Made by a program: the position numbers and the translations under genes | In this document: piece after piece, positions 1-40,627 of the stretch | Numbering within the stretch: position 1 is the first letter of the stretch | Layout: the number at the start of each line of letters is the position of its first letter | The notes under the pieces: generated by a model | The model's input: the letters and a program-made list of their open reading frames with translations, nothing else | Told to the model about the DNA's origin: nothing | Databases searched by the model: none | NCBI GenBank assembly: GCA_019240305.1 | Contig: JAFAYP010000270.1 | Span: forward strand, 1-40,627 | Length of the DNA stretch: 40,627 nt | DNA from: Solirubrobacterales bacterium | GTDB taxonomy: Bacteria; Actinomycetota; Thermoleophilia; Solirubrobacterales; Solirubrobacteraceae | Reading direction: 5' to 3'

Positions 1-2619
<2,619 letters not shown>

Positions 2620-2647
2620 TCAAGGTAACGAACTCCTCGGCTGGGGA

Positions 2648-2708
2648 GCACCTGAGCGGTCCGGAGGCACTCGCGCGCAGCGCACGTGCCTCCGGAGTGC
2701 TTAGGTGC
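2648..2708. terminator. Long hairpin between ilvC and serC
   Basis: Two 23-nt arms (2648-2670 and 2686-2708) are reverse complements with three mismatches; the inner 11 bp (2660-2670 with 2686-2696) are perfect. The loop is 15 nt. It begins 4 nt after the ilvC stop on the transcribed strand. There is no T-tract, so a terminator role is inferred from position and stem strength; attenuation or 3'-end protection of ilvC mRNA are alternatives. Confidence 0.6.
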
Positions 2709-2712
2709 GTAC

Positions 2713-3708
2713 CTACTCCGAGAACTCGGTGTCGATCCAGTCCATGTTGGCCCGCAGCTCCCGGCCGACGACCTCGACCTGGTGCCCGGCCTGCTCCTCG
2801 CGCATGCGCTTGAAGTTCTCCTGGCCGGCCCGGTTCTCGGCGATCCATTCGCGGGCGAAGTCGCCCGATTGGATCTCGCTCAGGAGTTGCCTCATCGCCT
2901 CCCTGGACTCGGAGCCGATCACCCGCTTGCCGCGGGTCATGTCGCCGTACTCAGCGGTGTTCGAGATCGAATAGCGCATCCCGGCGATGCCCTTCTCGTA
3001 CATCAAGTCGACGATCAGCTTGAGCTCGTGCAGGACCTCGAAGTAGGCCAGCCGCGGGTCGTATCCGGCCTCGGTGAGCGTTTCGTAGCCGGCCCGGACG
3101 AGTTCGGTGACCCCGCCACAGAGGACGGCCTGCTCGCCGAACAGGTCGGTCTCGGTCTCGTCCTTGAAGGTCGTCTCGATCACGCCACCGCGCGTGCACC
3201 CGATCCCCTTGGCATAGGCCAGTGCGAGCGACAGCGCGTTACCGGTCGGGTCCTGGTGGACGGCCACCAGCCCCGGCACGCCCGATCCCTCGAGGTACTG
3301 CCGGCGCACGAGATGGCCCGGCCCCTTGGGCGCGACCAGCGCGACGTCCACGTCGGGAGGCGCGACCACCTCTCCGTAGTGGATCGAGAATCCGTGGCCG
3401 AACATCAGCAGGTTGCCGGCGGCGATGCCGTCCTTGACACCGGACTCCCACACGCTGCGGTGCAGCTCGTCCGGCACCAGCATCATCACGATGTCGCCCT
3501 CGCTGGCGGCATCGGCGGGCTCGGCCACGCGCAGCCCGTGCTCACGGGCCTTGGCCACGCTGGAGGACTCGGGGCGCAGACCAACCACCACCGAGACGCC
3601 GGAGTCCTTCAAGTTCAGAGAGTGAGCATGGCCCTGCGAGCCGTAGCCGATGATGGCCACGGTCTTGCCTTGAAGCAGTGAGAGATCCGCGTCGTCGTCG
3701 TAGATCAT
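2713..3708 (-). CDS. ilvC: Ketol-acid reductoisomerase, class I
   Basis: Converts acetolactate or acetohydroxybutyrate to the dihydroxy acid using NAD(P)H and Mg2+, the second common step of valine, isoleucine and leucine synthesis. The protein has 331 residues, the usual short class I size. Visible features: [10 protein letters not shown] (21-30) dinucleotide loop, LRPESSS (44-50) cofactor-specificity loop, H105 in FGHGF, Mg ligands D188 and E192 in DLFGEQ plus E224 and E228, and S249 in YSISN. The ATG at 3708 ends a perfect 12-bp inverted repeat and lies 7 nt after TAGGCT, suggesting a leaderless transcript. Its pathway partners ilvB and ilvN are about 12 kb away on the same strand, whereas they often form ilvBNC. 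Confidence 0.97.
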
Positions 3709-3745
3709 CGGCCGGAGCCTAGCGACCCGCGGCCTCCGGCCGATG
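3706..3745 (-). promoter_or_regulatory. ilvC start-codon inverted repeat with -10-like box
   Basis: CATCGGCCGGAG (3706-3717) and CTCCGGCCGATG (3734-3745) are perfect 12-bp reverse complements around a 16-nt spacer. On the minus strand the 3' arm ends exactly with the ilvC ATG. Inside lies TAGGCT (3721-3716), 7 nt before the ATG. Read as RNA from upstream, the repeat would terminate transcripts of the preceding gene or hide the ilvC start; read as DNA, it could be an operator over a leaderless promoter. Which of these applies is inference. Confidence 0.55.
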
Positions 3746-3753
3746 TCTCAGCT

Positions 3754-4737
3754 TCATCCGCCGCCGAACTGGCGCTCGAGCGCGAGCACGCTCTGGACGT
3801 ACTGCTGCGTGTCGGAGTACATGCCGTGCTGCTGGACCGAGGGCAGTCCCTGGTAGTAGCCCGCCGCGGCCATCGCCGGGTCGCCACCCGTGGCGCCCAG
3901 CAGGGAGTGCAGCAGCAGCACCCCGCCGCGCACGTTGTCGGCCGCCGAGGCGGGCGCCAGTGGTGCTCCGGTGTCGAGCGTCTGCTGGATCCACTGCCAG
4001 GTCCCGGGCAGGATCTGCATCACGCCGCGGGCGTCGGCGCTCGAGACCAGGTCGTTGTTGAAGCCGCTCTCCTGCCAGGCGATCGCGTCGGCCAGCGACG
4101 CCGGGACGCCGTTGGCGGCGGCGATCGAGCCGACCTCGGGCGCGCTCACCCGCTCGGGGGTCGGGTAGGGCGGATCGGTGGGCGATCCCTCGGCGGCCGT
4201 GCCGACCGGCTGCGAGCTCACCGCGCCCGGTGACGCGGTGGCCGGGCTGCCCGAGAGCTGCAGGACCGTGCCGGAGACCAGCACGCCATTCGGGCTCAGT
4301 CCGTTGGCGGCGGCCAGCGAGGCCGGGCTCACGCCGGCGCGGGCGGCGATCCCGGTCAGCGTGTCGCCGGGCTGAACGACATAGGAGCCGCCGCTCGAGC
4401 TCGAGCTGGTGCTCGCGGCCGAAGCTGAGCTGCCGACGTCATCGGCGTCGGTGTCACCGTCGCCGGTCGTTCCCCCGGAGCTGGCCGACGACGGCGCCGC
4501 CGCCACGCCCGAGGACTGCGCAGGGATCTGGATGGTCGAGCCGGCGACCAGCTGGGCGCTCGGCGAGAGGCCGTTGGCGGCCGCGAGCTGGTCGACCGAG
4601 AGTCCGTCCGCGGCCGCGATCGAGGACAGGGTCTCGCCAGGCGAGACGACGTGGACGAAGGAGGCAAAGGCCGCCGACGGCGCCAACAGCAATACGCCGG
4701 CCACGGCAGTAATCAGCAGAGAAAGTCGCAATCGCAT
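3754..4737 (-). CDS. Secreted LysM / lytic transglycosylase (SLT) protein
   Basis: Probable peptidoglycan-cleaving enzyme exported to the cell wall. From the ATG at 4737 the protein has 327 residues: a signal peptide (1-26, MRLRLSLLITAVAGVLLL, ending PSAAFA), a LysM repeat at about 29-72 (VVSPGETLSSIA), a Ser/Gly/Asp-rich linker, a second LysM at about 119-161 (VVQPGDTLTGIA), a Pro-rich linker and a C-terminal transglycosylase domain (about 200-325). E223 in WQESGFNN is the expected catalytic acid, followed by GVMQILPGTW. A TTG 18 nt upstream would keep the frame open but adds residues before an already complete signal peptide, and GGGGG stands just before the ATG, so 4737 is preferred. It ends 45 nt before ilvC. 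Confidence 0.88.
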   Translation of the reverse strand: MRLRLSLLITAVAGVLLLAPSAAFASFVHVVSPGETLSSIAAADGLSVDQLAAANGLSPSAQLVAGSTIQIPAQSSGVAAAPSSASSGGTTGDGDTDADDVGSSASAASTSSSSSGGSYVVQPGDTLTGIAARAGVSPASLAAANGLSPNGVLVSGTVLQLSGSPATASPGAVSSQPVGTAAEGSPTDPPYPTPERVSAPEVGSIAAANGVPASLADAIAWQESGFNNDLVSSADARGVMQILPGTWQWIQQTLDTGAPLAPASAADNVRGGVLLLHSLLGATGGDPAMAAAGYYQGLPSVQQHGMYSDTQQYVQSVLALERQFGGG

Positions 4738-4834
4738 GACCCCCAGTGTCGTCAACCGACCGCTGAACGGGAATCACTGCAATCGCCCTTGCTTCCTGCA
4801 AGCCGGCGTTCACGGGTTTGATCGACGCTGACGT

Positions 4835-5689
4835 CTACGCGTCCGCCGCTGCCACCAGCGAGCGGCCCGGAAGGCGGAGCGCGCCGTCTGGCGCGGTGTA
4901 CGGCTGCGCCAGCTCGGCGATCTTCTGCTCGATCTGTTCCTGCTCGGACTCGGGCAGCGGATCGAACATATCGCCGAACGAGCTCGACACCACGCGTGTC
5001 TCGGCGACGTACTCGCCCACACTCGCGAAATGCCGCATGGTGTCCACCGCCTCCACCACCACGTCGACGAAGCCGGCCGTCTGGAGCAGCTCCTGAAGCC
5101 GCCCCGGCGCGGCCAGGGCGAACATGCCCGGGGCATCCGGGTCGGCTGGCTCGGCGTGCCCGAGCTCCACCAGCGCGCGGGTGGTGATCGTGGCCCACGG
5201 ATTGACCGGCGGCTCGTCCCACGCCGCCACAGCGATGCGCCCGCCCGGGCGGAGCACCCGTCGCGCCTCCCGGAGCCCGGACTCGGGATCGACGCTGAAC
5301 ATCAGGCCCCACTTGCACAGCACGACGTCGACGCTGGCGGTGTCAAGGTCGAGCCACTCGAGCTCCATCCGCTTGAACTCGATGTTCCTGATTCCGAGCG
5401 CCTCGGCGCGCGCGCGTGCCACCGTCAGCATGGTGTCGGCGGCGTCGGTCGACAGCAGCGTCCCGCCGGGCCGGATCAGCTCGGCGGCGAGAAAGCCGGT
5501 GTCCCCCGGACCGGCCGCCAGCTCCAGCACGCGCAGGCCGGGCTGGAGTCGGGCTCGCTCGATCATCCAGGCCGAGACCGGCATCCCGAACTCGCGCATC
5601 CGTTCGGCGTGCGCGCCCCATCCGGCGGCGGCCTTCGACCAGCGCTCGATGATCCCGGCGCGCTGCTCGTCGGGATGGGGAGCGGTCAT
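4835..5689 (-). CDS. Class I SAM-dependent methyltransferase
   Basis: Protein of 284 residues with a Rossmann methyltransferase fold (Methyltransf_11/UbiE-like). Motif I is LELAAGPGDTG (55-65), the acidic residue after strand 2 is in STDAADTM (about 80-87), and VVLCKWGLMF and RVLRPGGRIAVAAWD are the usual motifs IV and VI. The substrate cannot be read from the sequence. The ATG overlaps the stop of the MerR gene by 4 nt (ATGA), and that gene follows menE by 8 nt, so all three form one operon. It could be the missing demethylmenaquinone methyltransferase, but it lacks the usual N-terminal motif of MenG and is longer, so a different small-molecule substrate sensed by the regulator is at least as likely. 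Confidence 0.82.
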   Translation of the reverse strand: MTAPHPDEQRAGIIERWSKAAAGWGAHAERMREFGMPVSAWMIERARLQPGLRVLELAAGPGDTGFLAAELIRPGGTLLSTDAADTMLTVARARAEALGIRNIEFKRMELEWLDLDTASVDVVLCKWGLMFSVDPESGLREARRVLRPGGRIAVAAWDEPPVNPWATITTRALVELGHAEPADPDAPGMFALAAPGRLQELLQTAGFVDVVVEAVDTMRHFASVGEYVAETRVVSSSFGDMFDPLPESEQEQIEQKIAELAQPYTAPDGALRLPGRSLVAAADA

Positions 5690-6480
5690 GGCTCCTCGCC
5701 GGCCGGGTCGGCTGTGCGCTCGGCCACCCGGCGCGTGATCTCCTCAAACGCGCCCTCCAGGCGGGCACCCAGGCGCCGCTGGAAGATCGCCATCAACGCC
5801 TCGGATGCCACCGGGCCGAGGCGCTCCACCGAGCGCTCGATCTCCGGCCAGCGCTCGGCCGGCATGTCCGCCTGGGCGAACGGCTTCCAGATCTCGTGCA
5901 CGAACAGCTCCACGAACGAACGCGAGACCGAGTCGCAATGACGATCGATGTCCTCGAGCACGGCCAGCGCACTGCGCAGGGAGATCCCGCGCCCCACCAC
6001 CTCCTCGGCGATGGCGAGCAGCGAGGGGCTGGGGACCCGGAAGCGTCCGTCCCCGGTCGGAAGCAGCACCCCGAGCCGCTCGGCCTCGGCCAGCACCTCG
6101 GGCGCGTCCTGCGCGCTGACCCGGAAGCGCTGACCCAGCTCCTCGAGCGTCAGCGTCTGACCGCGCTCGTGCGCGGCCACCGCGCTCAGCGCCTGGCCGA
6201 AGCGCGCGAGACGCTCGGCGGTGCCCTGGGTGTCGTCGAGCAGCCGCTTGATCGCTCCCAGGTTGAAGCCGTCGTCCTGGAGGTCACGGATCAACCGCAG
6301 CTGCTCCAGGTGCGGGGGTCCGTAATAACCCACCCGGGCTCGCACCTCGGGGGGGTCGAGCAGTCCACGTGCCTGGTGGGCGCGGATGTTGCGCACGGTC
6401 ATCCCGGACTCAGCCGCGAGCTGCTCGATCGTCAGCTGGTTGGGCGACTCGGACTCGGTGAACTGAGGGGCAGTGGACAC
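5686..6480 (-). CDS. MerR-family transcriptional regulator
   Basis: DNA-binding regulator of 264 residues. The N-terminal winged helix-turn-helix is clear: LTIEQLAAESGMTVRNIRAH (16-35), ARGLLDPPE and the wing GYYGPPHLEQLRLI (51-64), followed by the dimerisation helix FNLGAIKRLLDD. The remaining 180 residues are helical and acidic and resemble no metal-binding MerR tail; there is no conserved Cys cluster, so the ligand is unlikely to be a metal. The start is GTG at 6480, 8 nt after the menE stop; no other start occurs before the helix-turn-helix. It overlaps the downstream methyltransferase gene. A role in controlling menE or the methyltransferase is an inference from the operon. Confidence 0.86.
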   Translation of the reverse strand: MSTAPQFTESESPNQLTIEQLAAESGMTVRNIRAHQARGLLDPPEVRARVGYYGPPHLEQLRLIRDLQDDGFNLGAIKRLLDDTQGTAERLARFGQALSAVAAHERGQTLTLEELGQRFRVSAQDAPEVLAEAERLGVLLPTGDGRFRVPSPSLLAIAEEVVGRGISLRSALAVLEDIDRHCDSVSRSFVELFVHEIWKPFAQADMPAERWPEIERSVERLGPVASEALMAIFQRRLGARLEGAFEEITRRVAERTADPAGEEP

Positions 6481-6488
6481 GCCTTCGA

Positions 6489-7733
6489 TTATGGGCCCTG
6501 AAGCCGGCGCCGGAGCAGCTTGCCCGAGGCCGTGCGGGGCAATTGGTCGGTGAAGCCGACCGCCTTGGGCACCTTGAAGCCGGCCAGCCGCGCCGCGCAG
6601 TGGGCTCGGAGCTCTTCGGGAGCGGCGCCGGCTCCGTCACGAAGGACCACCGTGGCGACCACCGCCTCCCCCCACTCGGGGTCGGTTCGCGCATGCACCG
6701 CGGCGTCGGCCACCGCCGGATGCTCGAGCAGCACGGCCTCGACCTCGGCCGGCGCCACGTTCTCGCCGCCCGAGACGATCGTGTCGGACTTGCGGCCGAT
6801 GATCTCCAGCCGTGCCCGGTCGTCGAAGCGGCCGAGGTCGCCGGTGTGCAGCCAGCCGTCCTCCCCCACCGCCCCGGCAGACACGATCGGACCACGCACG
6901 AGGATCTCCTCGCCGTCCTCGGCCACCCTCACCTCGACCCCCGGCAGCGGCCAGCCGAAGGTGGCGATCTGCGAGCACGCCTCGGTCATGCCGTAGGTCG
7001 GGGCCACCGGCACCCCGACGTCGCCCGCACGCGCCAGGAGCCCCGGGGCGATCGGGCCTCCCCCGAGCAGGGCCCAGCGGAGTCCCGGCGGGCTTTGCAG
7101 TCCGGCGTCGAGCAGCCGCGAGAGCATCGTGGGCACCAGCGAGACCAGCGTGATTCGCCGCCCCGGGTCCATCAGCTCGTTCAGCACCGCCTCGGTGTCG
7201 AAGCGGCCGTGGAGCACTACGGTCGTGGCATAGATCGCGCTGCGGATCGGGATCGAGAGCCCGCCGACGTGGGTCAGCGGCATCGGGCACAGCCAGCGTT
7301 CGGCGGGGTCCAGGCCGAGCGCCACCGCGGAGCCGAGCGCGCTGGCCAGGAAGTTGCCGGCGGTGAGCACCACGGGTTTCGGGGCAGCCGTCGAGCCCGA
7401 GGTGTGCATAACCGCCACCTCCACGTCAGCCCCGTCCACCCCGCGCGCGAGCGACGGGTCGAGCACCGGCGCCCGTCGCTGTTCCTGCTCGGCCGCGCTC
7501 AGGCGCAGGTCGATCGGCACCACCGCCGCGCCCGCCTCCAGGCCGGCGTGGAGGGCGATCACGAAGTCCGCGCCCGGCGGCTGGTCGAGCGCCACCCGTA
7601 GCTGGCCTCTGAGCACCTCTGCCTGCCTCACCGCGGCGTCGCGCAGCTCGGCATAGGTCAGGCGGCGCTCGGGCCCCTCGATGGCGATCCGGTCCGGATG
7701 CCTGGCCGCCGCCTGGTGAAGCCAGGAAGTCAT
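6489..7733 (-). CDS. menE: o-Succinylbenzoate--CoA ligase
   Basis: Activates o-succinylbenzoate to its CoA thioester with ATP in menaquinone synthesis. The protein has 414 residues, slightly short for the family. ANL-superfamily motifs are all present: TSGSTAAPK (111-119) phosphate loop, YGMTEA (247-252), HTGDLGRFDD (296-305) with the ribose-binding Asp, IIGRKSDTIVSGGENV (311-326) and the catalytic K405 in PRTASGK. The frame stays open 201 nt further upstream, but that stretch is antisense to menB and not protein-like, and the ATG at 7733 begins the conserved domain. It diverges from menB with 24 nt between start codons. The assignment as MenE rather than another acyl-CoA ligase rests on the surrounding men genes. 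Confidence 0.9.
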   Translation of the reverse strand: MTSWLHQAAARHPDRIAIEGPERRLTYAELRDAAVRQAEVLRGQLRVALDQPPGADFVIALHAGLEAGAAVVPIDLRLSAAEQEQRRAPVLDPSLARGVDGADVEVAVMHTSGSTAAPKPVVLTAGNFLASALGSAVALGLDPAERWLCPMPLTHVGGLSIPIRSAIYATTVVLHGRFDTEAVLNELMDPGRRITLVSLVPTMLSRLLDAGLQSPPGLRWALLGGGPIAPGLLARAGDVGVPVAPTYGMTEACSQIATFGWPLPGVEVRVAEDGEEILVRGPIVSAGAVGEDGWLHTGDLGRFDDRARLEIIGRKSDTIVSGGENVAPAEVEAVLLEHPAVADAAVHARTDPEWGEAVVATVVLRDGAGAAPEELRAHCAARLAGFKVPKAVGFTDQLPRTASGKLLRRRLQGP

Positions 7734-7757
7734 GCCTGACACGGTAGTCTCGCGACC
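7734..7757. promoter_or_regulatory. Divergent menE/menB promoters sharing a TA step
   Basis: The 24-nt gap carries TAGTCT (7745-7750) 7 nt before the menB GTG on the plus strand, and TACCGT (7746-7741) 7 nt before the menE ATG on the minus strand. The two boxes overlap at TA (7745-7746). Neither gene has a Shine-Dalgarno. The layout fits two leaderless transcripts from back-to-back promoters that cannot both be occupied at once. No -35 hexamer is recognisable. Confidence 0.6.
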
Positions 7758-8618
7758 GTGCCAACGACCTGGGAGTCCGCCGCCCCCTATGAGGACATCC
7801 GCTACGAGATCGGCCAGGACGACGCGGCCGGGATCGCCAAGATCACGATCAACCGGCCCGAGGTCCACAACGCCTTCCGGCCGGAGACCGTGGTCGAGAT
7901 GTCCGACGCGTTCACGCGCGCCCGTGAGGACCACGATGTCGGTGTGATCATCCTGACCGGCGAGGGCCCGAACGCCTTCTGCTCCGGGGGCGACCAGCGG
8001 GTCCGCGGCCAGCGCGGCGGCTACGTCACGGGCGCGGACCCGTCAAACGCCGGCCGGCACGAGGCGGTCGGCCGCTTCGAGGTCACCGATCTGCACATCC
8101 AGATCCGCCGGCTGCCCAAGCCGGTGGTGGCCATGGTGGCCGGCTATGCGGTCGGCGGCGGCCATGTGCTGCACGTGGTCTGTGACCTGACGATCGCCGC
8201 CGAGAACGCGCGCTTCGGCCAGGCCGGGCCGCGCGTCGGCTCGTTCGACGGCGGCTTCGGCGCGACCGTGCTCTCGCGCCTGGTCGGGCCCAAGAAGGCC
8301 AAGGAGATCTGGTTCCTGTGCCGGCAGTACGGCGCGCAGGAGGCCCTCCAGATGGGGCTGATCAACACGGTCGTGCCGCTCGATCAGCTCGAGGCCGAGA
8401 CCGTCAAGTGGTGCCGCGAGATGCTCGCGATGTCGCCGTTTGCCCTGCGCATGCTCAAGGCGAGCTTCAACGCCGACGAGGACGACCTGGCCGGGATCCA
8501 GCAGCTCGCCCACGACGCCAACCTCCTCTTCTACATGAGCGAGGAGGCGCAGGAGGGCCGCAACGCCTACCTCGAGAAGCGCAAGCCGGACTTCTCGAAG
8601 TTCCCCCGCCGGGCCTAG
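7758..8618 (+). CDS. menB: 1,4-Dihydroxy-2-naphthoyl-CoA synthase
   Basis: Ring-closing Dieckmann-type cyclase of the crotonase superfamily that turns o-succinylbenzoyl-CoA into 1,4-dihydroxy-2-naphthoyl-CoA. The 286 residues include NRPEVHNAF (32-40), [11 protein letters not shown] (74-84), the oxyanion-hole stretch AVGGGHVL (131-138) and GSFDGGFGA (161-169) with the Asp typical of MenB, plus the C-terminal [14 protein letters not shown] swap segment. The start is GTG at 7758; the frame upstream has no better candidate, and a -10-like TAGTCT lies 7 nt before it, so translation is probably leaderless. menA starts on the base after the menB stop, so menB-menA-menC form an operon. Confidence 0.96.
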
Positions 8619-9530
8619 ATGACCGCGACGCGGGCGGTTACGCGGCCGAGCGGGGTGCGGATCTGGCTGATGGCCGCGCGCGTGCGCACGCTGCCCGCGG
8701 CGGTGGCGCCGGTCCTGGTCGGGACCGCGCTGGCCGGCTACCTGCACGTGTTTCACCCGCTGCGTTTCGTCGCCGCGCTGATCGGCGCGATGTTCATCCA
8801 GATCGGCACCAACCTGTCCAACGACTACTCCGACGCGCGGCGCGGAGCCGACACCGAGGACCGGCTGGGCCCGGTGCGAGTCACCGCCGGTGGCCTCGTG
8901 CCGCCGCGCCAGGTGCTGATCGCCACCTATCTGACCTTCGGGGTGGCGGTCCTCGCCGGCGTCTACCTGATCGTGGTGGCCGGCTGGGAGCTCCTGCTGG
9001 TCGGCGCGGCCTCGATCCTGGCCGGCGTGCTCTACACGGGGGGACCGAGGCCGTACGGCTACGAGGGCCTCGGCGAGCTGTTCGTGTTCCTGTTCTTCGG
9101 GATCGTGGCGGTGGCCGGATCGTTCTTCGTGCAGCTCCGGCACCTCGACTGGGAGGCGTTCGCGCTGGCCGTGCCGGTCGGCCTGATCGCCGCCGGGCTG
9201 CTCGTGGTCAACAACGTGCGCGACATCGACACCGACCGCCGCGCCGGCAAGCGCACGCTGGCCGTGCGCCTGGGCCGGGACCGAACGCGGCTCATGTTCG
9301 TCCTCGTCCTCGCCTTCGCCTACCTGCTCACCCCGGTGACGTGGCTGTTCGGGCCCCTGGAGCCGTGGCTGTTCCTTCCCTGGCTGACCCTGCCGCTCGC
9401 CGCGCGGGTGATCGGCATCGTGCACACCCGTACCGACGGGGCGTCGCTCAACGGAGCGCTGGCTCAGACCGGTCTGCTCCAGCTGATCTTCTGCACGCTG
9501 CTGGCCGCCGGGCTGCTTCTCAGTCGGTGA
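8619..9530 (+). CDS. menA: 1,4-Dihydroxy-2-naphthoate polyprenyltransferase
   Basis: Integral membrane UbiA-superfamily enzyme that attaches the isoprenoid tail to DHNA, giving demethylmenaquinone. The 303 residues hold about eight to nine hydrophobic helices. The two Asp-rich Mg/diphosphate sites are NDYSDARRGADTED (68-81) and VRDIDTDRRAGKRT (200-213); YTGGPRPYGYEGLGE (139-153) is the usual MenA loop. It starts immediately after the menB TAG with no gap and overlaps menC by 4 nt. UbiA homologues in heme or ubiquinone synthesis are excluded by the men context and by these motifs. Confidence 0.94.
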   Translation: MTATRAVTRPSGVRIWLMAARVRTLPAAVAPVLVGTALAGYLHVFHPLRFVAALIGAMFIQIGTNLSNDYSDARRGADTEDRLGPVRVTAGGLVPPRQVLIATYLTFGVAVLAGVYLIVVAGWELLLVGAASILAGVLYTGGPRPYGYEGLGELFVFLFFGIVAVAGSFFVQLRHLDWEAFALAVPVGLIAAGLLVVNNVRDIDTDRRAGKRTLAVRLGRDRTRLMFVLVLAFAYLLTPVTWLFGPLEPWLFLPWLTLPLAARVIGIVHTRTDGASLNGALAQTGLLQLIFCTLLAAGLLLSR

Positions 9531-10570
9531 AGGTTCAGATCGATTTGATCAGGGCGCGCTTGCGCGCGCCGTTTGTTTCCGCCCGCGGCTCCCTGACGGA
9601 TCGTCCACTCGTGCTGGTCGGCGTCGAGGACGAGGATGGCTTCATCGGGCTGGGCGAGGCGGCTCCGCTGGCCGACTACCACGGCGTGAACGTCGAGGAC
9701 GTGCTCGAGTCGCTCGGGGCCTGCCGGGACATCCTGGCCGGTGCGCCACCGGGCGCCGCGCGCCAGGACGTTCTGTCGGAGTGGCGGCGAGTCGCGGTTG
9801 TTCCCGCCGTGGCCGCGATCGACATGGCCCTGTGGGACCTCGAGGGCCGGCGCGCGGGAGAGCCGGTGTGGCGGCTGATCGGCGCGAGCGCGGCCGAGGC
9901 GGTCGAGGTCAACCAGACGATCGCCGAGGCCGACCGGGCGGGTGCCGCGGCCCAGGCCGGCGCGGCCCGCGTGGCGGGCTTTCGCTGCGTGAAGGCGAAG
10001 GTGGGCCTCGGCGACGACGCCGGCCGGCTGGCCGCCGTGCGCGCAGCCGCCGGCCCGGAGGTGGCGATCAGGCTCGATGCCAACGGCGCGTGGTCGGTCG
10101 AGGAGGCGATCGCGACGCTGCGGGTGCTCGCCCCGGTCGGAATCGAGCTGTGCGAGGAGCCGGTGCACGGTCTCGAGCAGACGCGGAGCGTGTCGAGCGC
10201 CGTCCCGGAAGTGGGGATCGCCCTGGATGAGACCGCGTCCGGCGCCGGGGCGCTGGAGGACCGGGTGTGCCGCGCGGTGTGCCTGAAGATCGTCGCCTGC
10301 GGGGGGATCACCGGGCTGCTCGATGCGACTTTCCGGGCCCGCGCCGCCGGCTATGAGGTGTACCTCGCCTCGACCCTCGATGGGCCGCTGGGCATTGCCG
10401 CCGCCCTGCACGCAGCGGCGGTCATCCGGCCCGATCATCCGTGCGGGCTGGCCACGCTCGGGCTGTTCGCCGGCCGAGAGGACCCGCTGCCCCCGCACGG
10501 CGGGCGGATTTCCGTTCCCTCCGGGGCCGGGCTGGGCGCCGGTTTGGAAGCCTGGTACCGGCGCGGCTGA
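9527..10570 (+). CDS. menC: o-Succinylbenzoate synthase (enolase superfamily)
   Basis: Dehydrates SHCHC to o-succinylbenzoate. From the GTG at 9527 (GTGA overlap with the menA stop) the protein has 347 residues. Enolase-superfamily active-site residues are in order: K156 and K158 in CVKAKVG, metal ligands D184 (RLDANGAW), E210 (LCEEPV) and D234 (ALDETAS), and K254 (CLKIVACGG). The frame remains open far upstream of 9527, but that part reads antisense-like sequence across menA and menB. Dipeptide epimerases and N-succinylamino-acid racemases share these residues, so the MenC call depends on the operon. Confidence 0.9.
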   Translation: MKVQIDLIRARLRAPFVSARGSLTDRPLVLVGVEDEDGFIGLGEAAPLADYHGVNVEDVLESLGACRDILAGAPPGAARQDVLSEWRRVAVVPAVAAIDMALWDLEGRRAGEPVWRLIGASAAEAVEVNQTIAEADRAGAAAQAGAARVAGFRCVKAKVGLGDDAGRLAAVRAAAGPEVAIRLDANGAWSVEEAIATLRVLAPVGIELCEEPVHGLEQTRSVSSAVPEVGIALDETASGAGALEDRVCRAVCLKIVACGGITGLLDATFRARAAGYEVYLASTLDGPLGIAAALHAAAVIRPDHPCGLATLGLFAGREDPLPPHGGRISVPSGAGLGAGLEAWYRRG

Positions 10571-10655
10571 CGCTCGGCTCATCGTGACCAACCTCACGCT
10601 TGAGCCGATTCGCGCCCGGGTACAACTCGCGGGCGAAGAAATTTGGCCCTGGGGC

Positions 10656-10682
10656 TAAAGGCCGGGCGTCAGATGCCGACGA
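10656..10682 (+). promoter_or_regulatory. Sigma-28 (FliA/WhiG)-like promoter
   Basis: TAAAGGCC (10656-10663), an 11-nt spacer and GCCGACGA (10675-10682) match the sigma-28 consensus TAAAGTTT-N11-GCCGATAA closely, with the exact spacer. It lies 42 nt before the ATG of the 97-residue gene. An alternative vegetative promoter TTGAGC (10600) / TACAAC (10621) with a 15-nt spacer is weaker. Use by a motility or development sigma factor is inference. Confidence 0.5.
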
Positions 10683-10724
10683 TGATGCCTAATACAGAGC
10701 CGACCGCTCGACAGGAGACCGAAG

Positions 10725-11018
10725 ATGAGTCCTGAACGCTCCAACGCATATCGCCGGGTGATGAAGACCCTCCAGGACGTGGGCCCGAGCAAGCTGCTCG
10801 ACTCAGAGCAGCAGCGGATTCGCTACGCCGCGGACAATCTCATCTTCTCGAGCGACCTCTCGACCGACATCGAGGCCCAGGACGCGCTGGCCGACGTCGA
10901 GGCGCTGTGCCGCGCCCTGGTCGAGAGCGGCCGCTGGGAGCTGGTCTCGGCCGATCGCCTGGCCGACGACGTGCACCAGTGCGGGCCGGCCATGCCGGCC
11001 ATCCTCCAGGCCGCCTAG
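10725..11018 (+). CDS. Conserved-looking small protein of unknown function (97 aa)
   Basis: Cytoplasmic protein without signal peptide or membrane segment. A strong Shine-Dalgarno (CAGGAG, about 10712-10717) precedes the ATG. The protein is mostly helical and acidic: a basic N-terminal stretch (SNAYRRVMKTLQDVG), then LLDSEQQRIRYAADNLIFSS and a helical second half (DALADVEALCRALVES). Two cysteines (in EALCRAL and VHQCGPA) are not in a recognisable metal motif. It sits alone between menC and a deacetylase gene; a sigma-28-like promoter upstream hints at link to motility or differentiation, but no flagellar gene is in view. I do not recognise the family. Confidence 0.75.
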   Translation: MSPERSNAYRRVMKTLQDVGPSKLLDSEQQRIRYAADNLIFSSDLSTDIEAQDALADVEALCRALVESGRWELVSADRLADDVHQCGPAMPAILQAA

Positions 11019-11025
11019 CTGCCTG

Positions 11026-11043
11026 CCGGCCCCCGCTGGCCGG
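11026..11043. terminator. Weak GC hairpin after the 97-aa gene
   Basis: CCGGCC (11026-11031) and GGCCGG (11038-11043) form a 6-bp stem with a 6-nt loop just after the stop at 11018. There is no T-tract; this is a possible terminator only. Confidence 0.25.
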
Positions 11044-11057
11044 GGCACAATGTAGCT

Positions 11058-11771
11058 CTGAGAAGGCCACCCGGGTTACGGTCGTTACTGCCGTCCGCGG
11101 CAAGTGAGCGCCTGCACGCATGGCATCCCGGCCGCGCTCGCCGCTGGCAGAAGTACCCGGGGCTCGAACGCATCGATGCGCGCGGGTGCGCGGCGCTGAC
11201 ATTCGATGACGGGCCAGACCCCGACGCGACACCGGCCGTGCTCGAGGCACTGGATCGAGCTGGCGTGCACGCGACCTTCTTCTTCCTTGGCACGCAGGTC
11301 GAGAGCCATCCGGACCTGGCACGAGAGGTGGTTGACCGCGGTCACGAGGTCGCACTGCACGGTTATGGTCACGAACGCCAGGACAGGACCCCTCCGCAGC
11401 GCAGCGCGGAGGACCTGCAGCGAGGCTTTTCCGTCCTGGATGAGTCCCTCGGTGTGCAGTGTCGTTGGTACCGGCCGCCGTACGGAAGGATGTCTGCCGC
11501 CGCCGCGCGGACCTGCGCGTCGCTCGGGATGAGCGTGGTGTACTGGTCCACGTGGGGACTGGATTGGGAGCGCATCAGCGCCGCGCGGATCGCGGAGATC
11601 GTCACCGGGGAGCTCGATGACGGGGGAATCGTGCTCTTGCATGACTCCGCTCGGTACGCCCGCCGGCAAAGCGCCGCAGCCACTGCCGACGCGATCGAAG
11701 TGATCGTCGAGAACGCTCGCGAGCGTGGTATCTCGCTCACGTCCCTCGGCGACGCAGTGAGCGCCGCCTGA
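11058..11771 (+). CDS. Polysaccharide deacetylase (NodB fold), start codon abnormal
   Basis: CE4-type metal-dependent amidase or esterase acting on N-acetylated polysaccharide. All five NodB motifs are present: TFDDGPD (codons from 11196), HGYGH (11358-11372), RPPYGR, the DW of LDWERIS and LLHD. The first ATG/GTG/TTG in frame is GTG 11238, which would remove the essential TFDDGPD. Between the in-frame stop at 11018 and that motif the frame is open and reads like protein (for example WHPGRARRWQKYPGLERIDA), but contains no ATG, GTG or TTG. CTG at 11058 is given as a provisional start; CTG 11088 and 11109 are alternatives, and a sequencing or real frameshift near GTG 11104 is possible. The 3' end overlaps menH tail-to-tail by 35 nt. 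No signal peptide is evident. Confidence 0.72.
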   Translation: MRRPPGLRSLLPSAASERLHAWHPGRARRWQKYPGLERIDARGCAALTFDDGPDPDATPAVLEALDRAGVHATFFFLGTQVESHPDLAREVVDRGHEVALHGYGHERQDRTPPQRSAEDLQRGFSVLDESLGVQCRWYRPPYGRMSAAAARTCASLGMSVVYWSTWGLDWERISAARIAEIVTGELDDGGIVLLHDSARYARRQSAAATADAIEVIVENARERGISLTSLGDAVSAA

Positions 11772-12477
11772 TGAGGGCCGCCACCCGCGCCGGCGCCTCC
11801 ACGTGCACGGCGTGACCGGTCCCCGGCACCACGACCACCTCGGCACGCGGTAGGGCACCCGCCATCCGCTCTGCGATCGCGCTGAACTTCTGGTCGCGCT
11901 CCCCGACCACGACCGCCACCGGCATGGCGATCTCGCCGAGCCGGTCCCACAGCGACGGCAGCACACCCGTTCCAAGGCCGCGCAGGGCCCGGGCAAGGCC
12001 GGCCGGCGAATTACGCAGCCGGTCGGCGTGCACGGCGGCGGCGACCGCGGGCGGCTGGCCGGCCAGCACCGGCGTCCGGGCCCAGCGCGCAGCGAGCTGA
12101 TCGATGCTCAAGACCGAAAGCTCATCCGCCAGCGCCTCGTCGGCCGCGCGGCGGGCCGCGCGCTCGGCCGCCTCGGCGAGTCCCGGGCTGGCCCCGATCA
12201 GCACCAGCCGCTCGATCCGCGCGCCCAGCGCAACCGCGGCGTGCAAGGCGATCCGCCCGCCCATCGAGTAACCCACCAGTGTGAAGCGCTCCGGCGCCAG
12301 CGCGGCGAGGTCGCCCAGGACCGCCTCGAGCGTCACCGGCTCGGCCTCCGAGCGCGTCCCGTGGCCGCGGATGTCCGGCGCGAGCGCGCGATAGCGTTCC
12401 CCCAGCGCCGCGACCACGGCCTCCCAGCTCGCCCCGGTGTGGGTGAAGCCGTGCAGGAGGACGATGTCGCGCGCCAT
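11737..12477 (-). CDS. menH: SHCHC synthase-like alpha/beta hydrolase
   Basis: Probable 2-succinyl-6-hydroxy-2,4-cyclohexadiene-1-carboxylate synthase, which removes pyruvate from the MenD product. The 246-residue alpha/beta-hydrolase has LLHGFTHTGASWE (7-19) forming the oxyanion loop, nucleophile S71 in GYSMGGRIAL, D195 in GERDQKF and H222 in GTGHAVHVE, the expected catalytic triad. The frame is open upstream, but the ATG at 12477 begins the canonical first strand. It starts 12 nt from the divergent menD start. Generic hydrolases share this fold; the name rests on the menD and menF neighbours. Its 3' end overlaps the deacetylase gene by 35 nt. Confidence 0.84.
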   Translation of the reverse strand: MARDIVLLHGFTHTGASWEAVVAALGERYRALAPDIRGHGTRSEAEPVTLEAVLGDLAALAPERFTLVGYSMGGRIALHAAVALGARIERLVLIGASPGLAEAAERAARRAADEALADELSVLSIDQLAARWARTPVLAGQPPAVAAAVHADRLRNSPAGLARALRGLGTGVLPSLWDRLGEIAMPVAVVVGERDQKFSAIAERMAGALPRAEVVVVPGTGHAVHVEAPARVAALIRRRSLRRRGT

Positions 12478-12489
12478 CGGATCCGGATC
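12478..12489. promoter_or_regulatory. menH/menD divergent gap with 10-bp palindrome
   Basis: Only 12 nt separate the divergent start codons. They contain GATCCGGATC (12480-12489), a perfect 10-bp palindrome touching the menD ATG. No Shine-Dalgarno fits either way, and no TANNNT box is present; TCGGAT (12477-12482) lies 7 nt before menD. Promoters must overlap the opposite coding sequence. An operator role for the palindrome is speculative. Confidence 0.35.
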
Positions 12490-14220
12490 ATGACCGCCAT
12501 CGACACCTACCTGCTGCTCCGTGCGTTCTGCGACGAACTCGCCCGCTGCGGGATGGAGCACGCGTGCACCGCACCGGGCTCGCGCAACACGCCGCTCGTC
12601 CTCTCGCTCGTGCGCCAGCCCCGCATCCACACCTGGTCGCACCTCGACGAGCGATGTGCCGGGTTCTTCGCCCTCGGGGCGGCCAAGCGCTCGGGGCGCC
12701 CGGTGGCCGTGACCTGCACCTCGGGCACGGCGGGGGCCAACCTGGCTCCGGCGGTGATCGAGGCCCGCCACGCGCGCGTGCCGCTGATCGTGCTGACCGC
12801 GGATCGCCCGCCGGAGCTCCGCGAGGTCGGCGCCGGCCAGACGATCGATCAGCTCAAGCTCTACGGCGACGCCGCCAAGTGGTTCTTCGAGGTCGGCCAG
12901 CACGAGGCGACGCCGGCGTCGCTTCGCTGGATCCGGACGCTGGCGTGCCGCGCCTACTGGACCGCCGTCCACGGCCCCGCGGGTCCCGTGCACCTGAACT
13001 TCCCGCTGCGCGAGCCGCTGGTCCTCGACGAGGCCCTTCCCGACGACCACACCGGACGCGACGCAGACCGGCCATACGTGATGCTGGACACGCCACCCCC
13101 AAAGGCGCCCACCGGCGGCGGCCACCCGAGCGGGCGAATCGTGATCGTGGCCGGGGCCGAACGCACACGTCCGGGCGACGCCGGCGCCCGGCTGGCGCAC
13201 TTCGCCGCCGAGGCCAGGATCCCGCTGCTGGCCGACCCGCTGTCGGGCGCCCGCCACGGCCCGGCCGCGATCGCCCACTACGACCTGCTGCTCCGCGATC
13301 CGGGATTCGCCGGCGCGCACCGTCCGGACTTCGTCATCCGGGTCGGCGATCTGCCGACCTCAAAGCCGTTGCGCACGTGGCTGGCCGGCCTCCACACGGC
13401 GGCGCAGATAGCCGTCGATCCGGATGGCGTCTGGCACGATCCGGACGCGGTGGTCGGCATGCGGGTACTGACCTCAGCCGAGAGCCTGCTCGACGGACTC
13501 ACAGGGTCCGAGGCCGTCGCGGCCGATCCCGGCTGGCTCGCAGCGTGGCGAGCGGCCGACGATGCGGCCGGCGAGGCGCTCATCCGGACGCTCGGCGAGG
13601 AGCTGTCCGAGCCCCTCACAGCCCGCAGCCTGGGCGAATGGCTCGGCCCCGACGCGACGCTGTTCGTCGCCTCCTCGATGCCGATCCGCGATGTCGAGCT
13701 GTTCCTGCCGGCGCGCGAGGACGGCCCGCGGGTGCTCTCCAATCGGGGCGCGAACGGGATCGACGGCACCGTGTCGGCCGCCTTCGGCGCCGCCGCCGCC
13801 GGCCGCGGCCCGGTCGTGCTGCTGATCGGCGACGTGGCGCTCGCCCACGACATCGGCGGCCTGGCCGCCGCGCGCCGGCTCGGCGTGCCACTGACGATCG
13901 TGCTGCTCAACAACGACGGCGGCGGGATCTTCCACTTCCTCCCGGTCTCCGGCCAGACCGACGCGTTCGAGGAGCACGTCGCCACCCCGCACGGGCTCGA
14001 CTTCGCGCACGCCGCCGCGCTCTACGGCTGCCGCCTCGAGCGCCCGGCCAACCTGGGCGAGCTCGGCGCCGCGGTGCAGCGCTCGATGGCCGAGGACGGC
14101 ACGACGATCATCGAGATCCGCACCGACCGGGTGGCGAACCTGAACCTTCACCGCCGGGCCGCCGCCGCCGCGCTGGACTCAGTCAGCCGGACAGCACGGG
14201 CAGAAGCGCGCCCAGCTTGA
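12490..14220 (+). CDS. menD: SEPHCHC synthase (MenD)
   Basis: ThDP-dependent addition of 2-oxoglutarate to isochorismate, the first committed menaquinone step. From the ATG at 12490 the protein has 576 residues, usual for MenD. APGSRNTPL (28-36) is the MenD signature, E54 in HLDERCAGFF is the ThDP-activating Glu, VTCTSGTAGANLAPAV follows, and the C-terminal ThDP-Mg site runs from LIGDVALAHD (about 446) to LLNNDGGGIFHFLP (about 472). The frame stays open upstream across menH, but that is antisense sequence. It overlaps menF tail-to-tail by 38 nt. Confidence 0.95.
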   Translation: MTAIDTYLLLRAFCDELARCGMEHACTAPGSRNTPLVLSLVRQPRIHTWSHLDERCAGFFALGAAKRSGRPVAVTCTSGTAGANLAPAVIEARHARVPLIVLTADRPPELREVGAGQTIDQLKLYGDAAKWFFEVGQHEATPASLRWIRTLACRAYWTAVHGPAGPVHLNFPLREPLVLDEALPDDHTGRDADRPYVMLDTPPPKAPTGGGHPSGRIVIVAGAERTRPGDAGARLAHFAAEARIPLLADPLSGARHGPAAIAHYDLLLRDPGFAGAHRPDFVIRVGDLPTSKPLRTWLAGLHTAAQIAVDPDGVWHDPDAVVGMRVLTSAESLLDGLTGSEAVAADPGWLAAWRAADDAAGEALIRTLGEELSEPLTARSLGEWLGPDATLFVASSMPIRDVELFLPAREDGPRVLSNRGANGIDGTVSAAFGAAAAGRGPVVLLIGDVALAHDIGGLAAARRLGVPLTIVLLNNDGGGIFHFLPVSGQTDAFEEHVATPHGLDFAHAAALYGCRLERPANLGELGAAVQRSMAEDGTTIIEIRTDRVANLNLHRRAAAAALDSVSRTARAEARPA

Positions 14221-15628
14221 CCTCGGTCTCGGCCAGCTCGGCCACGGGATCGGAGTCGCGCACGATCCCGCCGCCCGCATACAGCGTCGCGAGCCGCCCG
14301 CGCAGCAGCGCGCAGCGCAGGGCCACACAGAACTCGCCGTCTCCGGTCGCGTCGCTCCACCCCATCGTCCCCGCGTACCAGCCGCGGTCGAGACCCTCGA
14401 GGGCCGGGATGAGTTTCTCCACCACGCCGAGCGGTTCACCGCCCACGGCGGGCGTGGGGTGCAGGATCCCCGCCAGCTCAATCGCACTCAAAGGCGCGGT
14501 CAGCTGAGCGCGGATCGGCGTGGCGAGGTGCTGGATGTTGGCCACCCGCACGAGCGCCGGCTCGGGCGCCGCGGTGACCCACACGGCGTGGGGCCGCAGC
14601 GCGCGCGCGATCTGCCGCACGACGATCGCGTTCTCCTCGCGGTCCTTGTCGCTCTGCAGCAGCTGCTCGCCGAGATGGTCGTCGATCGCGGGGTCGGCGC
14701 TGCGCCGCGCGGAGCCCGCCAGCGCCACGGTCGACGCGCGCTGCCCCTCGCGGCGCACGAGCAGCTCGGGGCTGGCGGCCACGAATGCGGCGTCCCCCCT
14801 CCCCACCGCGAACACGTAGCAGGACGGAAACGCCTCGCGCAACAGCCCGAGGACCGCTCCCACGTCGTGCTCCACGGGCGCGTGCACCTCGACGTCGCGA
14901 GCCAGCACGATCTTCTCGAGCTCGCCACCCCGGATTCGCTGCACCGCGCGGGCCACCGCCTCCTCGTAGTGCGACGGCGGTATCGGGCTGAGCACCCGGT
15001 AGTGCCCGGCCGGCGCCGGGTCGAGCAGCGGCAACGGCACCGAGCGCAGCGAATCCAGCCGGGCACCGACGCGCGCGCGCAAATCTTCGATGGTGTCGTC
15101 CGCAGCGATCTCGACGTTGACGCTCAGCGTCACGCGCTCGCCACGGCGCGCCAGCGACACCTGAGGGATGATCATCGACGCGGGGGCAAAGCCCTCCCAG
15201 CGCGCCGAGCTGCCACCGTCGGCCGCGAACGCGAAGCCGCCCACGGCGATCAGTCCCGAGCCCGGCGGCCCGTCTGGGGCGTCGGCCAGCGCGGCGGCAG
15301 TGAGCGCCGAGAACCGTCTGGCCACGTGGTCGAAGCGACCGGCGCCGCGCGCGTCGAGCGCGCGCACGCATCCGATCGCCGCCACGGCCGAGCCCTCGCG
15401 ATCGGGCTGCTCCAGACAGAACCACGGCTCCTCGGCGCGCCGCGAAGCGACGGCCACCGCGGTCGGGTCGACCGCCGGGTCGACCGTCGCGGTTACGCTC
15501 GCCAGGGCCGGGGTCCCGGTGATGCGCGCCCGGCGCAGCCCTTCCTGGAGCCGCAGCTCGAGCCGGCGTAGGCTGTCGCTATCGAGCCAACCCCAGCCCG
15601 GCGCGAGGCCCCGTGCGCGGGTACTCAT
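14183..15628 (-). CDS. menF: Isochorismate synthase
   Basis: Chorismate-utilising enzyme giving isochorismate for MenD. The 481 residues show the chorismate-binding domain in the second half: GGELEKIVLARDVEV (234-248) with K239 as the expected base, FVAASPELLVRR (282-293), LAGSARRS, HPTPAVGG (390-397), RGWYAGTMGW and AGGGIV (451-456). Salicylate and anthranilate synthases share the fold; the adjacent menD and the lysine in place of the anthranilate-type residue favour isochorismate synthase. The ATG at 15628 has no Shine-Dalgarno but follows TAACCT by 6 nt, so it is probably leaderless. It converges on menD. Confidence 0.93.
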   Translation of the reverse strand: MSTRARGLAPGWGWLDSDSLRRLELRLQEGLRRARITGTPALASVTATVDPAVDPTAVAVASRRAEEPWFCLEQPDREGSAVAAIGCVRALDARGAGRFDHVARRFSALTAAALADAPDGPPGSGLIAVGGFAFAADGGSSARWEGFAPASMIIPQVSLARRGERVTLSVNVEIAADDTIEDLRARVGARLDSLRSVPLPLLDPAPAGHYRVLSPIPPSHYEEAVARAVQRIRGGELEKIVLARDVEVHAPVEHDVGAVLGLLREAFPSCYVFAVGRGDAAFVAASPELLVRREGQRASTVALAGSARRSADPAIDDHLGEQLLQSDKDREENAIVVRQIARALRPHAVWVTAAPEPALVRVANIQHLATPIRAQLTAPLSAIELAGILHPTPAVGGEPLGVVEKLIPALEGLDRGWYAGTMGWSDATGDGEFCVALRCALLRGRLATLYAGGGIVRDSDPVAELAETEVKLGALLPVLSG

Positions 15629-15634
15629 CCGCCC

Positions 15635-15640
15635 AGGTTA
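15635..15640 (-). promoter_or_regulatory. -10-like TAACCT before menF
   Basis: TAACCT on the minus strand (15640-15635) ends 6 nt before the menF ATG, with no Shine-Dalgarno between. This is the leaderless layout also seen at ilvC, menE and menB. Confidence 0.5.
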
Positions 15641-15708
15641 GTGGGACTCGGATCGATCAGCTCGGCCGGGAACTCCGTTTGAGCGCCACCGCGGCCGACC
15701 GAATCGCT

Positions 15709-16266
15709 CTAGGTCTCGCTGCGGCCGCGGGCGATGGCGATCTCCCCCGTGCGGGCCATCTCGATCAACCCGAATGGTCGGACCAGCTGCTCGAAGGCGT
15801 CGACCTTCTCGCACGTGCCGGTCAGCTCGATCACCAGGGAGCGCTTGGTGACATCGACCACCTTGCCGCGGAAGATCTCGCAGAGCTGCATGACCTCCGC
15901 CCGGCTGGCGCCATCCGCCGAGACCTTGAACATCGCCAGTTCTCGAGCCAGCGTCTCGCGCGGTTCGAGATCGCGGATCTTCAGCACGTTGACCAGCTTG
16001 TGGAGCTGCTTGGTCACCTGGTCGATCGGGTGCAGGGCACCGTCCAGCGTGAGCGTGATCCGTGACAGGCGCTCGTCGTCGGTGGGGCCGACCGCGAGCG
16101 TGTCGATGTTGAACCCGCGCCGGGCGAACAGCCCCGCGATGCGGGTCAGGACACCCGGCTTGTTCTCGACCAGGATCGACAGGATGTGCTTGCGGCCGGT
16201 GCGCAGGCCACTGACCGCCTCGAGCTCGTCGAGCGACAGGACTTCCTTGGTTGCCGGTTCACCCAT
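15709..16266 (-). CDS. ilvN: Acetolactate synthase small (regulatory) subunit
   Basis: Regulatory partner of IlvB that confers valine feedback. The 185-residue protein begins with about 25 residues before the ACT domain (HILSILVENKPGVLTRIAGL, 27-46, then ARRGFNIDTLAVGPTDD), followed by QLHKLVNVLKIRDLEP and the C-terminal half (ELAMFKVSA, VVDVTKRSLVIELTG) typical of IlvN/IlvH. The ATG at 16266 is 3 nt after the ilvB stop, so the two subunits are made from one message. ilvC does not follow; menF lies downstream on the same strand after 80 nt. Confidence 0.95.
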   Translation of the reverse strand: MGEPATKEVLSLDELEAVSGLRTGRKHILSILVENKPGVLTRIAGLFARRGFNIDTLAVGPTDDERLSRITLTLDGALHPIDQVTKQLHKLVNVLKIRDLEPRETLARELAMFKVSADGASRAEVMQLCEIFRGKVVDVTKRSLVIELTGTCEKVDAFEQLVRPFGLIEMARTGEIAIARGRSET

Positions 16267-16269
16267 CGC

Positions 16270-17946
16270 TCAGCCCACCATGTTCCGCGCCGGCTGCCCG
16301 GCCGGGATCATCGGGTAGGTGTTCTCCTCGCGGGTGACGCGCACGTCGACCAGCACCGGCCCATCGGTGGCCAGCGCCTCCTTCATGTCGGAGACGAGCG
16401 TGTGCTTGTCATCTAGGCGCAGGCCGGTGGCGCCGTACGCCTCAGCCAGCTTGACGAAGTCCGGCCACTGGCCCATATCGACCTGGCTGTAGCGCTTGTC
16501 CCAGAACAGCTCCTGCCACTGGCGGACCATCCCCAGGTAGCCGTTGTTCATGATGAACACCTTGATCGCGATGCCCTCCTGGCTGCAGGTCGCGAGCTCC
16601 TGCATGTTCATCTGGACCGAGCCGTCGCCGGCGATGCAGACCACGGTCTGATCGGGGCACCCGACCTTGGCGCCCATCGCCGCCGGCAGGCCGAAGCCCA
16701 TCGTCCCCAGGCCCCCGGAGTTGATCCACCGGCGCGGCCGTGGGAAGTTGTAGTACTGGGCGGCCCACATCTGGTGCTGGCCGACGTCGCTTGAGACGAT
16801 CGCCTCACCGCCGGTCGCCTCGTAGAGCGCCTGGATCATGAACTGGGGCTTGATCTCGGAGTCGGTCGAGTCCTCGTAGCGCAGCGGATGGCGCTCCTGC
16901 CACACGCGGATGCGCGACCACCATTCCTCCAGCCGGCCCGGATCGGCACCCAGCGCCCGGTACTCGGCGGTCAGCCGCGGCAGGATGTTCTTCGCGTCGC
17001 CGACGATCGGGATGTGGGCCGGGACGTTCTTGGAGATCTCGGCCGGGTCGATGTCGATGTGGATGAACTTGGCCCGCGGAGCGAACTCCGAGAGCTTGCC
17101 GGTCACCCGATCGTCGAAGCGCGCACCGATGGCGCAGATCAGGTCGGCTTCGTCCATCGCGTAGTTCGCCGCCCGAGTGCCATGCATACCGAGCATTCCG
17201 AGCCACTGCTCATGAGTGCCCGGGAACCCGCCGAGCCCCATCACCGTGCACGTGACCGGGAAGCGATCGCAGGTCGCGAGCTCGGTCAGCTCGGCCGCCG
17301 CACCCGAGGCGACCACGCCGCCGCCGGCGTAGATGATCGGGCGCCGCGCGTTGGCCAGGGCCTTGGCGGCGATCCGGATCTGCTTCTGGTTGCCCTCGGT
17401 GGTCGGCTGGTAGCCGGGCAGCCGCACGTCGCTGACCGGCTCGTACGGGATGTCCGCGCGGCTCAGGTCCTGCGGGATGTCGACCACCACCGGGCCCGGA
17501 CGGCCAGTCCGGGCCAGATGGAACGCCTCGTGGATCGAGCGCGGGATCTCCAGAGGGTCCTGGATCATGAAGCTGTGTTTCACGATCGGCATGCTGATGC
17601 CGATCATGTCGGCCTCCTGGAAGCCGTCGGTGCCCAGCAGCTCGGTCCGGACCTGACCGGTGATGAACACCACCGGCACCGAGTCCATCATCGCGTCGCA
17701 GATCGGCGTGATCAGGTTGGTCGCTCCGGGGCCGCTGGTGGCCAGCGCCACGCCCACCTTGCCGGTTGCCTTGGCATAGCCCTCGGCGGCATGTCCGCCG
17801 CCCGCCTCGTGGCGGACCAGGATGTGGCGGATGCCGGCGTCGTAGAACGCGTCGTAGGTGGGCAGGTTCGCCCCGCCGGGGAGGCCGAATACGACATCGA
17901 CACCTTCAGCCTTCAGGCATTCCATCAGAGCGTCGACTGCACGCAT
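16270..17946 (-). CDS. ilvB: Acetolactate synthase large (catalytic) subunit
   Basis: ThDP- and FAD-dependent condensation of two pyruvates, or pyruvate with 2-oxobutyrate. From the ATG at 17946 the protein has 558 residues. FGLPGGANLP (20-29), the ThDP-activating E47 in RHEAGGGHAAEGYAKA, SGPGATNLITPI and the C-terminal GDGSVQMNMQELAT / MNNGYLGMVRQWQ ThDP-Mg site (about 440-475) are clear. RHEAGGGHAAEG differs from the common RHEQGAAHAADG, a mild variant. The frame is open 78 nt further upstream, but the start at 17946 has an excellent Shine-Dalgarno AAAGGAGG (17957-17964) with 10-nt spacing. It is the first gene of ilvBN. Confidence 0.96.
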   Translation of the reverse strand: MRAVDALMECLKAEGVDVVFGLPGGANLPTYDAFYDAGIRHILVRHEAGGGHAAEGYAKATGKVGVALATSGPGATNLITPICDAMMDSVPVVFITGQVRTELLGTDGFQEADMIGISMPIVKHSFMIQDPLEIPRSIHEAFHLARTGRPGPVVVDIPQDLSRADIPYEPVSDVRLPGYQPTTEGNQKQIRIAAKALANARRPIIYAGGGVVASGAAAELTELATCDRFPVTCTVMGLGGFPGTHEQWLGMLGMHGTRAANYAMDEADLICAIGARFDDRVTGKLSEFAPRAKFIHIDIDPAEISKNVPAHIPIVGDAKNILPRLTAEYRALGADPGRLEEWWSRIRVWQERHPLRYEDSTDSEIKPQFMIQALYEATGGEAIVSSDVGQHQMWAAQYYNFPRPRRWINSGGLGTMGFGLPAAMGAKVGCPDQTVVCIAGDGSVQMNMQELATCSQEGIAIKVFIMNNGYLGMVRQWQELFWDKRYSQVDMGQWPDFVKLAEAYGATGLRLDDKHTLVSDMKEALATDGPVLVDVRVTREENTYPMIPAGQPARNMVG

Positions 17947-18020
17947 GGCGCTTCGCCTCCTTTCGGCAAATCCGCTGTGGGTACGCGCGGCCGCTCCGCG
18001 CGCGGGAGAAAGCCAGTCTA
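17947..18020 (-). promoter_or_regulatory. ilvB promoter and 5' leader hairpin
   Basis: On the minus strand TAGACT (18020-18015) is a -10 candidate, giving a leader of about 60 nt. The leader has a 7-bp GC stem (17984-17990 with 17996-18002, 5-nt loop) and then the AAAGGAGG ribosome-binding site. No start codon or branched-chain codon run is seen, so classical attenuation by a leader peptide is not supported. The rest of the gap up to 18109 shows nothing recognisable. Confidence 0.4.
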
Positions 18021-18109
18021 ACAACGGGTTTCGCCCCGAATGAAGGGGCCCGCGGGCGCCGCGGTCGGGCGTGAGCGCGCCGTGGCTCCGACCGCCGGCG
18101 GTACGCCGC

Positions 18110-18400
18110 TTACGCTCGCGGCGGACCGACCGCCACCTCGGGCGCGATCGCCACCTCGGGGAACTCGAGCTCGGCGCCGCACGTCATGCACACCGCATCG
18201 TGCAGCTTGAGGACCCGCCCGCAATCTGGGCACTGGCGGCGCAGCTCGCGGTTATCCCAGCGATAACAGATGGCGGTCAGCAGCCCGACGAACGGCACCG
18301 CCGCGGAGATGAGGAACCAGAGCACGAACGAGCTGCCCTTGATCCGCCCGACGATGCCGCCCGCCAGGCCGAAGAAGAACAGAATCACCACTAGGCCCAT
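18110..18400 (-). CDS. Small membrane protein with zinc ribbon (96 aa)
   Basis: Two hydrophobic helices occupy the N-terminal half (LVVILFFFGLAGGIVG at 3-18 and VLWFLISAAVPFVGLLTAI at about 26-44), the second followed by the basic loop CYRWDNRELRRQ. A four-cysteine zinc ribbon follows (CPDCGRVLKLHDAVCMTCG, about 57-75), then a hydrophobic/acidic tail. Function unknown; the ribbon presumably faces the cytoplasm if the positive-inside rule applies to the RELRR loop. The start at 18400 is 19 nt after the stop of the 64-residue membrane protein, so the pair is probably an operon. Its stop is 163 nt upstream of ilvB, same strand. Confidence 0.75.
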   Translation of the reverse strand: MGLVVILFFFGLAGGIVGRIKGSSFVLWFLISAAVPFVGLLTAICYRWDNRELRRQCPDCGRVLKLHDAVCMTCGAELEFPEVAIAPEVAVGPPRA

Positions 18401-18419
18401 GTCGGCCTGTGGTCGGAGT

Positions 18420-18614
18420 TCACCAGACGAGCGTCTTGACGGCCCACAGCACGGCCAGCACCGCCGCGATCACCACGACGGTCCAGAAGATCGCGATCAC
18501 GAAGCCGATGACGATCTTCAGGATGAGCGCCGCTGCCACGACCAGCACCAACCCCGCCGCGGCCTTCCGCACGATCGGCGGACGCCCCCGATGGGCCTCA
18601 ACTTGAGTTTGCAT
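18420..18614 (-). CDS. Small membrane protein (64 aa)
   Basis: After a short basic N-terminus (MQTQVEAHRGRPPIVRKAAA) there is one long or two closely spaced hydrophobic helices (LVLVVAAALILKIVIGFVIA, then IFWTVVVIAAVLAVLWAV), ending KTLVW. No family recognised. The ATG at 18614 is preferred over the GTG 18 nt upstream because TACGCT lies exactly 6 nt before it, fitting a leaderless message, and neither has a Shine-Dalgarno. Likely first gene of a pair with the zinc-ribbon membrane protein. Confidence 0.65.
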   Translation of the reverse strand: MQTQVEAHRGRPPIVRKAAAGLVLVVAAALILKIVIGFVIAIFWTVVVIAAVLAVLWAVKTLVW

Positions 18615-18620
18615 AGCCAA

Positions 18621-18626
18621 AGCGTA
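18621..18626 (-). promoter_or_regulatory. -10-like TACGCT before the 64-aa membrane gene
   Basis: TACGCT (18626-18621, minus strand) ends 6 nt before the ATG at 18614. Confidence 0.45.
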
Positions 18627-18666
18627 CTCCACGCAACGACGGGTCTCGGGGGTGCTTACGGAATGC

Positions 18667-18783
18667 TTAGAAGCGCACCCGCACCAACCGGTAGCGCCGC
18701 ACGGGGACGGCCGCCGGGGGCCGGTCCGGGGCGCGCCGCTCAGGCACCAGCAGGACCTTGGAGGACTTCACTGGACGGGTCAT
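18667..18783 (-). CDS. Possible 38-aa basic protein (doubtful)
   Basis: Short frame from an ATG at 18783: MTRPVKSSKVLLVPERRAPD followed by a Pro/Arg/Val-rich tail ending VRVRF. The frame also stays open upstream to 18912, overlapping the end of the 215-residue gene. No ribosome-binding site or -10 box supports it. It is the only candidate in the 254-nt gap between 18614 and 18869, which otherwise holds nothing I can name. Confidence 0.2.
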   Translation of the reverse strand: MTRPVKSSKVLLVPERRAPDRPPAAVPVRRYRLVRVRF

Positions 18784-18868
18784 GTGAGCATGATCGGCGC
18801 CGGCGGCCTTGCTCACATTGGCCCTGCGTACAAAGTTCTCCCGCCCACCATCGGCCGCGCGGCCCCGT

Positions 18869-19516
18869 TCAGTGAGGGCGCGCCGCGCGGGCCGCGGCGT
18901 CGAGCGCCTCACGCGCGGTCGGCGTCAAGCGCCGGCGTACCCGCCAGCGCGCGCCCGAGAACGTCAGGTTGGCCAGCGTGGCGAAGCCGATCTCGTCGCT
19001 GCGCAGCGCCAGCAGCAGATGGGCGATGCGGTCGGTGGGCGGGAGCGCCGGGTCGGTCGTCCTGACGCAGTAGCAGTTGACCCGCCGCCCGCCCGGCCGG
19101 ACCAGGAGCGCGCCGGCCGGGCCGAGCAGCCAGACGCCGAGCCGCCCGCGCTCGAGGACCACGCCGGAGCGCGCATGCAGCTCGCGGGCGCGATCGTCGA
19201 CGAGGTCCCCCAGCAATCCCACCGCGACGCGCTCGGCGGCGAGCTCCCCGCCGCCGGCGATCGGGCGACGGCGGAGCGCTCCCGCCCCCCGGGCGGCGTA
19301 CAGCTCGGGGATGGCCCAGGCGTGCACGAGCAGCACCAGCGACACCGGAGCGAGGATCGGGAGCAATGCGAGCAGCAGGGCCGCGCCCGCGATGAACGGC
19401 AGGGCGTGGACGACCGTGGTCGCCGTCCACAGGTGTCCCCGGCGAGCCAGGCGCTGCTCGCTCACGCGCGGGCGCCAGTGGACCCGAGCCAGCTCCGGGA
19501 GCGCCCCGCCATCCAC
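18869..19516 (-). CDS. Membrane protein of unknown function (215 aa)
   Basis: Starts at GTG 19516, with GGAG directly before it, 13 nt after the stop of the 74-residue gene, so the two are probably co-transcribed. A hydrophilic N-terminus with HWRPRVSEQRLARRGHLWTA is followed by two hydrophobic segments (VVHALPFIAGAALLLALLPI and LAPVSLVLLVHAWAIPELYA, about 35-73) and a soluble C-terminal part of 140 residues containing GVWLLGPAGALLVRPGGRRV, NCYCVRTTDPALPPTDRIAH and FATLANLTFSGARWRV. The family is not recognised, but composition and coherent domain layout argue for a real gene. Confidence 0.65.
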   Translation of the reverse strand: MDGGALPELARVHWRPRVSEQRLARRGHLWTATTVVHALPFIAGAALLLALLPILAPVSLVLLVHAWAIPELYAARGAGALRRRPIAGGGELAAERVAVGLLGDLVDDRARELHARSGVVLERGRLGVWLLGPAGALLVRPGGRRVNCYCVRTTDPALPPTDRIAHLLLALRSDEIGFATLANLTFSGARWRVRRRLTPTAREALDAAARAARPH

Positions 19517-19529
19517 CTCCGGGGAGCGT

Positions 19530-19754
19530 CTAGCCGCCCGCGATCGGCCGGCGGAGGATCACCAACGGAGCATCGACCGGAAGCTCGCGCACCTGCTCGG
19601 CATGCCCTTCGCCCTGCGAGACGACGCCGTAGTAGCCCTGCTCAAGCTCGGCGCGGAAGGCCCGGACCGCTGCCTCAACCGCCCCAGAGTCGCCCACGGT
19701 CCACTCCGCGATCGTGGTATGGCCGGTCTCATCCATCCGGACCAAGCGGGACAT
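19530..19754 (-). CDS. Small soluble protein of unknown function (74 aa)
   Basis: The frame is open to 19898, but the ATG at 19754 has a perfect AGGAGG (19767-19762) with 7-nt spacing, and the extra upstream residues would lie in the A+T-rich promoter region. The protein MSRLVRMDETGHTTIAEWTV... continues with a helix AVEAAVRAFRAELEQGYYGV and ends VDAPLVILRRPIAGG. It has no signal peptide or membrane segment. The mix of beta strands around one helix suggests a small alpha/beta fold. Function unknown; operon with the 215-residue membrane protein. Confidence 0.72.
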   Translation of the reverse strand: MSRLVRMDETGHTTIAEWTVGDSGAVEAAVRAFRAELEQGYYGVVSQGEGHAEQVRELPVDAPLVILRRPIAGG

Positions 19755-19822
19755 GTCTGCGCCTCCTGTTAGTTGTTCGCAGGCAAATCGTACGCCCGCC
19801 GTGGAAATGTCCTGCATCGAGC

Positions 19823-19844
19823 GAATTTTGGTTGATGAATTTTG
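19823..19844. repeat. Direct repeat GAATTTTG x2
   Basis: GAATTTTG occurs at 19823-19830 and 19837-19844, start to start 14 nt, just before the plus-strand -35 candidate. In this G+C-rich sequence such A+T-rich repeats are conspicuous and could bind a regulator in tandem. Confidence 0.45.
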
Positions 19845-19923
19845 TTTAGGTTTACCCATGTCTGTGGTATCTTGGGGAGTGACAGAAAGGGAGTGCATCG
19901 CGCGTCAGGATTGTTGGGGAAGC

Positions 19924-19980
19924 ATGGCGCATCGGGCGGATGGCTCTCGTAACGGGACCGGACTCACATGGTTCAGATAA
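19924..19980 (+). CDS. Possible 18-aa leader peptide before the initiating transferase
   Basis: Short frame MAHRADGSRNGTGLTWFR with a purine-rich GGGGAAG just upstream. Its TAA (19978-19980) is part of the TAAGGA ribosome-binding site of the following gene, so ribosomes ending here would sit on the start region of the transferase. That arrangement is typical of translational coupling, but the peptide itself has no other support. Confidence 0.3.
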   Translation: MAHRADGSRNGTGLTWFR

Positions 19981-19992
19981 GGACATCGACAT

Positions 19993-21534
19993 TTGACGCC
20001 TCCGCCTGCCGCATCGCACGCTGATCAGAGCGGCCCGCTAGCCCTCGGGCGGTCGACCGGAGATCTCGTCTCCGGCCTCGCCGCGCGGCTGATCGCCCCG
20101 CGCTACTGGGCTCAGTTCTGCCTGCTGCTCGACGTGGTGATCCTCTACCTGGCGTCGACCGCGGCGCTGTTCGGCGCGCCGACCTCCGGCGGCTCGGCCG
20201 CCCGCTGGCTGGCCGCGATCTTCCCGCCGCTCACCCTGGCCATGATGCACAGCCGGCGCAGCCCGGACGAACGGCTCCACGGCTCCTCGCTGGAGACCGC
20301 GACACGCATCCTGTCGGTCGTTTCGATCTCAACGATGCTGACGATTGCGGCCGGCTCGGTGATCGGCGCCAACCACGAGGTCTCCCTGGCGCTTCGGCTC
20401 TGGCTGTTCAGCGGCGTGTATCTCACGGTTGCCCGCCTGGTGCTGCTCTCGATCCGTCGCCAGGCCACGCGCACCGGCACGCTGGCCACCCCGACGTTGA
20501 TCGTCGGCGCCGGGCTGGTTGGGGAGCACCTGGTCAAGCGCCTCGTGACCGATCCCAGCTACGGGCTGCGGCCGGTCGGATATCTGGACTCCGACCCGCT
20601 GGCGGGCGCCGAGCGCGCCGCGCCAAGCGGCCTGCCGGTCCTGGGCGACCCGGACGACCTGATGCAGGCGATCGAGCGGACTGGCGCGCGGCGCGTGATC
20701 CTCGCGTTCTCCTCACTGCCCGACCACGAGCTCGTCGACAAGGTCGAGCAGTGCGATCGCCTCGGCGTCGAGGTCTCACTCGTACCGCGGTTCTTCGAGT
20801 CGATCAACGAGCGCGCGACGCTTGACCACGTCGGCGGGCTGCCGCTTCTGAATCTGCGCCCGACCAACCCGCGGGGGTGGCAGTTCGCGGTCAAGCATGC
20901 CTTCGACCGCGGCTTCGCGGCCCTGGCCGTGCTGGTGCTCAGCCCCCTGCTGCTGGGCTGTGCGGTGGCCGTCCGGCTCTCCTCGCCCGGCCCGATCTTC
21001 TTCCGCCAGCGCCGCGTCGGCCGGGACGGCTGCGAGTTCACGATGCTCAAGTTCCGGACGATGCGTGGAGATCCCTCCGCGGACGGCGAGGCGGATGCTC
21101 GGTGGGCGGCCAAGATCCGGGGCGAGGCTGGCCCGGTGGCGACGAGGGTTCCTGATCGCGTCACGCCGCCCGGGCGGATCATGCGCGTGCTCTCGCTTGA
21201 CGAGTTGCCGCAGCTGCTGAACGTGCTCCGGGGCGAGATGTCGATCGTCGGTCCACGCCCCGAGCGGGTCGGCTACGTGCGCGAGTTCGAGCGTGTGGTC
21301 CGGCGCTACGGCGACCGTCATCGGGTGAAGTCGGGGATGACCGGCTGGGCGCAGGTCAGCGGCCTGCGCGGCGAAACCTCGATCGCCGACCGGGTCGAAT
21401 GGGACAACTACTACATCCAGAACTGGTCGCTGTGGCTGGATCTGCGCATCATCGCCATGACGGTCCTAGAGGTTGTGCAGTCCCGGGGGAGTGCCTACGC
21501 CGAGGTGATGCGACACCCGGACCGCACGCGCTAA
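19993..21534 (+). CDS. Polyprenyl-phosphate sugar-1-phosphate transferase (WbaP/CpsE-like)
   Basis: Initiates repeat-unit assembly by moving a sugar-1-phosphate onto undecaprenyl phosphate at the inner membrane. The 513-residue protein has an N-terminal multi-helix membrane part (to about residue 150), a nucleotide-binding-like domain starting LIVGAGLVGEHLVKRL, then the catalytic bacterial sugar transferase domain (about 300-505): HAFDRGFAALAVLVLSPLLL, SPGPIFFRQRRVGRDG, MLKFRTMR, LDELPQLLNVLRGEMSIVGP and KSGMTGWAQVSG. The start is TTG at 19993 with TAAGGA 9 nt before it; no ATG lies near. It is the first gene of the exopolysaccharide locus on this strand. Which sugar is used cannot be told. 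Confidence 0.92.
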   Translation: MTPPPAASHADQSGPLALGRSTGDLVSGLAARLIAPRYWAQFCLLLDVVILYLASTAALFGAPTSGGSAARWLAAIFPPLTLAMMHSRRSPDERLHGSSLETATRILSVVSISTMLTIAAGSVIGANHEVSLALRLWLFSGVYLTVARLVLLSIRRQATRTGTLATPTLIVGAGLVGEHLVKRLVTDPSYGLRPVGYLDSDPLAGAERAAPSGLPVLGDPDDLMQAIERTGARRVILAFSSLPDHELVDKVEQCDRLGVEVSLVPRFFESINERATLDHVGGLPLLNLRPTNPRGWQFAVKHAFDRGFAALAVLVLSPLLLGCAVAVRLSSPGPIFFRQRRVGRDGCEFTMLKFRTMRGDPSADGEADARWAAKIRGEAGPVATRVPDRVTPPGRIMRVLSLDELPQLLNVLRGEMSIVGPRPERVGYVREFERVVRRYGDRHRVKSGMTGWAQVSGLRGETSIADRVEWDNYYIQNWSLWLDLRIIAMTVLEVVQSRGSAYAEVMRHPDRTR

Positions 21535-22697
21535 CCGCCCAGGGAGGGTGAAGACACCGGCTCCGGATCACGGCCGAGCTTGGCCGCAGCCCGGACGGCT
21601 CCAAGTGCGGTGGCGACCGCCGCCAGCGGAAACCCATTGCGCAGGACGCCGCGGATCACTCCCACACCGTTGCCAAAATGGATCACAGCCAGCACCACAG
21701 GCACCATCACCGCGTCGGCGCGGTGTTCGGCGTGCGCCGCCGCTCGCGCCCCCGCGCCGAAGAGCGTTCCGGCGTACACGGCGAGCGCGGTACGGGCCGC
21801 CCGGCGAAGCGGTGCCGGAGCAGCCAGGGCCACTCCGGCGGTCATGACCAGCAATGGTGGAAGGAGATGAGACCGCCGCATCGTGTGCGGATGACGCAGC
21901 GCGGTCTTCACGCGGTACTCGCCGTATCCCCCGTACTGGCGCCACAGCGGCCGCAGCGCGTCACGCGGCGTGTACTCGGCGCCCATCTGGGGCAGGCAGA
22001 TCAGCCGCTCACCTCGACCCAGGAAGCGGCCCGCCATCTCGGCATCCTGGTTTCGCGCCCATTCCTCGTCCCAGCCCCCGTACTCGAGCACGGTCTCGCG
22101 CGCCCACACCCCCGCGAACACACCAGAATCGAGCTCGTACTCCTCGCCGGGCCGGTTGGTCGCATGCCATTTTCGCGAGCCACCCCGCCCCAGGGCGCTC
22201 CGCAGCGCGAGTGCCACCGCGCGCGACACGCGAGACCGACCGACTGGGACTACCGGTCCGCTCACCCAGCGGGTGCCGCCGCGCTCCAGGCGCTCGACCC
22301 CACGAGCGATGTAGTCGGGCGGATACGCGGTGTGAGCGTCCATTCGGGCCACCCACCGGCCGCGGGCGTGACGCAGAGCGACGTTCAGACCGCTCGGCGT
22401 GCGGCCGCGGGGGTTGTCCAGCACCCGCACCCGAGGATCCGCTCGCGCCAGATCCTCGAGAATCGCCCGCGTCCCGTCGGTCGAGCCGCCGTCGACCAGC
22501 AGGACCTCGAGCCGGCCTCGGAAATTCTGCGCAAGCATCGCGGAAACGCTGGACCGGATGTGACGTTCTTCGTTGAGAACCGGCACGAGGACCGAGCAAG
22601 CGATGTCGTCGGCCGGGTCGAGGTCTCTATCGGGTGCGCCGGTAGGTGGCATCACTGCACGGTGCGGCGAAGCCAGCCTAGGGCCCGCCCCCTGCAT
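21531..22697 (-). CDS. Family 2 glycosyltransferase (ExoA-like)
   Basis: Inverting GT-A transferase of 388 residues. SVLVPVLNEERHIRSSVSAM, LLVDGGSTDGTRAILEDLA, the acceptor-site DxD-type ARMDAHTAYPPDYI and later NQDAEMAGRFLGRGE are the family motifs. Hydrophobic helices at the C-terminus (LLPPLLVMTAGVALAAPAPL and following) anchor it in the membrane, as in succinoglycan ExoA. ATG 22697 is used here; ATG 22652 (373 residues) is also possible because the TACTAT box lies only 3 nt before 22697. It is transcribed against its neighbours, overlaps the end of the transferase gene by 4 nt, and diverges from the Wzz/kinase gene by 16 nt. Confidence 0.86.
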   Translation of the reverse strand: MQGAGPRLASPHRAVMPPTGAPDRDLDPADDIACSVLVPVLNEERHIRSSVSAMLAQNFRGRLEVLLVDGGSTDGTRAILEDLARADPRVRVLDNPRGRTPSGLNVALRHARGRWVARMDAHTAYPPDYIARGVERLERGGTRWVSGPVVPVGRSRVSRAVALALRSALGRGGSRKWHATNRPGEEYELDSGVFAGVWARETVLEYGGWDEEWARNQDAEMAGRFLGRGERLICLPQMGAEYTPRDALRPLWRQYGGYGEYRVKTALRHPHTMRRSHLLPPLLVMTAGVALAAPAPLRRAARTALAVYAGTLFGAGARAAAHAEHRADAVMVPVVLAVIHFGNGVGVIRGVLRNGFPLAAVATALGAVRAAAKLGRDPEPVSSPSLGG

Positions 22698-22713
22698 GCC
22701 ATAGTACGAGAGA
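22698..22713. promoter_or_regulatory. 16-nt divergent promoter region, GT2 / Wzz-kinase
   Basis: ATAGTA (22701-22706) reads TACTAT on the minus strand, and TAGTAC (22702-22707) ends 6 nt before the ATG at 22714 on the plus strand. The opposing boxes overlap almost fully. TAGTAC is an imperfect -10 (last base C). No Shine-Dalgarno serves the plus-strand gene. Confidence 0.4.
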
Positions 22714-24300
22714 ATGCCCGCCGAGACTGCTAGTCCTGCGCTGGCGCGCGTTCAGGCGCCGAGCGTCCACCGCTACCTGCAAGCCTTGTGGGACCACGCC
22801 TGGCTGATCGCGCTGTGCGTCGTTGTCTGCGTCGCCGGGACCGGCGTGTACGTCGCGACCGCGGCGAAGAAGTACCGGGCCACCTCCCAGATGCTGATCT
22901 CGCCGGTTCCGGCCAACACGACGACGCTGATTGGCCTGCCGGTGCTCTTCTCCTCGGGCGACCCTACGCGCGATGTGCTCACCGCCTCCAGTCTCATCAC
23001 CACTCCGCAGGTTGCGACGGCGGCGGCGAGCGCGCTGCACCTGAACATGTCCGCCAGCGCGCTGCTCGCCGACGTCAGTGCGACGCCGGTGGGCCAGAGC
23101 AATCTGGTGGCGGTCACCGCCACCGCGTCGTCGGCGAGCCGCGCCCAGAAAATCGCTGACGCCTTCCCGCAGGCGGTCATCGCCACCCGCGCCGCGGCGC
23201 TGCACCGGGCGATCACCGCGATCATCCCCGGCCTTCAGGCACAGGCGGCAAAACTGCCCAGCACATTGCAGGGCCAGCCAGGAACGGTCGCCGATCAGCT
23301 CAGCCAGCTCGAGACGCTGTCGAGCAGTCCCGATCCGACGATGACGCTGGCCACGTCGGCCACCTTGCCGACCAGCCCATACACGCCCAGGGTGAAGCTG
23401 TCGCTGGTCGCTGCGCTGTTCGGCGGGCTGATCATCGGCATCGGGCTGGCCTTCGCCTACCAGGCGCTCGATCCGCGCCTGCGGCGTGAGGAGGAGCTGC
23501 GCGAGCTTTTCCCGATCCCGATCATGGCTCAGATCCCGCGCGAACGCCGCCGGCGGCAGCCACACCGGCCGATGCTCCCGGCCGAGCTCTCATTCGGCGC
23601 GCTCGAGGGCTACCGGACGCTGCGGACGATGCTGGCGTCCCGGGCCCGCGGTCGCTCGCGCGCATATCTGATGACGGGGTCCTCCCCCGCCGAGGGCAAG
23701 ACGACCTCGGCCATCGGCCTGGCCGCCGCGCTCGCCCACGGCGGCTCGCGCGTGATTCTCATCGAGGCCGACCTGCGCCGGCCCACGATCGCCCAGACGC
23801 TCGCGCTCGAAGTCGAGTACGGCACCGAGGACGTGATCAACGGACGCGTCGAGTTCCCCAGGGCCCTGACCGTGGCCGAGTTCGACGGTTGGGAGCTGCG
23901 GGTGCTGGCGGTACGCCGACCGGGCGCCGGGCACGCTGACCGCCTCTCGCCCTCGGTGGCCAAGCGGCTGATTACCGAGGCGAAGTCGATCGCAGATTAC
24001 GTCGTGATCGACTCTCCGCCCCTCACCGACGTCAGTGATGCCCTACCGCTGGCCAACCTGGCCGACGAGGTGTTGATCGTGGCCCGCATGGGCGTCTCGA
24101 AGCTGACCAAGCTCGCCCGCCTGCACGACATGCTCGTCGGCCATGGGACGCTGCCCAGTGGCTTGGTCCTGGTCGGCGAGTCCGGCCCCCGCACCGGCTA
24201 CTACTACTCCGCCGCCGTCGAAAACGGCGAGGTCACCCCGATGCGCCGCGGCGATCGCCCAGCCGACACCGAGGAATCGATCGGCACTCCAGGCGCCTGA
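22714..24300 (+). CDS. Wzz-type chain-length regulator fused to BY-kinase
   Basis: Controls polysaccharide polymerisation and export at the membrane through tyrosine phosphorylation. In 528 residues it has a transmembrane helix at about 29-49 (WLIALCVVVCVAGTGVYVA), a periplasm-side Wzz domain, a second helix at about 229-252 (LSLVAALFGGLIIGIGLAFA) and a cytoplasmic ATPase: Walker A GSSPAEGKTT (322-331, K329), Walker A' LIEADLRRP (E351, D353) and Walker B VVIDSPP (D433). The first acid of Walker A' is Glu where most BY-kinases have Asp. A tail Tyr cluster (TGYYYSAA) is a likely autophosphorylation site. The gene is followed by the polymerase gene with a 1-nt overlap. Confidence 0.92.
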   Translation: MPAETASPALARVQAPSVHRYLQALWDHAWLIALCVVVCVAGTGVYVATAAKKYRATSQMLISPVPANTTTLIGLPVLFSSGDPTRDVLTASSLITTPQVATAAASALHLNMSASALLADVSATPVGQSNLVAVTATASSASRAQKIADAFPQAVIATRAAALHRAITAIIPGLQAQAAKLPSTLQGQPGTVADQLSQLETLSSSPDPTMTLATSATLPTSPYTPRVKLSLVAALFGGLIIGIGLAFAYQALDPRLRREEELRELFPIPIMAQIPRERRRRQPHRPMLPAELSFGALEGYRTLRTMLASRARGRSRAYLMTGSSPAEGKTTSAIGLAAALAHGGSRVILIEADLRRPTIAQTLALEVEYGTEDVINGRVEFPRALTVAEFDGWELRVLAVRRPGAGHADRLSPSVAKRLITEAKSIADYVVIDSPPLTDVSDALPLANLADEVLIVARMGVSKLTKLARLHDMLVGHGTLPSGLVLVGESGPRTGYYYSAAVENGEVTPMRRGDRPADTEESIGTPGA

Positions 24301-25661
24301 TGGCCCTCCCGCAGCGTCTGGAGGCGCGCACTCTCGGGTTGATCGCATTCGTCGTCGCGATCAGCCTGATGGTCGGGGTGGCCGCCGGAATCCAACCTCG
24401 CTACGGAGTCGCGGCGGCACTCGGGCTGACGTTCGCTGGTGCCGTGCTGGCCAACCTCACCCTCGGCGTGCTGCTCTTCACGCTGCTGTCGTTCCTCGAG
24501 GTCGTCAACGCGGGCAGCGGCGCGGTCAGCTTCATGAAGGTCGCCGGCCTGATCGTGTTCCTGTCTTGGTTGGCCGCCCAGACGCTGCACACGCGGACAC
24601 GCGCGGGCCGGGCGCTTTTTGTCTCCGCGCCGGTGCTGTCGACCGGAGTGGTCGCGTTTGTGGCCTGGTCGGTGATGAGCGCCGCGTGGGCGGTGGACAG
24701 CGGGACGGCCGTGTCGTCGAGCTCGCGCTTCGTACTCGACGCGCTGCTCTTCCCGGTCGTGTTCGGCGCTATCCGGCGCCGGGAGCACGTCGTGTGGTTC
24801 ATCGCCGCGTTCGTGATCGGGGCGGTGATCTCGGCCATGATCGGGCTGGCCCAGTCCGGTGGAGGCCGCCTGGCCGGCGGAATCGGAGACTTCGACGCCG
24901 AGGCCGCATTGCTGGTGACCGCGATGACTCTGGACGCGGGCCTGATCGCCACGTTGCCGCGCGGTTCGGCGCTGCGGTCACTCGCCATCGTGGCCGCGGT
25001 GATCATGGGTGTGGCGATGATCGACACCGGGTCACGCGGAGGGGTCGTCGCGCTCGGTGTGGTGCTGCTCGCAGCGGTAATCTTCGGCGGCCGCTGGCGC
25101 CGACGCGCTGTCGTCGTTGCCGCCGTGGTCGCGGTGCTGGTTCCGTTCTACTTCTTCCTGCTCGCGCCGTCGGCCGCCATCCAGCACCTCAACTCGGACA
25201 GCTCGACCGGGCGGACCGACCTGTGGAGGGTGGGTATCAAGATGTGGGAGGCGAATCCGGTGCTCGGGGTCGGCGCCGGCAACTTTCCTGTGACCGCGGT
25301 CCAGTACGTCCAGAGCTCGGGGCCGTTGACGCGGGCCGACGTCATTGTCGACGTCCCCCATGTCACGCACAACACCTACCTGGAGATCCTCGACGAGCTC
25401 GGCCCTCTCGGGCTCATCGCGCTCCTCACGATCGCCATCGGCTCAATCGCGTCGGCGCTGCGGGCCGCTCGGCTGTACGAACGAGCCGGACAGCAGAAGT
25501 TCGGGCTGATGTCCCGGAGCATCGCCCTAGCACTGGTCGGTTTGCTCAGCGCCGACTTCTTCATCTCGAACGAATACGAGCACCTGCTGTGGCTTCTGCT
25601 TGCCGTGCCACCGGCACTGTTAGCGCTGGCCAGATCAGACGCCCGTGCGCTGACTCGTTGA
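24300..25661 (+). CDS. O-antigen ligase / Wzy-like polymerase
   Basis: Integral membrane protein of 453 residues with about eleven hydrophobic helices. The Wzy_C-type extracytoplasmic loop is recognisable: STGRTDLWRVGIKMWEANPV (about 300-319), GVGAGNFPV and DVPHVTHNTYLEILDELGPL (about 350-369), matching the pattern of ligases and polymerases (Arg, then HN). It probably joins repeat units from undecaprenyl diphosphate. Polymerase and ligase cannot be separated from sequence; the position next to Wzz favours polymerase. The start ATG shares one base with the upstream stop (TGATG), and the same happens at its own 3' end. Confidence 0.85.
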   Translation: MALPQRLEARTLGLIAFVVAISLMVGVAAGIQPRYGVAAALGLTFAGAVLANLTLGVLLFTLLSFLEVVNAGSGAVSFMKVAGLIVFLSWLAAQTLHTRTRAGRALFVSAPVLSTGVVAFVAWSVMSAAWAVDSGTAVSSSSRFVLDALLFPVVFGAIRRREHVVWFIAAFVIGAVISAMIGLAQSGGGRLAGGIGDFDAEAALLVTAMTLDAGLIATLPRGSALRSLAIVAAVIMGVAMIDTGSRGGVVALGVVLLAAVIFGGRWRRRAVVVAAVVAVLVPFYFFLLAPSAAIQHLNSDSSTGRTDLWRVGIKMWEANPVLGVGAGNFPVTAVQYVQSSGPLTRADVIVDVPHVTHNTYLEILDELGPLGLIALLTIAIGSIASALRAARLYERAGQQKFGLMSRSIALALVGLLSADFFISNEYEHLLWLLLAVPPALLALARSDARALTR

Positions 25662-26791
25662 TGGCTGACCGCCGCTTGCGCGTCCTGTTCGTGATGGACC
25701 ACGTGGCGTCCTGGGGCGGCGCCGAGCGCTTCGCTGCCGGACTGGCCGCCCACATGCCACGCGAGGAGATCGAGCCATGGCTGTGCTGCACCCGCAGCGG
25801 GGACGACCACGCGGTCAGCGCGCTCCTCGATGCCGGCGTGCGCTACGTGAGCCTTGGTCGCCGGGCCAAATGGGATGTTCACCGCCTCCTGCCGCTGTTC
25901 GACATGGTCCGACGCGAGCGCTTCGACGTCATCCATTCCCACATGTTCGGCTCGAACGTGTGGTCCAGCCTCGCCGGACGGGCCTGCCGAGTGCCGGTGA
26001 TCATCGCCCACGAGCACAACTGGTCCTACACCGGGGATCGTCTGCGGATGTGGCTGGACGGCCATCTGATTAGTCGGTTCGCGACCTGCTTCGTGGCGGT
26101 TTCTGAGGCCAACCGTCAGCGGATGATTAAGCTGGAGGGCGTCCCCGCCGAGACGATCAAGGTGATCCCGACCGCCTACGTGCCCCACCTGGGTCCCGTC
26201 GATGGCAACATTCGCGACGAGCTCGGCCTGTCTGCGGAGGTGCCGGTGATCGGCGTAGCGGCGGTCATGCGCAAGGAGAAGGCCCTCGAGGTGATGCTCG
26301 ACGCGCACGCCCGGCTGCTTGGGCGACTTCCCGCGGCTCGCCTGGTGATCGCCGGAGACGGTCCGTGCCGGCCCGCGCTCGAGCACCAGATCGACCGGCT
26401 GGGCATCGCCGCGAACGTCCACCTCCTCGGACGCCGCAACGACGTCGATCAGATCCTCCAGGGGGTGGATGTCGGCGCCCTATGCTCCGACTGGGAGGGA
26501 TCGCCTCTGTTCGTGTTGGAGTGCAAGGCAGCGCGGGTCCCGGTCGTGGCGACCGCAGTGGGCGGCGTGTCCGAACTGGTGGAGAACGGCCGGACAGGCC
26601 TGCTGGTTCCTCCCCGTGACCCGGCCGCGCTGGCCGAGGCAATCGAGCGGGTGCTGACCAACCGGGAACTGTCCGCGCGGCTCGCCGCCGAGGCGGCCAG
26701 CGATCTTGAGCAATTCGAGATCGCGAGCGTCGCGCGCCGGTTCGCCGATCTGTATCGGCAACTCGTCGCCGACACGGTGGCCCCGGCATGA
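25661..26791 (+). CDS. Family 4 glycosyltransferase
   Basis: Retaining GT-B transferase of 376 residues. VLFVMDHVASWGGAERFAAG (8-27) is the N-terminal glycine loop, HSHMFGSNVWSSLAG and CFVAVSEANRQRM follow, and the C-terminal donor domain shows VIGVAAVMRKEKALEVMLDA, LVIAGDGPCRPALE, VHLLGRRNDV and the E-x7-E stretch SDWEGSPLFVLECKAARVPV with VATAVGGVSELVENGRTGLL. Start ATG 25661 overlaps the polymerase stop by one base; the frame is open upstream but only antisense-like there. It overlaps the deacetylase gene by 4 nt. Confidence 0.92.
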   Translation: MADRRLRVLFVMDHVASWGGAERFAAGLAAHMPREEIEPWLCCTRSGDDHAVSALLDAGVRYVSLGRRAKWDVHRLLPLFDMVRRERFDVIHSHMFGSNVWSSLAGRACRVPVIIAHEHNWSYTGDRLRMWLDGHLISRFATCFVAVSEANRQRMIKLEGVPAETIKVIPTAYVPHLGPVDGNIRDELGLSAEVPVIGVAAVMRKEKALEVMLDAHARLLGRLPAARLVIAGDGPCRPALEHQIDRLGIAANVHLLGRRNDVDQILQGVDVGALCSDWEGSPLFVLECKAARVPVVATAVGGVSELVENGRTGLLVPPRDPAALAEAIERVLTNRELSARLAAEAASDLEQFEIASVARRFADLYRQLVADTVAPA

Positions 26792-27564
26792 GCGACGTGC
26801 TGGTGCTCTGCTATCACGCGGTCAGCCCAACCTGGGGGGCGACCTTCTCGGTCAGCCCCGACGTTCTGGAGCGCCAGATCTCCTTGCTCCTCAAGTGGGG
26901 ATGGCAGGGCGCGAGATTCACCGACGCCGTGCTGAACCCGCCGGCGGACCGGACGCTCGCGGTCACCTTCGACGACGGCTTCGCTTCCGTGTTCGAGCGC
27001 GCCGCGCCGATCCTCTCGGCTCTCGGGGTGCCCGCTACGGTGTTCGCACCCACCTCATTCATGTCCACCAACCAGGAGCTGCGCTGGGACGGGATCGAGG
27101 GCTGGCGGGGCACGCGCGACGCTCACGAGCTGCTGTGCATGAACTGGCAGCAACTCGGTGAGCTCGCCGACCGCGGCTGGGAGATCGGGTCGCACACCTG
27201 TACACATCCGCACCTGAGGAGGCTGTCCGAGGAGGCCGTCCGGGAGGAGTTGCTTAAGTCACGCGAGCATTGCTCTGAGCAGCTCGGCTCACCGTGTCGC
27301 TCGGTCGCCTATCCCTACGGCGAGGTCGATGGTCGGATTGCCGACATTGCTTCAGAGGTCGGCTACCTGGCCGGGGCGTGCCTCTCGCACAGCATGGCGC
27401 GGCGCGGCCCGCACCTGTGGCCGCGGGTGGGCGTGTTCCACGGTGACTTCGAGCTACGCTTCCGGCTCAAGGTCTCGCCCCTGATCCGGTCGCTCCGAGC
27501 GGTTCGCGTGGGCCGCTCGAGGCCGCTTCAGCCGCTCAGTAGCGCGACGCACCGATCGACGTAG
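26788..27564 (+). CDS. Polysaccharide deacetylase (NodB fold)
   Basis: CE4 enzyme of 258 residues, probably removing N-acetyl or O-acetyl groups from the polysaccharide or its precursor. After LVLCYHAVSP (5-14), LAVTFDDGFAS (57-67) supplies D62/D63, SHTCTH (135-140) supplies the metal ligands H136 and H140, and YPYGEVDG is motif 3. A final catalytic His is less clear (VGVFHGDFE). No signal peptide, so it acts inside or is exported some other way. It is the last gene of the plus-strand series, with ATGA coupling to the GT4 gene, and its last 37 nt overlap the oppositely oriented transferase-like gene. Confidence 0.88.
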   Translation: MSDVLVLCYHAVSPTWGATFSVSPDVLERQISLLLKWGWQGARFTDAVLNPPADRTLAVTFDDGFASVFERAAPILSALGVPATVFAPTSFMSTNQELRWDGIEGWRGTRDAHELLCMNWQQLGELADRGWEIGSHTCTHPHLRRLSEEAVREELLKSREHCSEQLGSPCRSVAYPYGEVDGRIADIASEVGYLAGACLSHSMARRGPHLWPRVGVFHGDFELRFRLKVSPLIRSLRAVRVGRSRPLQPLSSATHRST

Positions 27565-28535
27565 TAGCCGGCCAGCTGGTCGGGATGAAGGTAGCGCGCG
27601 TGGTACTCGCGCGCGGCGCGGGCGAGCCGATCGCGCTGCGCGTCGTCGGCCAGCAACCCGGCGCAGATGTCGACCAGGTTCGACAGATCGCCGGCCGCGA
27701 AGCGAATGTTGACCCCGTCGGTCAGCGGAACGTGCAGCGCCGTCTGCGGCTGCGGTCGGACGATCGTGCACCCCACCGCGAGATAGTCGACCAGGCGATG
27801 GCACATGTCGCCGTTACCCGGCAAATCGATGCACACCCGGCTGAGCGCCGCTTCGCGAAGATACGCCGAGTAGGGTCGGGTCACCAGGCTTCCCTCGAAC
27901 CGGAAGCGCCGCTGACTGGAGAGCAGCTCGATCGCCCGGCGCCTCGTGTCCTGCGCGTACTGCGCGCCAAAGCGCCCGTACACCTCAAACCGGGGAGGCG
28001 AATGCTCGCGCAGCCGGTGCAGGGCGGGAAGGTAGCGGTAGATGCTGGTCTTGCCCGGCACGTATCCGCCCGGGATCACGTGCCCGTGCCCATAGCCTCC
28101 GGCTGCGTACTGCATCTTGAACACGAGCGGACACCGCTCGGCCACCTCGTTGAGCAAACGCGAGCGGTCGAAGTAATCGATCGCCACCTCGTGACGGAAA
28201 CCGTCGAGCACGACCTCGATCAGCACGATGCCCTCGTATGGCTGCTCGATCTCCTCCGGAGTCACCGACACGAGCCGGGCGATGCCCGCGCGCAGGCTCC
28301 CCACCCAGTGCCCGGCGAGCGGCCATTGATAGCTGACCGGCCAGCGGACGGCAAGGCGCGCTCGGGTCTGCGGGCTGATCGGCCAGGTCGGCCCGGGCGG
28401 TGAGGGCTCCGCGCCGATGCGCCGTCCGGTGGCCGCCGAGAAGTGAGCGAGCGCGTAGGCATGCTGCGCGCTCGCGATGCTCACAGAGCGAAGCCGGGTC
28501 AGCCCCCGCTCCAGGCGGGCGCGCGAGCCGCTCAT
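27528..28535 (-). CDS. Glycosyltransferase-like protein, family uncertain (335 aa)
   Basis: Cytoplasmic protein. The C-terminal half resembles the donor domain of CgeB/Glyco_trans_1_2-type transferases: FEVYGRFGAQYAQDTRRRAI, PYSAYLREAALSRVCIDLPG, NGDMCHRLVDYLAVGCTIVR, then GVNIRFAAGDLSNLVDICAG and a closing helix ending LAGYYVDRCVALLSG. The N-terminal half (EEIEQPYEGIVLIEVVLDGF, VAIDYFDRSRLLNEVAERCP, MQYAAGGYGHGHVIPGGYVP) is not a usual GT-B nucleotide fold. Start ATG 28535 overlaps the flippase stop by 4 nt, giving the operon GT2-flippase-this gene; the frame upstream of it is antisense-like. Confidence 0.7.
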   Translation of the reverse strand: MSGSRARLERGLTRLRSVSIASAQHAYALAHFSAATGRRIGAEPSPPGPTWPISPQTRARLAVRWPVSYQWPLAGHWVGSLRAGIARLVSVTPEEIEQPYEGIVLIEVVLDGFRHEVAIDYFDRSRLLNEVAERCPLVFKMQYAAGGYGHGHVIPGGYVPGKTSIYRYLPALHRLREHSPPRFEVYGRFGAQYAQDTRRRAIELLSSQRRFRFEGSLVTRPYSAYLREAALSRVCIDLPGNGDMCHRLVDYLAVGCTIVRPQPQTALHVPLTDGVNIRFAAGDLSNLVDICAGLLADDAQRDRLARAAREYHARYLHPDQLAGYYVDRCVALLSG

Positions 28536-30079
28536 CGGGGCACGGACGCCAGCCGGATCCGCGCGGCGAGGTGCCGCAGCTCGGCGAGCGAGATCTCGCG
28601 GCTGAGGAGCAGCGTCGCCAGGTAGGCAGCGAGCCCGCCCGCACCGCCCACCACCCAGTCCAGGACCGACAGGTGATCCACGCCCATGGCCAGCATCGGA
28701 ACGGTCATGGCCGCTGCCGCGAGCAGCGTGCGCAGCAGCGAACGCGTGAGCAGCGCGAACTCGACGGCGAACAGGCGGCTGCACAGCCATAGATGCGCCG
28801 ACACGTACACGACCTGGACGAGATCGTCCGCGACCGCCGCACCGAGCAGACCCATCACCCGCAGCAGGACGTAGGTCGAGACGATCCCGAGGGCGAGCGT
28901 GGCCAGCATGATCATCACGCGACGGCGCCCCTCGCCGAGGTAGCTGACCGACACCGAGGCCAGCGAAGCCGGCGCGGACACGAATGCCTGCACGGTCAAC
29001 ACCCGCAGGATGGCCGGCGAGCTCGAGTATCCGTGACCGAGCAGCAGCCCGACGATCGGCTTGGGCCACACGAGCATCGGTGCGATCACCAGTCCCTGGA
29101 CGATGAGAAGGTAGCGGAGCGCCGCATTGAACGTCCGGGTGTCGGGCGCGCCGCCGCCGAGCGACAGCCGGGGGGCAACCCCACCAGACACCGCGATGCC
29201 GAGGTAGCCGAGCAGCGTCAGGATCTTCAGCACCGCGCCGAAGCTGCCGACCGCCGCGCTCGATAGCAACGCGCCGATCAGCAGGATGTCCATCTGGGCG
29301 ATCGCCTGCCAGGTTGCGTTCACCACGAACAGCACGCCCGCGTAGCTCACGATCGAGCGGGTGTGCACGGCGGATGGCAGGACGCCGCGCCGGCGCATGC
29401 CGCCGAGCAGGCGCGAGACGAGCACGAACCCGGCTACGGCGGCCACCGCGTAGCCGATCGCCTTGCCGAGCAGTGCACCCGCCGCGCCCGCGCCGGCCAG
29501 CACGAGCGCGACCGCCGCGAACGTCTCGATCGCGCTCTCGATCACGACCATCCACAGGCTGCCCGAGATGCGCCGAATCGACATGCAGGTGGACGTGAAC
29601 AGCCCGAAGATCGCCTGGGCGACCACCGCGCAGCCCATCCAGCGCAGGGGCCAGCCCAGCGCCGGATGCCCGTAGGCGTCGGCGATGGCGCCCGCGAGCG
29701 CGAACAGCCCCGCCCCGCTCACAAGCGCCGCCGGCACCTGGAGCTTCAATCCCAGGGCGAGGATGGCGCGCATCTGGCCCACATCGGATCGGTGGTCGGC
29801 AAGAAAGCGGCCCACCGCGGTGGGGAGGCCCAGCCCGGCCGGCAGCAGCGCGAGGCCACCGATGCTGTAGGCGAGCGAGTAGATGCCGTAGCCCGAGGCG
29901 CCGAGCTTGCGAACCAGGAACAGGGTCAGCCCGGACGTGAACGCCGCCGTGGCCACCTGGGTGAGGAACTGGAGGACCGTGTTGCGCATTGCCCCGGGAT
30001 CGGACACGGCATGAGGCAGGGGCGGGTCCCCTATCTGCTCAGGCCCCGGCTCCGGTCGCTTTCGTCCGCCGAGCGGCAT
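28532..30079 (-). CDS. Polysaccharide flippase (Wzx/MATE-like)
   Basis: Integral membrane protein of 515 residues with about 12-14 helices, moving lipid-linked repeat units across the membrane. The conserved start of the family is visible: RNTVLQFLTQVATAAFTSGL followed by RKLGASGYGIYSLAYSIGGL and GLGLPTAVGRFLADHRSDVG. ATG 30079 lies 18 nt after the upstream GT2 stop and is used here; ATG 29989, just before MRNTVLQF, is the alternative because the 30 residues between are Pro/Gly/Arg-rich with no obvious structure. The open frame upstream of 30079 runs antisense to nothing meaningful and overlaps the GT2 gene. Confidence 0.9.
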   Translation of the reverse strand: MPLGGRKRPEPGPEQIGDPPLPHAVSDPGAMRNTVLQFLTQVATAAFTSGLTLFLVRKLGASGYGIYSLAYSIGGLALLPAGLGLPTAVGRFLADHRSDVGQMRAILALGLKLQVPAALVSGAGLFALAGAIADAYGHPALGWPLRWMGCAVVAQAIFGLFTSTCMSIRRISGSLWMVVIESAIETFAAVALVLAGAGAAGALLGKAIGYAVAAVAGFVLVSRLLGGMRRRGVLPSAVHTRSIVSYAGVLFVVNATWQAIAQMDILLIGALLSSAAVGSFGAVLKILTLLGYLGIAVSGGVAPRLSLGGGAPDTRTFNAALRYLLIVQGLVIAPMLVWPKPIVGLLLGHGYSSSPAILRVLTVQAFVSAPASLASVSVSYLGEGRRRVMIMLATLALGIVSTYVLLRVMGLLGAAVADDLVQVVYVSAHLWLCSRLFAVEFALLTRSLLRTLLAAAAMTVPMLAMGVDHLSVLDWVVGGAGGLAAYLATLLLSREISLAELRHLAARIRLASVPR

Positions 30080-30096
30080 CGATGCCGGCGTTTGCC

Positions 30097-31083
30097 TCAG
30101 GCCGTGGCCGCTCGCCGTCGCGTACGACGTTGGCGACGGCGACCGGCCAGCTTCCCGTAGGCGAGCGGTCGCGGGCCGAGCAGTCCGAGACCCAGGATGA
30201 TCCACACCTTGCCGTGGCGCGAGCCCGAGCGGATCGCCTCCCAGGTGTGGCGGGCGCCCCGGCGGCGATCTCCGGCGAGGAACGCCTGGGTCGCGGCGCG
30301 CTCGGTCAGCGCCCGCCGCGTGAGCGGGGCAAGCCGGTCGAGCGCGGATCCGTGCTCGGCAAGCATCGTCTCAGCCATCCAGAGATCGTCGGGGGCTTCC
30401 CGCAGCAGCCGCGAGATCACACGGCTCGCATTCGCGTCCCGCGAATGGCTGTTCGCCGCGTCGACATGCTGCTTGCCGAGGATATCCGGAACCCAGAGGC
30501 TCTGCTCCCGGCGAGCGAGGTCCGTCTCCCAGAGTCCCTCCACCGCTCCACGGCGGTCCTCGAAGAAGTTCGTCGCCTCGAACACCGAGCGATGGATGCA
30601 GTGGCCGGCGTCGGAGCTGGCTCGGGCGATGGTCAGCTCCTCGAGCCAGTGCAGGCGCTCGTCATACCCGGTGATCCCGCTGGGCAGGATCCCCGGCTGG
30701 ACGGTGCCGTCGGCCGCCTCCAGGCGGCTGCGGATGATGTGCACGCCGGCCGGGAGCTCATCGATCAGCGCGCGCAGGCGGGCGAGCGCGTGGGAAAAGA
30801 GCTCCCAGTCGGAGTCGAGGAACACGAGCCATTCACCCCGGGCGTGCTTGACGCCGGTGGCGCGCGCGGCGGAGATCCCTCGATTGCGCTCATGCTGCAC
30901 GATCCGCAGTCGCGACTCTCCGAGCGCTGTCAGTACGCTGACGGTCCCGTCGGCGGAGGCGTCGTCGACCACGACGATCTCGAGGTCGCGGAACGTCTGC
31001 TGGGTACAGCTCCGAACCGCCCGCTGCACCTCGTGGACCCGGTTGTAGGTGCTGATCAGCACACTGAAGAACGGACCTGGCAT
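30097..31083 (-). CDS. Family 2 glycosyltransferase
   Basis: GT-A transferase of 328 residues: SVLISTYNRVHEVQRAVRSC (7-26), EIVVVDDASADGTVSVLTAL, RGISAARATGVKHARGEW and the DxD in VFLDSDWELF. The second half has the acceptor-side HWLEELTIA and CIHRSVFEATNFFED, and a basic tail (GRRRQRRTRRR). No membrane anchor beyond a short hydrophobic stretch near 300. Start ATG 31083 follows TACCCT by 8 nt without a Shine-Dalgarno. Diverges from the GT4 gene by 26 nt and leads the operon with flippase and the unassigned transferase. Confidence 0.9.
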   Translation of the reverse strand: MPGPFFSVLISTYNRVHEVQRAVRSCTQQTFRDLEIVVVDDASADGTVSVLTALGESRLRIVQHERNRGISAARATGVKHARGEWLVFLDSDWELFSHALARLRALIDELPAGVHIIRSRLEAADGTVQPGILPSGITGYDERLHWLEELTIARASSDAGHCIHRSVFEATNFFEDRRGAVEGLWETDLARREQSLWVPDILGKQHVDAANSHSRDANASRVISRLLREAPDDLWMAETMLAEHGSALDRLAPLTRRALTERAATQAFLAGDRRRGARHTWEAIRSGSRHGKVWIILGLGLLGPRPLAYGKLAGRRRQRRTRRRAATA

Positions 31084-31109
31084 CGTCGCGGAGGGTAGAA
31101 CGTCGATTC
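31084..31109. promoter_or_regulatory. Divergent GT2/GT4 promoters sharing a TA step
   Basis: Minus strand TACCCT (31097-31092) and plus strand TAGAAC (31096-31101) share TA at 31096-31097, and each ends exactly 8 nt before its start codon (ATG 31083 and ATG 31110). This mirrors the menE/menB gap. TAGAAC departs from TANNNT in its last base. Confidence 0.45.
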
Positions 31110-32258
31110 ATGAGGCTGGCCGTCTACACCGACTACGTGTACCGCCGCGTCGATGGCGTCGTCTACGCGGAACGCGCCTTTGCCGTGTTCCTGGCTGCCC
31201 TGCTCCCCCACGTCGAGCAGCTGCGAATGCTCGGCCGGCTCGACCCGGCGGGCGGCCCGACGCGGTATGCCCTTCCCCCCGGGGTTGAGCTCGTCGGCCT
31301 GCCGCATTACGCGAGCCTGGCCAACCCGGTCCACGCGCTGCGCTCGACACCCACGGCGATACGCCGCATGTGGCGGGCGCTCGACGGGATCGACGTCGTC
31401 TGGGTGCTCGGCCCTCATCCCCACGCGGTGCTGCTCGCGCTCGTCGCCCTGGCGCATCGGACCCCGCTGGTCATCGGGGTGCGCCAGGACTGGCCGAGCT
31501 ACGTCCGGATGCGCCGCCCCCGGAAGCGATGGATGCACCTCTCGGCGGACTTGCTCGAGTCGATCTGGCGCACGCTCGCGCGCCGAGTGCCGGTGGTGGC
31601 GGTCGGACCGGACCTGAGCGCCAAGTACGCGCGCGCGCCGGCCGTGCTCGACCTGGTGGTCTCGCTGGTCCCCGCGGCCGAGCTCGAGCAGCCGCCGCGG
31701 GCGATCGATTACACCGCCGAGCGGCAGATCCTCAGCGTGGGTCGCCTGGACGAGGAGAAGAACCCGCTGCTGCTGGCCGAGGTGCTCGCGCTCCTGCGCC
31801 GTGAGGACGAGCGCTGGCGCCTGCGCGTGTGCGGCGAGGGCGACCTCGCCGGCGCGCTGGCCGACCGGCTCACCGCACTCGGCCTCCGGGAGCACGCCGA
31901 CCTGCTGGGCTATGTCCCCCTCGGAGCGGAGCTGTTCGAGCTCTATCGCTCGAGCCACGTTCTGCTGCATGCCTCGTGGACCGAGGGCTTCCCGCAGGTG
32001 CTCGCCGAGGCGTTCGCGTGCGGCCTGCCGGTCGTGGCCACCGACGTCGGCGGAGTTCGCGCCGGAGTGGACGGCGCCGGCTTGCTGATTGCCCCCGGCG
32101 ACGCCCGGGCCGCCGCGGACGCCCTGTTGCTCCTCGCGCGCGACGCCGACCTTCGGGCGCGGTTGACCCGAGCCGGGCGGGATCGTGCGCGCGAGCTCAC
32201 GCTCGAGGCTCAGACCGGGCGCCTGGCCGCCTTCCTGCGGACGGCGCCGCGCCGGTGA
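31110..32258 (+). CDS. Family 4 glycosyltransferase
   Basis: GT-B transferase of 382 residues. The N-terminal domain (MRLAVYTDYVYRRVDGVVYA) is less standard, with VWVLGPHPHAVLLALVALAH and VRQDWPSYVRMRRPRKRWMH. The C-terminal donor domain is typical: ILSVGRLDEEKNPLLLAEVL, LRVCGEGDLAGALADRL, ADLLGYVPLGAELFELYRSS, then WTEGFPQVLAEAFACGLPVV with the E-x7-E pair and ATDVGGVRAGVDGAGLLIAP. Acceptor and donor unknown. It is a single gene between two oppositely directed ones and ends 13 nt from the convergent membrane glycosyltransferase gene. Confidence 0.91.
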   Translation: MRLAVYTDYVYRRVDGVVYAERAFAVFLAALLPHVEQLRMLGRLDPAGGPTRYALPPGVELVGLPHYASLANPVHALRSTPTAIRRMWRALDGIDVVWVLGPHPHAVLLALVALAHRTPLVIGVRQDWPSYVRMRRPRKRWMHLSADLLESIWRTLARRVPVVAVGPDLSAKYARAPAVLDLVVSLVPAAELEQPPRAIDYTAERQILSVGRLDEEKNPLLLAEVLALLRREDERWRLRVCGEGDLAGALADRLTALGLREHADLLGYVPLGAELFELYRSSHVLLHASWTEGFPQVLAEAFACGLPVVATDVGGVRAGVDGAGLLIAPGDARAAADALLLLARDADLRARLTRAGRDRARELTLEAQTGRLAAFLRTAPRR

Positions 32259-32271
32259 GAGCTGCGGCGGC

Positions 32272-34038
32272 TCAGCCGCTGGACAGGACCCGGTAGGAGT
32301 CGCCCGTCCCCGCCACCGGGGTCCATCCCGGGGCCGATCGCGCGGCCGCCTCGTCGCTCACCGCGACGCGTGCGCCCGAACGTGCTTGCAGTAATGCGAG
32401 GCGCCTGGCTTGATTGCCCGGGGGCAGTCGCCAGAAGGCGCCGTCCGCGTCCTTGATGTTGCCGACGACGCGGGCGTGGTCGAGCCGCGCGTAGTAGGCG
32501 CGCGGCACTCCGGCGGCGTCGCCCACGAATGCGATGCCGTCGCCGGGACCGATCCCGGCGCGCGTCAGGGCTCGCGCGACCCGCAGGTCGGTGGTGCCCG
32601 GCGCATCGCGTCCGCTCACCTGGAGGGCGACGTGGTCGAGCGGCTTGACCGCCGCGTACGCGAAGGTGAGCACGGCGACCAGGGCGGTGACCAGCGCGAG
32701 CCCGTCGACCATCGAGTTCGACAGCCCCTCCCGCCGGTGCCAGCCGCACACGAGCATGAACCACGTGATCGCGAGTATCGCGATGTACGGCGCGATGTAG
32801 CGAGCCTGGGTGATCAGCGGGAGATAGGTCAGGATGCCGGCGACCGGTAGCGCGAGATACGCGTGGCGGCGCACCGCGACCCACGCCCGCCGGGGCACCG
32901 GCTGCGGGGCGTCGGGGCCTTCGGCCGGTCGCGCGCCGCGATCGCGCCTGCGGACCCGCCACAGCATCAACACGGGCGCGAGGAGCAGGATCAGAGGGCC
33001 GACCAGCGCGAAGTGCAGCGTGTCACGGACGCTGTGCGCGATCGCGCGTAGCTGGCCGCCGACGACGAACTTCGCCCGGACGCCCTGATACCAGTATGCG
33101 GGGTCGTACCAGAGCGGAATGCTCCCGGCGATCGGCGCCGGGTACGCGAACGTTTCCGGCGAGGTGGCGATCAGAGTCGGATGCAGCGGTCGGCCGAACT
33201 CGCCGTTCCCTCCGGTCCAGTTGGTGAACGGGGTCACGCCGTCGACGTCCCACGCGTAGTTGAGCGTCCCGTAGCTGCCGATCTCGAGCCCACCCTCCTT
33301 GCTCGAGAGGACCGCGATGAACGGCGCGGCAACGCACAAGCAGGCGGCAAACGTCACCCCGAGCGAGACCAGCCGCCGGGTGGCGCTTCCCCCGCTGAGA
33401 ACCGTGGCGGCGGCCAAGGCCACGAGTGCGGGAAATACGAACCCGGATTTCGCCAGATAGCCGAGGCCCAGGACGACCCCCAGGCCCACGCAGGCCAGCG
33501 GTGAGCCACCGACGCGCGCCATCCGCATGAGCAGCGCGCTGGCGGCGAAGACAGCCACCGCAAGCAGCATGTCCGGGGTCACGGCGGTGACGGTCACCTC
33601 CGGAAGCACGACCCAAGCCAGGATCGCGTACGACAGCGCCACCAGCAGCGGCTCGGGGATCAGCGGCCGGAGGCCTCGCTCGCGCAGCAACCCGAACAAC
33701 TCCGACAGCCACCAGGCGAAAGCCCCGAGCAGGACCGCGACAATCGCGACGTTGACCGCCATCACGACGATCAGCTCGTGCGGGCGGGTCGGGCTGAACA
33801 CCTTCAGCGCGGCACCGACGATCCAGGTGTACGCGGGGCTCCAGGCTACGCTCGCGCCCGCCCTGACTCCATGGGCGAACACGGTGTCGCCCAGGTCCAG
33901 GTAGGAGATCCCGTCGGGGTTGATCGCATGGCGGCTGGCCCAGGCATCCCCGGCGGCGAGCACCAGCACGAAGCCCGACAGCCACCACGCCAGTCGCCGA
34001 CGGTTCTCGAGCCAGCGCATCGTCCGCGCCCAGACCAT
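32272..34038 (-). CDS. GT39/ArnT-like integral membrane glycosyltransferase
   Basis: Protein of 588 residues with about eleven hydrophobic helices and an exposed C-terminal part. Near the N-terminus, after the first helix, RHAINPDGISYLDLGDTVFA carries the acidic residue on the first external loop (NPDGISYLD) seen in lipid-phosphate-sugar-using GT-C enzymes; SPAYTWIVGAALKV follows. It would act outside the membrane using a polyprenyl-phosphate sugar. ATG 34038 has GGGGGTG upstream at a good distance; ATG 34020 is an alternative, and the frame further up is not protein-like. It lies 46 nt after the stop of the first beta-helix gene on the same strand. Confidence 0.78.
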   Translation of the reverse strand: MVWARTMRWLENRRRLAWWLSGFVLVLAAGDAWASRHAINPDGISYLDLGDTVFAHGVRAGASVAWSPAYTWIVGAALKVFSPTRPHELIVVMAVNVAIVAVLLGAFAWWLSELFGLLRERGLRPLIPEPLLVALSYAILAWVVLPEVTVTAVTPDMLLAVAVFAASALLMRMARVGGSPLACVGLGVVLGLGYLAKSGFVFPALVALAAATVLSGGSATRRLVSLGVTFAACLCVAAPFIAVLSSKEGGLEIGSYGTLNYAWDVDGVTPFTNWTGGNGEFGRPLHPTLIATSPETFAYPAPIAGSIPLWYDPAYWYQGVRAKFVVGGQLRAIAHSVRDTLHFALVGPLILLLAPVLMLWRVRRRDRGARPAEGPDAPQPVPRRAWVAVRRHAYLALPVAGILTYLPLITQARYIAPYIAILAITWFMLVCGWHRREGLSNSMVDGLALVTALVAVLTFAYAAVKPLDHVALQVSGRDAPGTTDLRVARALTRAGIGPGDGIAFVGDAAGVPRAYYARLDHARVVGNIKDADGAFWRLPPGNQARRLALLQARSGARVAVSDEAAARSAPGWTPVAGTGDSYRVLSSG

Positions 34039-34084
34039 CGATGCACCCCCATGCGTGCGCACCCCCTCCACTGGGTGCGACAGC

Positions 34085-35281
34085 TTACCGAGACGCGGGC
34101 GACCGGACCCCGTGGCGGGTGGCTGGGGTGAACGGCGTGTGCTTGACCACCGGAATCGTCGCCGCGATGCCGTCGACCGCGGCCGCGACATCGCCGACCG
34201 CGAACAGGCACGGGCTGGTCGGCCTCAACCGGTAGTCGTGGGCGCGGGCGTTCACGAACATCGGGTTCACCTTGGCGTTGTTCGAGGCCCGCAGGCCGCC
34301 GCCGGTGACTCCGATCGCGCCCTCGCGGCCGCGCCAGAGACAGTTGTCGTGGACCAGGTTGTCGACGCCCACCGGGTTGCCCTTCGGCCACCACGATTCG
34401 ACGTCGTGACGAACCCTCGAGTTGCTCACGACGTTGTCGTAGATGTTGGTGTGGCTCGAGGCCTCGCCGCCGGTCCCGGAGACGAGGATGCCCTCGCCGT
34501 TGCCGTCGATGATGTTGTGATCGATCGTCGTGTACTCCGCGTCGGGATACAGCTGGATGCCCCGCGCGGCGTTGTCGTAGATCAGGTTCCACTCGATCCG
34601 GGAATCGGTGGCCGCCCCGATGTACAGGCCGTGCTGATAGTTGTCACCTGGGGTCATCTGACCGCAGTCGTGGATGCGACTGTGGGTGATCAGCGTCCCC
34701 GTCGCCCACCCCCACGCCGCGCTCCCGACTCCGAAGCACACGCCGGTGTGATCGTTGGTCACGTCGTCGTAGCTGAACGTGTCGTGGTTGCTGTCGATCA
34801 TCGGGCTTTCGAGTTGCGAGGCGTTTGCCCCGTCGAGCGACAGACCGCGGACGGTCACGTAGTTGGCCCCCCTGGTGATCTCCAAGCGGCCCACGACGTC
34901 CGCGTGCTGCCCGGGATAGGCGGCCAGCACCAGGCGCGCGCTCGGGCTACCTCCCCGGGCGATCCGCACGGCGCCAGCGTAGGTCCCGGCGAGCAGGCAA
35001 CCGGTCTGCCCCGGGCCGAGCGAGTTGACCAGCTGCTGGACGGTGCCAAACGGGTCGCCCAGCGTGCCGGCCGCCGCATCCGAGCCGTTCGGCGCGGCAA
35101 ACCGGTCGCAGGTCGTGGCCCGTGCGGCTTGAGCCGAGGCGGGATCGCGCTGTGCTCCGGCCGATGGGGCCAGCGCGAGCAGCACGAGAACCAACCCGGC
35201 CGCCATGGCCCGCGGGCGTCGCGGACGCCGACGCACCTCTGGCTCGGGGTTATGGTCGTTCGCCTTGATGTTCCCGCCCAT
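34085..35281 (-). CDS. Secreted right-handed beta-helix protein, paralogue 1
   Basis: From ATG 35281: 398 residues, a basic N-region, a hydrophobic signal core (AMAAGLVLVLLALAPSAGA, 25-43), then a DUF1565-like cap (CDRFAAPNGSDAAAGTLGDP and FGTVQQLVNSL) and parallel beta-helix rungs: DSNHDTFSYDDVTNDHTGVC, GWATGTLITHSRIHDCGQM, NYQHGLYIGAATDSRIEWNL, TTIDHNIIDGNGEGILVSG, RHDVESWWPKGNPVGVDN. Six cysteines at 58, 95, 182, 206, 314 and 358 suggest three disulfides. Short basic tail. Beta-helix folds in polysaccharide loci are often lyases, epimerases or surface-binding proteins; no catalytic set can be named. The start is uncertain, as the frame is open to 35335 and no Shine-Dalgarno is seen. Confidence 0.82.
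   Translation of the reverse strand: MGGNIKANDHNPEPEVRRRPRRPRAMAAGLVLVLLALAPSAGAQRDPASAQAARATTCDRFAAPNGSDAAAGTLGDPFGTVQQLVNSLGPGQTGCLLAGTYAGAVRIARGGSPSARLVLAAYPGQHADVVGRLEITRGANYVTVRGLSLDGANASQLESPMIDSNHDTFSYDDVTNDHTGVCFGVGSAAWGWATGTLITHSRIHDCGQMTPGDNYQHGLYIGAATDSRIEWNLIYDNAARGIQLYPDAEYTTIDHNIIDGNGEGILVSGTGGEASSHTNIYDNVVSNSRVRHDVESWWPKGNPVGVDNLVHDNCLWRGREGAIGVTGGGLRASNNAKVNPMFVNARAHDYRLRPTSPCLFAVGDVAAAVDGIAATIPVVKHTPFTPATRHGVRSPASR
34481..34712. repeat. Near-identical block shared with 35989-36220 (copy in paralogue 1)
   Basis: Aligned by eye at a constant offset of 1508 nt, the two blocks differ at about a dozen of 232 positions and at only four within 34481-34644. Flanking parts of the two genes differ far more. 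This points to recent duplication followed by divergence, or to gene conversion in the helix core. Confidence 0.75.
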
Positions 35282-35547
35282 CTCGGAAGCTGAAGCTGAC
35301 CAGTCACAAGCAGCCCCGCAGCGAATCGCGGGCACGCCAAAGCGCGACCGCCCCGCTGCCCGGCTGTCGGACCCTGTACTGCTGCGCGCACCCTGCGTGC
35401 GCGTTCCACCCGCGGCGCGGTTTATACACGTTTCGCCGGCTGGCCGCCCCGGTCAATTTGCCGCTATTTGCACAAATTGGGCGTCTTTCGAGCACGTTTG
35501 CACAGGAAACCTGTCGCTTTTGGCGACGTGCGCGGCTGGCGGAGAGC
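35282..35547. promoter_or_regulatory. Upstream region of beta-helix paralogue 1
   Basis: This 266-nt gap has A+T-rich patches. TATAAA (35426-35421, minus strand) is a -10 candidate for paralogue 1. An inverted repeat CAATTTG (35454-35460) / CAAATTG (35473-35479), two direct copies of TTTGCACA (35467 and 35497, 30 nt apart) and two small overlapping hairpins (ACAGG-AAA-CCTGT at 35502-35514; GTCGC/GCGAC at 35513-35527) are visible. The hairpins could end transcripts of paralogue 2. Confidence 0.4.
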
Positions 35548-36768
35548 TCAGTGCGCTGCGTGGCGGCGGCGACGCCGCAGGTGCTTCTTGTGCGCGTGCC
35601 GGTTGTGATGAGCCTCTTGTATGAGGTCCTGGCGGGTCGCGTCCATGGCGGCCGGCGCGGGCTGCACCGGCGTGGTGCCGTCGACCGCGGCCTGGACGTC
35701 GCCGACGAGGGCCAGGCAGGGGCTGTTCGGGCTCATCTCGTAATCGTGGGTGTTGGCGTTCACGTACTGGGGATTGATGTTCAGGTTCTGCGACGCGCTC
35801 AACCCGCCATCGGAGGTATCGATCGGGCCCTGGCGCCCGCCCCACAGGCAGTTGTTGTGGGCCGTGTTGTCGACGCCCACCGGGTTGCCCACGGGCCACC
35901 AAGACTCCACGTCGTGGCGCACCGTCGCGTCGCTCACGATGTTGTCGTAGATGTTGGTGTGGTTGGTGGCCTTGCCCTCGTCGCCGGAGACGAGGATGCC
36001 CTCGCCGTTGCCGTCGATGATGTTGTGGTCGATCGTCGTGTACTCCGCATCGGGATACAGCTGGATGCCCCGCGCGGCGTTGTCGTAGATCAGGTTCCAC
36101 TCGATCCGGGTATCGGTGGCCGCCCCGATGTACAGGCCATGCTGATAGTTGTCGCCAGAGTTCATCTGACCGCAGTCGTGGATGCGACTGTGAGTGATCA
36201 GCGTGCCGGTCGCCCATCCCCAGATTGGATCTCCCAGCCCGAAGCAGATGCCGGTGTGATCATCGGTCACGTCGTCGTAGCTGAACGTGTCGTGGTTGGA
36301 GTCGACGATCGGGCTCTGCAGGTGCTGGTCGTTTGCCCCATCGAGGGTCAGGCCAGTAACCGTCACGTAGTTCGCTCCCTTGACGATCTCCATCCGTCCG
36401 TACACCGTCGCCGTCTGCCCTGGCGCCGCGGTGAGCGTGAGCGGGGCGCCTGGCTGGCCGGTGTTGGCGATCCGGACGTGGCCGTAGTAGGTGCCCGCGT
36501 CCAGGCAGCCGGTCTGGCCGGCATGAAGCGAGTCGACGACTTCCTGGACCGTGCGGAACGGGTTCTGGTAGCTCCCCGTCCCGGTAGCGGAGCCGCTCGG
36601 CGACGCGAACAAATCGCAGCCGGCGCTGGCTCGTGCCGACGGCGCCAGGACGATCAATGCGACGGCGAGAACCGCGGCGGCGGCCAGCAGCACCGCCAGC
36701 AGCCAGCGATCCGGGAGAGACACCGTGGCCGCGGCATCCTGTCCGGTCGCCGAGTTACTCTCCCACAT
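35548..36768 (-). CDS. Secreted or anchored beta-helix protein, paralogue 2
   Basis: 406 residues from ATG 36768, which has TTGGAGGAA directly before it; GTG 36795 is the alternative. About 20 polar residues precede a long hydrophobic segment (WLLAVLLAAAAVLAVALIVL, 22-41) ending APSARASAG, either a long signal peptide or a membrane anchor. The beta-helix core matches paralogue 1 without an indel between cysteines: C51, C88, C175, C199, C307, C351. The end is unusual: a 20-residue His/Lys/Arg tail (HHNRHAHKKHLRRRRRHAAH). The tail could bind acidic polysaccharide or teichoic-type polymers, which is an inference. Same strand as its two paralogues, separated by gaps of 266 and 144 nt. Confidence 0.84.
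   Translation of the reverse strand: MWESNSATGQDAAATVSLPDRWLLAVLLAAAAVLAVALIVLAPSARASAGCDLFASPSGSATGTGSYQNPFRTVQEVVDSLHAGQTGCLDAGTYYGHVRIANTGQPGAPLTLTAAPGQTATVYGRMEIVKGANYVTVTGLTLDGANDQHLQSPIVDSNHDTFSYDDVTDDHTGICFGLGDPIWGWATGTLITHSRIHDCGQMNSGDNYQHGLYIGAATDTRIEWNLIYDNAARGIQLYPDAEYTTIDHNIIDGNGEGILVSGDEGKATNHTNIYDNIVSDATVRHDVESWWPVGNPVGVDNTAHNNCLWGGRQGPIDTSDGGLSASQNLNINPQYVNANTHDYEMSPNSPCLALVGDVQAAVDGTTPVQPAPAAMDATRQDLIQEAHHNRHAHKKHLRRRRRHAAH
35989..36220. repeat. Near-identical block shared with 34481-34712 (copy in paralogue 2)
   Basis: Partner of the block in paralogue 1. It encodes the rungs from GWATGTLITHSRIHDCGQ to GNGEGILVSG. Paralogue 3 encodes the same rungs but with many more base differences. 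Confidence 0.75.
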
Positions 36769-36912
36769 TTCCTCCAAATCGACCCGCGGGCGCACACTCT
36801 TGAACCCGGCGCGCAGTTTTGTGGATGTTTCCGGGCAGCAACTTCACGATTGCCGCACGGGACTAAAGCCGGATACGGAGGCTCGATGGGGGATTCCCCG
36901 AAACCGGGCGGA
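36769..36912. other. Gap between beta-helix paralogues 3 and 2
   Basis: This 144-nt gap holds the GGAGG before paralogue 2 and a small palindromic stretch GGGGATTCCCC (about 36891-36901) that could help end paralogue 3 transcripts. No clear promoter hexamers were found. Confidence 0.3.
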
Positions 36913-38163
36913 TTAGGGAAGTCTGCGCAGGCTAGGGTGAGCGAGGCGGGCTGTGATCCGCTTTCGTATCGGGTGGCTCGCTCTCCCGCGCCCGGCCGGC
37001 CGACGCGTGCCGTGCTTGAGCTTGCGCGTGGTGCGCTTGGGCTTCGGCTTCGGATGCGCCGGCGAAGTCCGCTTGCCAGTGGACGGCGGGCTCGGCGCTG
37101 CGGGCTGGTCAGGGGCCGTGGTCGCCGCCGTACCATCGACGGCGGCCTGCACGTCGCCGACCAGCGCCAGGCAGGGGCTGTCGGCGGGCATCTCGTAATC
37201 GCGCGTGCTGGCGTCGACGAACTCCGGGTTGACCTGGAGGTTGTCCGTGGCGGTGTAGCCACCTCCCGAGGTGTCGATCGTGCCCTCGCGTCCGCCCCAG
37301 ACGCAGTTGTCGTGCACGCTGTTGTCCACCCCCACCGGGTTGCCGGCCGGCCACCACGACTGCACGTCGTCACGCTGGTTGGAGTCGCTTACGACGTTGT
37401 CGTAGATGTTGTTGTAGCTCGAGGCCGCGCCGTCATCCCCGGCGATGAGGATCCCCTCGCCGTTGTCGTCGATGATGTTGTGATCGATCGTTGTCGACTC
37501 ACCGTCGGGATACAGCTGGATCCCGCGGTCGGCGTTGCCGTAGATCAGGTTCCATTCGATTGTCGTGTCGCTTGCCGAGCCGATGTAGAACCCGTGCTGG
37601 TAGTTGGTCGCGGGGAGCTGCCCGCAGTCGTGGATCCGGCTGTGGGTGACCAGTGTCCCGGTCGCCCACCCGTAGGACCCGGCCCCGATCCCGAAGCAGA
37701 CCCCGGTGTGATGGTTGTTGGTCACGTCGTCGTAGCTGAACGTAACGTGGTTGGCGCCGATCGTCGGGCTGGGAAGCACCTGCGAATTCGTGCCGTCGAG
37801 GTCCAGGCCGGTGATCGTGGTGTAGTCGGCCCCCGCCGCCACGTACATCCGTCCCACGATCGTCGCGGTCTCGCCGGGATAGCTCGTGAGCGTGATCGGG
37901 GCGGTTTCCGTCCCGCCCGTGCGGAATGTCACGTCCTCGTCGTAGGTCCCCGCTCGCAGGCAGCCGGTCTGACCCGCCTGTAGGGTCGAGATGAGCTTCT
38001 GGACGGTCTGGAACGGCGCGGCCAAGGTTCCCGGGTTGGAATCGGACCCCGACGGCGCGGCCACGTACGTGCACGATGTCGCCGCCGCCGTGCTGCTCGC
38101 GGCCGGGACCAGGCAGGCAACCCCCAAGGCAAGGGCGAGGGTTCGTCCGAGGCGCTTCGACAT
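36913..38163 (-). CDS. Secreted right-handed beta-helix protein, paralogue 3
   Basis: 416 residues from ATG 38163: a clean signal peptide (MSKRLGRTLALALGVACLVP, then AASSTAAA), cap CTYVAAPSGSDSNPGTLAAP, and the same rung series (NHVTFSYDDVTNNHHTGVCF, GWATGTLVTHSRIHDCGQ, GIQLYPDGESTTIDHNIIDD, DDVQSWWPAGNPVGVDN). Cysteines C31, C68, C156, C180, C287, C331 keep nearly the spacing of paralogues 1 and 2, with one residue shifted between rungs. After about 350 a Pro/Ala linker leads to a 55-residue Lys/Arg/Pro-rich tail (KRTSPAHPKPKPKRTTRKLK and on). The frame is open to 38238, but the signal peptide fixes the start. Diverges from the second ligase-like gene by 58 nt. Confidence 0.85.
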   Translation of the reverse strand: MSKRLGRTLALALGVACLVPAASSTAAATSCTYVAAPSGSDSNPGTLAAPFQTVQKLISTLQAGQTGCLRAGTYDEDVTFRTGGTETAPITLTSYPGETATIVGRMYVAAGADYTTITGLDLDGTNSQVLPSPTIGANHVTFSYDDVTNNHHTGVCFGIGAGSYGWATGTLVTHSRIHDCGQLPATNYQHGFYIGSASDTTIEWNLIYGNADRGIQLYPDGESTTIDHNIIDDNGEGILIAGDDGAASSYNNIYDNVVSDSNQRDDVQSWWPAGNPVGVDNSVHDNCVWGGREGTIDTSGGGYTATDNLQVNPEFVDASTRDYEMPADSPCLALVGDVQAAVDGTAATTAPDQPAAPSPPSTGKRTSPAHPKPKPKRTTRKLKHGTRRPAGRGRASHPIRKRITARLAHPSLRRLP

Positions 38164-38221
38164 GCGGTTGATGTCGGCAACGCCGCGCCCGACCGCCCCG
38201 ATCCGGTGCGGTGATCGACGA

Positions 38222-40261
38222 ATGACCAGCCCGCTCACCCGCGGCGCCTGGGATCATGCGGCGGCGGTGACGCGCGCGACGACCTTCCAGCGACTCAGAC
38301 CGCATGCGCTGACGCTGGTGGCGGGGGTGGTTGGGGTCGTGCTGATGCTCGTGTGGGCCGTGCACGACGGCGGCTACGACAAGGACACCTGGTACTGGGG
38401 TGCCCTCGTGATGGTGGCCCTCGTGGCCGTCCTCGCGATCGCCCGCGGTCCACGACCCCTGCCGCGGGCGGTCGGGCTCGCCCTGACCGCGTTCGCGCTC
38501 TACACCGCCTGGTCGTACCTGTCGATCAGCTGGGCCCAGTCCCCCGGAGACGCGCTGGACGGCAGCAATCGCACCCTGCTCTTCCTCCTGATCTTCACCT
38601 CGATGGTGCTGCCTCCGTGGACGGCGCGCGGCACGCTGGCGGCGCTGCTGGTGTTCGCCACCGGCATCGGCGTGACCGCGGTTGTCCTCCTGTTCAGGCT
38701 CGCCTCGGCCGAGCATGTGTCCGGCCTGTTCATCGAGGGCCGGCTGGCGGCTCCCACCGGTTACTTCAACTCGACCGCCGCGCTGTTCACGATGGGGGCT
38801 CTCACTGCGGTCGCGCTGGCGGCGCGACGCGAGCTGCCCGCTCCGGCGCGGGGCCTGCTGCTCGCCTTTGCCTGTGCCGAGCTCCAGCTCGCGCTCGTCG
38901 GGCAGAGCCGGGGGTGGCTGTTCACCCTGCCGCTGGTGGCGCTTGTGGCGATCGTTATCGTCCGGGATCGCCTGCGCGTCGTGCTGTGCGCCGTGCTACC
39001 GGCAGCCGGGACCCTGGTGGCGCTCCATCGGCTGCTCGACGTCTACAAGGCGGGCTCGGGCTCCCCGCTCGAGCACGCTGCGGCGCACGCGGGCCGTCCC
39101 GGGCTGCTCGCCTGCGCGGCGGTTTTCTTCGTGGCCACTCTGGTGGCCTGGGCCGACCACCTCCTGCCCGTGCCGCGGATCAGCCCGGCGCGCCGGCGAG
39201 CGCTCGGCACACTCGTGGCCGTGGTGGTCGCGGTGGCCGCGGTAACCGGCGCCCAGGCTGCCACGCACGGTCACCCCGTGCGCTTCATCGAGCGCCAGTG
39301 GAACGGCTTCAGCCATCCCCAGGGCACCTCCGGTTCGCATTTCGCCGCCGTGGGCACCGTCCGCTACGACTTCTGGCGGGTGGCCCTCGACGCGTTCGTG
39401 GCGCACCCGGTCGAGGGACTCGGTCAGGACAACTTCCTCAACTACTACACCCCCCGCCGGCGCAGCGCTCAAGAGCCGTCCTACGTCCATAGCCTGGAGC
39501 TTCGTCTGCTCACCCATACGGGGGTAGTCGGCTTCGTGCTCTTCGGGGTGTTCCTGGTGGCCGCGCTGGCCGCGGCGCTCCCCGCTCGTCGGCGAGGGGG
39601 TCTCGAGGCCGCGGTGGCCGGCGCCGCGCTCCTTGCGCTCGTGGTCTGGGTGATCCACGGATCGGTCGACTGGTTCTGGGAGATGCCAGCCCTGTCTGGC
39701 CCGGCCCTCGGGTTTCTGGGGATGGCCGGGGGTCTGAGCGCGTCACCGGACGGCGTCATCGGAGTCGAACCGGTCCGGCCCGGTGCTCGCACCTGGGGTG
39801 CCCTGACCGCCACGCTCGGCATCCTCGCCCTGCTGGGCGCCACGGTCGTGCTGGCCTTCCCGTACCTAGCTGTGCGAGAGGTCTCGATCGCCACCAATCT
39901 CCGGGGGGTCGACCCCGGGCGGGCCCTGGCCAGGCTCCAGACGGCAGCCGACCTCAATCCGCTGAGCGCCGATCCCGGGCGCCTGGCTGGAACCATCGCG
40001 CTGGAGTCCGGGCGCTATGCCGTGGCCGCGGAGCGCTTCGGTCAGGTCACCGCCCGCGACCCCGGCGGCTGGTTCGGGTGGCTTGGCACCGGCCTGGCCG
40101 CGTCGGCCCTCGGCGACCGAAGCTCCGCGCGCTCAGACCTCGAGCGGGCGGCGTCGATCGAGCGCGACAACACCGCGATCAGCGCCGCGCTTGCCCGCGT
40201 CGACACGTCCCATCCGCTGGCTCCGCTCACGGCGCTGCAGCTGCTGGTGGTAGCGGGTTGA
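38222..40261 (+). CDS. Wzy/O-antigen ligase-like protein with TPR-like tail
   Basis: 679-residue membrane protein with about twelve hydrophobic helices. The Wzy_C loop is present: RFIERQWNGFSHPQGTSGSH (about 355), TVRYDFWRVALDAFVAHPVE and GLGQDNFLNYY, then PSYVHSLELRLLTHTGVVGF with the expected R...H pattern. After the last helix (about 530-550), a helical repeat region (RALARLQTAADLNPLSADPG, RYAVAAERFGQVTARDPGGW, ARSDLERAASIERDNTAISA) resembles three TPR units, placed outside the membrane. It is the second such protein in the locus, so it may be the ligase or a polymerase for a second polymer. ATG 38222 is chosen because the frame further up overlaps paralogue 3; no good ribosome-binding site is seen. 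Confidence 0.85.
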   Translation: MTSPLTRGAWDHAAAVTRATTFQRLRPHALTLVAGVVGVVLMLVWAVHDGGYDKDTWYWGALVMVALVAVLAIARGPRPLPRAVGLALTAFALYTAWSYLSISWAQSPGDALDGSNRTLLFLLIFTSMVLPPWTARGTLAALLVFATGIGVTAVVLLFRLASAEHVSGLFIEGRLAAPTGYFNSTAALFTMGALTAVALAARRELPAPARGLLLAFACAELQLALVGQSRGWLFTLPLVALVAIVIVRDRLRVVLCAVLPAAGTLVALHRLLDVYKAGSGSPLEHAAAHAGRPGLLACAAVFFVATLVAWADHLLPVPRISPARRRALGTLVAVVVAVAAVTGAQAATHGHPVRFIERQWNGFSHPQGTSGSHFAAVGTVRYDFWRVALDAFVAHPVEGLGQDNFLNYYTPRRRSAQEPSYVHSLELRLLTHTGVVGFVLFGVFLVAALAAALPARRRGGLEAAVAGAALLALVVWVIHGSVDWFWEMPALSGPALGFLGMAGGLSASPDGVIGVEPVRPGARTWGALTATLGILALLGATVVLAFPYLAVREVSIATNLRGVDPGRALARLQTAADLNPLSADPGRLAGTIALESGRYAVAAERFGQVTARDPGGWFGWLGTGLAASALGDRSSARSDLERAASIERDNTAISAALARVDTSHPLAPLTALQLLVVAG

Positions 40262-40415
40262 CCGTCCCGGGTATAACTACAATGCTTTTTCACCGCAATT
40301 TGGTTCTATGCAGCCAAGAATCGATTTGTAAAGCCCTCGGTACGCTTGCTTGCTGTCGTCAGCTTCATGTAGGATTCATAACTCTTTGGGGTTCCGCGAC
40401 GAATCGAAGGGATTC
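40262..40415 (+). promoter_or_regulatory. A+T-rich promoter region of the LPFTG gene
   Basis: This 154-nt gap is much richer in A+T than its surroundings. Candidate promoter: TTGCTT (40346-40351), 18 nt, TAGGAT (40370-40375), giving a leader of about 35 nt with AAGGG just before the ATG. TATAAC (40272) and TACAAT (40278) further up could belong to a second start. Confidence 0.4.
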
Positions 40416-40627
40416 ATGAAACGCATTTCAGCGCTGGTAGGGGTGCTCGGAGTTCTTGCTCTGGTAGCGCCTGGAGCGGCCTTGGCCGCTGGGTCGTCCA
40501 CATGTCAGGGGTACAGCAGTCAGACCTGCACCCCGTTGAATACGACGGCAACGACGGCTAACTCGGCGGGTACCCTGCCGTTCACCGGACTCGACGTGGT
40601 CCTGCTCGTCGCCGGCGGCGGCACCCT
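40416..40627 (+). CDS. Small secreted protein with LPxTG-type sorting signal (cut by window edge)
   Basis: Seventy codons are visible. A signal peptide (MKRISALVGVLGVLALVAPG, ending AALAA) is followed by a short Ser/Thr-rich stretch with a Cys pair (CQGYSSQTC) and then LPFTGLDVVLLVAGGGTL: an LPxTG-like sortase motif followed by the start of the hydrophobic segment. The charged tail would lie beyond the window. The mature part before the motif is only about 30 residues, so it is more a surface peptide than an enzyme. AAGGG precedes the ATG. It follows the polysaccharide locus and may be attached to the wall by a housekeeping sortase not in view. Confidence 0.8.
   Translation, partial: MKRISALVGVLGVLALVAPGAALAAGSSTCQGYSSQTCTPLNTTATTANSAGTLPFTGLDVVLLVAGGGT

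What the first reader, a model, noticed from the sequence alone, without database searches (positions are those of the whole stretch)
34085..38163. Three tandem secreted beta-helix proteins with a fixed six-cysteine frame and variable basic tails
Cysteine spacings are 37/87/24/108/44 in paralogues 1 and 2 and 37/88/24/107/44 in 3, so three disulfides probably staple a common helix, while N-terminal export signals (signal peptide or anchor) and C-terminal tails (short, His/Lys/Arg-rich, Lys/Pro-rich) differ. Position between a membrane glycosyltransferase and a second ligase-like protein suggests a set of polymer-modifying or polymer-binding surface proteins, perhaps held to acidic polysaccharide by the tails. 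I know of no described system of this form.
Basis: partly seen in the sequence, partly recalled or inferred. Interest (0 to 1): 0.7.

Follow-up and report, generated by a model that had tools for sequence, protein, structure and literature searches.

The report
Tandem beta-helix proteins for slime sugars
Three neighbouring genes encode secreted coil-shaped proteins, each probably held by three disulfide bonds and sitting among the genes that build the cell's sugar coat; they belong to a family that keeps one shared sugar-handling core while swapping its tails, so they most likely trim or bind the bacterium's own polymer at different places.

Summary
Three tandem secreted right-handed beta-helix genes (BH1-BH3) share six invariant cysteines at exactly the stated spacings and end in different tails. 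They form a family of Thermoleophilia, also found in another actinobacterial class. All six cysteines align in 45 of 63 homologues. Co-loss pairs C3-C4 and C5-C6 clearly, C1-C2 less cleanly. The genes end a Wzx/Wzy-type exopolysaccharide (EPS) cluster, and this link recurs: 29 of 59 family genes lie within 15 kb of a Wzy_C gene (2.3 expected), against about 1 of 43 other beta-helix genes in the same genomes. The core model is confident (pLDDT 93) and matches polysaccharide lyases, hydrolases and epimerases. A family-specific HGxY motif and a conserved Tyr sit where a related hydrolase has its active site.

New here: tandem copies share cores by gene conversion while tails diverge. In one genome two neighbours share a 1033-bp signal-plus-core tract at 99.7%, yet one tail carries PKD and carbohydrate-binding domains and the other is basic. 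BH1/BH2 carry a shorter tract. Best reading: secreted EPS-tailoring or EPS-binding modules with swappable address tails. Activity is unproven. The kind is known (AlgG, WceF, RbmB); the family appears undescribed.

The parts
34085..35281 (-). BH1: secreted six-Cys right-handed beta-helix protein (398 aa from ATG 35281; ORF open to GTG 35335); short, weakly basic tail
35548..36795 (-). BH2: secreted six-Cys beta-helix protein, His/Arg/Lys-rich tail (core modelled, pLDDT 92.9)
36913..38163 (-). BH3: secreted six-Cys beta-helix protein, Lys/Pro/Arg-rich tail (likely ATG at 38163; ORF open to 38238)
34088..34195 (-). BH1 tail after the core (36 aa)
35551..35703 (-). BH2 tail after the core (51 aa, ends HHNRHAHKKHLRRRRRHAAH)
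36916..37158 (-). BH3 tail after the core (81 aa, Lys/Pro/Arg-rich, net charge +17 over last 50 residues)
34427..34666 (-). part of BH1 core with near-identical synonymous sites to BH2: probable gene-conversion tract (partner about 35935-36174)
   Evidence: 28/30 four-fold sites identical against about half elsewhere, p=6e-6; not seen against BH3
32272..34071 (-). multi-spanning membrane protein without Pfam match, GT-C-like by eye; starts 13 bp after BH1, likely same transcript
38222..40261 (+). Wzy_C (O-antigen ligase/polymerase-like) protein with TPRs, divergent from BH3
   Evidence: counterpart recurs in homologous loci
19993..32258 (.). rest of the EPS cluster: Bac_transf initiating transferase 19993-21534, GT2 21531-22655, Wzz-like 22714-24300, Wzy 24300-25661, GT4 25658-26791, polysaccharide deacetylase 26788-27564, GT 27528-28535, Wzx flippase 28532-30007, GT2 30097-31083, GT4 31110-32258

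Best explanation
BH1-BH3 are exported, disulfide-braced parallel beta-helix proteins that act on the exopolysaccharide made by the adjoining Wzx/Wzy pathway. The core binds the polymer along its groove and most likely cleaves or epimerises it, with His219, Tyr222 and Tyr247 (BH2 numbering) as the probable active-site residues. The tails, and in relatives lipoprotein anchors or CBM/PKD domains, decide where the core sits: membrane, wall, matrix or free. Tandem duplication plus gene conversion keeps the cores matched to the cell's own polymer while tails diverge. Shown: fold by confident model, export signal by inspection, Cys conservation and pairing by co-loss, EPS-locus association, family-specific motif, core conversion with tail divergence. 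Inferred: that it is an enzyme, its chemistry, and what the tails do.
For: Fold: pLDDT 92.9, pTM 0.91. Top structural matches are nearly all polysaccharide enzymes: BT_1002 GH (Z 30.8), Pel9A (28.7), PL9 rhamnogalacturonan lyase (28.6), alginate lyase 6kfn (28.0), AlgE4/6 epimerases (25-26), VexL and RbmB (about 23). Locus: 29 of 59 places within 15 kb of Wzy_C against 2.3 expected. Other beta-helices in the same genomes gave 3 of 45, two of which proved to be family members; corrected 31/61 against 1/43, p=2e-8. Same neighbours (initiating transferase, CpsB, deacetylase, Wzz, Wzy, GTs) at the family, order and class levels and in a second class. HGxY in 57 of 63 members and in none of 18 control beta-helices that are not members; H219 and Y222 60/63 each, Y/F247 59/63. 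Y222-Y247-S270 lie in the column that holds D382/E405 in xylosidase XylC (PMC8954004). Tails: PKD and CBM_4_9 on one of two core-identical neighbours.
Against: No conserved Lys or Arg/Lys pair and no conserved carboxylate pair of known beta-helix lyases or hydrolases was recognised; the XylC catalytic Asp and Glu are Tyr and Ser here, so a non-catalytic binder is possible. Shared beta-helix fold alone does not show function. Some members are remote from any EPS gene. The polymer is unknown. No coordinates were available to measure whether the conserved residues cluster.
Confidence: 0.6

Rival explanations
1. Non-catalytic matrix or adhesin proteins: the beta-helix binds the EPS (or bridges EPS to the wall) as a lectin-like structural component, and the basic or CBM tails add further contacts.
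For: No canonical catalytic set recognised; basic tails and CBM/PKD extensions; WceF itself aggregates with its EPS like a lectin (PMC7949094); adhesin PfbA is among structural matches.
Against: Highly family-specific conserved His/Tyr residues in the groove region of the helix are more than a scaffold needs; closest folds are mostly enzymes.
Confidence: 0.28
2. Periplasm-side or cell-surface assembly factor: like AlgG, needed for export or protection of the polymer during synthesis, any enzymatic effect being secondary.
For: Constant placement between initiating transferase/CpsB and deacetylase or polymerase genes; BH1 only 13 bp from the next membrane protein gene; lipoprotein-like N-termini in some relatives.
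Against: Present in about 9% of class genomes whereas Wzy_C is in every genome searched, though only family-bearing genomes were searched for it; several copies per genome and megaplasmid copies.
Confidence: 0.08
3. Generic secreted carbohydrate-degrading proteins for foreign glycans (plant or algal), placed here by chance.
For: Fold matches to pectin, alginate and xylan enzymes; a few isolated family genes.
Against: Strong, repeated linkage to EPS genes, not shared by other beta-helices.
Confidence: 0.04

Closest known systems
WceF of Pantoea stewartii (EPS-cluster beta-helix hydrolase, PMC7949094)
   Same: Secreted right-handed beta-helix encoded inside a Wzy-type EPS cluster and acting on the cell's own polymer
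   Different: WceF is a 736-aa tailspike-like trimer with a Tat signal in a Gram-negative; here about 310-aa six-Cys cores, several copies per genome with variable tails; homology between the two was not tested
RbmB of Vibrio cholerae (VPS lyase, PMC11637428)
   Same: Beta-helix protein acting on its own biofilm polysaccharide; structural match Z about 23
   Different: Calcium-linked PL6-like lyase; six-Cys frame and tandem tail variants are not reported for it
AlgG / AlgE mannuronan C5-epimerases
   Same: Beta-helix fold (AlgE4/6 Z 25-26; AlgG in Foldseek list); AlgG lies in the alginate locus; two distant relatives here also carry RTX repeats like AlgE R-modules
   Different: No DPHD motif in BH1-BH3; unlike loci
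PL9 lyases (Pel9A, BT rhamnogalacturonan lyase) and GH120 xylosidase XylC
   Same: Best Foldseek match Pel9A (E 1.6e-8) and best sequence-profile match XylC (E 3.5e-10)
   Different: XylC catalytic Asp/Glu replaced by Tyr/Ser; no family-wide Lys as in PL9
PGAP 'right-handed parallel beta-helix repeat-containing protein' (e.g. WP_217925019.1, Miltoncostaea oceani)
   Same: This is a member of the family itself
   Different: Named by fold only; no family model or function given

Membership tests
Right-handed parallel beta-helix superfamily (Pfam PF13229) | Profile match above cut-off and beta-helix fold | tested here: met
   36.8-45.9 bits against cut-off 25.9; AF2 model pLDDT 92.9
Six-Cys Thermoleophilia EPS beta-helix family (defined here) | Six Cys at 37/~87/24/~107/44 and HGxY motif | tested here: met
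   45/63 with all six aligned; HGxY 57/63 against 0/18 non-member controls
Six-Cys Thermoleophilia EPS beta-helix family (defined here) | Linked to Wzy-type EPS genes | tested here: met
   29/59 against 2.3 expected; other beta-helices 3/45 before and 1/43 after correction
GH120 (XylC) | Catalytic Asp382 and Glu405 | tested here: not met
   HMM alignment puts Tyr247 and Ser270 there (residues from PMC8954004)
PL9 (Pel9A) | Catalytic Lys with Asp calcium site | tested here: inconclusive
   No Lys conserved at 80% in 63 members, but no residue-level structural alignment was available
Mannuronan C5-epimerases (AlgG/AlgE) | DPHD motif | tested here: not met
   Absent from the translations of BH1-BH3; motif from general knowledge
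NosD (nitrous oxide reductase maturation) | NCBIfam NosD model above cut-off | tested here: not met
   20.8-30 bits against cut-off 300
WceF-type EPS hydrolase | Hydrolysis of own EPS | not testable with these tools
   Needs purified protein and polymer

The most novel reading that the evidence does not exclude
A widespread actinobacterial system in which one polymer-specific beta-helix core is copied in tandem and homogenised by gene conversion, so all copies keep matching the cell's own changing EPS, while each copy carries a different tail that sends the same activity to a different place (membrane lipoprotein, wall or matrix through basic tails, CBM/PKD-bearing form).
Probability: 0.4. Interest if true: 0.65.

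Novelty: new variant of a known kind. Interest (0 to 1): 0.5.

Why it matters
The EPS-tailoring beta-helix enzymes used for comparison here come from Gram-negatives, and no description was found of how these soil and marine actinobacteria remodel their coats. A family with constant cores and swapped tails gives a natural experiment on how one glycan-acting module is addressed to different sites, and a handle on the polymer each locus makes. The conversion pattern also predicts that core and polymer structure co-evolve, which can be tested.

Tried and rejected
Generic beta-helix gene near EPS by chance: rejected by the control. NosD, GH120 and AlgE/AlgG membership: rejected. First related-loci scan with the three-sequence alignment found nothing; a broad alignment worked. 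Viral origin: only two remote viral contigs at 25% identity and no annotated phage. The C-terminal domain of an order-level relative modelled poorly (pLDDT 59), so its fold was not searched; only that it may be a beta domain is suggested. Families absent from the VIA-align rows are not excluded. Literature searches found no description of this family.

Full report
OBSERVATION. The three ORFs exist as described; BH2 and BH3 are 67% and 60% identical to BH1, and they share six Cys at 37/87/24/108/44 (BH1, BH2) and 37/88/24/107/44 (BH3). Their tails are 36, 51 and 81 aa. Pfam gives PF13229 well above cut-off for all three. The likely starts are 35281, 36795 and 38163; the divergent Wzy_C/TPR gene starts at 38222, and BH1 ends 13 bp before the next membrane protein gene.

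SURROUNDINGS. Window 20-40 kb is a Wzx/Wzy EPS cluster: Bac_transf initiating transferase, Wzz-like, Wzy, Wzx, several glycosyltransferases, polysaccharide deacetylase, and the second Wzy_C/TPR protein. The 32272-34071 protein has no Pfam match; its GT-C nature is by eye only. The genome is an incomplete MAG (73%, 633 contigs) with just these three copies found.

FAMILY. 37 of 399 class genomes carry a match at E<=1e-30, and 4 genomes of another family in the same phylum but outside the class do too. A GTDB scan gave named loci from Solirubrobacteraceae, Conexibacter, other Thermoleophilia, and MAGs labelled Rubrobacter and Chloroflexi. In the tree the window trio groups together (SH-aLRT 90; BH1+BH2 98), and several other tandem pairs group by genome, so duplication has happened many times.

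CYSTEINES. All six align in 45 of 63 members. C3 and C4 are present or absent together in 63 of 63 (57 both, 6 neither); C5 and C6 in 58 of 59 scored; C1-C2 show five discordant rows that look like alignment offsets at the N-terminus. Combined with the strand order of the model, the pairs 1-2, 3-4 and 5-6 are the natural reading. This is inference, since distances were not measured.

EPS LINK. Of 59 family places, 29 lie within 15 kb of a listed Wzy_C hit, 2.3 expected under uniform placement; many of the rest are on short contigs. Places are not independent, so the P value there is not to be taken literally. The control is cleaner: other PF13229 genes of the same genomes gave 3 of 45, of which two proved to be family members by profile; corrected 31/61 against 1/43. 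Only 20 of the 45 controls were checked by sequence. The shared neighbourhood (initiating transferase, CpsB/CapC, BH, deacetylase, GT4, Wzy, Wzz, GT2, GT4) is visible in L055, L062, L066, L067, L069 and others (CpsB). In two complete single-contig genomes outside the class, three BH genes lie in one EPS locus with sulfotransferase genes next to them, which hints at a sulfated, acidic polymer there.

FOLD AND SITE. The BH2 core model has pLDDT 92.9 and pTM 0.91. Foldseek best is PL9 Pel9A (E 1.6e-8); VIA-align Z values are 30.8 for BT_1002, 28.7 Pel9A, 28.6 rhamnogalacturonan lyase, 28.0 alginate lyase 6kfn, 25-26 AlgE. By sequence profile the best solved relative is XylC (E 3.5e-10), whose catalytic Asp382 and Glu405 (PMC8954004) align with Tyr247 and Ser270 of BH2, so GH120 chemistry is not supported. 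His219, Tyr222 and Tyr/Phe247 are kept in 60, 60 and 59 of 63 members, also in most Cys-less ones, and HGxY is absent from all 18 non-member control beta-helices. A His/Tyr-based lyase or epimerase is the likeliest chemistry, but a binder is not excluded.

TAILS AND CONVERSION. Tails range from almost none to 535 aa: basic, Pro-rich plus basic, RTX repeats (L061 above the Pfam cut-off; weak in L108), PKD plus CBM_4_9. 14 of 28 tails of 50 aa or more reach the 95th percentile of C-terminal charge among 497 neighbouring proteins. Four order-level relatives share a recognisable C-terminal domain (25-35% identity). In L070 two tandem genes share a 1033-bp tract at 99.7% covering signal peptide and core, and nothing of the tail; both tail types recur in a second genome (L072), where cores group by genome and tails by type. 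The first genome appears to be Miltoncostaea oceani, because its second contig has the length of, and an identical family gene to, NZ_CP064357. The same genome has a near-identical core with a third tail on its megaplasmid. In the window, BH1 and BH2 share 28 of 30 four-fold sites over BH1 residues 224-303 against about half elsewhere (p=6e-6), and neither shows this with BH3, so a conversion tract is likelier than constraint.

CONCLUSION. Secreted disulfide-braced beta-helix modules that act on or bind the cell's own EPS, with swappable address tails. The kind is known (WceF, RbmB, AlgG); the family, its cysteine frame and its constant-core/variable-tail evolution appear undescribed in the library searched.

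Noticed in passing
L070:7851-12211 (G169, apparently Miltoncostaea oceani chromosome): Two neighbouring genes with a 1033-bp, 99.7% identical signal-plus-core tract and unrelated C-terminal tails (PKD+CBM_4_9 against basic).
   Followed up: yes
L141, L142, L056: Sulfotransferase genes beside the beta-helix genes in EPS loci, suggesting a sulfated polymer in those organisms.
   Followed up: partly
window:32272-34071: 599-aa multi-spanning membrane protein with no Pfam match, directly downstream of BH1.
   Followed up: partly
L061, L108: Two relatives carry RTX calcium-binding repeats after the beta-helix, like AlgE epimerase R-modules (weak in L108).
   Followed up: no
window:8619-17946: Menaquinone-type genes (UbiA prenyltransferase, MR_MLE enzyme, chorismate-binding enzyme) next to apparent acetolactate synthase subunit genes.
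   Followed up: no
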